DNA from: Pyropia yezoensis
Taxonomy: Eukaryota > Rhodophyta > Bangiophyceae > Bangiales > Bangiaceae
Direction: 5' to 3'
Assembly: GCA_009829735.1 (NCBI GenBank)
Contig: CM020618.1
Coordinates: 42,112,878 to 42,176,877, forward strand
DNA: 64,000 nt
Below, piece after piece: positions 1 through 64,000 of the stretch; within the stretch, counting starts at the first letter, position 1, and each line of letters begins with the position of its first letter. The translations under genes were made by a program, and so were the position numbers. Below the pieces are notes generated by a model that ran no database searches, was not told where the DNA came from, and worked only from the letters and a program-made list of their open reading frames with translations.

Positions 1-81
1 CTGCCGTGACAGTGTCCGCCTCCCCTCCCCTCCCCCCCTCCCTCCTCCGCCGCCCCCCATTGTCGGCCGCCGCCCCACCAC

Positions 82-121
<40 letters not shown>

Positions 122-1023
122 GGCCCGTTTGGCCCCGTCGACGGCAACCACCCCCAGCGGCGGTGCCTCCTCCCTCCCTCCCCTCCTCTCCCCTCCCCCC
201 CTCCCCCCCCCCCCCCCCCCCCCCCCCGGGTGCCAGCCTCATCCCTTTTTGGCGGGCGCTCTTTCCCCCCCCCCCCCCCCGCTGCCTCTGCCTGCCACCC
301 TCTCTCCCCCCCCGGCGCGCGTGCCTCCTCCCCGCTTTGACCCCGCCGCGTGGGCGGCCACACCCGCAGGCAGGCGGGCGGGCGGGCAGGCACTCTCCCC
401 CCCGCCCGACGCGCCCACCCCCACTCCCACCCCCACCCCCACTCCCCCCCCCCGGGCTTCCCCCCGCGCCGCCACCACCACCTCCGCTCCCTACCGTTGG
501 CGCGGGCGGCGGCCCCCGTCGGCAGTGACCGACGGCCACAGCACGGTGCAGGGCGCCCGTTGGCAGCGTCGTTGACGCGGGGTGGGGGCGCGGGGGGGGG
601 GGAGGACGGGGCGGGGGGGGGGGGGGGTGGGGGAGGTGTTTGCACCGGCAGCGCGGCGCTGCAGACCAGACCCGGCGGGGGGGGGGGGGGGGGGGCACTG
701 GCCACCGACGGGCCCCGACGGCGGCGGCGCTGTCTCTGCTCCGCCCTCCGCGGCCTCGTCGGGCCACCGCGGCGACGGTCCGCTACGCCTATTCCCCCCC
801 CCCCCCCCCCCCCCCCCCTCCTCCCCCGCGCCGACTCTTTTTTTTTCACTCCCCAGACGAGGGGGAGCCTGCCGCGCACGGCTTTCCCCATCGGCTGGCG
901 CTCCCCGCCTCACCCCCCCGCGCGTTTGCTCGTCAGTGCGCCCGCCCCCGCCCTTTTGGCGCGCGCTGACGTAAGGTACCTTTGGCCCTTTTTTTTTTTT
1001 TTTTTTCTTCTTTTCACTTGCCG

Positions 1024-1054
<31 letters not shown>

Positions 1055-1064
1055 ACCCGCTGCG
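1..1064. other. Low-complexity GC-rich stretch with no supportable gene
   Basis: This stretch is dominated by C runs (about 204-226, 794-817 and 1022-1053), CCG repeats near 85-118, a G run near 613-627 and a T run near 991-1006. Several frames are open on both strands, but they encode only Pro, Gly, Ala and Arg tracts and have no shared start or domain. The T run followed by a C run just before 1065 could belong to the 5' UTR or an intron of the ORF beginning there. I see no RNA gene or repeat element in it. Confidence 0.6.
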
Positions 1065-1295
1065 ATGGAGTGGAAGGCGGATACGCCCTCCTTCCGTTCC
1101 CTCTCCGCGCTGCTGTGGCGCAAGCCCGGCGGCGTGCCCGCCTCCCCCCGCCCGCGTGGCCGGGAGGCGGCCACCGGCGGCGGCGGCACCGGCGGCGGTG
1201 GTGGTGGGGGTGGGGGTGGTGGTGGCGGCAGCAGTGTGGGCAGCGGGCGGCGGGGGCGGCGGTGGGGTGGCGCCGCCCCCCCTGGGGGGGCGTCC

Positions 1296-1327
<32 letters not shown>

Positions 1328-2081
1328 TGCGGCCGCCTCCACCGCCGCGTCGCGCATGACGTCCGCGTCAGCGGTGGCGGCGCGGCTGGCAGAGGAGGCG
1401 GCCGACGCGGCGGTCGACGCGGGGATGGACGCGGGCGGCTGGGGCGGCGGCTGCGGCATGGAGTGCGGCGGGGGGGGGGACGGCGGCGCGCCCGGCTGGC
1501 CACCGCCGCCGCCGCCCCCGCCGGGGGCGGCGGCCGCCGGCTCGGCCGACTGGTACGGCGAGCTCCCCGCCTACGTGGAGGGCCTGTCGTCGGCGTCGCC
1601 GAGCCACTCCCCCGCCGCGTCGGCCGCGTCGGCGGCGTCGTCGGCACGGACGGTGCCGACGCCGCCGCGGGGGGGGGTGGGCGGCGGGTGGGCGTGGGGG
1701 GGGGGCCCCGCCGACGACCGCCAGCCCTTTGTTAACACAGACCCGGCGCGGCCGGGCGGACCCCGCCCCGCCCCTGTGCTGCCGCCGCCGCCGCTGCCGC
1801 CGCCGCCGCCGCTGCGGTCGCCGCCGTCACCGGCGGCGGCGGCGGCGGCGGCGGCCGCCGGTGGGGAGCGGCGGCGGCCGCCCCGCGGGGCGCTGCTGGT
1901 GGCCAGCCGCAGCCACCACCCGGGGGATGGGGTCGTCCGGCGGGCGACCGCCGCGGCGGTGGCGGCGGCCGCCCGCCGCCGGCGGTCTTCGGTGGACACG
2001 CCCAAGCGGGGGCGTGGCGGCGGCGGAGGTGGCGGCGGAGGTGGTGGCGGCGGTGGTGGTGATGGGGGGGGGGACGCCAAA

Positions 2082-2121
<40 letters not shown>

Positions 2122-3251
2122 GCGCCATGTCCCCGCCCCGTGTGGGTGGTGGTGTTGGTGGCGGCGGCGGCAACGGCGGCGGCGGCGGCGGCGGGTGGGG
2201 TGGCGGGGGGCGGCCCCCCCCGCGGGCGTTGCTGCCCCCCCCGCCCCGGGCGCCGGCGCGGTGGTCCGACAGCCTCTTGCGGCTGGGCCACGACGCCATC
2301 CGGCGGGAGGCGGCGGACCTGGCAACGATGCTGGATGCGCTCGCGGGCGGCGGCGGCGGCAGCAGCGCCGGCGGGCGGCGGCCGCCGTCGGCGGCGCTGC
2401 CGCCAATGGACGACTTTAACGCCTGGTGGGCCACCTGGGACCGCCTGGTCATCGCCGAGGTGGCGCTCGTCACCGGCACGCTGCTGCCCTTCCTGGCCGC
2501 CCAGGGGGTTGCGCCGCCTCCTGGCCTGGGCGACCCGGCGGCGCGGGTGGCGGCGCTCGCCGCCGCCCGCGCCGACCGCGCCGCCGCGGCGACGGTGGGC
2601 GCCCACGACGCGGCGGTGCGGGCCTACACCGCCGCCCTGGGGGGGTGGATGGCCGCCCTTGACGGCACCACCCGCCGGGTCCGGCCGGCGGGGGGGCGGC
2701 GCTCCCGACAGCCGCCCCCCGGGCCGGCTACGGCGGGGGCTCCCCGCGCGACAGCGGCGGCGGCGGCGGACGCGGCGGCGGTCGCGTCGACGCCGCCGCC
2801 GCCATCGCCGCCAGCGGGCGCCCACGACGACGGCCGGTCTGGGTCCCTGTCGGTGGTAACCGCGTCGACGCCGCGGCGGTCACGGTCGCCGTCAGCGGCA
2901 GCGGCGGCAGCAGCGGCGGCGGCGGCGGCGGCAGCGGCCGCTGCCAGCCCCTCCACCGCCGGCGCCATGGCCGACGCCCTCGACACGGCGGTGGCGGGCC
3001 TCGGCTGCGAGGCCGAGGCGCGTGCCGCCCTGGTCGCCGCCGTCCGGCGGGTGCGGCGGCGGCGGCGGCCGGCCGACGTGCTGCTGCTGGCACGGGGCGT
3101 TGGGTGGGACGGGAGCAGGGGGGCGGGGGGGGGGTTGGGGGGGGACCCCTCGTCGCCGCCGCCCGCTCCCGCTCGTGGACGGGCGGCGGCAGGGGGGGGG
3201 GGCCGACGCGGCGGCCGCGGCGGCGGCCGCCGCGGCCGCCGCCGCCGCTGA
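1065..3251 (+). CDS. Hypothetical Ala/Gly/Pro-rich protein, probable frameshift near its 3' end
   Basis: A 728-codon open frame starts at an ATG at 1065. About 70% of it is Ala, Gly, Pro or Arg homopolymer. Two parts look like folded protein. Around residues 395-475 there is an amphipathic helical stretch with GHDAIRREAADL, then WATWDRLVIAEVALV and LLPFLAAQGV, which faintly recalls a hemerythrin-like (HHE) helix pair but lacks a clear second His-x3-Glu. Around residues 635-670 there is a helical stretch after a poly-Ala tract. The ORF ends in Arg repeats at 3251. In another frame the sequence continues as AWARSHVAGGRL and further helical protein to a TGA at 3388-3390. The switch falls at a G run near 3192-3201, so a one-base homopolymer error or mutation could hide a C-terminus ending at 3390. 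Function is unknown. Confidence 0.45.
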
Positions 3252-3390
3252 CGCGTGGGCGCGGTCGCACGTGGCGGGCGGGCGGCTGGGGGCGGGCGTC
3301 GCCCGCCGGCGGCTGCGGGCAGACCACCTGCGGCTGGTCGAGCGGGTGGTGGCTGCCGCCCGGGGGGAGCCGGCGGGCCGGGGGGCATGA

Positions 3391-3740
3391 CGCGGGCGGG
3401 GGGGGGGGGGGGGGGGGGGTCGCGGAAGCGGGGTCGTGGCGGCGGGGTGAGTCGAGTCGTGTCAAAGCGCGCCGCACCAGCCGGTGCGGCCGTCCCATGT
3501 CATCTTGCCCTTGTCTGCGACGGTTTCCTTCCCCCCCCCGCCCCCCCGCCCCCCCGCTGCAACCCCGCGGCCCCCTTCCAGACGGCCCCACCCGCAGAAC
3601 GTGCCATAGGGGGGCCCCCAGCGTCGCAGCGGACACGCCGCGGCCAGGGCCGCCCGCGCTGGCCACCTCTGTTGACGCGCGGCCGCCACGCGGCTTCCCC
3701 CCCCCCCCCCCCCCCCCTCACGTTTGCCACCTTTCAACGG
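3391..3740. other. Non-coding low-complexity spacer
   Basis: This holds a G run of about 20 bases (3400-3419), C-rich blocks near 3530-3560 and a C run near 3699-3716. It ends immediately outside the terminal repeat of the DIRS-like element. I see no gene. Confidence 0.6.
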
Positions 3741-3770
3741 TTACCAATGCAAGGGAGCCCGCGTATGCCA
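3741..3770 (-). repeat. Split direct repeat B2 (outer end of DIRS-like element)
   Basis: This 30-bp sequence begins ttaccaatgcaagg on the plus strand and is repeated exactly at 4229-4258. It is the outermost 3' end of the element on the minus strand. Confidence 0.8.
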
Positions 3771-3928
3771 TGTGACGTTTCCGTTTAATAGGTGAGTTGC
3801 AGACCAATAAAAACTCCGGAATAAGTCCAGAAATCAAGAAAACCAACCCAGAAGTAGAACGTTCTAGGTTGACAAACAATGGTTCGTGCATAGCGCGGTA
3901 TCCCGTGTCCCAGGGTGGGAAGGTGGGA
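3771..3928. other. 158-bp AT-richer spacer between A2 and B2
   Basis: In the simplest PAT/Ngaro scheme A2 and B2 adjoin. Here 158 bp of clearly AT-richer sequence lie between them. I find no matching stretch beside A1 or B1. It may be part of the 3' UTR, a small insertion, or a longer A2 whose partner in A1 has been lost. Confidence 0.5.
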
Positions 3929-4228
3929 GGCGGAAAAACAGCGGACGTGTGGAGCACGGGGACCCATCGGACAGACGCGGGCGGCGTCGTCTTATGGCCA
4001 GCGCTGGGGGTGGATCCGATCTACCCGGCCGTGTGGCTACGGCGCGGGCTGCTGTTCGAGACAGCTGGTGCCGCCGTAAAATGATCACGGCGGGATCCGG
4101 CCCCGTTGCCTAACTCCTCGCTTGGGTCGGGCTTACCCGACCCAATCCTCGTCCTATGTCTTTTCGAGCTACCCCTCCAAGTCGACGCCCGGTGGTCAAT
4201 AACCGGCGGACAAACAGATACGGAGGGG
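3929..4228 (-). repeat. Split direct repeat A2 (300 bp)
   Basis: This is a direct copy of 8651-8950, the same length with three visible substitutions (acggg/agggg, gcggcg/gcgacg and ttcgag/ttcgcg). It abuts B1 at 4229 with no spacer, giving the B1-A2 junction that in PAT/Ngaro elements mirrors the circular intermediate. Confidence 0.85.
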
Positions 4229-4258
4229 TTACCAATGCAAGGGAGCCCGCGTATGCCA
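4229..4258 (-). repeat. Split direct repeat B1
   Basis: This is an exact 30-bp match to 3741-3770, lying directly beside A2 and just downstream (minus strand) of the recombinase stop codon at about 4288. Confidence 0.8.
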
Positions 4259-4287
4259 AACCAGATGGAGTACGCCCGCTTGCCCTG

Positions 4288-5400
4288 TTAAGCAGGGAGT
4301 AGGCGGGCGAAGAAAAACCAATCAAAGCGAGAGGGGACGGTCAGCGCGGAGATGTAGCTCTCGGCCAGTGTCCGCTCCGTTGTCGCGCTCAGCTCCGCAA
4401 TAGCGCCGCGGGTGACGCCGGCTGCGTTAGCCGAGGTTACGCCGCCCGACTTGAGGGAGTGCGACGCGTAGCAGGTGCCCACCGCGGGCGTGACCGCCAC
4501 GCGCGCGAGGCCGTCGCGCAGCCACTTGGTCAGCAAGCCGGAGGCGGCGCGCGCCTCGCAGGCGGTGAAGAGCCGGGAAGCCGCCGCGTAGCCGGCCGCG
4601 CGGCGCTCGCGCACCAGTCGTGAGATGAGCACGTAAGGTAGGTCGGCGACGCCGTCCACACCGGCCGGCATGGTGCGGGTGATGAGCCCCTTGCGTGCCG
4701 CTGTCTTTTGGTGCAGGATCTTGTACGAGACAGAGCCGTCCGGGCGGGGGTCGACGTCCTCGAGGGTGAGCCGGGTGATGTCCTTGGCGCGTCGCATCCA
4801 CCAGTACTGCATCACAAGAGCCGTCAATCGCCGCCGGAGGGGGGGTGGTGACGTCGACGCCAGGCGCGCCAGCTTCCAGGCCGCGTGCGATGGCAGCGGC
4901 GTGCGGACCGTAGTTGTCACGGGCCGTAGGGCCAGGCCCGCGCGCCGGTAGCCGCTCTTGGCCTCACGGACGGCCTCGTGGTCGCAGGGGTTGACGAGCC
5001 CAGCCGCTAGGTGGCGCTTGCGTATGGCCGCCAGCACGGGCTTGAGGGAGCTCGCAACCAAGGTGCCCTGCCGCCAGCAGTGGCCGAGAAAGGCCGTCAC
5101 CGTCGCGGTGGACGCGGGCAGGGACCGCCGGCCGTGGGCAGAGCAGTAATCCTTGAACCGCTTCCACCCGCCGTCGAACGTAGATGCGGTGGCGTCGACG
5201 ATGCTCCAGTTTCGAAGCCAGCGGGCGGCAGCGGCGTCAGCGCCGCCGCGGGGTTCGGCACCCGCCAAAGCGTGCCGCTGGTCGCGGCGCCACCGCGCCG
5301 CGGCGTTCGCCCGCCATGCCGCCGACGCCGCCACTCGGCGCGCGCTGCCGCCGCGTGGTGCTTGTGCTGCTGCGCCGCTGTCTTGCCACCGCTTACGAAG
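4288..5400 (-). CDS. Tyrosine recombinase of the DIRS-like element
   Basis: This enzyme would integrate the circular cDNA of the element by strand exchange. The reading frame is open from 6351, but recombinase-like sequence starts only near 5400, so the true start is not fixed. The N-terminal core-binding part contains DGGWKRFKDYCSAHG. The catalytic part carries the first Arg in WWMRRAKDITRLTLEDV, an HSLKSGGVTSANAAG box and a C-terminal candidate nucleophile in LAESYIS. In tyrosine recombinases the box is normally His-x-x-Arg; here it reads His-Ser-Leu-Lys, so the second catalytic Arg is a Lys in this copy. The ORF overlaps the end of the upstream RNase H/methyltransferase frame (to 5097) in a different frame, as is usual in DIRS elements. 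It ends just before repeat B1. Confidence 0.8.
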   Translation of the reverse strand, partial: LRKRWQDSGAAAQAPRGGSARRVAASAAWRANAAARWRRDQRHALAGAEPRGGADAAAARWLRNWSIVDATASTFDGGWKRFKDYCSAHGRRSLPASTATVTAFLGHCWRQGTLVASSLKPVLAAIRKRHLAAGLVNPCDHEAVREAKSGYRRAGLALRPVTTTVRTPLPSHAAWKLARLASTSPPPLRRRLTALVMQYWWMRRAKDITRLTLEDVDPRPDGSVSYKILHQKTAARKGLITRTMPAGVDGVADLPYVLISRLVRERRAAGYAAASRLFTACEARAASGLLTKWLRDGLARVAVTPAVGTCYASHSLKSGGVTSANAAGVTRGAIAELSATTERTLAESYISALTVPSRFDWFFFARLLPA

Positions 5401-7832
5401 CGGAAAACTGCGATTCGCCAGCGGGGATGGCGCGCTGGTCGGGCGCCGTGGCCGCACGCAAAGAGGCCCGCCGTGCGTGGCAACAGGTAGGCCTCCTGCG
5501 CGCGTGCCACGGCTGGGGCCCACCATTCTTGTGCCGTCCACACCGGCAGCAGCACCGTGGCCGTGGCCGCCTCTTTGTAGACGTTGTTCAGGACGCGCGA
5601 TGCTTGGCTGAAGGGCGGGTTGATCCAGTTGTTCTCCCCCGCCCATCTCACCGAGAAAGCGTCGACGGCCTCGGAGCCGGCCACGTACGCCCTTGAGTTG
5701 AAGCGCTGACATACGGCGTTCAGGGGCGTCGCGAACCGGTCCACCGTATGGCAGCCGTACCGCTGCTGGAGCAGGTCGAACATCGCCGGCGTAAGGCGCC
5801 AGTCGTCCTTGTCCGACTGGCGGGAGAGGCTGTCGGCCCAAACATTGGCCACCGACGGTAGCCACGCGGCCCGTAGCGCCACGCGGTAGAGCTTGGCGAC
5901 TGCGTGCAGCTTGCGCAGCTCGGTCATCAGGGCGGGCGACCGGCTGGAGAAGCCGTTGATGACGTGCATCGCCACTCGGCTGTCGACCCGCAGCTGTAGC
6001 AGGCCTTCCGCTCCGAGGAGCTGGGCGCCGAACGCCAGCAAGCAGAAGCGAACCGCGGCCACCTCCTTGATATTGATGTGGAGGTTGCGCTCCGCGGCCG
6101 TGAAGAAGCCCGCCGCGGGCAGCAGGTGTTGCCAATGGCCGCCCCACCCGTATGGGGAGGCGTCTGTCGTCAGCGTTCCCAGCGTTGTCGGCCACATGGC
6201 CCGGCCTATGCCGGGCTCGGTACCGAGGTGGAAGAACCACTTGAGATCCCGTACTGCGCCGTGGGACAGGGTCGAGTCGCGGCCGTTGGTGCAGTGCGCG
6301 TCGTAAAGGCGGCGCAGGTAGAACCGCGCCGACGGGATGGCAAGGTAGCACGACACGGCCAGCCCTGAAAACTGCTGCAAGCGCTTGGAGTTGACTCGAC
6401 GAGAGCGCCTGGCTGCCTCCGACAGCAGCGCCTTAGCCTGGCCCAGCAACTTGTTGAGGCGTGTCGCGGGAAGGAGAACCAGCTGTCTCGTCGTGTCCAC
6501 CAGGAACCCGAGGAGGGGGAGCTGACGGGTGCCGACCACCTCGCCCTTGCGTGGGTGTACCTGGACGCCCAACCTCTCGAAGCACTTGAGGATCTCGGCG
6601 CGGCCCCGGGTGGCGTCGGCCTTGGTCTACGGCACCGACCGTCGGCCTGTCGCCGCGAAGTCGTCGACGTACGCAATGAGGCGAAAGCCTTGCAAGCGTA
6701 GCGCGGCGACGACCGGCCGCATCATCTTGGTCCATACCCAAGGGCTCAGGCGCATGCCAAAGGGGAGCACCCGTGGCTCGTAGACGACGCCGTTTACGAT
6801 GAACCGGAAGTACTTGCGGTGTGCTGGGTAGATCCTTACGTGGTAGAAGGCGTCCTTGACGTCCCAGGACGTTAGGTGGTGGTCCGGCACCAACGTTGAC
6901 AGGAAGGCGGGAAGCCGCTGGTAGTGGAAGATCCGCTTTTTGATGTGCGCGTTTATGCGCCGTAGGTCGATCACCAGCCGCGGCTTGCTTCCGTAGACCA
7001 CGAACGACGGGGACACCCACGGGGAGCCCGCCCCGGCCGCTTGCGACAGCCTTGTGACGTAGCCGGCGGCCAACCAGGCGTCCACCTCCGTTCCGCACCA
7101 CAGTGCCTCCACGGCAGGCATGGGATAACCCGCCGATCTCGTCGGTGGGGGCGTCCGCTCCCAAGGTACCTGGAAGCCAAAGCGGATCGTCCGCAGCACC
7201 CAGTAGGCGGCGCCCATCGCCGCCCATGCCGCGAGCGAGTTGAACAGCGTTGCGTAAGGGGCGGCTGCTGCCGCCGCGTCGTCCGCTTGTTGTACTCGCC
7301 TGGCGTGCCGCCTTGCCCGCGAGTCCGGCCGGCGGCGCGTGCTTGCCTTGGTGTACACCCTGCCCCCCGGCAGGCGAGAGGGCAGGGCCGACCCCCGATT
7401 ACGGCGGAGGGTCGGCGACGCCGGCGAGCTGCCGAGCTCAGGCGCCCCGGTTGGGACGCCCCCCCCCGGGCAGCTTGCTATCTTTGGTGCGGATGCTGTC
7501 TGCGTACCGGTCCCCGTGGCGCTTGGCGGCAACCCGGACCAGGCTCGCGTTCTGCGCCGTCGAGAGGTAGTCCCACGCCGGGCAGTAGATGTCCTGGTCC
7601 TGGTTGTCGAACACCAACGTGCGTAGGGTCTCGCTGGCCGTCGGGTCGTGCGTGGAGAGCGTGATGACCTTGTACCGGGCGCTGACCAGCGTGAACAGCT
7701 GGCGCAAGGCGACCCGGGTGTGGACGTCGTAGGCAGCCGGCTGGCGGCCGGACTGCTCGGCGGCGTCCTCCCGCACGACCGCCCGGTTGTGAAGGGACTG
7801 GGCCCAGGCGGCAACGTTGTAGACAAACTCAA
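5097..7832 (-). pseudogene. DIRS-like pol: reverse transcriptase, RNase H and methyltransferase-like region, with an in-frame stop
   Basis: One frame runs from at least 7832 to 5097. It overlaps the end of gag (7438) in another frame, so expression by frameshift or reinitiation is likely. The RT part shows LVIDLRRINAHIKKR, DVKDAFYHVRI, LPFGMRLSPWVW and the YVDD active site near 6660-6671. A TAG at 6629-6627 follows shortly after YVDD. The same frame resumes with the RT thumb (LLGFLVDTTRQL), then RNase H (TTDASPYGWGGHW, LRVDSRVAMHVINGF, NVWADSLSRQ), then a stretch with DRFATPLNAVCQRF and NWINPPFS that matches the Dam-like methyltransferase region of DIRS/PAT elements. The single stop suggests recent inactivation, or suppression if the element is active. 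Confidence 0.8.
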
Positions 7833-8592
7833 GCTCGTGCGCCGCCTTGCCGCTCACCTTGGCCTGCACCCTCGCGTAGCGTGTGTCGCCCACGACGTCG
7901 AAGGGCGCCGGGTAGACGTGGCGCTGGTCAGTCTTGGGAGGCAGGACAAAGCCCCGGATGATGGGACGTGCCACCCGGATGCGCTTGATCTCGGCGGGGT
8001 CAAACGCGCTCCGATAAGGTGCGGGGCGGCGGTCGGCGGGGTGATGCCCGCCGTCGTCGTCGTCCAATGCGGGGTCGTCAAACTCTTCGCCGTCGTCGTC
8101 GTCGTCGTCGTCGTCGTCTTGATCCGCGTCCTCGTCGGAAGGAGGAGGGGGAGGGGGAGGGCCACTGCCACCGCCGCCGCCGCCGCCGCCGCCACCGCCG
8201 CCGCTGCCGCCGCCACCGCCGTCGTTGCCGCCGTTGCGGCCGCCGCCGCCGCCGCCGCCGCCGCCTTGTCCGCGTCTTCCACTGACTCCGCCCACACCAC
8301 CGCCGCCGTTTGCGTTGACCTCGCCGGCCGCGTCGCCAGCGTCGTTGCCAGCGGCGCTGCCGGCCGCCGCGGCGCCGCTACCGCGGCGCGGCGTACCGGC
8401 GGGCTCCTTGCCTCGGCGGGGGCGGTCGATCACGTCCGCCGGCGCGGCCGCCAGCAGCAACGCGAAGAAAAGGATATAGGGGGTGGGGTTGATGGCCCCA
8501 GTAATAACCGTTGCCCAGTGGGCCGGCGCGGCGGGACGAGGGTCCGAGAGGCCGCTCCCCGAATGAGGGATAGGCGCCGAGATCGACGCCAT
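7438..8592 (-). CDS. Gag-like protein of the DIRS-like element
   Basis: This is the first ORF after repeat A1, by position the structural protein that packages element RNA. The open frame begins at 8649, but the first ATG is at 8592-8590 (MASISAPIPHSG), which I take as the start. The N-terminal half is Gly-rich and carries a poly-Asp tract encoded by a (GTC)n run at about 8091-8119 on the plus strand. The C-terminal half looks folded: IKRIRVARPIIRGFVLPP, then helical sequence with ELEFVYNVAAWAQSLHNR and a long alpha-helical tail. I see no zinc knuckle. It ends in TGA at 7440-7438, while the pol frame is already open across this region. Confidence 0.65.
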   Translation of the reverse strand: MASISAPIPHSGSGLSDPRPAAPAHWATVITGAINPTPYILFFALLLAAAPADVIDRPRRGKEPAGTPRRGSGAAAAGSAAGNDAGDAAGEVNANGGGGVGGVSGRRGQGGGGGGGGGRNGGNDGGGGGSGGGGGGGGGGGGSGPPPPPPPSDEDADQDDDDDDDDDGEEFDDPALDDDDGGHHPADRRPAPYRSAFDPAEIKRIRVARPIIRGFVLPPKTDQRHVYPAPFDVVGDTRYARVQAKVSGKAAHELEFVYNVAAWAQSLHNRAVVREDAAEQSGRQPAAYDVHTRVALRQLFTLVSARYKVITLSTHDPTASETLRTLVFDNQDQDIYCPAWDYLSTAQNASLVRVAAKRHGDRYADSIRTKDSKLPGGGRPNRGA

Positions 8593-8650
8593 GAGATCTG
8601 CAACTCCGCCACGTCCACCTGATTGGTAGACGCTGTTTTTCCCCCCCAAA

Positions 8651-8950
8651 GGCGGAAAAACAGCGGACGTGTGGAGCAGGGGGACCCATCGGACAGACGC
8701 GGGCGACGTCGTCTTATGGCCAGCGCTGGGGGTGGATCCGATCTACCCGGCCGTGTGGCTACGGCGCGGGCTGCTGTTCGAGACAGCTGGTGCCGCCGTA
8801 AAATGATCACGGCGGGATCCGGCCCCGTTGCCTAACTCCTCGCTTGGGTCGGGCTTACCCGACCCAATCCTCGTCCTATGTCTTTTCGCGCTACCCCTCC
8901 AAGTCGACGCCCGGTGGTCAATAACCGGCGGACAAACAGATACGGAGGGG
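8651..8950 (-). repeat. Split direct repeat A1 (300 bp, 5' end of DIRS-like element)
   Basis: This is the partner of A2 at 3929-4228. It is the outer 5' end on the minus strand and presumably holds the promoter. Homology stops abruptly at 8950 against flanking CCG-rich DNA and at 8651 on the inner side. Confidence 0.85.
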
Positions 8951-9376
8951 TCTGCCATCACCGCCGCCACCCACCGCATTGCCGCGCCGCCGCCGCAACC
9001 GCTGCCGCTGCCGCCGCCACCGCTGACGCTGCTGCTGGCCGCCCTCAGCGTCCCCCCCCCCCCCATCCGCAACGCCGCGCCGAGGCCGCCCGTGTCTGCG
9101 GGTCGCCCCCGACGGCAGCCGCCGCCGCCGCCGTGGCGGCTGTGGCCCAGTGTTCACCGCCGCCGCCGCTGCCGCCGCCGCCGCTGCCGCCGCCGCTGGC
9201 CGCCGCTGGCCGCCGCGAGTAGCGGGAGGGGGGGAGGGTGCTTCACCCTCTCCCAGCGCGGCGGCGGCGGCGACGCCTACGGCGGCTGCCCCTCGGCGGC
9301 GGCGGCGGTGGGCCGCACTGCGGCGGCGGCCCGGCCGCGGCGGCCGTCGGCGGCGGGGCAAGGACGGATACACATC
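8951..9376. other. CCG/GCC-rich spacer between two retrotransposons
   Basis: This strip of presumed host DNA lies between the DIRS-like element and Ty3-A. It is almost entirely CCG, GCC and CTG triplets plus a C run near 9051-9063. Frames are open in several phases but give only Pro, Ala or Arg repeats. Its continuation lies beyond Ty3-A at 19116. Confidence 0.55.
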
Positions 9377-10066
9377 TGTAGGGACCCTATGGGCCCTCCA
9401 CGTGGGGGGACCTCGAAGAGATCGCGTCGTACCCCTGTGCCCACCTTCCTAGTGAGGAGGACGGGGCCGATTTGGCCCCTTGGGATTTTACTGGCTTCCG
9501 ATTGGTCCCCTCCTATGGAGATGGGACCGGGTCGCCATTGGTTCTGGAGCCCATGTTGGGATTTCCAGTGTATGGGAATTTCCCCTGACCGGAATTGGCC
9601 ATTGGTCAATATTCCGGGATGGGATGCATTTGGGGTTTGGATTTTGATTGTGTATTTTGCGTGATTGTGAGATTGGGGAGATCTTGAGTGTTGGCACTGA
9701 TGTCCGGCGGGGCTCCTCTTCCCCGTATCTTGGAGATTCCTGCCCCGCTGGTAGGGATGATCCGTGGGGGAGGGGGCCCTCCGGACATGTTGGAGGGTTT
9801 TGATTGGCTCGCACGTGGCCTGGGTTGGAGGGTTGCTGGGTGCGGGTGAGAGAGGGTAAGAGTGTGCGTGGGGGTGCGCGTTGCTTCCCCCTTCGAAAAA
9901 AACAGACTTGCGTGTGCTTGAACACTGTCGTCCTGGTCGCGGATCCCCGCGTGAACCAGCCAGGCGGTCGGCGGTTCGGTATCTCTCCTGTCTCCCCGCG
10001 TTCTTGGTGGGTTGTTTCTCTGTGTGTTCTGGGTGCTACGCGCCTAAGGTACGTAAAACCATTACA
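9377..10066 (+). repeat. 5' LTR of Ty3-A
   Basis: It is 690 bp long, TG...CA-bounded, and repeated at 18426-19115 with three visible substitutions. It would contain the element's promoter and RNA start. Confidence 0.9.
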
Positions 10067-10068
10067 TT

Positions 10069-10085
10069 TGGTGGATCAGCGGGGG
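10069..10085 (+). promoter_or_regulatory. Putative primer-binding site of Ty3-A
   Basis: Two bases after the 5' LTR lies TGGTGGATCAGCGGGGG, which starts with the TGG that pairs with a tRNA CCA end. Ty3-B has the closely similar TGGTGGAGCAGCAGGGG at the same place. I cannot name the priming tRNA. The tRNA-Gly in this window does not match. Confidence 0.6.
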
Positions 10086-10182
10086 AGGGGACTAGGTTCC
10101 TTCTGGCCAAAGGGGTCTAACCCTTCTTCGAACTCTTTCTGTGGTTGCGCTCTGTCTTCCCTAAGGGAACGCGGTTGTAGTG

Positions 10183-11904
10183 ATGTCTGATAACGAGCAG
10201 AATCCCCCTCAGGGGGAGACGGGAGTCCTGGAGGGCGGTTCATCCGTGACGAAGGAGAGTGCGATTGGAGGCGCTGCTCCTCCACGCGCCCAAGGGGCTG
10301 GAGTTGATGACCTGGCCACCCGTAGGGTGACTACCCGGCTACCCCCGCTGGAAATTGGTTCGGAGGGCCCATCGGGCGAACCGTATTCCCAGCCGCGCGG
10401 GAAGCGCGAGGGAGGGCATTCAACCGGCTTCGGCAATTTTCCTGGGATTCTCCCCTTTGCGGGGGTGGATTCTGAGGGAACGCCCACCCCTCCGGTTCCC
10501 CTCACGGGGGCATCGTCTCCTAAGGAGACACCTCGAGCATTTGTGGCCCCTAGATCGGATACTCCTACGGAGGAATGGAAGAAAGCGATGGTGGAGGCTG
10601 TTAGCGGCCTGCTGACTCCACTCAACCAACGGTTGAGTTTTGTGGAGCAAAGTGTGAAGAAACGGGAGCGCCAGCGTGGCCGGCAGCCCAGTTCATCATC
10701 TGAGTCGACTTCGGATTATTCCGGAGGGGAGGCTTCGCCTCCCGAGCGCCGTCGGCGCCCGCGACCTGTAGTCCGAGCGGTTTCCGCTCAGGCAGGACCG
10801 GGGCGAGTCCCCCTACGGGAGATTCCCCCCAAAATTATTCCGGCAGACGATCGTTATGCGAGCCTGCTGGACTGTGAGACATATGCTCTCAAGAACAAGG
10901 ACAACCGAGTATCGGGAGCCGAGGCCCAAGGCCTGGGTAAGAAGCGAAAGGACCTGGCCAGTATATTTGGTCGCGATTGTGAATGGGGGGGAGACCCTCC
11001 TCTGGGAGTCTTCGAATTTCTTAACCGCTTCGTAAAAGCGGCAAATGATAACGGCCTCTCAGAGGGGCGAGCTTTGCTTCTCCTCCCGGAATTTACTAAG
11101 GATCCCTTGAAGAGGGACCTTTATCGAATTCGCCCGTCCGTCGATGACGGCCGGCGCACTGGGGAGGTGACCTCCTATTTGGAACTGGTGAATTGGCTTC
11201 TGCGCGCGTACGCAGATGAGCATCTCCTGAATGAACAGGAGGCCATTTTTAATGGTGCCTCGCAAGAGGAGGATGAGACAGAGACGGCGTTCCACCGCCG
11301 CCTCATGGAACTCCACGCGAAGTGTGGATATATACAAACCTCGGGCCAGGTCCGAGCCCGCTTCATGCAGGGCACCTGGTGGGAAATTCGGCACGAGGTA
11401 CGGAACTACGTGGCTGACCACCCTCATGCTCCTATTGAGCTAGTGGTACAGTATGCCCAACGGGCAGGAGATTTCCGGCGGCGGGTTCACGCCGCCGCCA
11501 AGGAGTTAAAGGCTAAAGAAGACGCGGAGCGTAACGCTCGCCGCATGGCGCGTCGGGCTCTGGCGGCTGTTACGTCGTCACCCCAGGAGGTGGGGGAGGC
11601 CTCTGGCTCTCCCCGCAAGGATTATCGACCCTCGGGGGGGTCCAGATGGACGGACGGGAAGCGGGAACTCTTCCCCTGCCACGTCTGCAATAGTACCTCC
11701 CACTGGATGTCAAATTATCCACACCTCCCGGAGGCGACTCGAGCACAGATGGCCAAGGCGCGCGCGGAGCGTAAGGAGGCCCGAGACTCCGCCCGCACTG
11801 GCGGGGCAATTGCTGCGGTCACGCCCTCCCCAAAGAGGAAGGTAGATCGACCGAGTTCCCCCAAGGGGAGCTCCTCTGATTCCTCATCTTCGGGAAACGC
11901 GTAA
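10183..11904 (+). CDS. Gag polyprotein of Ty3-A
   Basis: Capsid and nucleocapsid protein of the retrotransposon. The ATG at 10183 (MSDNEQNPPQ) is the first in frame after the leader. The N-terminal ~200 residues are polar and low-complexity. A helical capsid-like region follows (FGRDCEWGGDPPLGVFEFL, LLPEFTKDPLKRDLYRI, FHRRLMELHAKCGYI), then a basic segment and a zinc-knuckle remnant CHVCNSTSHWMSNYP. The knuckle should be C-x2-C-x4-H-x4-C, but the fourth ligand is Tyr here, whereas Ty3-B keeps Cys. The TAA stop at 11902-11904 lies one codon after a G GGA AAC heptamer, predicting a -1 frameshift into pol. Confidence 0.85.
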   Translation: MSDNEQNPPQGETGVLEGGSSVTKESAIGGAAPPRAQGAGVDDLATRRVTTRLPPLEIGSEGPSGEPYSQPRGKREGGHSTGFGNFPGILPFAGVDSEGTPTPPVPLTGASSPKETPRAFVAPRSDTPTEEWKKAMVEAVSGLLTPLNQRLSFVEQSVKKRERQRGRQPSSSSESTSDYSGGEASPPERRRRPRPVVRAVSAQAGPGRVPLREIPPKIIPADDRYASLLDCETYALKNKDNRVSGAEAQGLGKKRKDLASIFGRDCEWGGDPPLGVFEFLNRFVKAANDNGLSEGRALLLLPEFTKDPLKRDLYRIRPSVDDGRRTGEVTSYLELVNWLLRAYADEHLLNEQEAIFNGASQEEDETETAFHRRLMELHAKCGYIQTSGQVRARFMQGTWWEIRHEVRNYVADHPHAPIELVVQYAQRAGDFRRRVHAAAKELKAKEDAERNARRMARRALAAVTSSPQEVGEASGSPRKDYRPSGGSRWTDGKRELFPCHVCNSTSHWMSNYPHLPEATRAQMAKARAERKEARDSARTGGAIAAVTPSPKRKVDRPSSPKGSSSDSSSSGNA

Positions 11905-14900
11905 GGGGCGGTCCCCCTAGAGCTTCTCCCACTACGTCTCCTGATACGGGGGGGCCTAAGAGGATTTTGTGCCGCCCCCCAACGAACAAGCCTGCATTAT
12001 TGGCACTCCCTAAGGGGGTGAAACGGGAAAATGTTATTTGCGCGATTATGCCTTCATCCAGTTATCAGCTGGCTGTACATCTGTTTGCTACTGAAGGGTT
12101 AGAGCATGCTTTGCACGCTGTCCTGGATACCGGCAGCGGGCCCTCCCTGATTCGAAGCTCCTTGCTCCCGAAGGGAATGGGACTCCAGCCCCTAGGGGAG
12201 CTGGAGAATATATTGTACTTTGACCTGAATGGGGGGTGGCTCCCCATTCGAGGAACTGTACGCTTGGGCGTACAAGTGGGAGACCAAGTCTCCTACGTCT
12301 GCTTTGGAGTGATCGATAATATGGCGGTACCCGTCATATTAGGAAATTCATTTGGTGACACGGAGGTGAAAACCATCTCCTGTGAGGACCAGACGGTGAC
12401 CCTCAAGACAGGGATGGTTGTCCCAATTCTCCGGGATATGGAGGATGTGGAAACGGGTCCCATTAAGTGGAACCCTGTGTGCGCTTGTCCACAGGTCAAG
12501 ACAGCAAAACTCACCTTGTGTCACAAGTTGAGGCTGAAGCCTGGGGTTATCTCGCATGTGAAGGTGCGAGGGAATTTCCAAGGCCACGGGATTATTTCCG
12601 GGCAGCCCCGTATCGCCTCCAAGTATGGTGTTCACGTGGCGAACGGCCCCGCGGAACTAAACCGGGACGCCCCGTACACCGTGCAAATGATGAATCCTAC
12701 GCCAAGGATGGTCCGCCTTCCCGTTGGGACGGTGGTTGCGTCAATATCGTCCTATCAGGGACCAATACTGAGCGTCTCTCAAGAAGAGATGCAGAAGCTG
12801 AGCGAAGGTCCTGTGGTGAAAGAGGAGGGCGCCCATTCTGAGGTTGACCTAGGAGAGGTCCCTGAAGCCCTACGTGGCCAGCTCTTGGAGCTGGTGGAGA
12901 AATACAAATCCGTATGGGATGGTACTATTGGACTCATCAAGAATACCGTGCACCGTATACGCTTAAAACCCGGGGCAACCCCGGTAAGGCAACATCCTTA
13001 CAAGGCTGGGCACAAGCATCGCCAGTTGGAAGGGGAACAAGTGGAACGGATGCGAAAACTCGACGTTATTGAACCCGCCGAGGGCGAGTGGGCTAGTCCC
13101 GTGGTAATCGTCCCGAAGTCGGACGGCACGCCCCGGTTTTGTATTGACTACCGGCGGCTCAACCTCGTCACGGTGAAGGATGCATATCCCATCCCAAGGA
13201 TGGATGAATGTTTGGACTCCCTAGGGGAGGCCAGGGTGTTTAGCACCCTAGATTGTAACGCTGGATATTGGCAAATTCCTCTTGCACCAGAGGATAAGCA
13301 CCTGACGGCATTTACGTGTCATAAGGGCATATGGCAATGTACACGGTTGCCCTTTGGGCTCTGCAACGCTCCAGCGACGTTCCAGAGAGCTATGGATATT
13401 ATCCTGGCTGGTGTGAAGTGGCAGACCTGCCTCGTATATTTAGACGATGTTATCGTCTTTTCTCGTTCTGACGAGGAGCACCTGCACCACTTGGAACACG
13501 TTTTGAGCCTCCTCAAGGAGAACGGCGTGTCGCTGAAGGCGTCCAAGTGCCACCTCTTTCAGAGGGAGGTCGACTATTTGGGACATGTCATCCGCCCAGG
13601 GCGGGTGGCCGTGAATGAGAAAAATACCAAAGCCCTCAAGGGGTTGCATTATCCGCGTACACAAACGCAGCTGAAGAGCTTCTTGGGCATGTGCGGGGTA
13701 TACCGAAGGTTTGTCCCGAATTTTGCCCGTATCGCCCGACCGCTGAACGTGCTGACTAGTACGCACCTAGCCAAGGAACTACCTCCTCCGACGGAGGAGA
13801 CTCAAGCGGCGTTCGAGGAGCTTCGCGACTGCCTTCTGAAGCCTCCTATTTTGGCCATCCCTCGGGAGGGAGCCCATTATATTTTGGAGGTGGACGCCAG
13901 CTATGAGCAGCTGGGCTGTGCCTTGCTGCAACAACAGGAGGACGGGGAGTATCTCCCCGTCGGGTAATTTAGTCGGGGTCTGTCCCCGGCCGAGCGGAAC
14001 TACTGTGCCACAGAAATTGAGGCACTCGGAGTGGTATGGTCAGTGACCTACCTGCGTTCCTTCTTGGAAGGATCCGAATTTCTGGTGCGCTGTGACCATT
14101 CTGCCCTCACTTCTGTGATGACAAGCAATAGCCCTAATCGACGCCTTACGGGCTGGAGGCTCCGCTTGGCGGAATTCTCCTACCAAATTAAGCACAAACC
14201 GGGGAAGGACCACAAAGTGGCTGATGCCCTGTCTCGCCTTCCTACGGATGGCTTGGATAGGACACCATTGGATGACCAGATACCCATATTGGCGGTGACC
14301 CGGTCAGCAAAGGCCCTCACAGACCGAAGCCCGAAGGGCCTCGGGAAAATTACGCTTCGAGAGGTCATTGAGGCCCAGGCCTCGGATGAGTTTTGCAAAC
14401 AACGCCGGATGGAGGGGCCTCTCATCCCTCCAAAGGAGGCCCGTTGGCAGCGAAACGCCTTCTTCTTTGAAGACGACGATGGTGTATTATGTCGCCACTC
14501 CCTACTCGGGGGGAATAACCAATGGGTCATCCCGGACACACTGCGGAAGCGTGTTCTGGAAATGTATCATGACGCGCCTACGGCGGGTCATCCGGGTTCC
14601 CGGAAGATGTACAGAACGATGCGCCAGTATTTTTATTGGCCCGCCCTAGTGGCGGATGTATACGGGTATGTTTATAACTGCCCAGGATGCACCAAGAACC
14701 GCATATCGGATAGGAGGCATAAGTCTCCTATGAAGCTTTTCCCCGCCCATGAGCCATTCCAATCGGTGGCCATGGATTTACTGGGTCCTCTTCCAAGGAC
14801 GGAGAATGGGCACACCATGCTCCTGGTGATGTGCGACCGGTTCACCAAACTGGTGAGGGCGGTCCCACTATCGGACACGACTGCCCTTGGGGTAGCCTCT

Positions 14901-15911
14901 GCATTTATCGATTATTGGGTGGCTGCCTATGGCATCCCGGATTCTACTCTGACGGACAACGGACCTCAGTTTGCGGCCGTCTATATCCAAGGAGTCATGG
15001 GGCTCCTAGGGATTTCCACAAACTACACGACTCCGTATCACCCACAGACCAACGGTCAAGTGGAACGGTATAACAAGACAATCATGCGGCAGCTACGGAC
15101 GTATTCGTCCGAGCACCCACGGGAATGGGATCGCTATGTGTCCCTCCTGACGACTGCATATAATATGCAGGTACATTCGAGCACTGGGGTAGCCCCAATG
15201 ACTTTTGTGAGCCCTCGGCGCTTGCAAGCGTCGAATATCGAGCGCTTACCTAAGGTACGCTCTGTGGACACGGAAGAGCCTGACGCCGATACGGCGGCGG
15301 TTCAATATGTGAAGGAAATGCGCCACCTAATCCCCCGGATTAGGAAGAATTTGGATAAGGCCCAAGAGGCCTATAAACGCGTTTATGACGCTGGTATACA
15401 ACAAGAAAAAGAGACTATGTCTCAAGGAGATTGGGTTTATATGAAATCCTATGCTAAGGGGCGGACGAAAATGTCTCCAAGGACGAGGGGACCGTATATG
15501 GTGCTACGCACGGATGGGCAACGGTTTCTTATTGAAACGCCTACGGGAGAACAGACCCAGAGCAAAGACAATATCATACGTGCTCCCCCGCCTAAGGCAG
15601 GGGATCCAGTATGGATGCGGGCACGGGAAGCCCGGGACGCGTTCAACGAATGCCCCGAGGAATCCCCGGGGAAGGACGTGTTCGAACAGATTGTCGGCCA
15701 CCAGTGGGTGGAGGACGAAGACGGGAAGCCCGACTTGGACTTCCGGGTGCGGTGGTTTGGCCACGGTCCCGAAGGGGATACTTGGCATCCCAAGAAGGGT
15801 GTGCCACGGGCTGCTCTCCTGAAGTATGCCCGCAGGCACAAACTCCCCATCAAGGGACGGGACCGAGGGTCCCGACTGTTCCCCCAAGGGGAAACGGAGG
15901 AAGAAGAGTAA
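11880..15911 (+). pseudogene. Pol polyprotein of Ty3-A (protease, RT, RNase H, integrase, chromodomain-like tail), one nonsense codon
   Basis: The pol frame is open from 11880, overlapping gag by about 24 nt, and runs to 15911. Order: aspartic protease (AVLDTGSGPSLIRS, about 12120-12150), reverse transcriptase (FCIDYRRLN, LPFGLCNAPATFQRA, YLDD at about 13437), RNase H (LEVDASYEQLGCAL, RCDHSALTSVM, KVADALSRLP), integrase zinc domain (H-x-H-x-C-x2-C in AGHPGSRKMYRTM and CPGCTKNR), integrase core (AMDLLGPLP, LTDNGPQF, TNGQVERYNKT giving D, D, E), and a chromodomain-like C-terminus (FRVRWFGHGPEGDTWHP). A TAA at 13965-13967 replaces the Tyr expected in the YFSR motif of RNase H, and the same frame continues on the other side. 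This is a single nonsense change in an otherwise intact pol. Confidence 0.9.
11892..11898 (+). promoter_or_regulatory. Predicted -1 ribosomal frameshift site (gag to pol)
   Basis: The heptamer GGGAAAC sits in the gag frame as G GGA AAC, followed by GCG TAA, and fits the X XXY YYZ slippery rule. A -1 slip reads GGG AAA CGC GTA and enters the pol frame, which is open from 11880. A short hairpin (AGGGG, five-base loop, CCCCT) follows the stop. Ty3-B has the same heptamer at the same place. Confidence 0.75.
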
Positions 15912-16055
15912 TAATCAGCCCCCAGACATAAAGGGGGGGGACACGGCGTAGCCAGTCCCTATGGGAAAGGTGGAAACCAACGCAAAACTATCCCTCATCC
16001 CTCCCTCTCGTACGGAAGAAAGAAACCACACGGCACCCCTCGTCGAGGGGAAATA

Positions 16056-17747
16056 CTAATACTCCCACTTCTCGTCAGGATGGGAAGCAGTGAAGTAACG
16101 AGGGCCATGCCCCCCTCCACCGTAAGCTGCCTCAGCGGCACCGCGAAGTGAAAGGCTGGGGACCTGCAACATGGTATCCATGTTGGCCTTCTCCAGTTCC
16201 CGATCCAGGCGCTCTGCGAGCGCCTCCCGAGAGAGTAGTGGCAAAGCCACCGGAGGGATGTCTCGCCAGTCTCCACGGGTGGCGACTATCGCCGCCAGAT
16301 CGTTGGCCAGGCCCGTATACGCCCGACACAACCCCATCACGAGGGAGTCCTCGACAGCATCCCGAAGAGCAGGGGGGAGCGGGTCAAAGACCTGCCCCAA
16401 GGCGGCCACAGTAGTACCCGGGATGGGACGGGGCAACGCCTAGGGCGAGCCCCCCCAGTGGAACGGAGCCACAGGCTCCGGCACAAGAACACGGCGCCCA
16501 CCCGGCGCTCGGATCTCCTCCCCCGGAGAAAAGCTCCGTGGCGGAGGCGGTCTAAAGTACCTGCCGCTGGATGAGCCTGCGGACCCACGCTCTCCATAAC
16601 TCCCCTTAGGGGAGTTTGGCAGCAAGGAGGGACCATACCGCTCCTGGCCAAAACCAGGGAGGCGGGGCCCCTCCTCCTCCATGCGGGCCTCTGGGGTAGG
16701 GACCCGAGTAGTGGACTCCACGCCAGGAGCATAAGGAAGCTCCTCATGCCCCAACCCCTCCTCCAAGAGGAGGGCACCCTCGGAGGTCAAAGACCGTGAG
16801 CACCGGACCAGCAGACGAGGCCGAAAGGGAAGACCCAGATACGAGGGTAACGCCTTACGATGTACCTCCTCAAGGAGGAGAAGAAGAGCCCGAAGAAATG
16901 CCGCCCGGCCAGGGTGGCCAGGGCAAAGGTCGTTAATCGGGCTCTCCTTGAGAACCCGGAGCAGAGGCAGAGGGATAAGCCAGGCATGTCCGTAGAAAAG
17001 GCTGGATGACAACAGTACATCAGCCACCTCGACGAGCCAACAGGCGTTCAGCGTAGCCCTGGCCGCGGAGTCTGGTCCGTTGGCCATAAGCCGACTACCC
17101 CGAAGGGCAACGAGGTTGCCAATCCGCGCGGCCATACCGCGAGGCACCTCGTACTCACGCCACCAGGTGGGAACAACCGGGTAGTACTTCCGCCGGTCTT
17201 CGTGGGTGAAGCCCTCGACCTCCCGCTGCTCCGCACAGGCAAATATGCCATGCCGCCGACGATGGCGATGCTCTGCCAGCGCTTGGCGCAGGAAGTATCC
17301 TCGTGGGCGCTCCCCAATGGAAGGAAGCCGCCCCGGGTAGTAGGCCAGGTCAAAGACCGGCATAGCACCATCCGGCAGAGGAGGGCGGTCACACGCTTCC
17401 TCCAACTGCCGAGCCACCTTCCAGTCATCCGCAAAGCGGAGGACAGGGTAGTCCGTGGGAGTGCCAATGGGGACCTCATATAGGTCCGGGAAGAGATGAC
17501 GGAACGTCGTCCAAACGCCCGCCATACGGCGGGGGTTCACTTGAAGCCAGCGGTTGGTGACCAAGCAGGGAAGAGGATGTGGGTATGGCCACTCCCTCGT
17601 GAAAGGGGTTACCTCCCCGAAGGGGCCAGGCCCCTCCGTGTCCACCAACGGCGGTACAGGAACCTCGGCCGGCGAAGCCGGACCGGCATCACCCCGGCCG
17701 CTCCCGGCGTCGTCCATAGCGACGTCGCCCGGAGCAGCGGGTGGCAT
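16056..17747 (-). pseudogene. Antisense ORF of Ty3-A, unknown protein family shared with Ty3-B
   Basis: This ORF lies between the pol stop (15911) and the 3' LTR and is read opposite to gag-pol. The first ATG is at 17747, with an in-frame stop upstream near 17784. Some 435 codons run to a TAG at 16442-16440, and the same frame continues about 128 more codons to 16056, so it is either split by one nonsense codon or read through. The protein begins with an acidic, Pro-rich segment. A folded part then has NRWLQVNP, FDLAYYPGRLPS, RRRHGIFACAEQ, YYPVVPTWWREYE and a Leu-rich helical stretch (ADVLLSSSLFYGHAWLIPL). The YYPG-to-RRxHG distance (23 residues) is the same as in the antisense ORF of Ty3-B. 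It matches no retroviral envelope, gag or pol domain that I know. I do not assign a function. Confidence 0.7.
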
Positions 17748-18425
17748 CCGCGTGGCCGAAAGGCCACGGGGGGAGGAAGGAACCTACAGGGAAGCGGGTC
17801 CGCCGTCGTCACCCATGGTGGCGCAGTGGTCCGATGACCCCGACGGGGAAGCCATGACTGGCCGCTCTCCAATGGAGACGACGGGGAAAAAAAAAAAAAA
17901 CGTGGATGCTGCCCCCACCCTTAGGGTGAGGAAGAGGGGGATGCACGCTGGCCGGTAAAAGCGAGAGGTGACGAAGGAGGGGAGAAGACGGTGGCCGCCC
18001 TCGCGGCGAGCACCCGTTGAAAACCCCCCTTCCCGGGTCCACCCCAAATGGGTGAGTACCCCTCGCTCCCGGCTAAGCCAGGAGAGCCTGCCCCTCGCGT
18101 GCCCACCCCGTGCGGGCAGGGACGTGGGAGGAGACGGGCTCCATCCTTGTTGCGTCCCCCACCCCTCGGGTGGTGGTTTGGAGGGGGGGGTCTCCACGTA
18201 TCCCGCCTGTCACGCGACGACAGTGGCCACGATTGTCTCCCCAAGGGAGGAAAACCATGGGGCCGAGCTGACCCAATGTCATCCACACCCCCATGGGGTG
18301 GGTACACTCGGCGGTGGGGACGGCATGTTGCCAAGTGGCATTGCCTCCGCCGCCTGTTGGGCACCCGGGAGATTTTTGCCCCGGTGTCTGGGTCGCGGGT
18401 CGCAACCCCCTGGAGGTGTGGGAAG
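17748..18425. other. Ty3-A region between antisense ORF start and 3' LTR
   Basis: These ~680 bp would be the 5' leader of the antisense ORF and the 3' UTR of gag-pol. The stretch is rich in short perfect inverted repeats such as CCCTTAGGG near 17920 and has an A run at about 17887-17900. Minus-strand frames are open but low-complexity and have no recognisable domain. It ends in a purine-rich tract (18412-18425, GGAGGTGTGGGAAG) directly before the LTR, which is the likely polypurine tract for plus-strand priming. Confidence 0.6.
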
Positions 18426-19115
18426 TGTAGGGACCCTATGGGCACTCCACGTGGGGGGACCTCGAAGAGATCGCGTCGTACCCCTGTGCCCACCTTCCTA
18501 GTGAGGAGGACGGGGCCGATTTGGCCCCTTGGGATTTTACTGGCTTCCGATTGGTCCCCTCCTATGGAGATGGGACCGGGTCGCCATTGGTTCTGGAGCC
18601 CATGTTGGGATTTCCAGTGTATGGGAATTTCCCCTGACCGGAATTGGCCATTGGTCAATATTCCGGGATGGGATGCATTTGGGGTTTGGATTTTGATTGT
18701 GTATTTTGCGTGATTGTGAGATTGGGGAGATCTTGAGTGTTGGCACTGATGTCCGGCGGGGCTCCTCTTCCCCGTATCTTGGAGATTCCTGCCCCGCTGG
18801 CAGGGATGATCCGTGGGGGAGGGGGCCCTCCGGACATGTTGGAGGGTTTTGATTGGCTCGCACGTGGCCCGGGTTGGAGGGTTGCTGGGTGCGGGTGAGA
18901 GAGGGTAAGAGTGTGCGTGGGGGTGCGCGTTGCTTCCCCCTTCGAAAAAAACAGACTTGCGTGTGCTTGAACACTGTCGTCCTGGTCGCGGATCCCCGCG
19001 TGAACCAGCCAGGCGGTCGGCGGTTCGGTATCTCTCCTGTCTCCCCGCGTTCTTGGTGGGTTGTTTCTCTGTGTGTTCTGGGTGCTACGCGCCTAAGGTA
19101 CGTAAAACCATTACA
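18426..19115 (+). repeat. 3' LTR of Ty3-A
   Basis: This is the 690-bp partner of 9377-10066. It begins TGTAGGG right after the purine tract and ends TTACA before ccatc. Confidence 0.9.
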
Positions 19116-20321
19116 CCATCCCCCCCCGCGTGGCAGCCCAAGGGCCACAGAGGGAGAGCAGTAAGTGGGGGGTGGGTGGGGAAGGGGGGGGAATGGGTGC
19201 GGCCCCAACCATTGGGGTGGGATAGCTGGGCGAAGAGAGCGAAGAAAAAGAAGAGGAGGGGAGCGGAGGGCACCGAGGCTGTGGTCATGGCGGTGCACCG
19301 CCGGTGGCCTCGCGTCCCGCCGCCGTTGAGCCCACAGGCCCCGCCGCGGCGGCGCCTGCTGTCCAGCGGGCGCACGTGGGCCATTAGCAGCGGGGGACGA
19401 TGCGCCTGGCGCGGGACTGGGCGTGCGTGCGCGCGCGTGGCGCGCGGCCGTCGCCAGTGGCGGCGGGCGGGGGCGCCAGCGCGGCCGCCCGCCGTGCCGT
19501 CGTCAACCACCCCGCCGGAAGGACGCTGCGCCGGCTGCTGCCGCCGTCGGCGCCGGCCGTCCATGTCCCGGCTGGCGCGTTGCCCCCCTTCCCCCCCCCT
19601 CCTCTCCCTCCGTCCCCCCCACCCACCCTTGGCACATCGGCGGCGGTGGCTTTCGCTCCCTAAATCCCCATTCGCAGCCGTCCCGTCAGTCGACAGCCAC
19701 GCGCGCCCCCCCCCCCCCCCCGCCCGACGGGTCGGCCGCACCGTGCGACCGGGCGGCGGTGGCGGCCGGCGACGGCACGTGTCGCCTGCGTAAGGGGGGC
19801 AGTAGGGCGGCCGAGCGCGGCGGCGGCGGCGGCGGCGGCGGCGGGGGCGGCGGCTGCAGCGGTAGTGGCGGCGGTCTGGACTGCGCGACGCTTCTTGCCC
19901 TGCCGCCCGCCCGTGTGGCGCTGCCGCCACCGCCGCACGCAGCAGCGGCCGCGGTGGGCCGGTGCACGGGCGGCGGTCGGTGGTCGGCGGTCGGCGGTCG
20001 GTTGGTGGGCTGCTGCGGCCGGGGTGAGCGCTCCCCCCGCCACCTGTCAAAGAGAGCTCTGCTGGCGTACAAGAAAGGCAATCGCCGTTGGCATGTCTGT
20101 CATAAACAGCACATTCCTCCATGAAGTCCGGTGCAACGTTAAAACATCAGAGCTACTACCTATCTACATAGAGCCACCACTGTCACCAACTGGCGGCACC
20201 AAAGAGATAATGGCGGAGCATGGTACCACTACCCCCTACATACATACTGATGAAAATGATCATTATCATCCTGGGATGCGCTTGTTTTTGACGTCCGCGC
20301 AAAAAAGAAGAACTGCCCGAA
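19116..20321. other. Low-complexity host spacer between Ty3-A and tRNA-Gly
   Basis: The first ~150 bp are G-rich and purine-biased. From about 19300 the sequence is CCG/GGC-rich with overlapping open frames on both strands (one of 345 codons on the minus strand), none with a convincing domain. From about 20080 to 20320 the composition becomes AT-richer and non-coding. A short plus-strand frame near 19400 (MRLARDWACVRARG) might be an exon but cannot be supported. Confidence 0.5.
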
Positions 20322-20392
20322 TGCGCCTTCCGAGAATCGAACTCGGGTCTCGTGCGTGGCAAGCACGTATTCTACCACTAGACCAAAGGTGC
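20322..20392 (-). tRNA. tRNA-Gly (anticodon GCC)
   Basis: The minus strand folds as a complete 71-nt tRNA starting GCACCTTTGGTCTAGTGG. The anticodon GCC is at 20360-20358 in the loop CTTGCCACG, and the T-arm GTTCGATTC and discriminator A are present. B-box and A-box sequences are canonical, so it should be read by RNA polymerase III. No intron is present and CCA is not encoded, as expected for a nuclear gene. The acceptor stem has one mismatch: the third base is A opposite C, where a G would restore pairing. It lies at the left edge of a LINE insertion. Its 5' half and 225 bp of upstream flank are duplicated at 43212-43468. Confidence 0.93.
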
Positions 20393-20617
20393 TTGCAGAG
20401 TCGATTTGTTCACCACGACCGGACTCTATTTCTTAGTGTTAATACACTGTAGCAATATTCTCGTTTTTCTGCTCGTGCACGCGCTTCAATCGGCTGCGAG
20501 GAATGACAATTTAGACTGATGGCCTACTCGCCGTCTCTCCAGCACACGCATTCATTGCCAACGTTGTTTCACTCCGCAAGGGCGGCAGAGGAAGACTACC
20601 GGCTTGACGCTGTTTGA
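20361..20617. repeat. Left 257-bp flank repeat: tRNA-Gly 5' half plus upstream sequence
   Basis: This segment runs from the base just before the tRNA anticodon through about 225 bp upstream of the tRNA gene. It recurs in direct orientation and equal length at 43212-43468. The two copies bracket the LINE exactly: LINE coding sequence starts at about 20618 and LINE 3' sequence ends at about 43211. The tRNA half and blocks such as CTCGTGCACGCGCTTCAATC are almost identical, while the ~70 bp next to the tRNA are clearly diverged. Confidence 0.8.
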
Positions 20618-22766
20618 CTCGGCGGCGGCGCAACGCGCCGCCGCCGAGTCTCTTATCGGGCGCGACCCGGGCGCCTGGCGGGCGGCCCGCGACTCGTTTC
20701 TGGCGCGTAAGGCGCCGGACGAGACGGGGTGGGACTCCCTTCTCGTTTCAGGCGCTCGGACGTCCCACGTGCCGGCGGCACTTGGCCCGGCGTGGCGACT
20801 CCTGATGGGGGACGTTTTGGCCACCGCCGGCCGCACGCCGGCACGCCTCTCGGCTTGGCTGTGGGTGCTTACCCTCCCCTCGCTCCTGCTTAATGTCCCA
20901 GCGCCCGCCCTGCGTGACGGCGACGGGCCGCCCCGCCGGTTACCAAATGCTTGCGCCGCTGCACTTTTGGTCGGAGACTTTGACGGGGTCCTGGACGGGC
21001 ACAACCGGGGCATTGGGCGGCCTCAGCGGTCCGCCGCTCCCCCCCTTTCCCTCGAAAGGCAGGTCAAGACGCCGCGGTGATGGCGGCCGGCCACCGGCGG
21101 GTTGTGGGGCTCGTCCGCGTTTGCCGGCTGGGCGCAGCGGCGCGCGCACTCGCCGCCGCGCCAGCCGCACATCAGACTCTCGATTGGCCTAAGGCGCTGG
21201 CGTTCTTCCCGTCGCTGGCGTCAGCCCACGCCACCCCTGCCTCAATTGTAGCTGAGTGGGGCCCCGAGCTGGCGGCTGCGACCGCACACGGCGAACCGGC
21301 GGCGGCCCCGACGGCCATCGTGCGGGCCGCTGTCGTCACCGACATCCGACGCGCGCCAAGGGGTTCTTCGCCGGGGCCGTCGGGGCTGCGCGCCGAGCAC
21401 CTCTCGGCGCTCGGCGACGAGGGCCGGGCCGCACTGACGGAGGTGGTCCTGCTCCTGACGGGGCGAGCAGCGATGGACCAAGTGCCGGACATCGCAGCGC
21501 ACGCCCTGGCGAGGGCCGACCTCTTCCTGTTCGTGAAGCCCGGAGGACTCGCCGCCGATGGCCTCCCCCGGCTCCAACAGATCGGCATACATGAGGCTCT
21601 GCGAAAGCTGGTGGCGTCGGCGCTGGCGGCGACGGTGCGGGCGTCGGCCGGTGCGCTGCTGGCGCCCTGGCGACTGGTCGTGGGAACGCCCAATGCATGC
21701 GAGCGGATCCTGCTCCAGCTGGAGGCCCACCTTGCCGCCCACCGCACTCACGCAGCCCTCCAGCTCGAATTTCGCAACGCGTTCCACCTCGTTTCTCGGG
21801 CGGAGGCACGCGCGGTGATCGACCGTCCGCTGCCTCTCCTGTCCCTTTACATGGCGTGGGTCTACGGGGGCGAGCCGCCCCACGTCTACGGGTGGGCGGC
21901 GCACCCCCCCGACGGCAACCCCCCCCCCCCCGTGCCAGTGCGGCAGCGCATCGATGCCGGACGAGGCGCCCAGCAGGGGGACTCGCTTGGACCCCTGTTG
22001 CACGCGGTGGCGCTCTCCCGCTCGCTGCAGCGGTTGAGCACCGCGTTCCCCGACCGATTCCTGCGGGCGTACAACGATAACGTGGTTTTTGCCGGCCCGG
22101 TAGAGTGCCTAGGGACGTTCATGGCAAAGGCGGCGGAGTAGGGGGCGGGGGTCGACGCCGAGCTGGCCCCAGCTAAATGTGTGGCGTGGTCCCCTACCCC
22201 CCCGCCGGCGCCCGTCGGCCTGGCGGCCGAGTGGCGCGTGGACGGCCCGATGCAGTTCTCTGTCCCATTCGGCACGCCCGACTTTGTGTCTGCGGTGGTT
22301 GAGCGCCTGGTGGACGACACCCACCCGCTGAACGCTGCCATAGCGGCGCTGCCGTCGGGGGCGCTACAGTCGCAGCTGCTCCTCCAGCGCTTCTGCGCCG
22401 GCCCCCGCGCGAACTATTGGCTGCGCGCCCTGCCACTCGTGGCGGGGGCGCGGCTCGCGGCGGCCCTCGACAGGGACTCGGTGGCGGCGGCGGTGGGGTT
22501 GCTGACCGACAACCGAGACTCGCCAGAAACGCGAGCCGCCCTCGTCGAGCGCCTCCCGCTGCCAGTGGGGATGGGGGGTCTGGGCATTGGCGGCCGAGCG
22601 CGCAATGTGGCGGCCGCCGCGCTGGCGTCGCGTCTTGACCCTTTGCGGGCCGGCCGGGCCACGTCTCCCGCCCTGCAAGCGCTGGCGGTTGGGGTATGTG
22701 GTGGGTCACCCGCATCCATACTAGGGGTAGCCGTGCCGGCTTGGGTTAGGGCGGCGATGGGGCTTG
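20618..22766 (+). pseudogene. LINE reverse transcriptase fragment
   Basis: Open frames at 20604-21080, 21077-22141 and 22181-22771 together carry an RT of the LINE type. There is a frame change near 21010-21077 and a TAG at 22139-22141 in an otherwise continuous frame. Motifs: SSPGPSGLRAEHL (fingers), GIHEALRKLVASALA, LQLEFRNAFHLVSR (motif A), GAQQGDSLGPLLHAVAL (motif B) and AYNDNVVFAGP (motif C). Motif A normally has Asp where this copy has Glu. Motif C normally reads Y/F-x-D-D; here it is Y-N-D-N. Two catalytic Asp positions are therefore altered, consistent with loss of activity. The sequence upstream of 21077 (residues rich in Ala and Arg) would be the region before the RT domain. Confidence 0.75.
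22762..22766. repeat. Target-site duplication of Ty3-B, left copy (GCTTG)
   Basis: GCTTG precedes the left LTR and is found again at 40016-40020 directly after the right LTR. Five bases is the usual size for Ty3/gypsy integrase. Confidence 0.85.
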
Positions 22767-23129
22767 TGTAGCACAATAGGAATCCGTCGCACGTCCACTC
22801 TCAGGGAACACTCACCAAGGGGGATCGGCACCACCGTCACCGGGAGGCCAAGGTTGCTGTCCTTGGAGCGCAAGCCACGGGACCAAGATGGGAGCCCAAA
22901 TGGGAGGGGTTTGTTGTTCTACCTTGGCCGGCGGTGGATTCGCCACCGGCCCCCTCGTTATAAACCGTCGGAGACACTACTAACTACCCTCCACCCCAAG
23001 ATGCAAGTCCCTCTGGTCATACGTAACTTATAGATACCGTGACCAGTACGAACTATCAAATTGAAAGTTAAGGGTTAGAAGTAGCCCCCCTGATATTAGG
23101 GTCACAATACGGACAACCATATTGCTACA
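22767..23129 (-). repeat. 3' LTR of Ty3-B (left copy)
   Basis: It is 363 bp long, begins TGTAGCACAA and ends TTGCTACA on the plus strand. It matches 39653-40015 except at 22967. It holds long inverted repeats such as the GCCGGCGGTGG/CCACCGGC arms near 22930-22950. Confidence 0.92.
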
Positions 23130-23142
23130 TATCCCCCCCTTA
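23130..23142 (-). promoter_or_regulatory. Polypurine tract of Ty3-B
   Basis: On the minus strand TAAGGGGGGGATA lies directly before the 3' LTR, where plus-strand DNA synthesis would be primed. Confidence 0.7.
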
Positions 23143-23716
23143 GATTCGGCCCGTCCTCGGGTCGAGTTGCATTCGGGGTACCGAATGTAAGTGGGTCGCG
23201 TGACCGTTTACCCGTCGGGTGGGGCTTTGCGCCCCGTCGCGACAGACACCCCTTTTCGAGGTTGTCTCAGGGGGGTGCCCCCCTTTGCGTGGTACACACA
23301 CACGATCCGTTTTCCGGACCGTCAAATTCCCGATGCGGGTTGCTGTTCACGCCTCCCCTTTCCGAGGGGTGGTGCAAGCGGATCCGCCACCAGGTGCCTG
23401 GTGGTAGGGGGGCCCCTCTCGTGTGGACGATTGAGTGGGGGGCGGGGGCTGCCCGCGTTGCGTGGGGGCGGTTGGGGGTGACCCCCCTTACTTACCCCGT
23501 GTGTGGGTGTGGCCCCGTCCCGCCCAGGTGCCTGGGTGGAGCGCGGTCGTAGCCCCGTGGGGCGCGGGTCGACCCGCGTGCCTGCGGCGCTTCTCGTGGC
23601 CGTTTGTGGTCATAAGCGCGGGTGTCCGCGCTTCCCTGGCTCGTCCCGGTTATCCCACCGTACCGGGTTGTAGCCGTCGACGGCTTGTGGGCGCGGGGGA
23701 CTCCGCACCCGTTATC
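23143..23716 (+). other. Leader between Ty3-B 3' LTR and antisense ORF
   Basis: These ~575 bp have an open plus-strand frame from 23435 without an ATG that fits better than 23717. In the Ty3-A counterpart the leader is of similar size (~680 bp). The promoter of the antisense ORF would be here or in the LTR. I see no sure TATA box. Confidence 0.5.
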
Positions 23717-26164
23717 ATGTCCTATCCCCAGGTGCTTGAAGAGGAGGAAGACCTCCTGATCGGGGAGGAGATGGAGGACGACGCGCCTGTCGGTCCCGAC
23801 GCCGCGCGTTACGGGGTGAGCTCGTCTGACGACGACGGGCCTGCGGTGTCCGTCCGTCTGTCGGCCGGAGGACTGTCGTCCGTGTGCAGCGGCACGACGG
23901 TGCCGTCGGCCGGAGGTCAACCCGGCGGTCAACCGCGCGTGGCGGCTTCTACCCCCTCTCTGCCGGCTGCCCGGATGGAGCCTGGTGCCGGTGCCGGCTC
24001 ACCGCAGGTACCTCAAGATGGTCCGCCCTGCGGCGGAGGTGGCGACCCGCAGCCGACTCCGGCTGGTCAAGGTGGTCCGGGTGTCCGGGCGGTGACTCCT
24101 CGAGGCGGTCCCGACGTTGACGCGGGTGGTGGTGGCGGTGCGACACCCGGTGCGGTGGGTCAAGACGGTGCGGGTGTCCGCACGGCCGGGGCTCCGGCTC
24201 CGGAGGCTGTCCAAGTGCCTTCCACTTCCGAGGCGGGGGCTACGCCGACGGGTGGTGCCGGCGCCGGTACCATACCTGCGGTGCCGCGGGTGTCGAGCGG
24301 TCAAGACGCTCCTTCTCCCATGGCGGTTGACACCGGGAGTTACTCCGGGCGGGCGCCCGCCCTTCTTCTTCCTCCTCGGCCTCGTCCATCTCCGACGTCG
24401 GCCCCTCTGCCGGTGGTGCGTCCCCCGGCGCCCCCGATTCTTCCTGGTCCTGCCCGGTTTGCCCCGTTGGGTGGCGGCGTCGCCGTGGCGGCGGGTCAAC
24501 CCGCCATGTCGGTGTCCGACTTGGTGGCTCGGGTTCGAGGCCTCACGGTGCAAGAGTCGATGGAGTCCGATGGGCGTATGCGGGTGGACTTCCACCTGGT
24601 GCATCCCCGTGGAGAATCCTCCCGGCGCGTCAAGGTGGACCCGTGCTGGGAGCGGGAGTTGGTGCGGCTGGTCAACCAGCCGAACGCGGTCCGGGTGGAA
24701 CACCATTGGATCCTGAGTCAGCCGGACGACCGGCATGCGCAGCTCTGGCGCACCCGGGTGGGACGGGTTGAGGTCTACCTCGACCCCAACTTCGGGGTCT
24801 GCGACTTGATTGCCCCCGCGTTGCCGCGGGAGATTGACTACCCGGCTAGTGCTCGGGGGATTGCGGCGGCGGCGGAGCCGGTTGCGTTTGGGGAGACGGT
24901 GAGCCGTACCGGTCGGTATCCCGACTTTGACTACTACCCGGGGGAACCCCCGTATCTGTCGTTGACGGCTCCCTACCCGCCCATGGCGGGGTTGAAGTCG
25001 GCGTCGAGTTGGCGACGTAACCATGGTGTCATGGCCGATGCGTTCCGCACGGATATAACGTGTGCGTTGCAGACCGGCAACGGTCGTGCTCCGGTATACA
25101 CTCCCGTGCGCCCGCCGCTATGGCAGGAGGGGTGGGAACCCGCCCCTGCTTTCCGGTTTGACACCGGCTCCTGCCTTCGCTACTTCGGGAGTGTGTTGGC
25201 CTCGCGACCGGTCCACCCGTTGCAGGTTACCTTCACCCTTGAGGTTACCCTCGGGCAGGCTTCATCCTTCTTGCTGTCCGTCCGCCGGCAGGGTCGTCTG
25301 TTTCATCTTCCGACGGGTGTCCGTCGGCACATCGCGCAGTTGGGCGTGGATCTGATAGCCGCCAAGACCGGGTTGGCCCGGGAGTTCGAAGCCCTGCTGG
25401 CTGCTCACGATGCCGTGAACTGGGCTGGGGTGTTGGACCTTCCCCCGTACCGGGACCCGCAGGCTGGGGCTTCCCCCTTGCCTCGTCACTCGTTGCGTGT
25501 CCGGCGTACTCAGCCGGGTGAGCCCAGTTGCCATGGGTGGGCATCCACCGAGGCTGTTGCTGACCTGGGTATTCCCATGGTTATCCATGACCCTCTTCAG
25601 GTCCTTGCTCCGTGGTTCGGTAACCCGATGCCGGCGGCGGTAGGCCGTCGTCCCCGAGAGTGGGGCTCTGTGGGTGGGGAGCGTGAGGTGTCCCGTCGTC
25701 GGGCGGAGTACCGCCGTGGTTACGGTGGAGCCCCTTCGGTAGGGTCCTACCGGGCCTCGTATCAGGTGCCACCGGCTCCGGTGGTAGCCGTGTCGGCTCC
25801 TGTGGCTCCTCTGGCTGCGCCAGTGTCACCTCCCGCCCCTGTCCTACATGACGGGGGTCCCCGTCTCTGGTATGAAGGCGTTGACGCCCTTGTTACCCGC
25901 GCAATGCGTGGGGGTCTCTCTGTTAGCTGGGGGGATATCCCCCCAGGTGCTGCGCTGGTTGGGTCAGCGCGTTGCTTCGGTGGCGTGCTGGACCGCCTCC
26001 AGAAAGCTCTGGAGGACGTGGAGGCTGGCCGCAGCACCCTCGTCCAGCTATGCACCGAGGTAACTCGGGTGGTCGACCGTCGTGACGTTGCCGACCGGTG
26101 GAGCACGGAGGTCTACGCGCTTACGCGTGAGTGGCCTCCCTCGGGCAGTGGGTCTACCCACTGA
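23717..26164 (+). CDS. Antisense ORF of Ty3-B, unknown protein family
   Basis: An ATG at 23717 (MSYPQVLEEEEDLL) opens 815 codons on the strand opposite to gag-pol. The same frame is open from 23435, but I see no better start there. Residues 1 to about 265 are disordered: acidic at first, then Pro/Gly/Ala-rich. The folded core follows: LVARVRGLTVQESM, HHWILSQPDDRHAQLW, PDFDYYPGEPPY, WRRNHGVMADAFRTDI, PVYTPVRPPLWQEGWE, FLLSVRRQGRLFHLP and a helical part. A Pro/Val/Ala linker and a last helix (GGVLDRLQKALEDVEAG) end the protein. The core matches the antisense ORF of Ty3-A in order and spacing. I find no transmembrane segment, zinc knuckle or nuclease motif, and it does not look like an envelope. 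The ORF is full-length in this copy and ends in TGA, convergent with pol. Its function is unknown. Confidence 0.75.
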   Translation: MSYPQVLEEEEDLLIGEEMEDDAPVGPDAARYGVSSSDDDGPAVSVRLSAGGLSSVCSGTTVPSAGGQPGGQPRVAASTPSLPAARMEPGAGAGSPQVPQDGPPCGGGGDPQPTPAGQGGPGVRAVTPRGGPDVDAGGGGGATPGAVGQDGAGVRTAGAPAPEAVQVPSTSEAGATPTGGAGAGTIPAVPRVSSGQDAPSPMAVDTGSYSGRAPALLLPPRPRPSPTSAPLPVVRPPAPPILPGPARFAPLGGGVAVAAGQPAMSVSDLVARVRGLTVQESMESDGRMRVDFHLVHPRGESSRRVKVDPCWERELVRLVNQPNAVRVEHHWILSQPDDRHAQLWRTRVGRVEVYLDPNFGVCDLIAPALPREIDYPASARGIAAAAEPVAFGETVSRTGRYPDFDYYPGEPPYLSLTAPYPPMAGLKSASSWRRNHGVMADAFRTDITCALQTGNGRAPVYTPVRPPLWQEGWEPAPAFRFDTGSCLRYFGSVLASRPVHPLQVTFTLEVTLGQASSFLLSVRRQGRLFHLPTGVRRHIAQLGVDLIAAKTGLAREFEALLAAHDAVNWAGVLDLPPYRDPQAGASPLPRHSLRVRRTQPGEPSCHGWASTEAVADLGIPMVIHDPLQVLAPWFGNPMPAAVGRRPREWGSVGGEREVSRRRAEYRRGYGGAPSVGSYRASYQVPPAPVVAVSAPVAPLAAPVSPPAPVLHDGGPRLWYEGVDALVTRAMRGGLSVSWGDIPPGAALVGSARCFGGVLDRLQKALEDVEAGRSTLVQLCTEVTRVVDRRDVADRWSTEVYALTREWPPSGSGSTH

Positions 26165-26644
26165 GGAGTGCTATTGTTTGTGCGGGAGAGGGCCCCGGCA
26201 ACCCTTATGGTAGCCGGGTAGTAGTGAGTATAAACTCATCCCCCGCTGCGGGCATTGCTTGCCTCTGTTTGCTGCCCTGGGGAGTACCCCTTCTGGCTCA
26301 GTGGTGCCTTGCCTCCCGTCCAACTTCTTCCGGTTGGTTCATGCTTGGGGAGGTTATCCTCCCTCACTTTGTGTCTTGGCTTTGGGAGGTCATCCTCCCG
26401 TGTAAGCCCCCTAGTTACTTCGATATTATCGGAGTTAGCCTTTACCTTTAAGTTACCTTATTAAGGTTCCGGTTTTTACTTAGTTACCTAAGCTTAGCTC
26501 TACTTAGTTACCTAAGCTTGGTTCGACTTAGAAACCTAAGTCTGATTTGACTTAGAAACCTAAGTCTGCTTTAACCATGTCACACCCTACTTAGTAGGTA
26601 TAAGCCTCACCCCCCAACAGCCGAAGTCGGTGTCGGTTGGGTTG
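26165..26644. other. Ty3-B spacer between convergent antisense ORF and pol
   Basis: This 480-bp AT-richer spacer separates the stop codons of two convergent ORFs. It holds the four 24-bp hairpin repeats at 26478-26573 and a short palindrome CCTTATTAAGG near 26456. It is the likely 3' end region for both transcripts. Confidence 0.65.
26478..26573. repeat. Four tandem 24-bp hairpin repeats
   Basis: Units start at 26478, 26502, 26526 and 26550, exactly 24 bp apart. Each begins ACTTAG, then four or so bases, then CTAAG, forming a short stem-loop. The first two units read CTTAGTTACCTAAG, the last two CTTAGAAACCTAAG. They lie between convergent ORFs, which suggests transcript end formation or an RNA signal. 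The copy at 32902-32997 is the assembly duplicate. Confidence 0.85.
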
Positions 26645-29600
26645 TTACAGTAGGCGTCGTCGCCTCATGTAAGGCATGAGTAGTTGGCGGGGTATATTTG
26701 CCGCCTGTTCCCAGGTGGGTGAGTCGTATCCGACCCACATAACCTTGACGTACCAGGGTCCTGGTAGGTCCGGGTCGGTGTGTCCGACCACGCTCTCTAC
26801 TTGGTATGGAATCCCATCCGGTCCCACCGGGTCATCTGACCGGTGGGTTGTAAGAGCTTCATGTAGCAACCCAGCCGGTACCGGCTGAGGCTGTTCCGGC
26901 ATCGGAGCAGGTGTGACGTCATTCATGCTGATGCGTTGAATCTCCGTATCGGAGTGTAAGATAACAGAGTGGTTATCTCTGTGGAGGATCTGGTACGGTC
27001 CCTTGACCGGTTGCATAAGCTTGTTCCCTCGGAACTTCTGGTGTCTGATATAGACCCAGTCACCTGTTACCAGGGTTGCGTTGCGCACCCGTAGTCGGGC
27101 GTCGAAGTTCTTCTTGTATCGAAGTTGTGTTCTGTCAAGGGCACCCTTGAGCTTAGGAATCATCCACGATAGCTTGGCCAACCAAGCTAGGTGGATGCGT
27201 TCGGCGGGTCGGCCCTTCGGTGTATCATACCGAGTGCACCTGCCTGGCGGCAGCGTCAGGTTACCGACGCCTAGTGGCATGACCCATTCCAGTGGGGCGA
27301 TGTTGGTACTCCGATGTGGCCTGGCATTGTATGCCAGGGTGAGTACGGACAGAAGCCTGTCCCAAGTGTTCGTGTGCTCTGCCACGTAGCACTGTAGCAT
27401 CTTGACGATGGTGCGGTTGAACCGCTCCACCTGCCCGTTGGACTGCGGGTGGTAGTCGGATGCCCGACGTGGTTCGATACCGAACATGCCCAGGACCTTA
27501 GTGCAGAATGCCGACGTAAGGTTTGCTCCGTCATCGGAGAGGAGTTGCTTCATGACTCCGTATGCACTGATCCAGTGGTCAACCACTGCGTTCATAATCG
27601 TGTATGCCGTATCATTCGGGATGGCTGCCGCTCGTGACAGCTTGGTGAATCGGTCAGACATGACCAGGATGTACCTGTTCCCTTCTTCCGTTACCGGAAG
27701 TGGCCCGAGTATGTCGATAGCGACTTGCTCGTTGGGCCCATCGGGTGGGAATAGCTTCATGGCAGACGCCTGCCTATGTAGACTCATGCGGTTACGCGCA
27801 CAGGGGTGGCATCCCCTTACGTGGTCGACCACGTCGACGGCCATTGCTGGCCAGTAGAAGAACCTTCGCATTGCTGCGAACATACGTGAACCCCCCGGGT
27901 GTCCGGCTGTAGGGTTCTCATGTTCTCGTTCCATGACGGCTTGCCGTAAGGACACGGGAACCACGACTTGATGTCGTCCATCGGCGGGTGCCCGCCGGTA
28001 TATGAGTCCGTCTTCGTTCTCGGAGAAGATGCCGGCCGTACCGGCCAGGAGGTTAGCACGATGACGTCTACAGTCATCGTCGTTGGCCTGTGCCTCGCGG
28101 AAGTCCGCGAGGGTCAATGGGCACGCAAGGTGTGCCATGGTATGGTCAGCCATACCCTGGGTAGCATTACCCACCATGCACACCGGTACCACCGGGATGT
28201 CCTCGTCCACCGGGCGGGTATTCCCGCTCGGGGTGTCGAGTCGAGACAACGCGTCTCCGAGGTGGTGGGTTGACCCAGCCTTATACACCGTGCGGTAGTC
28301 GTGCTCGGCCATCTTCAGCCTCCATCGGGCTAGCCTCCCATGGCTATCGGAATCCTTGTCACCAAGGTTGAGGAGCCATCGTAGGGGTTCGTGGTCGGAC
28401 CTCACGATGAACCTGGAGCCCTCCAGGTATGGACGGAGCAGTTGCACTGCCCATATAACTCCTAGGCATTCACGCTCGGTGGCACTATAGTTCCGCTCAG
28501 CCGGGTTGAGTGTCCGGCTGAAGTACCCTACCGGACGTAGGTCCGGGATAACGTTGTCGGTACCTATCAACGTCTCTCCCTGTAACAGGGTGCATCCCAC
28601 TTGTGTATCACACGCATCGACATCGATGACGAAGGTACCCCGTCTATGCGGTAACGCAAGGACGGGTGGGCTAGTAGGGCTCGGCTTCAGCGACTCGAAT
28701 GCCTCCTCTTCGCTAGGCGAAGGGGGTTGGAGTACCTTGGGTAAGGTACTGCTCGTAAGAAACCGTTAACGGTTTAGCTATCCGAGCGAAGTCCTTGACG
28801 AACCGTCGGTATACATTGCACATTCCCAGGAAGCTCTTGAGCTGCGTCTGGGCGTTAGGGAACCGGGCATCCCGGAGTGCCCGGGTATTGGCTTCGAGTA
28901 CCCCTAGTTTACAGGGGTTATCTGGTGGCCCAGATATTCGACCGTCTGTTGGAAGAAGGCGCACTTCTTCAGACGCAGGGTTACCCCGGCGTTCCTCAAG
29001 AGGGTGAGTACCTCGTCAACATGTTGTACATGGTCATCCATGTTACGCCGAGAAGACGATGACGTCATCGAGGTACACTAGGCAGTTACGCCACTTCACC
29101 CCGACAGTATGATGTCGATAGCCCGCTGGAATGTAGCGGGGGCGTTGGACAATCCGAAGGGCATCCTTAGGAACTCGTACACTCCACTGTGACAGACGAA
29201 TGCCGTCTTGGGGATATCCTCGTCCGCCACCGGGATCTGCCAGTGTCCGGCGTTGCAGTCGATGGTGGTAAACACCGTAGCCTCCCCCAGGGAGTCGATG
29301 CATTCATCCATCCTTGGTAAAGGGTATGAGTCCTTCTGGTAACCAAGTTGAGGCGTCGATAATCCGATGCAAAACCGAGGGTTTGATCCTTCTTCGGCAC
29401 AATAACGACTGGGGCACCCCATTCCGACATCGAAGGTCGGATCACCTTAGCTTCACTCATCCTCTTCACTTCTCCATCAACGATCTCTCGTTGCATAGGT
29501 CCCGCTCGGTGCGGTTGTGAGCGGCGGGTCGTGCGCCTGGTACCAGGTCTATACGATGTTGGGTTGCCCCAATGGTCCCCAAGGCCCCGCCTGTCCACAT

Positions 29601-30738
29601 AACGTCATGCTTTCTTAGCATCCGTCGTACCCCTTCGGCTACCGAAGGGGAAGGTGGTCGAGGTCAGCCTCGGCCAGTGCCTTCAAGGCCTCTTGGTCCT
29701 TTGGCGGCAGGTCCGCCGGGAGCCGCCGATGGGTTAGGCTTCCCGTCATCGGGTTGCTGTCGCTCGGTGGTCTCGGCGACCGCCAGTACTTCAAGTGGTT
29801 CCACTTGACCTTCCTTATCAGGGGTAAGGATATCTCCTTCGTAGAGTTCGGCAATCCCGAGGATAGTTCCCTTCGGGAGGGTGACTGCCTTACGGCGGTA
29901 GTTCGCCATCACTAGGAGGGACGACCCTCCTGCTGGGGAGGTCTATGAGACCGTTGGCCATGGTCAACCCATGGCGCTTGTACGTCCGTAGGTTGGACTG
30001 GACTCTGCAGATGCCTGCGAGGTCGCAGTTAACCGGGAGGACTGTCTCTGACAACGGCTCAAAGCGAGTTCGCTGGCCAACCGAAGTGTCTTCGGCTCGA
30101 CGCTTGCGTACACCTCAGCCACGTTAACGTGGCTTCCTTGTAGCGTCAGGTCCCTGGCGATAGCCGTGTGTCCTCGCTTCGTCCCGTCGGCTTCTTGAAG
30201 CTCGACGGTCCTCCGGCCTGGCCGGATTGCATCAACGTGAACGTTGATGAAGGTGCACCCCAGTATGCAGGGCACCGATAGCGTTTCACATACCAGGAAG
30301 TCAACTTCCGTGGTGAGATCCCCGATGGTAACCTGCAGCGACATCGCTGCGGTCGTACGAATGAGTCGACCATTCGCGTCCTTGATGGTGGGTCCCCGAG
30401 TCACTCTGACTCGTGGAAGCCACTTGTCCGGGAGGGTATCCTCCGGATAAGGTTGGGTCCAGCCCCTGTGTCCAGTACAGGGTAGTAACGATCGTGTCGA
30501 CTGGGGGTCAACCCCCAGGGTGGCTGATACCTTGAAGTTCTCCAAGGTAAACAACACATGTCCTACACCGATATCCGGTGTAGCTCGGGCATCCTGAACA
30601 GGGCCCTTGTCTGGTTCAACGTGACGGGGCTTCCCGTCCTCTCCTCCCAACCTTGGAGGTTGGTCATCAATCCCCTGACGCCGTGTCGTCGGGCCGAAGG
30701 TGTACCCGGGGGTTGATGCGGCGTCGGCTCAACCGCGC
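26645..30738 (-). pseudogene. Ty3-B pol, duplicate copy broken by indels next to the assembly gap
   Basis: The integrase, RNase H and chromodomain end (26645-28600) is intact and identical to 33069-35024. From about 28670 to 30650 the frame is cut repeatedly by one-base indels relative to the intact copy (for example near 28672, 28715, 28915, 29052, 29100 and 29340). The sequence then runs into Ns at 30739. Because the other copy is intact over the same stretch, I take these as low-quality contig-end errors, not a second decayed gene. Confidence 0.75.
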
Positions 30739-31238
30739 NNNNNNNNNNNNNNNNNNNNNNNNNNNNNNNNNNNNNNNNNNNNNNNNNNNNNNNNNNNNNN
30801 NNNNNNNNNNNNNNNNNNNNNNNNNNNNNNNNNNNNNNNNNNNNNNNNNNNNNNNNNNNNNNNNNNNNNNNNNNNNNNNNNNNNNNNNNNNNNNNNNNNN
30901 NNNNNNNNNNNNNNNNNNNNNNNNNNNNNNNNNNNNNNNNNNNNNNNNNNNNNNNNNNNNNNNNNNNNNNNNNNNNNNNNNNNNNNNNNNNNNNNNNNNN
31001 NNNNNNNNNNNNNNNNNNNNNNNNNNNNNNNNNNNNNNNNNNNNNNNNNNNNNNNNNNNNNNNNNNNNNNNNNNNNNNNNNNNNNNNNNNNNNNNNNNNN
31101 NNNNNNNNNNNNNNNNNNNNNNNNNNNNNNNNNNNNNNNNNNNNNNNNNNNNNNNNNNNNNNNNNNNNNNNNNNNNNNNNNNNNNNNNNNNNNNNNNNNN
31201 NNNNNNNNNNNNNNNNNNNNNNNNNNNNNNNNNNNNNN
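30739..31238. other. Assembly gap (500 N)
   Basis: Exactly 500 N, a conventional size for a gap of unknown length. Both sides hold the same ~5.9 kb, so the gap length is probably meaningless. Confidence 0.97.
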
Positions 31239-32588
31239 GCGTTGCCGCGGGAGATTGACTACCCGGCTAGTGCTCGGGGGATTGCGGCGGCGGCGGAGCC
31301 GGTTGCGTTTGGGGAGACGGTGAGCCGTACCGGTCGGTATCCCGACTTTTGACTACTACCCGGGGGAACCCCCGTATCTGTCGTTGACGGCTCCCTACCC
31401 GCCCATGGCGGGGTTGAAGTCGGCGTCGAGTTGGCGACGTAACCATGGTGTCATGGCCGATGCGTTCCGCACGGATATAACGTGTGCGTTGCAGACCGGC
31501 AACGGTCGTGCTCCGGTATACACTCCCGTGCGCCCGCCGCTATGGCAGGAGGGGTGGGAACCCGCCCCTGCTTTCCGGTTTGACACCGGCTCCTGCCTTC
31601 GCTACTTCGGGAGTGTGTTGGCCTCCGCGACCCGGTCCACCCGTTGCAGGTTACCTTCACCCTTGAGGTTACCCTCGGGCAGGCTTCATCCTTCTTGCTG
31701 TCCGTCCGCCGGCAGGGTCGTCTGTTTCATCTTCCGACGGGTGTCCGTCGGCACATCGCGCAGTTGGGCGTGGATCTGATAGCCGCCAAGACCGGGTTGG
31801 CCCGGGAGTTCGAAGCCCTGCTGGCTGCTCACGATGCCGTGAACTGGGCTGGGGTGTTGGACCTTCCCCCGTACCGGGACCCGCAGGCTGGGGCTTCCCC
31901 CTTGCCTCGTCACTCGTTGCGTGTCCGGCGTACTCAGCCGGGTGAGCCCAGTTGCCATGGGTGGGCATCCACCGAGGCTGTTGCTGACCTGGGTATTCCC
32001 ATGGTTATCCATGACCCTCTTCAGGTCCTTGCTCCGTGGTTCGGTAACCCGATGCCGGCGGCGGTAGGCCGTCGTCCCCGAGAGTGGGGCTCTGTGGGTG
32101 GGGAGCGTGAGGTGTCCCGTCGTCGGGCGGAGTACCGCCGTGGTTACGGTGGAGCCCCTTCGGTAGGGTCCTACCGGGCCTCGTATCAGGTGCCACCGGC
32201 TCCGGTGGTAGCCGTGTCGGCTCCTGTGGCTCCTCTGGCTGCGCCAGTGTCACCTCCCGCCCCTGTCCTACATGACGGGGGTCCCCGTCTCTGGTATGAA
32301 GGCGTTGACGCCCTTGTTACCCGCGCAATGCGTGGGGGTCTCTCTGTTAGCTGGGGGGATATCCCCCCAGGTGCTGCGCTGGTTGGGTCAGCGCGTTGCT
32401 TCGGTGGCGTGCTGGACCGCCTCCAGAAAGCTCTGGAGGACGTGGAGGCTGGCCGCAGCACCCTCGTCCAGCTATGCACCGAGGTAACTCGGGTGGTCGA
32501 CCGTCGTGACGTTGCCGACCGGTGGAGCACGGAGGTCTACGCGCTTACGCGTGAGTGGCCTCCCTCGGGCAGTGGGTCTACCCACTGA
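31239..32588 (+). pseudogene. Antisense ORF of Ty3-B, partial duplicate next to the gap
   Basis: This repeats 24818-26164. Extra bases near 31347-31350 (a T) and near 31625-31633 (two C) break the frame close to the gap, after which it is intact from 31644. It is most likely the low-quality left end of the second contig. The complete ORF is at 23717-26164. Confidence 0.75.
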
Positions 32589-32901
32589 GGAGTGCTATTG
32601 TTTGTGCGGGAGAGGGCCCCGGCAACCCTTATGGTAGCCGGGTAGTAGTGAGTATAAACTCATCCCCCGCTGCGGGCATTGCTTGCCTCTGTTTGCTGCC
32701 CTGGGGAGTACCCCTTCTGGCTCAGTGGTGCCTTGCCTCCCGTCCAACTTCTTCCGGTTGGTTCATGCTTGGGGAGGTTATCCTCCCTCACTTTGTGTCT
32801 TGGCTTTGGGAGGTCATCCTCCCGTGTAAGCCCCCTAGTTACTTCGATATTATCGGAGTTAGCCTTTACCTTTAAGTTACCTTATTAAGGTTCCGGTTTT
32901 T

Positions 32902-32997
32902 ACTTAGTTACCTAAGCTTAGCTCTACTTAGTTACCTAAGCTTGGTTCGACTTAGAAACCTAAGTCTGATTTGACTTAGAAACCTAAGTCTGCTTTA
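32902..32997. repeat. Four 24-bp hairpin repeats, duplicate copy
   Basis: Same array as 26478-26573, inside the duplicated contig end. Confidence 0.85.
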
Positions 32998-33068
32998 ACC
33001 ATGTCACACCCTACTTAGTAGGTATAAGCCTCACCCCCCAACAGCCGAAGTCGGTGTCGGTTGGGTTG

Positions 33069-36000
33069 TTACAGTAGGCGTCGTCGCCTCATGTAAGGCA
33101 TGAGTAGTTGGCGGGGTATATTTGCCGCCTGTTCCCAGGTGGGTGAGTCGTATCCGACCCACATAACCTTGACGTACCAGGGTCCTGGTAGGTCCGGGTC
33201 GGTGTGTCCGACCACGCTCTCTACTTGGTATGGAATCCCATCCGGTCCCACCGGGTCATCTGACCGGTGGGTTGTAAGAGCTTCATGTAGCAACCCAGCC
33301 GGTACCGGCTGAGGCTGTTCCGGCATCGGAGCAGGTGTGACGTCATTCATGCTGATGCGTTGAATCTCCGTATCGGAGTGTAAGATAACAGAGTGGTTAT
33401 CTCTGTGGAGGATCTGGTACGGTCCCTTGACCGGTTGCATAAGCTTGTTCCCTCGGAACTTCTGGTGTCTGATATAGACCCAGTCACCTGTTACCAGGGT
33501 TGCGTTGCGCACCCGTAGTCGGGCGTCGAAGTTCTTCTTGTATCGAAGTTGTGTTCTGTCAAGGGCACCCTTGAGCTTAGGAATCATCCACGATAGCTTG
33601 GCCAACCAAGCTAGGTGGATGCGTTCGGCGGGTCGGCCCTTCGGTGTATCATACCGAGTGCACCTGCCTGGCGGCAGCGTCAGGTTACCGACGCCTAGTG
33701 GCATGACCCATTCCAGTGGGGCGATGTTGGTACTCCGATGTGGCCTGGCATTGTATGCCAGGGTGAGTACGGACAGAAGCCTGTCCCAAGTGTTCGTGTG
33801 CTCTGCCACGTAGCACTGTAGCATCTTGACGATGGTGCGGTTGAACCGCTCCACCTGCCCGTTGGACTGCGGGTGGTAGTCGGATGCCCGACGTGGTTCG
33901 ATACCGAACATGCCCAGGACCTTAGTGCAGAATGCCGACGTAAGGTTTGCTCCGTCATCGGAGAGGAGTTGCTTCATGACTCCGTATGCACTGATCCAGT
34001 GGTCAACCACTGCGTTCATAATCGTGTATGCCGTATCATTCGGGATGGCTGCCGCTCGTGACAGCTTGGTGAATCGGTCAGACATGACCAGGATGTACCT
34101 GTTCCCTTCTTCCGTTACCGGAAGTGGCCCGAGTATGTCGATAGCGACTTGCTCGTTGGGCCCATCGGGTGGGAATAGCTTCATGGCAGACGCCTGCCTA
34201 TGTAGACTCATGCGGTTACGCGCACAGGGGTGGCATCCCCTTACGTGGTCGACCACGTCGACGGCCATTGCTGGCCAGTAGAAGAACCTTCGCATTGCTG
34301 CGAACATACGTGAACCCCCCGGGTGTCCGGCTGTAGGGTTCTCATGTTCTCGTTCCATGACGGCTTGCCGTAAGGACACGGGAACCACGACTTGATGTCG
34401 TCCATCGGCGGGTGCCCGCCGGTATATGAGTCCGTCTTCGTTCTCGGAGAAGATGCCGGCCGTACCGGCCAGGAGGTTAGCACGATGACGTCTACAGTCA
34501 TCGTCGTTGGCCTGTGCCTCGCGGAAGTCCGCGAGGGTCAATGGGCACGCAAGGTGTGCCATGGTATGGTCAGCCATACCCTGGGTAGCATTACCCACCA
34601 TGCACACCGGTACCACCGGGATGTCCTCGTCCACCGGGCGGGTATTCCCGCTCGGGGTGTCGAGTCGAGACAACGCGTCTCCGAGGTGGTGGGTTGACCC
34701 AGCCTTATACACCGTGCGGTAGTCGTGCTCGGCCATCTTCAGCCTCCATCGGGCTAGCCTCCCATGGCTATCGGAATCCTTGTCACCAAGGTTGAGGAGC
34801 CATCGTAGGGGTTCGTGGTCGGACCTCACGATGAACCTGGAGCCCTCCAGGTATGGACGGAGCAGTTGCACTGCCCATATAACTCCTAGGCATTCACGCT
34901 CGGTGGCACTATAGTTCCGCTCAGCCGGGTTGAGTGTCCGGCTGAAGTACCCTACCGGACGTAGGTCCGGGATAACGTTGTCGGTACCTATCAACGTCTC
35001 TCCCTGTAACAGGGTGCATCCCACTTGTGTATCACACGCATCGACATCGATGACGAAGGTACCCCGTCTATGCGGTAACGCAAGGACGGGTGGGGCTAGT
35101 AGGGCTCGCTTCAGCGACTCGAATGCCTCCTCTTCGCTAGGCGAAGGGGGTTGGAGTACCTTGGGTAAGGTACTGCTCGTAAGAACCGTTAACGGTTTAG
35201 CTATCCGAGCGAAGTCCTTGACGAACCGTCGGTATACATTGCACATTCCCAGGAAGCTCTTGAGCTGCGTCTGGGCGTTAGGGAACCGGGCATCCCGGAG
35301 TGCCCGGGTATTGGCTTCGAGTACCCCTAGTTTACCAGGGGTTATCTGGTGGCCCAGATATTCGACCGTCTGTTGGAAGAAGGCGCACTTCTTCAGACGC
35401 AGGGTTACCCCGGCGTTCCTCAAGAGGGTGAGTACCTCGTCAACATGTTGTACATGGTCATCCATGTTACGCGAGAAGACGATGACGTCATCGAGGTACA
35501 CTAGGCAGTTACGCCACTTCACCCCCGACAGTATGATGTCGATAGCCCGCTGGAATGTAGCGGGGGCGTTGGACAATCCGAAGGGCATCCTTAGGAACTC
35601 GTACACTCCACTGTGACAGACGAATGCCGTCTTGGGGATATCCTCGTCCGCCACCGGGATCTGCCAGTGTCCGGCGTTGCAGTCGATGGTGGTAAACACC
35701 GTAGCCTCCCCCAGGGAGTCGATGCATTCATCCATCCTTGGTAAAGGGTATGAGTCCTTCTTGGTAACCAAGTTGAGGCGTCGATAATCGATGCAAAACC
35801 GAGGGGTTTGATCCTTCTTCGGCACAATAACGACTGGGGCACCCCATTCCGACATCGAAGGTCGGATCACCTTAGCTTCACTCATCCTCTTCACTTCTCC
35901 ATCAACGATCTCTCGTTGCATAGGTCCCGCTCGGTGCGGTTGTGAGCGGGCGGGTCGTGCGCCTGGTACCAGGTCTATACGATGTTGGGTTGCCCCAATG

Positions 36001-37235
36001 GTCCCCAAGGCCCCGCCTGTCCACATAACGTCATGCTTTCTTAGCATCCGTCGTACCCCTTCGGCTACCGAAGGGGGAAGGTGGTCGAGGTCAGCCTCGG
36101 CCAGTGCCTTCAAGGCCTCTTGGTCCTTTGGCGGCAGGTCCGCCGGAGCCGCCGATGGGTTAGGCTTCCCGTCATCGGGTTGCTGTCGCTCGGTGGTCTC
36201 GGCGACCGCCAGTACTTCAAGTGGTTCCACTTGACCTTCCTTATCAGGGGTAAGGATATCTCCTTCGTAGAGTTCGGCAATCCCGAGGATAGTTCCCTTC
36301 GGGAGGGTGACTGCCTTACGGCGGTAGTTCGCCATCACTAGGAGGGACGACCCTCCTGCTGGGAGGTCTATGAGACCGTTGGCCATGGTCAACCCATGGC
36401 GCTTGTACGTCCGTAGGTTGGACTGGACTCTGCAGATGCCTGCGAGGTCGCAGTTAACCGGGAGGACTGTCTCTGACAACGGCTCAAAGCGAGTTCGCTT
36501 GGCCAACCGAAGTGTCTTCGGCTCGACGCTTGCGTACACCTCAGCCACGTTAACGTGGCTTCCTTGTAGCGTCAGGTCCCTGGCGATAGCCGTGTGTCCT
36601 CGCTTCGTCCCGTCGGCTTCTTGAAGCTCGACGGTCCTCCGGCCTGGCCGGATTGCATCAACGTGAACGTTGATGAAGGTGCACCCCAGTATGCAGGGCA
36701 CCGATAGCGTTTCACATACCAGGAAGTCAACTTCCGTGGTGAGATCCCCGATGGTAACCTGCAGCGACATCGCTGCGGTCGTACGAATGAGTCGACCATT
36801 CGCGTCCTTGATGGTGGGTCCCCGAGTCACTCTGACTCGTGGAAGCCACTTGTCCGGGAGGGTATCCTTCCGGATAAGGTTGGGTCCAGCCCCTGTGTCC
36901 AGTACAGGGTAGTACGATCGTGTCGACTGGGGGTCAACCCCCAGGGTGGCTGATACCTTGAAGTTCTCCAAGGTAAACAACACATGTCCTACACCGATAT
37001 CCGGTGTAGCTCGGGCATCCTGAACAGGGCCCTTGTCTGGTTCAACGTGACGGGGCTTCCCGTCCTCTCCTCCCAACCTTGGAGGTTGGTCATCAATCCC
37101 CTGACGCCGTGTCGTCGGGGCCGGAAGGTGTACCCGGGGGTTGATGCGGCGTCGGCTCAACCGCGCTCTCCGTGGGGCTTTCCCCGCGGTACTCCGGGGT
37201 GGCTTGCTTGGGTAACCCCAGCGCCCCCCGGTCAT
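33069..37235 (-). CDS. Pol polyprotein of Ty3-B (protease, RT, RNase H, integrase, chromodomain-like tail)
   Basis: This is an intact 1388-codon frame, in the -1 frame relative to gag and joined to it by the slippery site at 37256-37250. An internal ATG is at 37235, but synthesis as a Gag-Pol fusion is more likely. Domains: aspartic protease VLDTGAGPNL (about residue 113), RT with FCIDYRRLN and YLDD (580-583), RNase H (VIDVDACDTQVGCTL, VRSDHEPLRWLL, LGDALSRLD), integrase zinc domain (HENPTAGHPGG ... CHPCARNR), integrase core (AIDILGPLP, LLSDDGANL, SNGQVERFNRT: D, D, E) and a final chromodomain-like module WYVKVMWVGYDSPTWEQAAN. The last places it among chromoviruses, whose integrases favour certain chromatin. 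All key catalytic residues are present, so this copy may be functional. Confidence 0.93.
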   Translation of the reverse strand: MTGGRWGYPSKPPRSTAGKAPRRARLSRRRINPRVHLPAPTTRRQGIDDQPPRLGGEDGKPRHVEPDKGPVQDARATPDIGVGHVLFTLENFKVSATLGVDPQSTRSYYPVLDTGAGPNLIRKDTLPDKWLPRVRVTRGPTIKDANGRLIRTTAAMSLQVTIGDLTTEVDFLVCETLSVPCILGCTFINVHVDAIRPGRRTVELQEADGTKRGHTAIARDLTLQGSHVNVAEVYASVEPKTLRLAKRTRFEPLSETVLPVNCDLAGICRVQSNLRTYKRHGLTMANGLIDLPAGGSSLLVMANYRRKAVTLPKGTILGIAELYEGDILTPDKEGQVEPLEVLAVAETTERQQPDDGKPNPSAAPADLPPKDQEALKALAEADLDHLPPSVAEGVRRMLRKHDVMWTGGALGTIGATQHRIDLVPGARPARSQPHRAGPMQREIVDGEVKRMSEAKVIRPSMSEWGAPVVIVPKKDQTPRFCIDYRRLNLVTKKDSYPLPRMDECIDSLGEATVFTTIDCNAGHWQIPVADEDIPKTAFVCHSGVYEFLRMPFGLSNAPATFQRAIDIILSGVKWRNCLVYLDDVIVFSRNMDDHVQHVDEVLTLLRNAGVTLRLKKCAFFQQTVEYLGHQITPGKLGVLEANTRALRDARFPNAQTQLKSFLGMCNVYRRFVKDFARIAKPLTVLTSSTLPKVLQPPSPSEEEAFESLKRALLAPPVLALPHRRGTFVIDVDACDTQVGCTLLQGETLIGTDNVIPDLRPVGYFSRTLNPAERNYSATERECLGVIWAVQLLRPYLEGSRFIVRSDHEPLRWLLNLGDKDSDSHGRLARWRLKMAEHDYRTVYKAGSTHHLGDALSRLDTPSGNTRPVDEDIPVVPVCMVGNATQGMADHTMAHLACPLTLADFREAQANDDDCRRHRANLLAGTAGIFSENEDGLIYRRAPADGRHQVVVPVSLRQAVMEREHENPTAGHPGGSRMFAAMRRFFYWPAMAVDVVDHVRGCHPCARNRMSLHRQASAMKLFPPDGPNEQVAIDILGPLPVTEEGNRYILVMSDRFTKLSRAAAIPNDTAYTIMNAVVDHWISAYGVMKQLLSDDGANLTSAFCTKVLGMFGIEPRRASDYHPQSNGQVERFNRTIVKMLQCYVAEHTNTWDRLLSVLTLAYNARPHRSTNIAPLEWVMPLGVGNLTLPPGRCTRYDTPKGRPAERIHLAWLAKLSWMIPKLKGALDRTQLRYKKNFDARLRVRNATLVTGDWVYIRHQKFRGNKLMQPVKGPYQILHRDNHSVILHSDTEIQRISMNDVTPAPMPEQPQPVPAGLLHEALTTHRSDDPVGPDGIPYQVESVVGHTDPDLPGPWYVKVMWVGYDSPTWEQAANIPRQLLMPYMRRRRLL

Positions 37236-37243
37236 CCTTCCTC

Positions 37244-39427
37244 TTACTCGTTTCCCGCCCTTGGTAGGGTGCTGTCCGCCGGGACATCCGGCTGAGGAGG
37301 TGCCCCCTCGACGGCCAGTACTCCACCTGGAGCTGGCTGCCTACCCGGTGCGGGTCCGGGTGCTCGGGCGGGATATCCCCCAGTAGATGCCTTGCGTTGC
37401 GCCGCTGCCCGCCGAGACTCCTCGGGGATGAGTGGGCAGGAAGACACCCAGTGCTGGGGATCCCCACACAACATACACCCGGACGTGCCGGTCCCCCCTT
37501 GAGTTCGCATCGGGGTAGCCCCGTAGCTACGGTTGCCTCCCTCGGGCGCCCGAGTGCCTGCTCCCTGGTAGGCCTTGGGTCCTTGGGTCAACCGGAACAT
37601 GGATTCCCCCAACCGGTTGGGTCGGCCCGCAAGCTGCGGAGGTGCCTCCGTGCGCACCGCCCATGTTGGCAAGGGTTGGTGAGGGTTACCCGTCACCGGG
37701 GAGTACCCCGTAGTCCGCACATACGGGACGCGCCGTCCCGTGCCTTCGTTGACCTGGAACTGGGTTCCAGCCGGGGCGATGTACGCTACCGTACCATGTT
37801 CATCAATCACCGGCGTCGCCGGTAGCAACAGGTGGCCCTGTTGGTCGACTAGAGGGTCATCCTCACCAATAGGGGTATGTTCGGTCGCCACCAGTACTGG
37901 TGCGGCCTTACGTTCCACCTTCTCTTGCCTCGGTACCGGGGTAAGACTGGGCTTGCCTCCCTCACCCTTGGGCTTCGGGGCCAAGGCACACTCCGGGTGT
38001 AGAACCCGGTAGGCGTCCCCTAGGGACTTGCACATATGCATCAGTCGACTGAAGTTCGTCCGTGCCGTGTTGGCGCCCCTTGCGGATATCCGCACGTAGT
38101 TGGGTACTCCTGCGAACAGGATGGCCCGTAGCTCCCCTTCTCCGAGGAGCTTCCCCAGCTCGTAGTCGAGCTCTTGGATCCGGCGTCCAAACATCTCCTC
38201 ATCCTCCCAGGACTGGGCGGTGGCAGTGCGAAGGGCCCGATAGTGGTCCTCGCACTTGTCCTCACTGAGGTAGCTGCTCAGCAGCTCCTTCAATATCCCA
38301 CGGTAATCCATGGGGGTGGCCGCGACCCTCATTCCCGGCATCGGGGATGCCTGGCGAAGAATGCCTCGCACCCGTTCATCAACAAAGAACGGGAGGATCT
38401 CCAGAGCCAGCCCCTCGTTAACGAGCGCCTTGTCTGCGGCTGCCTTGAAGCTAGTCAAGAAGCCGATGACTGCCAACGGGCGTCCGTTCGGCCCCCCGAA
38501 CATAGGGACTCCCTTCATAAGGGTCTGCATAGAGCGGATCGCCCGATGCGACGTATTACGCATCGATTCCGATACGGTGGTAGAGCGGTCCTCCAAACGA
38601 TAACGTTCCGGAGAAAGAACCGACCGGAAGACCTCGTTGACGATCTCCGTGTCAGCGTCCTGGATATCCAGTCGCTTAGCCAGTTGATGAGCGAACTCAT
38701 CGGACTCCATCCGCTTCAGTAGGCTCGCAGTTACCTGCGCGGTCATAGCTTCCACCACTGAAGATGGTACTTCAGGCGTCGGCACCTCGGGAACCCGAGT
38801 TGCCTGGCCTCCTTCGTCGTGGGGGTACTGCGAGAGGGTACCTCCTCCCCCAATAACCGACTCTCCCCCGGCGTACGTATCCGCCGGGTCGTGTCCGCGG
38901 AGTCCGCTTCGGGTGCTCCGAGCGTATCGCTCCGTGTGACTCCGTTCCAACTCTGCCGACGAGTCGGACCCATACCCCATTGTGTCCGGGGGTTGTCCAG
39001 GAGTAGCAACACCGGGGTTGACCCTGGTGGACTCCGAAAGTAGTCCGGCCGGTTCGAACCGTACCGGTGTGGGAGGAACACGACGGGGTCCCGTCGTGTG
39101 CCGTGTTGACATCAACACTGCCATTGCGTCCTCCGTCCGATCTTGACGGGCGTCGAGCCCGGAAAACCGGGCCTCGATGCGGGCCAATGATGCCATCAGG
39201 GAATCCCCTGGTGAAGGAGGCGGCGGAGTGAGGTCGGTCGACGACAGTTGAGGCGGGCCCCCGCCTCCTGCCGTCCGAGCCGTGCCAAACGTCGATCCGG
39301 CACCGGAAAGCATTGGCGTCTCAATGTTATCGATCGGGTTCCCGATCCCGGTTCCCGTAGTCACCTCCGGGGTCGGCGTCGACGCCGATCCGTCATCTTG
39401 AACGTTCCCCGTCTCTTGGGTAGACAT
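37244..39427 (-). CDS. Gag polyprotein of Ty3-B
   Basis: Structural protein of the element. The ATG at 39427 (MSTQETGNVQDDG) is the first true start; the open frame extends two codons further. The N-terminal ~200 residues are polar, followed by helical capsid-like sequence (EVFRSVLSPERYRLEDRS, VIGFLTSFKAAADKAL, LLSSYLSEDKCEDHYRAL, ELDYELGKLLGEGELRAIL), a linker, and a complete zinc knuckle C-x2-C-x4-H-x4-C in CMLCGDPQHWVSSCPL near the C-terminus. It ends in TAA at 37246-37244, one codon after the frameshift heptamer. Confidence 0.88.
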   Translation of the reverse strand: MSTQETGNVQDDGSASTPTPEVTTGTGIGNPIDNIETPMLSGAGSTFGTARTAGGGGPPQLSSTDLTPPPPSPGDSLMASLARIEARFSGLDARQDRTEDAMAVLMSTRHTTGPRRVPPTPVRFEPAGLLSESTRVNPGVATPGQPPDTMGYGSDSSAELERSHTERYARSTRSGLRGHDPADTYAGGESVIGGGGTLSQYPHDEGGQATRVPEVPTPEVPSSVVEAMTAQVTASLLKRMESDEFAHQLAKRLDIQDADTEIVNEVFRSVLSPERYRLEDRSTTVSESMRNTSHRAIRSMQTLMKGVPMFGGPNGRPLAVIGFLTSFKAAADKALVNEGLALEILPFFVDERVRGILRQASPMPGMRVAATPMDYRGILKELLSSYLSEDKCEDHYRALRTATAQSWEDEEMFGRRIQELDYELGKLLGEGELRAILFAGVPNYVRISARGANTARTNFSRLMHMCKSLGDAYRVLHPECALAPKPKGEGGKPSLTPVPRQEKVERKAAPVLVATEHTPIGEDDPLVDQQGHLLLPATPVIDEHGTVAYIAPAGTQFQVNEGTGRRVPYVRTTGYSPVTGNPHQPLPTWAVRTEAPPQLAGRPNRLGESMFRLTQGPKAYQGAGTRAPEGGNRSYGATPMRTQGGTGTSGCMLCGDPQHWVSSCPLIPEESRRAAAQRKASTGGYPARAPGPAPGRQPAPGGVLAVEGAPPQPDVPADSTLPRAGNE
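37250..37256 (-). promoter_or_regulatory. Predicted -1 ribosomal frameshift site of Ty3-B
   Basis: The minus strand reads G GGA AAC GAG TAA at the gag end. After a -1 slip it reads GGG AAA CGA GTA and enters pol, which is open from here to 33069. The heptamer and the distance to the stop are identical to Ty3-A although the surrounding sequence differs. Confidence 0.78.
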
Positions 39428-39634
39428 GGTCACAATCAGTCAACCGACGTATCAATCACCACGAACAAGAGAGCGAGGGGGTAGATTGGGGAGAGTAACA
39501 GTAGATCACAGTCACAGGTAAAATCTCAACACAATCGATCAGGTCGCAACACCACGAGTACAAGAAAAGGACCAGATCCCTATCCGTGTGCCAGGGCCGA
39601 AGACGGCGTCACCACAAGGGTGACGGAAACCCGT

Positions 39635-39651
39635 CCCCTGCTGCTCCACCA
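39635..39651 (-). promoter_or_regulatory. Putative primer-binding site of Ty3-B
   Basis: One base inside the 5' LTR (right copy) the minus strand reads TGGTGGAGCAGCAGGGG, similar to the Ty3-A site. The tRNA primer is not identified. Confidence 0.6.
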
Positions 39652-39652
39652 A

Positions 39653-40015
39653 TGTAGCACAATAGGAATCCGTCGCACGTCCACTCTCAGGGAACACTCA
39701 CCAAGGGGGATCGGCACCACCGTCACCGGGAGGCCAAGGTTGCTGTCCTTGGAGCGCAAGCCACGGGACCAAGATGGGAGCCCAAATGGGAGGGGTTTGT
39801 TGTTCTACCTTGGCCGGCGGTGGATTCGCCACCGGCCCCCTCGTTATAAACCCTCGGAGACACTACTAACTACCCTCCACCCCAAGATGCAAGTCCCTCT
39901 GGTCATACGTAACTTATAGATACCGTGACCAGTACGAACTATCAAATTGAAAGTTAAGGGTTAGAAGTAGCCCCCCTGATATTAGGGTCACAATACGGAC
40001 AACCATATTGCTACA
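39653..40015 (-). repeat. 5' LTR of Ty3-B (right copy)
   Basis: 363 bp, matching 22767-23129 with one visible difference (39853 C). It is followed by GCTTG (40016-40020), the right target duplication. Confidence 0.92.
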
Positions 40016-43000
40016 GCTTGCCGCGAGCCTCCTCCCACGCATGGGTATCGTGCAAGAAGTGCTCTTTGACGAGGAGGGGCGGGCTTTCTCCCAACCCCCC
40101 CCCTTCATTCCCGCTGACCCCCCTCCTGCGGCCTCCTGCTGCGCGCCAGACGCCCCTGCGGCGGCTGGCGGCGCCTTCCGACGGTCGCCGGGGGAGAGGG
40201 GTGAGCAAAATGGGGCGCCAAGGTGGGCGGTTTGACTTCTCCGCCGGCGGACACCTGTTCGATGGGGCGCCCGCACCCTCAGGCCCGTCGGGCTGCGCTC
40301 TAGCCACAGTGCCGATACTAGCCGGCACGGGCGTGGGACCCTCTGTCCCTCCCCCCCCATCCACCCCTGCCCGCTGGCAAGAGGCGCCCCCCGAGCGCTC
40401 TTTTGCGGCTGTTGTGGCACGAAAGTCCGTCCCTCCGTGCGCCACGGGCGTCCGGCCATCCGTCGGCGCCGCAGACCGGCGGCGGCGCTTGCAGGCCCGC
40501 AGCCAGTGGCGCCAGGGAGGCTCCCGCGCCTGCCACCGCGCACGTTGCGGGACCTGCAAGACGACCTTAGGAACGCTCTCGGGGTCCACCTGGCGCACGT
40601 TACAGCACCCCGGGCGTCCCGCCTCTGGGGAGGAGTGGACGGATCGATTTTTGTTAGCGCATGGGCGGCCACGGTGGCGGCTGCGGCTACCACAGCGGAG
40701 GCCCGATTGGTGGCGGAGAAGGTGAGCGGCTGGGGGGCGACCCCAAAATTGGCAAGAGGCCCACACGGCCCCTCGACCCTCTTGTAGCATCCCTGGCCCT
40801 GACTTGGCGCCGACCCGGGACTACAACCAGAGGGCACCAGGTGCCAGAACACGCCCGCCGTGTGGTGATGGTTGGCGGCCGTGGCCCGTGCCCGGCACTG
40901 GGATGCGGTGGACTACGCTATCCACACGTGAGAGAGGGATTTCTGATGGGTTTTTGCATACTTGTGAGGGACTTGATTTGAGAGAATTTGAGTGTGAGAT
41001 TAGTGAGTGGGAATAGAATTAGTAGTGATAGTGGCCCCCGACCTGACGAGGTTAGACTCGGGTCGGGGCCACTCGGGGTTAGGGGGGGGCTATCTGGCCA
41101 ACGTGCCGAGGCTCCCCCAGATGCACGTTAAGAGGGACAGCGAGGCGCCCTTGGCCCGCGCCCTCAGGAAAAAGACAACTGCGCGTTTGCTTTCCTCTTC
41201 CCCGTGTGCACTACCGTGCGTATCTGTTTGCTCTGCGAGCAGGCACGTGAGGCAACAGGCATACCATTCTCGTAGTTCCCCTTTCTGTGTTACCTGTCCC
41301 TTTCCCCCGAGGGATATTGACACGTGTCTGAGAGGATCGAGTTTTATACCACACCTCTCTCCCCTCGCGGTCCCGCACCCTCCACCCCCGTGCGCCCTGC
41401 TCTCCCGCGTAATGCTGGAGCAAGAGACGCCGCTGTCGCAGCGAGACATGTCCCTCCCGGCGCAAGCGGTGGCGCGCGCGCGGGTGTTCGAGGGCTTTTC
41501 CCTTCACGGCCGCGCGCGGCTGGCGGCGTGTCAGGGACACGGGGCCAGCATCTGGCTGTCAGCCCTGCCCACCTCAGGCGCGAGGGGCACCTGTAAGGAA
41601 TTCCCCCCTAATCCCATACCTTATACCTAAGGGATGATATCTGGGACCTCTCCTCACAGATCCTGCCGAACCAACTCCTGGCAACATGAATCAATTCTTT
41701 GTATTGTGGGGCATGACGCGGTGTACCTTCCAGACTAAATATGAGTCAGCCGCTGTCTCGCGGTGTCTGCTGGCCGCACGATAGCAGCCATCGACAACTC
41801 ATCATGGCCTGTCGAAAGGCGCCACCGTCAGCACCCATCACGAGCGACATCTGCCACAGCTGGTGAGTCCGTTAGAATGTCCTCGCTGCAGCATGGCAGC
41901 GATGTGACTGGCAAGCCGGCTGGCAGATTCGGTCGACTCGATCGAACCGTGCTTACACGTCTCTCGGACCTTCGGACCGACTGGCGTCTGGGACCGGCTG
42001 GGACGGCGCACTAGGCGCCGCACGCCGGACCCCTTCGTTTGTGGCAAGCTGGGGCTGCACTTCTGTAGTTCGCACGCCCGCCCATGCTTTGTTCTGAGAG
42101 CCATGGTTTGTTTTTGGGCCGTTTTGAGCCTAGCGGCGGCGCAACGGGGAAACGCATGCTTTGGGGCACCTAGGGTGCCCAGACGCGAGTATATAGTGCG
42201 TGTGTGTCGGCGCCACCGAGGGAGACCGGACGGGCAACCACAGAAACAGACCAAAGGCGACCTTAACCCTTTGAACCCCCCTCGATCCCCACCGACGTCG
42301 CGCCGTCTTCTTCCCCAGACCCACCACCGTCACCATCTTCATCCTCTTCCCCGCACCCGTCGCCCTTTTGGCTGGCACGGGTCGCTGACACCATCAAGAG
42401 TACGTTGAGGGCTGCCCAAGTGTAGATGGTTCCTCACAGCACCGCAATGCCGGGTTCTTCCATGCGGGTTGCCACTCGCGTGTGGCTGGGAGTTGCCCCG
42501 CAACCGGATCCCCCCCCGCCCGTATGCCGATGCGGCGCTGACGCCCCCGCCGACGGCCGGCACCTTTTGGCTTTTTCCCTCAGGTCGCACAGCCGTCGGT
42601 TGCAGCTTCACAACCGCATCCTGAACCTGGTGCGGAAGGCGCCGGAGCGGACGCCGATCTGGACGGGTATCAAGCTGGAGCTGGAGCTTGACGCTGCCGC
42701 CCGGGACTCCCGCCGCCCCGACCTTCGGGCGGAGCGGGTGGGGTCGGGCGAGGTTGTGTGGGGGGACGTCTCCGTGGCGTGCCCACTTGCTGTGCGCGAG
42801 GGCGCGCGCGGGACGCGCGCCCCCCTGCACCCGGTGGCTGCGGTGGGACGGGAGGAGATCAAGGAGGACAGATACGCCCCTCTCCTCGCCGCTTCCACCC
42901 CGGCGGCTACCTTCACCCCACTCGTGTGGGAGACCTTTGGCCGCGTGGGACCCGCCACGGCGGACTTCTTACGGGCGGCCTTTGCCGGGCCGGCGCTCGC

Positions 43001-43070
43001 GTCTGCGCGCACCAGCCTGCTACGAGATGTGTCCATCGCGATGGGGCTGTTGGTGGCCAAGGGGGTTTAG
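40016..43070 (+). pseudogene. LINE C-terminal part: zinc-finger-like stretch and restriction-like endonuclease remnant
   Basis: This continues the LINE frame right of Ty3-B (AASLLPRMGIVQEVLFDEEG), then changes frame several times up to about 41090. A LINE-like piece follows at about 41403-41600 (ETPLSQRDMSL, HGRARLAACQGHGAS, LSALPTSG). Some 830 bp without LINE similarity interrupt it. The end is at 42426-43070: RVATRVWLGVAPQPDP, a zinc-finger-like VCRCGA...DGRHLL in which a later Cys seems lost, and an endonuclease-like domain with RRPDLRAER, WGDVSVACPL and EIKEDRYAPLL, fitting PD...D...K of restriction-like endonucleases. It ends in TAG at 43068-43070, then ~140 bp of 3' UTR to the tRNA repeat. 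Confidence 0.6.
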
Positions 43071-43211
43071 GAGGGATATGATAATTGTTTTGAAGTGGAG
43101 GGTGCGCCCGGCGATGGGGAGGCGGGCGCGGGAGAAGTGGAGGTGGGTCTGGCCCGTGTGGGTGAGTGAGGTCGTCCTATGAGTTAGTCAGGGGAGGCCG
43201 GCTCGCGTAGT

Positions 43212-43243
43212 AAACACGTATTCTACCACTAGACCAAAGGTGC
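43212..43243 (-). pseudogene. tRNA-Gly 5' half (truncated at the anticodon)
   Basis: The sequence matches the first 32 bases of the tRNA-Gly at 20392-20361, with the A box intact. It stops exactly before the anticodon. It cannot make a tRNA. The A box without a B box is unlikely to be transcribed well. Confidence 0.8.
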
Positions 43244-43468
43244 TTACAAAGTCGAATTATTTACCATGCACAAGAGAACCTTCATTAGGTAGATACACTG
43301 TATTAATGTTTTCGTTTTTGTGCTCGTGCACGCGCTTCAATCGGCTGCGAGGAATGACCAATCAGACTGACGGCCAGCTCGCCCTCTCTCCAGCATACGC
43401 ATTCATTGCCAACGTTTTTTCACTCCGCAAGGACGGCAGAGGAAGACTACCCGCTTGACGCTGCTTGA
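43212..43468. repeat. Right 257-bp flank repeat of the LINE
   Basis: This is the direct copy of 20361-20617, of the same length. It begins at the base preceding the anticodon position of a tRNA-Gly copy and runs through its upstream region. The minus-strand tRNA half (43243-43212) is 31 of 32 identical to the intact gene, but the 3' half is absent, replaced by LINE 3' sequence. Confidence 0.8.
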
Positions 43469-45532
43469 AAGGTAAGAGACACAGGAGCTGCCGCGGACAG
43501 GTCGACTCCCGTCAAAACTGTCTATTCTTCCGAAGGCCAGGGTACCCTTTCCATCGTTCTCACCCGACTCCGCCAGGTTCCCACGTTCTTTTTGGGCCTG
43601 AAAAGTAAATATGGGTCAGGCGTAAGCTGTTCAGCTGTGCCGGACGCGCACATAAGTCCATTTCGGTCGCCCTCGCTCTCAAGCCGAAGTGGATGAGAGG
43701 CATGATGCGCCGCCCGTTGAACCACCTTGATGGTGAGGGGGCGTCGGAAAATATGAAGTGAATGGCCTCAGCGGCCACACAATTTAAAACGTTGCCCCGC
43801 GGCCACCACCGTCACCGCCACCGCGCGTGCATCAAGCAATAAGCAGACGGGGTGAGAGGGCCGGGAAAGTGAGCCTTGTTAAAGTTTTAGTGTTGAGCTC
43901 GCCCGGCCAGCCAGCGCAGCACTGCTTATCCCCAGTCAAGATGCAAGCCCGATTCTGGCCATATCTTTTGCTTTTTGATGCAAGATCTTGCCCTGCTCGA
44001 CCAGAACAATGCCCTGGTCGCGCAGCGGCTTGCTTGGCTGCTCGATGAATGTATTATCCCCACGACATATCAATGCAAAGAAAACCTTCCCGCCAGACAA
44101 AGAACCCATTGAGAGATAGAAATCGTGAGGCCCTCGGCACAGGGGCACTTTCTATCGGTTGTTGAACCCAGCACTGGCAACAGCTGAAGAAGGGAGATAT
44201 TTTTGTTGACCGTTGCATGACCGCCTGTGAGCTTGTTCTTGATTCTGCCGTGCGAGGGCTTGCGCGGTTCTCAAACTCAATTGAATAAACATTGACCCCA
44301 AGCGTAGCAATGGTCGGTCGCTTCTTTGCGCTTCACGAGAGTCCTCTCCTACTCCGTGCGCTTCCGGCCATACCAAGGGAGGTTGCGACCTACGATCGCC
44401 CAACGCTTCATAGGCAGAAAACAAGAAATGGGTGAAAAAGCGGCGTCTATGATGCCGTGAGAGGGGTCGATGCAGGTTTTATGCTGGTATTTGCTCGATA
44501 ATTTAAGAAAAAAAAAAGATGTTTGACAGGCGATGAGCAGTGCTGCGCAGGCACGCTGTCATGGTGGTCGCCAATCAGTGGGTCAGACGAGCCTGGCCTC
44601 GAGGAGCCGGGGTGAGTGTTGAATTGTAAATCTTCGGCTCCCCGAGCCAGTTACTCGGGTTTTGTGGCGCAGTTGTTTTCTCGCCTCTCAACAAGCCTGT
44701 AGCAGCCACTAATGTTTAGCACTGCCGGTATTGGCGGGGGATGCGGAACGGGTTTGAACGGAAACGCCGTCGGCCTCGCGCTACGTTTCTCGACTGCGCG
44801 GCAGCAGGGCACGGAAGACATGCAAATGGCCGCTCGACTACAGAAGGCATCCGAGAAATTGGTGATCCAGCTCTGCACAGCACGTCTGCAGCGCCTGTGA
44901 CGCCAGCGATGCGTCTCGCATATCTGGTGCGTCAGACATAGAAGTACAGCGCTGGTAGAGCTGCTGGCAATGGCCGCTCGCTGTGTGGAACAGGCTAGGC
45001 GGCGGAGGTTGCTCTCCCAGTGTGGAATAAGTGCTGACCAATAAAGTGGACATGGGAGCGACCGGCCGCAAGAGCGAAAAGAAACAGCTATTTAAGTTGA
45101 GCCAAAGAAGACAGTATTTTATCGCCCGGACGCTCGATAGGGAGCAAGCCAGCCCGACGGAGGCGGCGTGCCCCCTCGTCAAAAATGAGGGCGAAGCAAC
45201 ATGGCGGTCGAGCTACCTAGCGGAGGCCGAACGGCCGATCGCTACCAGCATGGCAAACAATACGAGAGACCTCCAATGCAAGGACAGATGAACAATACAG
45301 GAGAAGAGTAGTCCCCCAAAGGGCGAGCCACAAGAGATCCCAAACCATTAAGGTTGGGACCACTAGTCAGGGGGCCTGCAAGCCATTAAATACCGGAACT
45401 CAGCATGAACGGCGGCTATTCTGCACCCAGGCCACAGTCGAGAAGTCAACAAAATTCAGAGTGTCTATTGTAATGCAGTGCCACGGATTTTGTCTCATGG
45501 CGCTGATAACAACAACAGGCCAATGGTACGTC
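43469..45532. other. AT-richer intergenic DNA
   Basis: Composition drops in GC compared with the rest. Open frames are short (under 115 codons), unsupported and on both strands. There are poly-A tracts near 44506-44517. I see no gene, repeat or RNA here. Confidence 0.5.
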
Positions 45533-46264
45533 TCAGATGGCACAGTACAGGGAACGAGACTGTTCAAAAGCATTGACGGGGAAAAATTCTTCAACTGAAG
45601 ATAACGAAGAAATCAAGTAATGATTTGTAGACGTCACGGCCTCAACAAAAAAAAACGTTATCTCAAAACGGTCTTGGCAACAGTCCTCAGAAGGGCACAA
45701 GCGCAAATGTTTTTCAAGATTCTTGAACCGTTCTTGAAACATTCGGCAGGCGCCCCAGTGTGGTGACATCAGCTGTCTGAAGAGGTTCTCAGCGGGGGGA
45801 CGCCCCCCCTCCCCCCCCAGCAGCAGCAATGGATCGTAGTTGATCAGGCTGGGTCGGTCAATCGGTCGAGGCCTTGTCTTCTGCAAAGTAGTGCTTGATC
45901 TGCGGGCCACCTGCCGTACCGTGAGCGGACACTTGCCGCAGAAGTGGAGATGCCTCGCCAGCAGAGTCCCGTTTAGCTGCTTGTCCTTCGCCAGCTTGTT
46001 ACAATGGCGACACACGGCCTCGACTCCAGGCAGCAAGTCAATTCTCTGCCTCGTGTCACTCGCCCTGCGGCCTGAGCCAATGCTGGGACGCGTGGACGAG
46101 AGCGCTGCGCCTCCAGCATCGTCATCCGCAGCCTCTCTGACCCCCACCGTAGGACCTTCTCCAGCCGCAGCCCTCGCCGACGTGTCGATCAAACCGCAAC
46201 ATCCAATCTCGTTTGAAGCTCGTGCGCCGGCGCCGACCGCAGGGGCTGTCCGAGAGACGATCAT
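45533..46264 (-). CDS. BED-type zinc-finger protein, possible hAT transposase remnant
   Basis: The ORF of 243 codons starts at an ATG at 46264. After a low-complexity N-terminus it has CRHCNKLAKDKQLNGTLLARHLHFC (residues 85-109, only key ligands meant: C85, C88, H105, C109), the spacing of a BED zinc finger. BED fingers bind DNA and are typical of hAT transposases and proteins derived from them. The remaining ~130 residues include a basic stretch (ARRSSTTLQKTRPRP) and a second Cys/His-containing region (HWGACRMFQERFKNLEKHL, CPSEDCC) that could be a second degenerate finger. No hAT catalytic or dimerisation domain is visible. It may be the 5' exon of a larger gene or a fossil. Confidence 0.5.
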   Translation of the reverse strand: MIVSRTAPAVGAGARASNEIGCCGLIDTSARAAAGEGPTVGVREAADDDAGGAALSSTRPSIGSGRRASDTRQRIDLLPGVEAVCRHCNKLAKDKQLNGTLLARHLHFCGKCPLTVRQVARRSSTTLQKTRPRPIDRPSLINYDPLLLLGGEGGRPPAENLFRQLMSPHWGACRMFQERFKNLEKHLRLCPSEDCCQDRFEITFFFVEAVTSTNHYLISSLSSVEEFFPVNAFEQSRSLYCAI

Positions 46265-47214
46265 GCGTCACAACATGACGCAATGTGCACAGAAGGCTCA
46301 CGCGCGAAGGAGACCGCGCAGGGCGTTCTGGGGAGAGGGTGGGCCGGGTCGCGACAGGCTCCACAGGCACGAATCAGATGTCACCCACGGGGTGGAACAG
46401 AGCATGCTCGGCGACGCCGTGGGCAGCAAGCAGCGGCTGAACAGCACTACTCAACACGACTTGCATTCTGTATTTACCTACACTGATAAAATGAACAAGT
46501 AATGATAAAATGAAAATGAAGTCAATTAATGAATGCATTAATGAACGCCGCGACAAAAAATGACTCATTTTTAACAACCCTGCTTGCCTTGGGTACTGCT
46601 CTTGGCAAACTATCTATTTGTCTACTGAAAGCGCGTTTGCGAAAACACCCTTGCCTTTTTATCATCTGGACCTCACTGGGAGGCTACTTCAGGCGTATGC
46701 TACATGTACCGGGTTCGATGGGTGCGCTGCAGCTGTGACTTGATGCCACCGCGTTGGCGCCCGTGTAGCCAGGCTATGGGCGGCGGGGCTGCTCGGAGGG
46801 ACGCGGCCTTCCGGTCGGCGCTCGGCGGACGGGTGGCGGTGGTGCACGCCGCGTCGGCGCTGGCGGGGGGGGGGCGCCTGTGCTTCCGCAGCGTCATGCG
46901 GACGCCCGCGGCGGTAGTAGCTGGAGGTGGGGGAAGAGGGTGGGGGGGGGGCGTCGGGGGGCTGGGCGTGCCCCACCTTGGCACCCACCTGTTTGTCTGA
47001 CGGGGTGGGCGGCCGGGTGGCAGCGGCGGCAGCGGCGGCGGTGGCGGTGGCGGCGGCCCCGTCGGGGGCGGTGGCGGGAGGGCAGGGAGGTGGGGGAGGA
47101 GGGGACGGCGGCGGCCGCGGCGGCAGCGTCGGCGCCGAGGCGGCCACTGACGACGGGGACGCTCCCCCCCCCCCCCCCCTGAAGCCCACACTCCCCACCA
47201 CCTACCTCACCGGC
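46265..47214. other. Transition region, possible upstream exon
   Basis: The first 400 bp are AT-rich and non-coding. From about 46700 GC rises sharply. A plus-strand frame at 46704-47000 with LGGRVAVVHAASALAGGG and LCFRSVMRTPAAVVAG reads like protein and could be an exon of the gene that is open from 46927 in another frame. A GTGGGG after CTGGAG at about 46926 is a possible donor. I cannot settle it. Confidence 0.4.
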
Positions 47215-49050
47215 ATGGACATCCTGGCCGCCGAGGGCGGCGTGGAGCTCCTCACCATCACCATCACCACCCCCGCCGGCCGGCCCGTTGCGAGCGGCTG
47301 CCGCCTGTCCCGGGTGTGCCGCTCGTCGGCCGACGAGGCGCTGCTGCTGCCGGCGTGGGCGGGCCGCCACTCAGGCGCGCTCGCGTTCACGTGTGGGGTG
47401 GACCACGCCCACCTTGTCGACGGCCTGGAGCGGGTGTGGACGGAAACGGCCGCCGCGGATGCACGGCGGGCCGGCTGTGGCGGTGGCCCCGCGTGGGGGG
47501 GGGGCGGGGGCGGCGTGCCCACCACCGGCCTGGACCTCCTCGGGCCGACCATGCCGCGGGATGGGGCGGCCAATGCGTTTCTCGCGACGCTGCTGCCAAA
47601 GCTCCCCGTCATTGACGCCCTCTTTTGGCCGCTGGCGGTAGACGCCGCAGCCGCGGCGGCGGCGGCGATTGGCGCCGTTGCCTGTGCGGCCGTCGGCGGT
47701 GGGGACCCTGGGGGGGGCGGCCTTTCGACGGCGGGGCCCCCGACTGTCGTCCGCCGCCGCTGCTTGTACGCGTCGGCCACGACGATGGCGGGCGCGGCGT
47801 CGCACGGTTCAGGCCTGTGCAATGGCAGCCGCGCGGCGCCAATGTCCCTGCACCCGGGGGTGCTGCTGCCCGAGGTGGTCCGCCACGCGCCGCCGTCGGG
47901 GCTGGTCAAGGCGATTGTTGCACGGCTGCTGCCGCACCGGCTGGACGCCCCCTTGCTAGGCGGTAGCGGCGGCGGCAGCGGCGGCGACGGCGGCGGGCGG
48001 GCGGTCGCCCCCCCCGTGCCCGACCGCGAGTGGCCCCGCGCGCTCTATGGGGGGGACATTCGGCGGGCAGGTGACGGCGCCACTACCTGCTACCGGTCGG
48101 TGGTGACGGCGCCGCGGCGGCTGCCGCCGCCCGACGCCCTCTTCGGCGCCCTTACCCTTTTCGCCTTCAACCGGCTGTCCCGGACGCCGCCGCCGCCGCC
48201 GCCGCCGCCGTGCGTCGTGCCCGTGACGCTGCTGCAGCCGCACGAGGCGGTGGCCGGCGACGGGGTGGGGGGGGGCAGTGGGACACCCGGGAGGCGGGCA
48301 GGGGGCCGGGCGCCACCGGTGGCACGGGCGGCAGCGGCGGCGGCGGCGGCGCCGCCGTCGGCTTTCCGCCCGCCCTCGCAAACGCCGAGGCGCTCATCAC
48401 CGCCCTGCGATGGACACCGCGTCGGCAACGACGGTCTCCCAGCCGCCATCGACGGCGGCCGAGGCGGCAGTGGCGCGACGGCGGCGGCGTCCCGCGCTGC
48501 TCGGCGCGTGCGTGGAGAGGGCACCCTAGCCGCCACCACGGCCGGGAGTGGTCGACGAGTGGGCGACGCCAGCCTCCCCTTAACGGACGCGGAGTCAGGC
48601 AGCCCACACCCACATATGCCACCACCATCACCGCTGCCCCCGCCACCGCCGCTGACGAGGGGCGGCGCCGGCGTGGCACCGCAGCCCGCGGCAACGGCCG
48701 CCTCAGTCCGCCGTGCGCTGCGCATGCACGCAGTAAGGCTAGGCGCCGGCCCATACACCGGCGCGCGGGGGGCCCAGCCAGCCGCCGCGCCGCCACCCTC
48801 GCTGCCGTCGCAGCCGTCGCCGTCGACCAGTACGGATGGCGCGACCGCCACAGCCGCCGCGGTGGGGGTCATCACCGTTGACCGCCCCCGCATGGCCGCC
48901 GCCGCCGACGAAGACGACATCGCTGCGCTGGCCGACCGCGGCCTCAACAGACGGGCGGCCGAGCGTGCCACGGCGGGCGGGGAGGAAGCGCGACGACGCC
49001 GCGGCCGCCGCGGCCGGCGCCGGCGACCACGGGGGCGCCGCCGCCGCTGA
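47215..49050 (+). CDS. Hypothetical protein, folded N-terminal half and low-complexity tail
   Basis: The frame is open from 46927, and its first ATG is at 47215 (MDILAAEGGVELLTITI). Residues 1 to about 320 have normal amino-acid variety: SRVCRSSADEALLLPAW, GALAFTCGVDHAHLVDGLE, NAFLATLLPKLPVIDALFW, RRRCLYASATTMAG, GVLLPEVVRHAPPSGLVK, RALYGGDIRRAGDG and DALFGALTLFAFNRLSR. I recognise no family. After about residue 330 it becomes Pro/Ala/Arg-rich and ends in Arg repeats. In other plus frames pieces such as GFPPALANAEALITALRW (near 48360) look more protein-like, so a frame change or intron around 48250-48360 is likely and the true C-terminus is uncertain. Confidence 0.5.
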   Translation: MDILAAEGGVELLTITITTPAGRPVASGCRLSRVCRSSADEALLLPAWAGRHSGALAFTCGVDHAHLVDGLERVWTETAAADARRAGCGGGPAWGGGGGGVPTTGLDLLGPTMPRDGAANAFLATLLPKLPVIDALFWPLAVDAAAAAAAAIGAVACAAVGGGDPGGGGLSTAGPPTVVRRRCLYASATTMAGAASHGSGLCNGSRAAPMSLHPGVLLPEVVRHAPPSGLVKAIVARLLPHRLDAPLLGGSGGGSGGDGGGRAVAPPVPDREWPRALYGGDIRRAGDGATTCYRSVVTAPRRLPPPDALFGALTLFAFNRLSRTPPPPPPPPCVVPVTLLQPHEAVAGDGVGGGSGTPGRRAGGRAPPVARAAAAAAAAPPSAFRPPSQTPRRSSPPCDGHRVGNDGLPAAIDGGRGGSGATAAASRAARRVRGEGTLAATTAGSGRRVGDASLPLTDAESGSPHPHMPPPSPLPPPPPLTRGGAGVAPQPAATAASVRRALRMHAVRLGAGPYTGARGAQPAAAPPPSLPSQPSPSTSTDGATATAAAVGVITVDRPRMAAAADEDDIAALADRGLNRRAAERATAGGEEARRRRGRRGRRRRPRGRRRR

Positions 49051-52035
49051 TGATGGGGCCGCCGCCGCGGGGGCGCCGACGCCAACGAGCCCCAAACAGC
49101 CGGCGGGCGACGGTGCCGCCGCGGCCGCATACAGCGCCGCTTCCGCAGCGCCGGTGGCCGTGTCGGCAGGGAGGGCGGCGGAGGGGTGCCGAATGGGATT
49201 GGAGGTGGGGGCGGTCGTAGCCAGCGGCCGCCGCCAGTGCCTCGCCGCCGAAGCTGCGGTCCGGTGGGTGGCGGCGATGACACCAGTGGAGGTGGGGGGA
49301 CCGGCAAAGAGCGATTGCCCCTCCCCCTGCCCAACAGCACCCCCCCCCCCTCCACCAACATCATGAGCAGCTGCCCCTCTGCCCACCTCCATCGCAAAAA
49401 ACAGGGCAATCACTGTATTAAAGCGAGGGGGGCGAGAGTGAGCATCGAATAGAGACAAGCAGCAGAGCGGAAGCGAAAGAGTGCACAGGGTCGTCAGGCA
49501 GGGCACATGACGCATAGCCCACCGTCCACTTCCACCCCCCGACCCACTCATCGAACCCGTCAACCGACAGCCGGCCAGCCGGCGCGGTCCACAGCTGCAC
49601 ATACACAACACAACGAGGACCGCGGCGCACCATCGCGCAAGGCAAGGGGCACCGTCAAAAAGGAGGGGGTCCACAACAAGCCCAGTCGGCCCACAGCTCC
49701 TTGGGTGATAGGATGGGGGCAGGAGGGGGTGAGAAAGGGGGGGAGGAGAGGGAAGGGGAAAGAGGGGAAGAGAGCGATGGAGGATGGGGGCACGGCGGCC
49801 AAGAGCAGGATAGGTAGGGTGAGGAAGGTATGCTTGAGCGTGGCGAGTGGTAAATGGAAACGGTGCGCGCCGGCGTCGTTGCAGAATGTGACTGCTCCCC
49901 GCAAGGGGCCAAGCGCGATCTTCATGACGGCAGCTCGCAGGCTCCGGACCGACGCACCGCGTCGCTGCGAGGCAGGCCGCCGTGCTCTCTGCTCGGGAGC
50001 GCTGCAGTGCGTGCCCGCATCAGAGACGGCACTCGCGTCGTGCGTCACGCACGGTGGCTTGCGTGAGCGGCGGCTCGCGCAGGGGAAGCCGCGCAGCCGT
50101 TGACCGGCACGCTCCGAGGACACGAGGACTTGGCATTGCGCGGGACCCACGCGAGAGCAACGCGTGGACCAGCTGTTGCGCGCTCAGACGGTGACACAGG
50201 ACATCGCGAAATTCTCTTGCCACCTAATAAAGTCTCTGGAAATCGTCCAGCGCCTGAAGAGGTCGTCCCTCAAGGCACCTACACCTTTTTCGGCGTGTGG
50301 AATGGGCGGAGATCAAGCCAGCCAATCTCTCAACAGCTCATTTTTTCCTTTCTGCCTCCAGAACGAAAAACAGGTGGCCGCCAAGAGGTCTCCGCGTCTC
50401 GGCGATCCCGGAGACGTTCACGAGCCGGCTGCAGAAAGCACTTCCGCGGGGTCCGCGTCGGCGACGTAGACCGTGCTCGTTGCCCTCCCCTCCCGCCGAC
50501 CCCTCCTCACCGCGCGCCGACCCTCCGCCACTCACCCCCCCGCCGCCGAGGCGTCGGTCGATTCTTCTGCGGAGGGGGGCGCGGGGGGGAGCTATACATG
50601 GGGGGCCGATCCTCCCGGACGCACCCCCCCGTCTCTGAAGCGGTGTCCTGAGCGTTTGTGCTGGGAGCGACGGAGGAGCTGGTACTGAGGCGCCTATCCC
50701 CGCCTGCCCGCCTCCCCACCGCCGACGCGATGGTCGGCTCCTTGAAAGGCGCGAGGGCGGATGGGGTGGAGGTGGGAGGGCGACCCCCCATTTCTCACCC
50801 GCCCGCCGCCGACGGCGCGGTCGGCTCTTCTGTGCGGGTGGCGGAGCGGAGGAGTTGGGTTTGTCGGTGCTGACCACGCCCAGTCCGGCGCGGCGGCGGC
50901 GTCGGAGCAGGCTGCCGAGATGGTCACGCCTTCGGTTGGGGAGGGGGGGTCGGGCCGACGCGCCTCCGGTTTGGCATTTGTGGGGCGGAAAGGCCAGTGG
51001 GCGAAGTGGTAGCGTTTGGCGGGAACCGGGCTCCCGTGATAGAGGCAGGGGGAAAGGAAGGGACAGGGTATCCTTTGCCTGTGCGATACGCCCCACGACA
51101 GTGCACGAGTGCGGCGGACAGGGGGGTGCTGCCCTTGTGAAAGGGCATTGCCCTGAGAAGTCTCCGTGACCATTGTTGGCGCCTGTCGCACGTGTCACCA
51201 CGCCGGACGGTCTCGTCTTGTTTTTATCGGCGACTGCCGTTGACGTATGTGTGTCACACTGAAGCGATGGCGCCGCCGCTGCGACGGCTCTACTACCGCG
51301 GCCGCACAAACGCCGCCGCCGCCACCGACCACAGACCTGTAGAGCCGTGAAGTCTGCCATTCATTGCGCGCTCAGCGAAAAAAGAAGAAGAGCTGGCTGC
51401 GCGGGGGAAAGCACGAGGACAGCACGGCGACGACGCGCGCGGCTCGGAAGGCACGTTCAGCAACGTGTCACGAGAGCAATCAGCACGCTCTCGGGGAGGC
51501 TTCCCGTCCGTGTGCTCACCCCGTGGCCGTCCACACTCCGGCCGTCCGTACCCTGCTCGTCTGTGCGCACGCTGGCCCCCCTCTCCCCGCCCCATGGGTG
51601 AGACTACCCGTCCCGTCCCCTGCCCTGTATGGTAACGGCGCTCCCCCCAATTCCCGGCGCCCCGCGTCCGTTGGTGCGACAGGCGTCGGGAGGGGGGCGG
51701 TGAATTTGTTTTTAGCTCTCTGCGACCAGCGACCGCCGGCACTGGCCGCCAAGATCCCTGCCGCTGCCGCTGTGCCGCCGCCGCCATCTCCCTCACCGCC
51801 GGCCCCGCGGCGCTACCGCGGCCGCCCCCCCCCCCCCCCCCCCGCGTGCGGGCGGCGCGCCGCCAAGATCTCTGCGGCAGACGCCAGATGGCCGCCGGCG
51901 TGTCGGCCACACCCCCTCACCCCCCCCCCAGCTCAGGTGGCGGCAGCAGCAGCAGCGAACAGAGCGGCTCGGCGGAGGGGGGGCGTGTGGAATCGGCGAC
52001 GACGGTGGAACCGGCCTCAGAGGTCCTTGCAGCGG

Positions 52036-52116
52036 CGGTAACGGCCACAGCGGTGGCGTCGGCGGTAGCGGCCACAGAGGTGGCGTAGGCGGTAGCGGCC
52101 ACAGAGGTGGCGTCGG
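52036..52116. repeat. Three tandem 27-bp repeats
   Basis: Units at 52036, 52063 and 52090 read CGGTAGCGGCCACAGAGGTG and on, with a few substitutions between units. The length is a multiple of three, so either strand stays in frame across it. Confidence 0.8.
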
Positions 52117-54890
52117 CTGTGGCGGCGGCGGCGGCGGCAGAGACGGCAGCGTGGCTGCGGCGGCGGCGCGCCACTGCGCAGACGGCGGCGGGTGTGCCCG
52201 TCGCCTGTCCCCGCCTCCTCCCCACCGCCCGTCGTCGGGGGCCCCGGCGCAACGCCACGCCGCGGCCGGCCACGGTGCCGCACGCGGCCCGAGGAGGCGC
52301 CACGTCGGGCGGTGGGAAACACCCGCTCCCCTGTCTCCCCAGCAATGCCCCACTGGGGGTGCAAGGGGAGGTGGGGGGGGGGTGGTGGGCGCTCGGCTGA
52401 GCCGGATGCCCGGCTCCCCGCAGCAACCCCCTCCATGGATGGAGCGTCAGCGCCGGCGCAGTTTGCCGTTAGGGGGAGCGGGGATCCGTCCGCCCACGGG
52501 CGGGCGGGCGGGCAGGAGGGCGGGCGGGCGGGGGCGTGGCGGGGGAACGCCGACGCCGTCGGCGCGCCGGGAGCCGGTGCCAAGCGCATACGGCGGCGAG
52601 CCGGGCGGGAGGGAGCCCCGCCTTCCATCGCCATGGGGGGTCTGGAGGGGGGAAGGGGGGGAAGGGAGAGTGAGAGCGGCAAGGGGGGGGGGGGGGGCAA
52701 GAGAGACGTAGCAGAAACCCCAATAGCATCGACGGCCGCCACGGCAGCGCTGCCGCGGCGGCGGCGGCGGCGGCGCCGCCGCCGCCGCCGCGCCCCTCCG
52801 CCGCCGATGGCGAGGGGGCGCCGCGCCGCTGTGTGGGGACACCGGCGCCCGCAGGGGGACCCCCTTGTCGCCATTACGGCGGGGCGCGTGGGGGCGTTCG
52901 CGTCCCCGCAACGTCCCCCCTCTCCACCCCACCCGCCGCCTTGGCCACTCGCCGTCGCCGCGGTGCCCAGACACTTCACCGCGGGGCCTAGCGCGGGGGC
53001 GCGCCCGCTCCTCCCCCCCTCCTCTCCCACCGCCCCCCAACGCGCGGCGAACCCCACCGGCCGGCCACCCAGGCGCGGTCGACCGGTGGGGCAAATGGCG
53101 CCCCCAGCCGCGGCCGCTACACCGCCGGGCGCCGCTGCGCACGGGCGGGAGGCGGGGGACGGCACCCAGTCGGACGCCGGTGAGGAGCGGGCGGCGACGG
53201 CCCCGCGGGCAGCACGGCTCCCATCGGCTGTCCATGCAACAGCCAGATGCGCCACTACCCCGACCACCAGCCGCAGGTCCACCGCGGCCTCGCGCCGCGC
53301 GACCGCCTCGCCCCTCTCGCTATATTTTCTCTTCTCCGCTGTCTTTGCTGCTCGCCCGCCCTGCTTGCTCGACAGCCTACCGTGCGGGGGGAGGGGGACC
53401 CCGCCACGCCGCGCGGCACGGGCGGCGGCAGCGGCGGCAGCGACGGCGGCGCCGGCGGCCACGGCGGCGGCGTCGGCGGGGAGCCCCCCCGCCCCGCCGT
53501 GGTCACCGTGCTGACACCGTGCGGCCGGCTGGCCGCCCCCTCCCGCCACGCGCTCCGGTCGCCTCCCTGCCTGGCCGGCGCGGGGCGCCCCCTCCCGCGG
53601 CAGTCACTGACAGCCGGTCCGCCGTCGGGGCTCCCCCCCCGCGCCGCCGCCGCCTCTGTCGGAGCCGTCACTGGGGCACCGTCGCGGCGGGTACAGCGGC
53701 CGGCACGCCACGCCGTCCAGAGGGGATTGGGAAGAGGGGGGGGGGGAGGGGGGAGGGGGAGAGGGGAAACGCGCGCTCCCCCCCGCCGCCGCCGCGCGTC
53801 GGGCCGTGGCGGGGGGACTGCCGCCCCCCCGCGACGAGCAGATTGGCACGCGCCCGCGGGACCGCGGCGGCTGGTGGCGTCCCGCCCGCGGTGGTCCCCT
53901 GCCCCGCCCGCCGGTCGCCGCTGTATCGCCACTGCGGTGCACTGCTAGCGCTGGCCGCGGCGGCCGCGCTCGACACGCTGCCGGGTCGGCCAACCCCCCC
54001 CCCCCCCTCCGCCCGTGGTCCCCTCTGGACGGCAGCAGCACCACGCTTTGTCAGCCGCTGTTGGAGATGGAATTGCGCTCTTATGTGGACTTGGTCCATG
54101 CGGGAAATTCCCATATGTCACGCGCCCGACGCGGTGACACGGTGGCCAGCGGCGGGGGAGCCATGGAGGGCAGGCGGGGCCTGCGGAGGATCCGTTGGCA
54201 TAAGGATGGGGAGCGGGGCCGGACGTGTGGGGACACGTCGAAGGGGGAGCCTCTGGTGTTGGCGCTGTCCAGTGGACGGCGGGAGCGGCACGCTGGGGGG
54301 GGGGGCAGCAGCCACTCGGGTTGGTGGCCGTAAGGCCGCCAGGCGACGGGCGGGTGGCACGGCGCCCGGCCAGTGGGGGAGCCAGGACGCGGCGAGTGAA
54401 TTGGAGTCGGTCAAGAGGCTCTGCAGGCAGCGCAGCGATGGCAGTGCGTGGACGGGACCGGGGGAGAGCCCAGTGGCCGCGCGTTGGACGGGGCGAGTGT
54501 TGGGTGGGCGTGTGGGCGTGAGCAGAGACGGGGTGGATGCGGGAGACGAATGAGGCGTGGTTCATGCTGGGGCGCGCGGCGGGTGTGGGCGCGCTACTGC
54601 GCGGGGCGCGCTGAGGAGCGGGGCAACGCGAGGACCGGAGGGGGAGCTATGTGAGAAGGGCGGCTCCGTGCCGGGAGGGGGTAGGTAGGCAAATCGAGCG
54701 ACTTTACCACCAACTACGGAGTCCCTACAACGGGGGCTGCTATGGGAGGGGGACGGGCATCATGCTCGGTACGTTCCACGAACAGCCGCGGCGGCGCCCC
54801 CCACCCATTTTTCTCTTTTGTTTTCTGTTAGTCCACTGCGCCACGGCAACGGCCGCCGCCGGCAACCGTGGCGCCTCGGCCGTGAAGCGG

Positions 54891-55024
54891 GCGACAGCAG
54901 CGGTGCTTGGCGTGGGCAACGGGGGGCGGAGGGCAGGTGGGGGTTCAGGCGGGACGAGCGACGGCAGCGGTGGTTGGCGTGGGCAACGGGGGGGGGTAGG
55001 AAGGTGGGGGTGCAGGCGGGAGGC
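54891..55024. repeat. Two tandem copies of a ~67-bp unit
   Basis: Copies start at 54891 and 54958 with GCGACAGCAGCGG and GCGACGGCAGCGG, sharing TTGGCGTGGGCAACGG and a GGTGGGGGTNCAGGCGGGA end. They lie downstream of the LCMT1-like gene. Confidence 0.7.
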
Positions 55025-55157
55025 CAGCACCGCCAGCGCCGGGAGCCGTAGGGCGGAACATTTGGACAAAAACGCCCGGTCTTCTTGTTCCGACGGTGGG
55101 GGAGCCGCCGCTCCAACCTATCCTCACGCGTCGGCGCGGCCGCGCGGGCCACGGCCT

Positions 55158-57203
55158 TTACGCAGACCCCTCATCCGCGAAGAAGGTCAGGAAGGTAGTC
55201 ACAAAGGGGGACACCCGCTTGCCATGGCCGCCATCCGCGACGGCCTTGCCTGGCGCGCCTCCGTGAAGGGCACCCCCCCGGCAGCGCCGCCTCGTGGGTG
55301 GCCCCGCAGCCTCGTGTTGACGGTCGAGCGCGCCGCGCACGAGCGCGTAGTGGCGCAGAAAGAGGTGCCATTCGCCCTCATTGTCCAGGCGCTCGCGGCT
55401 GAGAATGTGCTCGCGACGGTCTGGCGGTAGGTACCTGGCAGGTCGACAAAGCAGCGGCCCGTACGATGAGAACCGGGAAGGGCAGGCCGGCAACAAGAAA
55501 GAAGAACAGTCAGGGCACAAAGAGAGAAGGACAAGGTCACGGTCAAGATCGACACTAGCAGAGGACGTCTTATCATACGGCGCCCTCCCGTGCCAGACCA
55601 AACGGGTGCAAAACGCGAAGAGCCCATCGTGCGCACGAACCTGTAAAAGAAGGTATGGGCGTCCACCGCCTCGACGGAACCCCACCCCGCCGCCCGAAAC
55701 CGGCGCATCTGGTCGACCAGCTCCGGGTAGGCCGGCAGCCCTAGCAGCGGGCAGCCTCTCGCCGCCACTTGGGCGACCATCCGGACGCCAAAGGCGTCGT
55801 CCGGCCGGATCTAAACGCCCCCATGCCGCCCCCCCAACGCCGCGTCACAGGCGGCGCCCCGACCAATGGGCACCACGCCCCGGCCAAGCTCCCACGGGCA
55901 CACACGACGAGCGGGCACGGGTGTCAGGGCGCTGCCCATAAAAGGAACGGCTACGGCGGCGGCTGCGCACGCCCCGCAGCGCTGCGCAAGAGCATGCACC
56001 CCGCCCCAGCGGCCGCACTGCGTGCGTTCCCCCCCACCGCGTCTACCCCGCACGGCGCACACCCGTAGCCGGGAAGCGCAGTGCCCCCCCACGCACCTGC
56101 TCAAAGTTGACCACCGCCAGGCAGCCGGCCGCGGCGGCCGCCATGCCCGCCAACAGCCGCGCGCTGTCCGCGGGGACCATGTACACGAGCACCATTTCAC
56201 ACAGCAGCAGCGTCGGGCACGCCCAGTCCCACCCCACTCCCGCGCCCTCCCCCAGGCGCCGCAGCAGCCGCGGGACGTCCCGCAAATCCCCGCCTAGCAG
56301 TGCGTAGCCGGTGCCGCCACGCCCACCCGCCGTGTCGCCGTCGGCGGCGGCGGCGGCGGCGGCGGCGGGGGCGGGTCCCCCCCCCCACACGCCGGCCACG
56401 TGAAATTCGTCGCTGCCCGACGCTCCCGCAAGGCCGCGCGTGGCCGGCGGGAGGGCCGCCCGCGCCGCCTCCCCGCCGACGCTGACCACCCGGCGCCACT
56501 TCTCCGACGCCACCGCCGGGTAGTCCACCTCCACGTACCGCACGTCGCGGAGCGCAAAAGGGCGGGTGTCAAAGCCGGCACCCAGGGCCAGGACTTGGGG
56601 CGGCCGCGACCCCGCCGAGGGGAGCGCGTCGACCGCGCGGCGGAAGGCCGCGACGGCCGCGTCCACGCCCGCCACGCGGATGGCCGTGCCGCGATTGACA
56701 TCCGCGGTCCTCTGCGGGGTGCCAGGCAGTGCCAATACCAGGGAAGATGGGATAACTGGGTCAACAAAGGTGGACAGGAACGGGTCGTGGAAGTAGCCTC
56801 TGGCACCAGTGCAAAAGAGACCCAGTGTACGTACATCCATAGAAAGCGGATGATGCATGGATGCCGACAAGTGCAGCATAAGCAGCGGAGGGAACACACT
56901 CTCCACGAGTCCTGGTCAGCAAGCAAACAGAAACAACGAAAAACAAACAGAAGACAGAAGGGGAGAGATGGACAACCAGTATCGCATGCCTTGTTCCTGG
57001 CACGCTCTGCAAGCCAGCTAGACTCGTACCTGCCTTAGCCCCCGCAGACAGCCCTAGAGCCCCTGACGGCACACTCACTTTGCCATCGCCGCCATCTTGC
57101 ACGCGGCCGCCTCGTCGTTGGTGGCCATAACCGCCGCGGCGGAGGGCGGGGGGGGCCCGGGCCCTCCACCCGCACCGCCCCTGCGCCGTGAGGGACACGC
57201 CAT
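55158..57203 (-). CDS. Leucine carboxyl methyltransferase 1 (PP2A methyltransferase), four exons
   Basis: It methylates the C-terminal leucine of the protein phosphatase 2A catalytic subunit using S-adenosylmethionine, in the cytosol or nucleus. Exons: 57203-57079, 56799-56097, 55810-55641 and 55434-55158, total 424 codons plus TAA. Introns are 279, 286 and 206 bp with GTGAGT, GTGCGT and GTTCGT donors and CAG, TAG and CAG acceptors, and all phases agree. Family signatures run through all exons: DEAAACKMAAMAKGYFHDPF, VNRGTAIRVAGV, SAM site VLALGAGFDTRPF, VEVDYPAV, LLGGDLRDV, LLLCEMVLVYM, VVNFEQIRPDDAFG, RRFRAAGWGSVEAVDAH and EGEWHLFLRHYAL. An Ala/Gly insert near residue 175-200 makes it longer than the 334-residue human protein. 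The start is the least certain point, because the frame is open further upstream. Confidence 0.87.
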
Positions 57204-60200
57204 GGTGCCCGGCGCCCCGCCCAGACGCGCCCGCCCAAAGGACCGGCGCCGCTTCGCCGGGTGCCAACGCAGGAAAGGCGGCTTACGCGCGCGGTAGGGG
57301 GGCGAGGGCGGGGAAGATACCGCGGTGCTTGGCCAGAACTTTCCCGCAAGTGCGCCGCGCGTCTCGTCCCTGGGGGCCCCCCAAATGCGGCGGCCCGCGG
57401 CGGCACGGCCGCCCGGGGAGATAGCACCCGTGGGACGACCCGTCAGGCAGCGCGCCGCACGAGGCCGCCCCGCCAGGGTGCCGCTGCTCTTTCCACCGGG
57501 ACGGCGGCAGCGGCGCCCCCCCCCCCCGTCGGCGAGAACGGCCGCACCCCTGCCGCAGAGGCTGCAGAGGAGAGCGCTCTTCATCGGGAAGCGGCCCCTG
57601 CGCAGTGCGTATGTCACCAGGTGCCTACACTCTCGTGCAAAGCGGCGATTCCGGCCTCTGTGGGGGGGTCGGCTCCTGTAGGCAGGAGCAGCTGCTCCTG
57701 TAGCTGGGGGCCGCCCTCAGGCCCTGAGGGAGGGCCTTTGCCTCGTTGCGCTGGTGGGGCCCACCCGGAGATCGAGATCCGGGTTCTGGGCACAGTATGT
57801 ACTGTACTCCGGATTTTTTCCCGGATTACCGCCCCCACCCCAACCGGCGACCCTCCCAGATGAATTTTCAGGAGGGCTGGTCGCGGAGCTCGTGAATTCC
57901 GGGCTTTCGGCCAGACGTCCTGGCCAGACGGAGCGCTCCCACCCGCCCCCCTTTACGGAGTCCGGGCCGCCGCCCGCCCACCCCCCGCACGGCACTTTCT
58001 GAAAAGCCCAAAAAGGACAGATGAGATATCCGTGGACGGAGGATTTAAAAAGTGTCCTTCCACAGCCATACCCCACTGAAGGCTATGAGGCAGCGGAGAG
58101 AAAAAGAGATCTTGAGAAGAGTGTTCTGAAGCCTCCTGTGGTGTCGTCCGGAATTGGTCATTGATGGACATGCCCCACTGTATTTACATGTCTAACTCGC
58201 AGGGCTCAGTAGACTGAGTCCGCACCACCCAACCGGCCTCCATGGGAAGGAGGGTCCGAAGTGATCTACAAAAGGTCTATTCCATATAGCTAGTCACTTC
58301 AAAAAATATTTTTTCTCTCAGCCGCATCTCATCGGATACAGCTCAAACAAGGTGAAGATGATCCGCAGTGCTCTCCGGCCCAGTAGTTAAAAAACAGGAC
58401 CCACGAACGTATTCTTTCGCCTGAGTGCACGCCCAACGGGATTGTATGTTGACTCATTTCTCATCACGTCAAGAGTTTGACCACTGATTGCCTTGTCAAC
58501 TTCGTAATCTCGCTGCGCCAGGCGCGGACGAGACGGCCCGCCATAATCCCGTCATTGCGATCTCGGGCTCGGCGGTCGGTGTGGCCGTCGCCGTTGCCTT
58601 TACGACAGCACCGCAGGAGCCCAGCCTGCCTCGCTTGGAAAGTAACACCCAGCTGTGAGTTTTCCTCGTATGGGAGAGTAACCAGTTGTCGGCAGCAGGG
58701 AGCAACCGCGGTCAACCGTACCTTTCTAACGCAAAAGGGAGAGACAACGGCGCCCTCCTCGCTGTCGCCCTCCTCACTCTCTCCATTCCCCTTGTCCTCT
58801 TCGATGGGCTCCTTTCCGTCCTCCTCTTTCTCTGCCCCGCAACCCACCGCGCCATCACCCTTCTTGCCACCCTTCTCAGATCCGAGCTCAAGTTGCTCCT
58901 CCGTTTGCCGGCGCAGGGGGTGTGGAGGGGGGGGGCGCGGTGGCGTTGTGCGCGGTGCAACGGCTGTGCAAGAGGTGCGCGATTCGGCGATGGTGGGTGA
59001 AGGGCAAGGGCGCGTCTGACGGCGCTTCACATCCATGCATCTCATTCCGTATTTTTTAATGTTTTTGGCACTGTACTTGCAGGTAGCCCCCGTTTTGATT
59101 CTTCTCTCCAATTTGACAATGAAGAATGTTGAGAGGGGGGGGTGGCGATACGTAAAGATGGTGTGTTTTGCTGCCCGTCGCTTCCCACCGCCCCCCTTCG
59201 CCTTCGCATATACTCCCGCGGGCTCCCCCGCAGCCCCCTCACGCACGGCCGCCCACTCACGCCAGACATCCTTCCCGGGGCAAACGGGCCCCTCCAGACG
59301 GTCCTCCTCTCGCCCCTCCCTCGCTGCCTGCTGCCCACCCCGCCCACCCCCCCCCGCCGAGCCTCTCCCCGTCCGGACCACGGCGCCCTGCGGCTACCCC
59401 CCCCGAGCCACACCCTGCACCCTGCCTCTCCCCCGCCTCCCCCAGCGGGACTTGGCGGAGTCGGGAAGGGCCAGAGGTAGGGTGGGAGAGGGGGGAGGAG
59501 GGGGGGTGGGGCGGGCACCGGAATTGTACCCACCCGCCCTCCCCCCTCCCCCCGCAGCGCCTTGGGCGCTGTGCTCGAATCCGCCCGACACACCACCGCG
59601 CCATATTCCACCTTGCCGCCCGTGGCACTCGTTGCCGCCCCACGCAGTGCCTCACCCACCCCCCGTCCTGCCACCTGCTGAGGCCGCCACCAGGCCGCGC
59701 CCGACACGCCGGTGCGTCCGCTGCCACCGGTTCCACGTCCGCCACGTCACCTCGGACCCAGCAGTCCACGGCCGCCGCTCCCCCCCCACCGCCCCGCGCG
59801 GCACCCACGACTGGCCGCGGTGGCTCCCCCCACCCACCTTCTCCCGCCCGCCCGTCTCGTGCGACGTCCGCGGCGCCCCCGCCGCTCAGTTTCCCGCGCA
59901 ACTGCACGGCTCCCACTCGGGTGGGAGCGTAACGTTGCAGCGGGGGCATGACACAATCGGGGCCGCCGCGACAGTGGTGGGGACGGACCCGCGGCCGGGT
60001 CGTGCGGGCGGTGGACTGCGGTGCCCCGCCGACGCTTCGTCCCACACGAAACGCGCACGGTGCTTTTCCAGACCGCGCCCCTGGGTAAGGCAGGAATGAG
60101 GGGTGGAACCACAGTGCGGGCTCTTGTCCGTAACCGGGGTGGGGGACCGGGGGAGTGGGTGGGGAATCCGCGACCAGCCCACCCAGAACCAATCCAAGGG

Positions 60201-61035
60201 AGGGGGGAAAATCCCCGACCAGCCCAACAGAACAACAAGCCCTGTGCTTTTCTCTGTGCTGACAGAGAAGCAACATCACGTTGCACCCAGAGAATAATAA
60301 CTCTTCCATGACCTCCAGACGACTAAAGCACGGCGCGCCGTACAAGAGGAACTAAAAAGTCGGAAAAACAGACGAGTTTCTGATTTATGCGACCGAGACA
60401 CACGCCAGGCCTGCCTACGAAAACAGTGTTATGTTTTTGAGCGTACTGGACCATCCCTTAAGAGACAAGGTAAAGTAAGCAGTGCTGAATGATGCCTATG
60501 AGCACTGTACCCAAGCAAAAAAGGAGCCTGGTCGCTCCCGTGATGGACCGTACTATGCGGGGGGCATGAAGTTGGGGCTTCCCAGGTGACTGGCTACATG
60601 GAATAGACCTTGAGGAAGAGGGGAGAGAGTGGAAACAAGGTGGTTGTCAAGAGTGGAGGAAGACAGGCGGCATACAGCATGCAGAAGAAGCAGGATGGAG
60701 AGGAACACTCATGGCAAGCAGCGAGTAAAGGAAGGAGCGTCAAATAAGAGTTCCCAATATCGCAGCCAGTTCTTGTGCCGTAGAATGGTCTTGACCACTT
60801 GCCTGCGTACCAATCGCCCCCCCATAAGGTCTTGACCCTGCATACCGATGCCCCCCCCCCACACTCACGAACACCGAACAGGCACCCAGCCCCTTACCTC
60901 ATAATGTCCATCGGGATGCTGGCAGACCTAACGAGCGCGGAAGGGCACGATGGGCAAAGTCGTCCCGTCCCTCCCGTCCCCTCACACGCCCGCTCCCACG
61001 CCACGTGCACCACCGCCGCCCACCCGACAACAATC
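57204..61035. other. Intergenic region, no supportable gene
   Basis: 57204-57560 is GC-rich and may contain the LCMT1 promoter and 5' UTR. 57672-57730 carries a cluster of perfect inverted repeats (see the separate entry). 58000-58480 is AT-richer and empty. Open frames of 300 to 360 codons at 58464-60345 lie on both strands, mirror each other over Pro/Arg-rich sequence and have no domain. 60300-60800 is AT-rich and non-coding. Confidence 0.45.
57672..57730. repeat. Cluster of perfect palindromes
   Basis: CAGGAGCAGCTGCTCCTG at 57683-57700 is an 18-bp perfect palindrome. GCTCCTG just before it can pair alternatively with the same arm. CCCTCAG-GCC-CTGAGGG at 57714-57730 is a second hairpin. 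Such stacked hairpins could be a transcript terminus or a small element end. Confidence 0.7.
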
Positions 61036-61224
61036 ATGGCGGCAACTGCATACACCCGCCAGCAGGCCATTGCCGCCGCCCGCCGGAATGAAGGCGGCGC
61101 ACCGTGGCGAGCCTACTGGTCGGCCTTGGCAGAGGCGGCGAGGGCGATCGCTGCGCGGCCCACCGCCGACCCCCCCAACTCCCCCCTCCGCCTCGGCGAC
61201 GGTTGGCGCGGGCGTCAGCGGTGA
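61036..61224 (+). CDS. Short hypothetical ORF, possible first exon
   Basis: An ATG in good context (ACAATCATGGCGG) opens 62 codons beginning MAATAYTRQQAIAAARR and GAPWRAYWSALAEAARAIA, a plausible amphipathic helix pair. The reading frame turns Pro/Arg-rich and stops at 61224. It may be the first exon of a gene whose other exons I cannot place, or a chance ORF. Confidence 0.3.
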   Translation: MAATAYTRQQAIAAARRNEGGAPWRAYWSALAEAARAIAARPTADPPNSPLRLGDGWRGRQR

Positions 61225-62200
61225 CCGGCGGAGGCTGGAGAGACGATGAAGGTCAACGCCCGGGCACGCCGGCGCGGGCGCCCGGGTGGAGGTGGGCGGG
61301 GGCGGACGGGGGTAGGGGGGGGAGCACGTCAGACGGTAAGATCGATGGCCAACGACGTGACGACGTCGGAAGGCGGGTCACGCGCCATGGGTCCGGGATC
61401 GCAGCGCAGTGGGTCTAAAACCGAGTACCTACATTCGCGCGCATCGGGCCCGAATCGGACGTGTCCGCCCGTGCAAGGTCTCCCGTAGGGCCCGTAGAGG
61501 CCGAATGTTCGCAAGAAACGCACTCTCGGGGATGCTACGGGCAGGGAACAGAACGGTTTTTCGCCGCTCCTTGACGACGAGAAAGAAGACGTCGAGACCT
61601 ACCTTCTCATATGAAGAGGTCATTTTCTGTTCTGGTCTCGTCGAGATAGCTCTTTTCCAACACGCTGTTGCATCGCTTTTCTTGCACAGGGATACACGAA
61701 AAGTTGTATTCCCCAGCAGGTTCTGTTGCGGTGCGAAACCATGATTTGCAATGGCGTTGCAATGCAAAGCAATGTTTCACACGCTCAGGCATCGGCGGCT
61801 TCAAAAGGGTACCATTCCATGACGGACACGCGTGCAACAATCTGCCGTACACCACGTGTTCACATGCCTTTGCAACACTCAGAGCACGTGTTCCGCAGAC
61901 TTTCAGGAGCTCGATGTGCGACATGACACGGTTCATTCATGCCCCACCCAGCACGTATTTCCACGTCGCTCCTAGACAACAGAGCGTCCAGACAGACACT
62001 CGGATCGACTTGTCCGGCTCGTCGCAGCGGACGCGACGTCATCATCCACCGCCACACCTCTGTGCGCCCCCCCTCCCCCCCTGCACCACCCCCCCGCTCT
62101 GCACCACCTCCCCACACGCTACACGCCACCACTGTACGACCGTGTACGCCCACAGTCGGGACGCGGAAGTTGCTTCCCCGCCACCGCCCCCGATCTATCG
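61225..62200. other. Intergenic DNA with mixed composition
   Basis: 61225-61440 is GC-rich, 61500-61960 AT-richer. Frames under 115 codons are unsupported on both strands. From 62040 to 62140 a C-rich stretch leads into the ORF at 62201. I see nothing else. Confidence 0.45.
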
Positions 62201-63985
62201 ATGTCGTCGTCGGATGCCTCTGGGTCGACTGGAGGAGAAGATTACGCCTCCTCGCTCGACGGTCCACCGGAGGACGATGCGGGCATTGACGACGTCGTCG
62301 ACGACTTGGAGCCGTCCTTCTACACGCGCGACGAGCAGGGCAAGTTCGCGGGCGACGGGCGCCGGCTTCGCAAGCGCCAGGCGCCAAAGTTTCCGGTCAT
62401 TGAGCTCATTGGCTCGGAGGAGGCTCCCATGACGAGCAGCGCCCCCCCCTCACAATGCAAGACGTGGCTGATTCGCGGACCCGTCCGCGGATGGTCTGAC
62501 GATGGATGGCGGCTGTCCACCGTCACGACGGTCCGAGCGCGCGCCTCCATGACGAGCCCCGAGGTGTATGCGCGGTCCGTGGCGTGGCTCGTGCCGGGTA
62601 CGTACGTCGACACCGACGATTTCTCGGCCTCCCTCCGATTCGTTGCTTCCGCAGCGGCCGCGGCCAACGAGACGTGGGACGCCGAGTCGCCGTCTAGCTC
62701 CTTCCGCGGTCTACAACAAGGCCAGCAACTGGACGACGACGACGTCGAGCTCGTAATGCACCAAGCGGCTGTCAATGTTCGGAACACTGGCAAGAGAGTC
62801 CCCGACGGGTTTGTCGCCCTGATCCGCCGCGAGGCGGCCGTGAGTGACCCCGTCAACCAAGCGTCCGTCCGCGCTCTTCTGCGACAAAGATCTACCCTGG
62901 CTGTGGCAGACTATCGGCGCAAGGGCGCAGCGATTATGCGTAGCAGGTGGCTGATGCTGCTTCAAGGCTTGGGCGCTGGCATTGTGGCCCGGATCCGCCG
63001 CGTGTTGGAGTTTGAGTCTACTGACCCGCCCGCCGTCGGTATGCGCTCACGGGCGTCGCGCATCCGCCTGTCGTGGGGTTCGACGCAGATGCGGCTGCTG
63101 CCGACACCGGCGCAGCTGCGGGCGGAGCGCCGTCGCGCGTTTTACTCGGCGGACCGCGTCTCGCACTTTTTCTTCACACGGAAAGGACGCGGCAGCCTGG
63201 TGCGATGGGACTACGTGCGGGGGTCGTGCAGCGCCGGTATCCGACGGTACCGCACGTCGGACGGGGAGGAGAAGCGGCTACGCGGGTACAACAACCGTTA
63301 CTGGGAGCAGGGGCAACCAGCTGACGATGACGACGACTCGGACGACCGCTCCGCCAACGAGGACGACGGTTTCTACTTTGGCAACAGCAACGTCGAAACA
63401 GAGGGCTGTTATGCGCCCCTGGAACACGACGAGGGCAAGCTGAAGGAGATTATTGCGCACTCGTTCTCGTACCTGGAGAACGACGACTCGACGGGGGCGC
63501 TGCGGATCCTGGGCGTCGGGTTTGACACTGCCACCGCACTACAGCATGCAATCCACCGGGCGACGATGCCCAACACTACCGCACAACAGGTGGCCGCCGC
63601 GTGCCCACCCGTTCTCACGTTTGCTGCAGACGGCGGGACCATCAAGGGCAAGATGGTGACGGCCTTTGCGGCGGCCCTGGCCTGGCCGCTACTGCGGTAC
63701 GGCCGGACGGACATCGTGCCGCTGGTATACTCCCTCTCTGGTGAGAAGCAAGTTGACAAGCTTCTCTCTGTGGCTGTGCGCGACATGGTCCTGAAGCTTC
63801 TACAAACCGCATTTACGGCGCCCGTCGCAGGTGGAGACGAGGATGGCGGCTCTGGCAGTGGTGGCGTCGGGGAGGGCGGCACCATGTCCGACACCGATTC
63901 GCATAGTGTCGTGAAGCTGCACGTACATGACGAGGTTCAAGTGTGTGGTACGTTGGTACGCGTGGGGTTGATTGGCTGTACGTGA
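62201..63985 (+). CDS. Hypothetical protein with DGG motif, possibly transposon-derived, end of window
   Basis: ATG at 62201 (MSSSDASGSTGGED) opens 594 codons with normal amino-acid variety and acidic segments. Features: RKRQAPKFPVIELIG, RYRRK-like basic helices (DYRRKGAAIMRSRWLML), HFFFTRKGRGSLVRWDY, a poly-Asp loop, then LTFAADGGTIKGKMVTAF and VPLVYSLSGEKQVDKLL. The last two lines resemble the order seen in several transposon-encoded proteins, where an Asp-containing strand is followed by a GKE/GEK segment, but I cannot name the family. Translation stops at 63983, yet CTGTACGTGAG around the stop looks like a splice donor (GTACGT), so the gene may continue beyond the window. Confidence 0.5.
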   Translation: MSSSDASGSTGGEDYASSLDGPPEDDAGIDDVVDDLEPSFYTRDEQGKFAGDGRRLRKRQAPKFPVIELIGSEEAPMTSSAPPSQCKTWLIRGPVRGWSDDGWRLSTVTTVRARASMTSPEVYARSVAWLVPGTYVDTDDFSASLRFVASAAAAANETWDAESPSSSFRGLQQGQQLDDDDVELVMHQAAVNVRNTGKRVPDGFVALIRREAAVSDPVNQASVRALLRQRSTLAVADYRRKGAAIMRSRWLMLLQGLGAGIVARIRRVLEFESTDPPAVGMRSRASRIRLSWGSTQMRLLPTPAQLRAERRRAFYSADRVSHFFFTRKGRGSLVRWDYVRGSCSAGIRRYRTSDGEEKRLRGYNNRYWEQGQPADDDDDSDDRSANEDDGFYFGNSNVETEGCYAPLEHDEGKLKEIIAHSFSYLENDDSTGALRILGVGFDTATALQHAIHRATMPNTTAQQVAAACPPVLTFAADGGTIKGKMVTAFAAALAWPLLRYGRTDIVPLVYSLSGEKQVDKLLSVAVRDMVLKLLQTAFTAPVAGGDEDGGSGSGGVGEGGTMSDTDSHSVVKLHVHDEVQVCGTLVRVGLIGCT

Positions 63986-64000
63986 GCGCACACCGACCGG

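What the first reader, a model, noticed from the sequence alone, without database searches (positions are those of the whole stretch)
16056..26164. A conserved antisense protein encoded by two different Ty3/gypsy elements
Seen: Ty3-A has a minus-strand ORF at 17747-16056 and Ty3-B a plus-strand ORF at 23717-26164. In both cases it lies between the end of pol and the 3' LTR, opposite in direction to gag-pol, and begins about 0.6 kb from the LTR. The two proteins share YYPG, then 23 residues in each to RRxHG, then Y-x-P-V-x-P-x-W, then a Leu-rich helical block and a last helix. The two elements otherwise differ in LTR sequence and length, and the N-terminal parts of the ORFs do not match. Known: some plant LTR elements carry extra antisense ORFs, but these are usually not assigned. 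Inference: this protein is retained by selection across diverged elements and is a separate functional module (for example targeting, silencing suppression or regulation of the sense transcript).
Basis: partly seen in the sequence, partly recalled or inferred. Interest (0 to 1): 0.87.

Follow-up and report, generated by a model that had tools for sequence, protein, structure and literature searches.

The report
Ancient backward gene in seaweed retrotransposons
Several families of one kind of jumping gene in a red seaweed carry an extra, apparently undescribed protein gene that runs backwards relative to their other genes and bears marks of natural selection, yet some sister families have lost it and still spread.

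Summary
Both Ty3 elements carry an antisense ORF between pol and the 3' LTR; the A copy is cut short by an in-frame stop that sister copies lack. Compared directly the two proteins give only E 0.002; with relatives added the homology is clear (profile E 1.6e-8). The protein belongs to a large family without a Pfam match, found in six further Ty3 groups here and in Pyropia vietnamensis and, as a partial match, Porphyra umbilicalis. Its predicted core is all-helical, without a PDB match. Between subfamilies it is under purifying selection (dN/dS 0.12 for A1-A2, where integrase gives 0.10; 0.31 for B-B2), and it diverged in step with integrase (Spearman 0.89). Against strict need: in two groups, copies lacking the core have also multiplied, some with open pol frames; one close copy pair shows no constraint. 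I read it as a trans-acting accessory protein, working like the antisense ORFs of plant Grande and Retand elements but not detectably related to their TRP28 domain. Its biochemical function is inferred, not shown. A relative also lies in a large repeat in which no Ty3 genes were found.

The parts
9377..10066 (+). Ty3-A 5' LTR (690 bp)
   Evidence: blastn with 18426-19115, 99.6%
10180..11904 (+). Ty3-A gag-position ORF
   Evidence: ORF and position, 27% identical to B gag; no Pfam gag match
11967..15911 (+). Ty3-A pol in two frames (RT; RNase H, integrase, weak chromodomain)
   Evidence: Pfam RVT_1 7e-38, H2C2 8e-19, rve 8e-10, Chromo 0.004 below cut-off
16056..17747 (-). Ty3-A antisense ORF; stops in frame at 16440-16442 in this copy, so 435 aa here
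   Evidence: copies without a stop exist
18426..19115 (+). Ty3-A 3' LTR
22767..23129 (-). Ty3-B 3' LTR (element lies on - strand)
   Evidence: blastn with 39653-40015, 99.7%; the four B copies compared (L002-L005) share this outer edge within a few bases
23717..26164 (+). Ty3-B antisense ORF (815 aa from this ATG; frame open from 23435)
   Evidence: 55 best-scoring copies of 98-100% in the genome, 48 of 55 without a stop
26340..26610 (.). Array of short hairpins and 24-bp repeats between the converging ends of the antisense ORF and pol of Ty3-B
   Evidence: RNA fold of the + strand z -5.1; TRF
31239..32588 (+). Partial second copy of the Ty3-B antisense ORF in a 6.4-kb duplication next to a 500-N gap (likely assembly artefact)
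33069..37235 (-). Ty3-B pol (protease, RT, RNase H, integrase)
   Evidence: Pfam RVT_1 6e-35, RNase H, H2C2; rve 1.6e-7 and protease just below cut-off
37244..39433 (-). Ty3-B gag-position ORF
   Evidence: ORF and position; zinc-knuckle match only 0.07
39653..40015 (-). Ty3-B 5' LTR

Best explanation
The two ORFs are members of one ancient accessory-gene family of Bangiales Ty3/gypsy elements. Shown: the gene lies tail-to-tail with pol, just inside the 3' LTR, on the other strand; it encodes a low-complexity leader, a conserved core of about 300 residues (predicted all-helical), a low-confidence linker and, in most groups, C-terminal helices; its divergence follows that of pol; it is under purifying selection between subfamilies that keep it; and copies of related subfamilies multiply without the core. 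Inferred: it is made from its own antisense transcript starting near the 3' LTR, and the protein acts in trans, most likely in the nucleus, to help element transcripts or cDNA (regulation of transcription or silencing, or nuclear steps of the cycle), so that copies without it can ride on the protein made by copies that keep it.
For: Homology. Spread over Ty3 groups with pol in the opposite orientation: window A and B, L019, L029, L030/L031, L034, L035, L039-L042, L044/L045. Selection: A1-A2 0.12-0.13, integrase of one of these pairs 0.10; B-B2 0.31 and 0.32; B copies pooled 0.28, other close Ty3 pairs 0.19-0.43. Co-divergence with integrase over 28 pairs of 8 groups, Spearman 0.89, Mantel 0.0002. 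Other Bangiales. Fold: 25 of 30 ten-residue blocks of the core at pLDDT 81-97. Copies without the core beside copies with it. Precedent for an own antisense promoter and a nuclear protein in maize Grande gene23: PMC7264820, part 1 of the text and sections 7-8 read.
Against: No transcript, protein or localisation data. Core-less copies multiply, which also fits a dispensable gene. One close pair of B2 copies has dN/dS 1.00 (12 synonymous, 31 non-synonymous differences). The nuclear role rests on analogy: only A8 has a strongly arginine-rich tail (tail pI 11.6; A9 10.7, B 9.4, A 6.0). Fold searches gave nothing. A6, outside Ty3, has dN/dS 0.53-0.62. The antisense frame -1 also has dN/dS below 1, only slightly higher than the ORF's own frame in several close pairs.
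Confidence: 0.54

Rival explanations
1. The protein is an anti-silencing or host-defence antagonist, working against small-RNA or chromatin silencing of the element, as VANC does for VANDAL DNA transposons (VANC recalled, from no call).
For: Kept under selection yet lost in some subfamilies, as expected of a factor that works in trans; faster divergence than integrase in all 28 pairs (e.g. 77% against 89% identity for A1-A2).
Against: No domain or fold link; no data on silencing; not distinguishable here from other trans-acting roles.
Confidence: 0.2
2. The protein is not needed by the element: the signal comes from past selection, and the gene is now decaying in several lineages.
For: By list comparison 16 of 37 A1/A2-like and 16 of 24 A5-like integrase loci have no core downstream; some of them have open pol frames; many A1/A2 copies have stops; B2 pair L056-L057 dN/dS 1.00.
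Against: The most numerous families in the lists keep it open: A8 75 of 75, B 48 of 55 without a stop (lists of best-scoring copies, so biased to intact ones); dN/dS between close copies of A1, A2, A5, A9 and B 0.19-0.43.
Confidence: 0.17
3. It is the antisense RNA, not the protein, that matters (dsRNA control of the sense transcript).
For: Convergent layout with roughly 130-480 bp between the two stops; proposed for plant elements in PMC7264820.
Against: Constraint is on the amino-acid frame: four of the five other frames give dN/dS 0.98-2.91 in unsaturated Ty3 pairs and 1.15-1.73 for B-B2; the fifth (-1), which shares third codon positions, gives 0.26-0.58.
Confidence: 0.06
4. It is an Env-like or Gag-derived structural protein placed backwards.
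For: Position between pol and 3' LTR.
Against: No membrane-spanning stretch in A, B, A8 or A9 (maximum 19-residue hydropathy 1.23-1.41); no similarity to the elements' own gag proteins (hhalign 0.1%; only two gag sequences in that profile).
Confidence: 0.03

Closest known systems
Antisense additional ORFs between pol and 3' LTR (aORF-3R) of plant and fungal LTR elements: maize Grande gene23, rice RIRE2, Silene Retand, Botrytis Boty (PMC7264820)
   Same: Position, strand, conservation comparable to pol, unknown function
TRP28 (PF04195) proteins of Retand elements (PMC11963269)
   Same: Antisense between pol and 3' LTR, retained in nearly all young copies, lost in a few clusters
   Different: PF04195 finds nothing in this genome at E up to 10 and none of 27 family members matches it at E up to 1; the core here is about 300 residues, PF04195 has 69 positions
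Antisense genes of deltaretroviruses (HTLV; discussed in PMC11963269 and PMC7264820)
   Same: Antisense gene near the 3' LTR
   Different: Comparison of layout only; no sequence comparison made
ORF3 modules shared by different retroelement classes in bdelloid rotifers (PMC5408684, abstract and passages seen)
   Same: The same accessory ORF type in unrelated mobile elements, as A6 suggests here
   Different: Those are enzymatic, env-like or coiled-coil; here antisense and of no known class

Membership tests
aORF-3R class (layout) | ORF antisense to gag-pol, between pol and 3' LTR | tested here: met
   A, B with both LTRs; A8 between a pol remnant and an LTR in L039; antisense downstream of integrase, LTR not examined, in L019, L029-L031, L034, L035, L040-L042
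aORF-3R class (layout) | Present in most copies of a family, conserved like other element proteins | tested here: inconclusive
   dN/dS like integrase for A1-A2, but no core at 16 of 37 A1/A2-like and 16 of 24 A5-like integrase loci by list
aORF-3R class (layout) | Own antisense transcript | not testable with these tools
   No RNA data
TRP28 (PF04195) | Match to the PF04195 profile | tested here: not met
   0 matches at E up to 10 in the genome; none among 27 members at E up to 1
TRP28 (PF04195) | Same fold | not testable with these tools
   No TRP28 structure or sequence set at hand
Env-like proteins | Membrane-spanning segment / signal peptide | tested here: inconclusive
   Simple hydropathy scan of six proteins: A, B, A8, A9 maximum 1.23-1.41; A6 1.91; A5 2.47, in its repetitive leader. 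No dedicated predictor
Gag | Similarity to the elements' gag | tested here: not met
   hhalign probability 0.1%, E 0.64, profile of two gag sequences
Any Pfam family | Score over a curated cut-off | tested here: not met
   27 members scanned, best E 0.014 (DUF6214); for the window B protein DUF6214 13.2 bits against a cut-off of 26.6
Known fold in PDB | Significant structural match of the core | tested here: inconclusive

The most novel reading that the evidence does not exclude
Red algal Ty3 elements evolved, independently of flowering-plant Retand elements, a two-gene convergent layout in which an antisense gene makes a helical protein of new fold that works in trans for a community of elements: some subfamilies keep the gene, others shed it and live off its product, and the same domain has also moved into, or came from, a large mobile repeat of another kind (A6).
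Probability: 0.3. Interest if true: 0.78.

Novelty: new variant of a known kind. Interest (0 to 1): 0.63.

Why it matters
Antisense accessory genes of LTR retrotransposons have been known in plants since the 1990s without a function (PMC7264820). Here is a family with no detectable relation to TRP28 in a distant eukaryotic group, with many open copies, a good model of the core, and natural sister lineages that lack it. Gains and losses side by side make the question 'what is the antisense gene for, and does it act in trans?' testable with RNA, ribosome-profiling and binding data from one farmed seaweed, and suggest that the layout was filled more than once.

Tried and rejected
First profile comparison (few sequences) was not significant; first structure model with 12 sequences was poor (mean pLDDT 43.8) and its fold search empty at E up to 0.001; both were repeated with more family members. 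Fold searches with the good model: PDB none at E up to 0.001, viral library none, VIA-align only the C-terminal helices. PDB by sequence: best E 0.019, a klebicin-related chain. TRP28 as a family match rejected. Gag origin rejected. Env-like made unlikely. One pattern scan each of viral and prokaryote contigs found no relative. dN/dS between deep groups (A9-B, A9-A5, A1-A5) is saturated (dS 1.8-2.8) and not used. One search's profile searches gave no output because of a wrong option; one search repeated them. A suspicion that a B subfamily (B2, rows with '3 TGA') carries shared stops was checked in three copies: two are open over the whole B-matching part, one has a single stop; so, in the three read, most of those stops lie beyond the ORF end, in the query's extra tail. 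A6 as a Ty3 family was looked for and not found in the stretches fetched; its ends were not reached, and two other ORFs of it gave no Pfam match below E 0.3.

Literature: ten answered searches of the held library, judged by titles and starts of abstracts, listed no paper on antisense ORFs in red algal LTR elements. Subscription papers are mostly not held, so this is no proof of absence in print. Seen: PMC7264820 (outline, part 1 of 3 of the text, sections 7, 8), PMC11963269 (abstract, part 1 of section 11, section 12), PMC7423979, PMC12477816, PMC5408684, PMC8752119, PMC2864245 (passages only); the others only as listings.
Full report
What the window is. The window is C1:42112878-42176877 of a 107.5-Mb genome in 11 contigs. 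Size and three large contigs fit Pyropia (Neopyropia) yezoensis as I recall it; that name is my inference. The ten named ones among the 20 protein relatives found are all Bangiales. The P. yezoensis genome paper says that 48% of the genome is repeats, with LTR retrotransposons predominant (PMC7423979, two passages seen).

The two elements. Ty3-A lies on the + strand between LTRs 9377-10066 and 18426-19115; Ty3-B on the - strand between LTRs 39653-40015 and 22767-23129. Pfam finds RT, RNase H and integrase in both, and a weak, below cut-off chromodomain in A. B pol aligns to A pol at about 40% identity over 1324 residues. Ty3-B contains a 6.4-kb direct duplication beside a run of 500 N, so part of its antisense ORF and pol appear twice; I take this for an assembly artefact.

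The observation. The shared motifs are real, but the two proteins alone give only BLASTP E 0.002 and an insignificant first profile comparison.

One family. Searching the genome with a sister copy of the A protein (P0009) returned 94 matches, about 66-100%, 38-48% and 32-38% identical. A search with one of the last kind (A6) reached further families at about 25-30%. Reading the DNA around representatives showed groups I call A1 (the window's A), A2, A4, A5, A7, A8, A9 and A6. In L019, L029-L031, L034, L035 and L039-L042 Ty3 pol lies beside the gene in the opposite orientation, and likewise in L044 and L045. A9 is the bridge: it shares YFGSVL, RGxLxHLP and HxxxxWA with B. An alignment of 12 diverse members has ten invariant columns. 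A-side against B-side profile gives probability 95.5 and E 1.6e-8. In a control with 4000 shuffled B-side sequences and 151 window frames, all 6 B-side proteins score above the best shuffle (9.9-29.7 bits against 9.3), the window B protein at 26.7 and P0005 only just. The reverse search is weaker: only L039 (24.0 bits) and P0013 (14.1) of 14 A-side members beat the best of 3500 shuffles (8.7), and the window A protein is not among the 25 rows printed.

Outside this genome. Three searches of the large protein collection gave 7, 2 and 11 proteins; only the candidates sharing most words were scored. Ten of the 20 carry a name, nine Pyropia vietnamensis and one Porphyra umbilicalis (P0020, 287 aa, 51% over 28% of the query). 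In P. vietnamensis the B type is 37-61% and the A9 type 54-59% identical, so both types are probably older than the split of these species. One pattern scan each of viral and prokaryote contigs found no relative. No Pfam family matches.

Selection (Nei-Gojobori dN/dS). A1 against A2: 0.13, 0.13, 0.13 and 0.12 for a fourth pair, window-L019, where integrase of the same two elements gives 0.10. B against B2: 0.31 and 0.32, core and tail 0.26-0.27. Close pairs: A1 0.25 and 0.41, A2 0.38, A5 0.34, A9 0.29 and 0.43 and 0.19 for a third A9 pair, with integrase/RT of A9 pairs 0.06 and 0.17; B, 28 pairs of 8 copies pooled, 0.28. Against: one close B2 pair, L056-L057, gives 1.00, and the two A6 pairs 0.62 and 0.53 with little contrast to other frames. 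As a control the same DNA was read in the five other frames: in the unsaturated Ty3 pairs four of them give 0.98-2.91; the frame -1, which shares third codon positions, gives 0.26-0.58, in some close pairs hardly above the ORF's own value (A5 0.38 against 0.34). For A1-A2, dS is about twice as high in the antisense gene (1.14) as in integrase (0.58); I cannot explain this.

Co-inheritance. For eight groups, pairwise identity of the integrase C-terminus and of the antisense protein are strongly correlated (28 pairs, Spearman 0.89, Mantel 0.0002), and the protein is the more divergent one in all 28. The simplest reading is that the common ancestor of these elements already had it.

Copies. Lists are capped at the best-scoring candidates, which favours intact copies. 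B: 55 copies of 98-100%, 48 of 55 without a stop. A8: 75 listed, nearly all alike, none with a stop; but of two further A8 loci read, neither in that list, L045 is open and L044 is interrupted by one stop. A9: 82 matches. B2, a B subfamily about 70-71% identical in protein: two of three copies read are open over the matched part.

Evidence against a strict need. I compared the integrase list (75 of 92 rows; 17 dropped, 16 because the match stops before residue 445 and one fragment reaching 447) with the antisense lists. A1/A2-like: 21 of 37 have the core downstream, 16 do not. A4: 1 of 1. A5-like: 8 of 24 have the core, 14 only the leader, 2 neither. A8-like: 0 of 13 by the lists that I entered, which are not complete for A8 (I did not enter the list into the comparison); the two A8-like loci that I read both have the gene. 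Of the 16 A1/A2-like ones I read four (L047-L050): in all four the body of the gene is replaced by about 0.63 kb without similarity to it, while the pol end, the leader and the LTR remain. They fall into two lineages 89% alike, so the loss is not a single recent accident. Four of the 16 have pol frames of 1342-1343 aa and no stop in the matched integrase. L046 shows the same for A5: an open 1355-aa pol frame and no core. So the core is not needed in cis.

How it most likely works. The layout is two converging genes: gag-pol from the 5' LTR, and the antisense gene from near the 3' LTR, with roughly 130-480 bp between the stops. In Ty3-B this gap holds an array of hairpins (z -5.1), which could help end either transcript; untested. 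In maize Grande the same kind of gene has its own promoter and a nuclear product (PMC7264820). Selection on the protein where kept, plus multiplication of relatives without it, fits a product that acts in trans. Which step it serves is open; regulation of transcription or silencing is my first choice, without direct evidence.

Comparison with what is known. [quoted passage not shown] In Retand elements 97% of clusters encode TRP28 there (PMC11963269). The red algal family shares the layout and fails the TRP28 profile test. The Retand paper states that no similarity to TRP28 was found outside TEs and discusses the origin as open. Here A6 places the same domain in a repeat of about 13 kb or more, pieced from overlaps between copies, in which no Ty3 genes of its own or LTRs were detected in the stretches read; this may bear on origin.

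Verdict. A real, selected protein family without a name in the libraries searched, in a known kind of layout: new variant of a known kind. Function remains to be shown.

Noticed in passing
26340-26610: Run of short palindromic hairpins, including 24-bp repeats with CTTAG...CTAAG arms, between the converging stops of the Ty3-B antisense ORF and pol; folds better than all 200 shuffles (z -5.1).
   Followed up: partly
L032, L033, L036, L037, L051-L054: A6: a relative of the antisense protein in a repeat of about 13 kb or more, 22 near-full ORF copies listed, no Ty3 gag/pol of its own or LTR found; ends not reached; kind of element unknown.
   Followed up: partly
L047-L050: Core-less A1 subfamily (A1b): about 0.63 kb of unrelated sequence stands where the antisense gene body was, in two lineages 89% alike.
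   Followed up: partly
L046, L043: Core-less A5 subfamily keeps only the repetitive leader of the antisense ORF.
   Followed up: partly
L039, L044, L045 and one search list: A8 looks like a very recent burst: 75 listed antisense ORFs, many with identical scores, none with a stop; its tail is arginine/serine-rich (pI 11.6).
   Followed up: partly
24818-30693 and 31239-37119: Near-identical 6.4-kb duplication around a 500-N gap inside Ty3-B, probably an assembly artefact.
   Followed up: no
16056-17570 versus 14499-15905: Synonymous divergence between A1 and A2 is twice as high in the antisense gene as in integrase (1.14 against 0.58); unexplained, perhaps recombination.
   Followed up: no
L055-L057: B2, a B subfamily 70-71% identical in the antisense protein; copies L056 and L057 differ without sign of constraint (dN/dS 1.00).
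   Followed up: partly
21077-22141: An ORF beside Ty3-B that looks by eye like part of a non-LTR reverse transcriptase; not searched.
   Followed up: no
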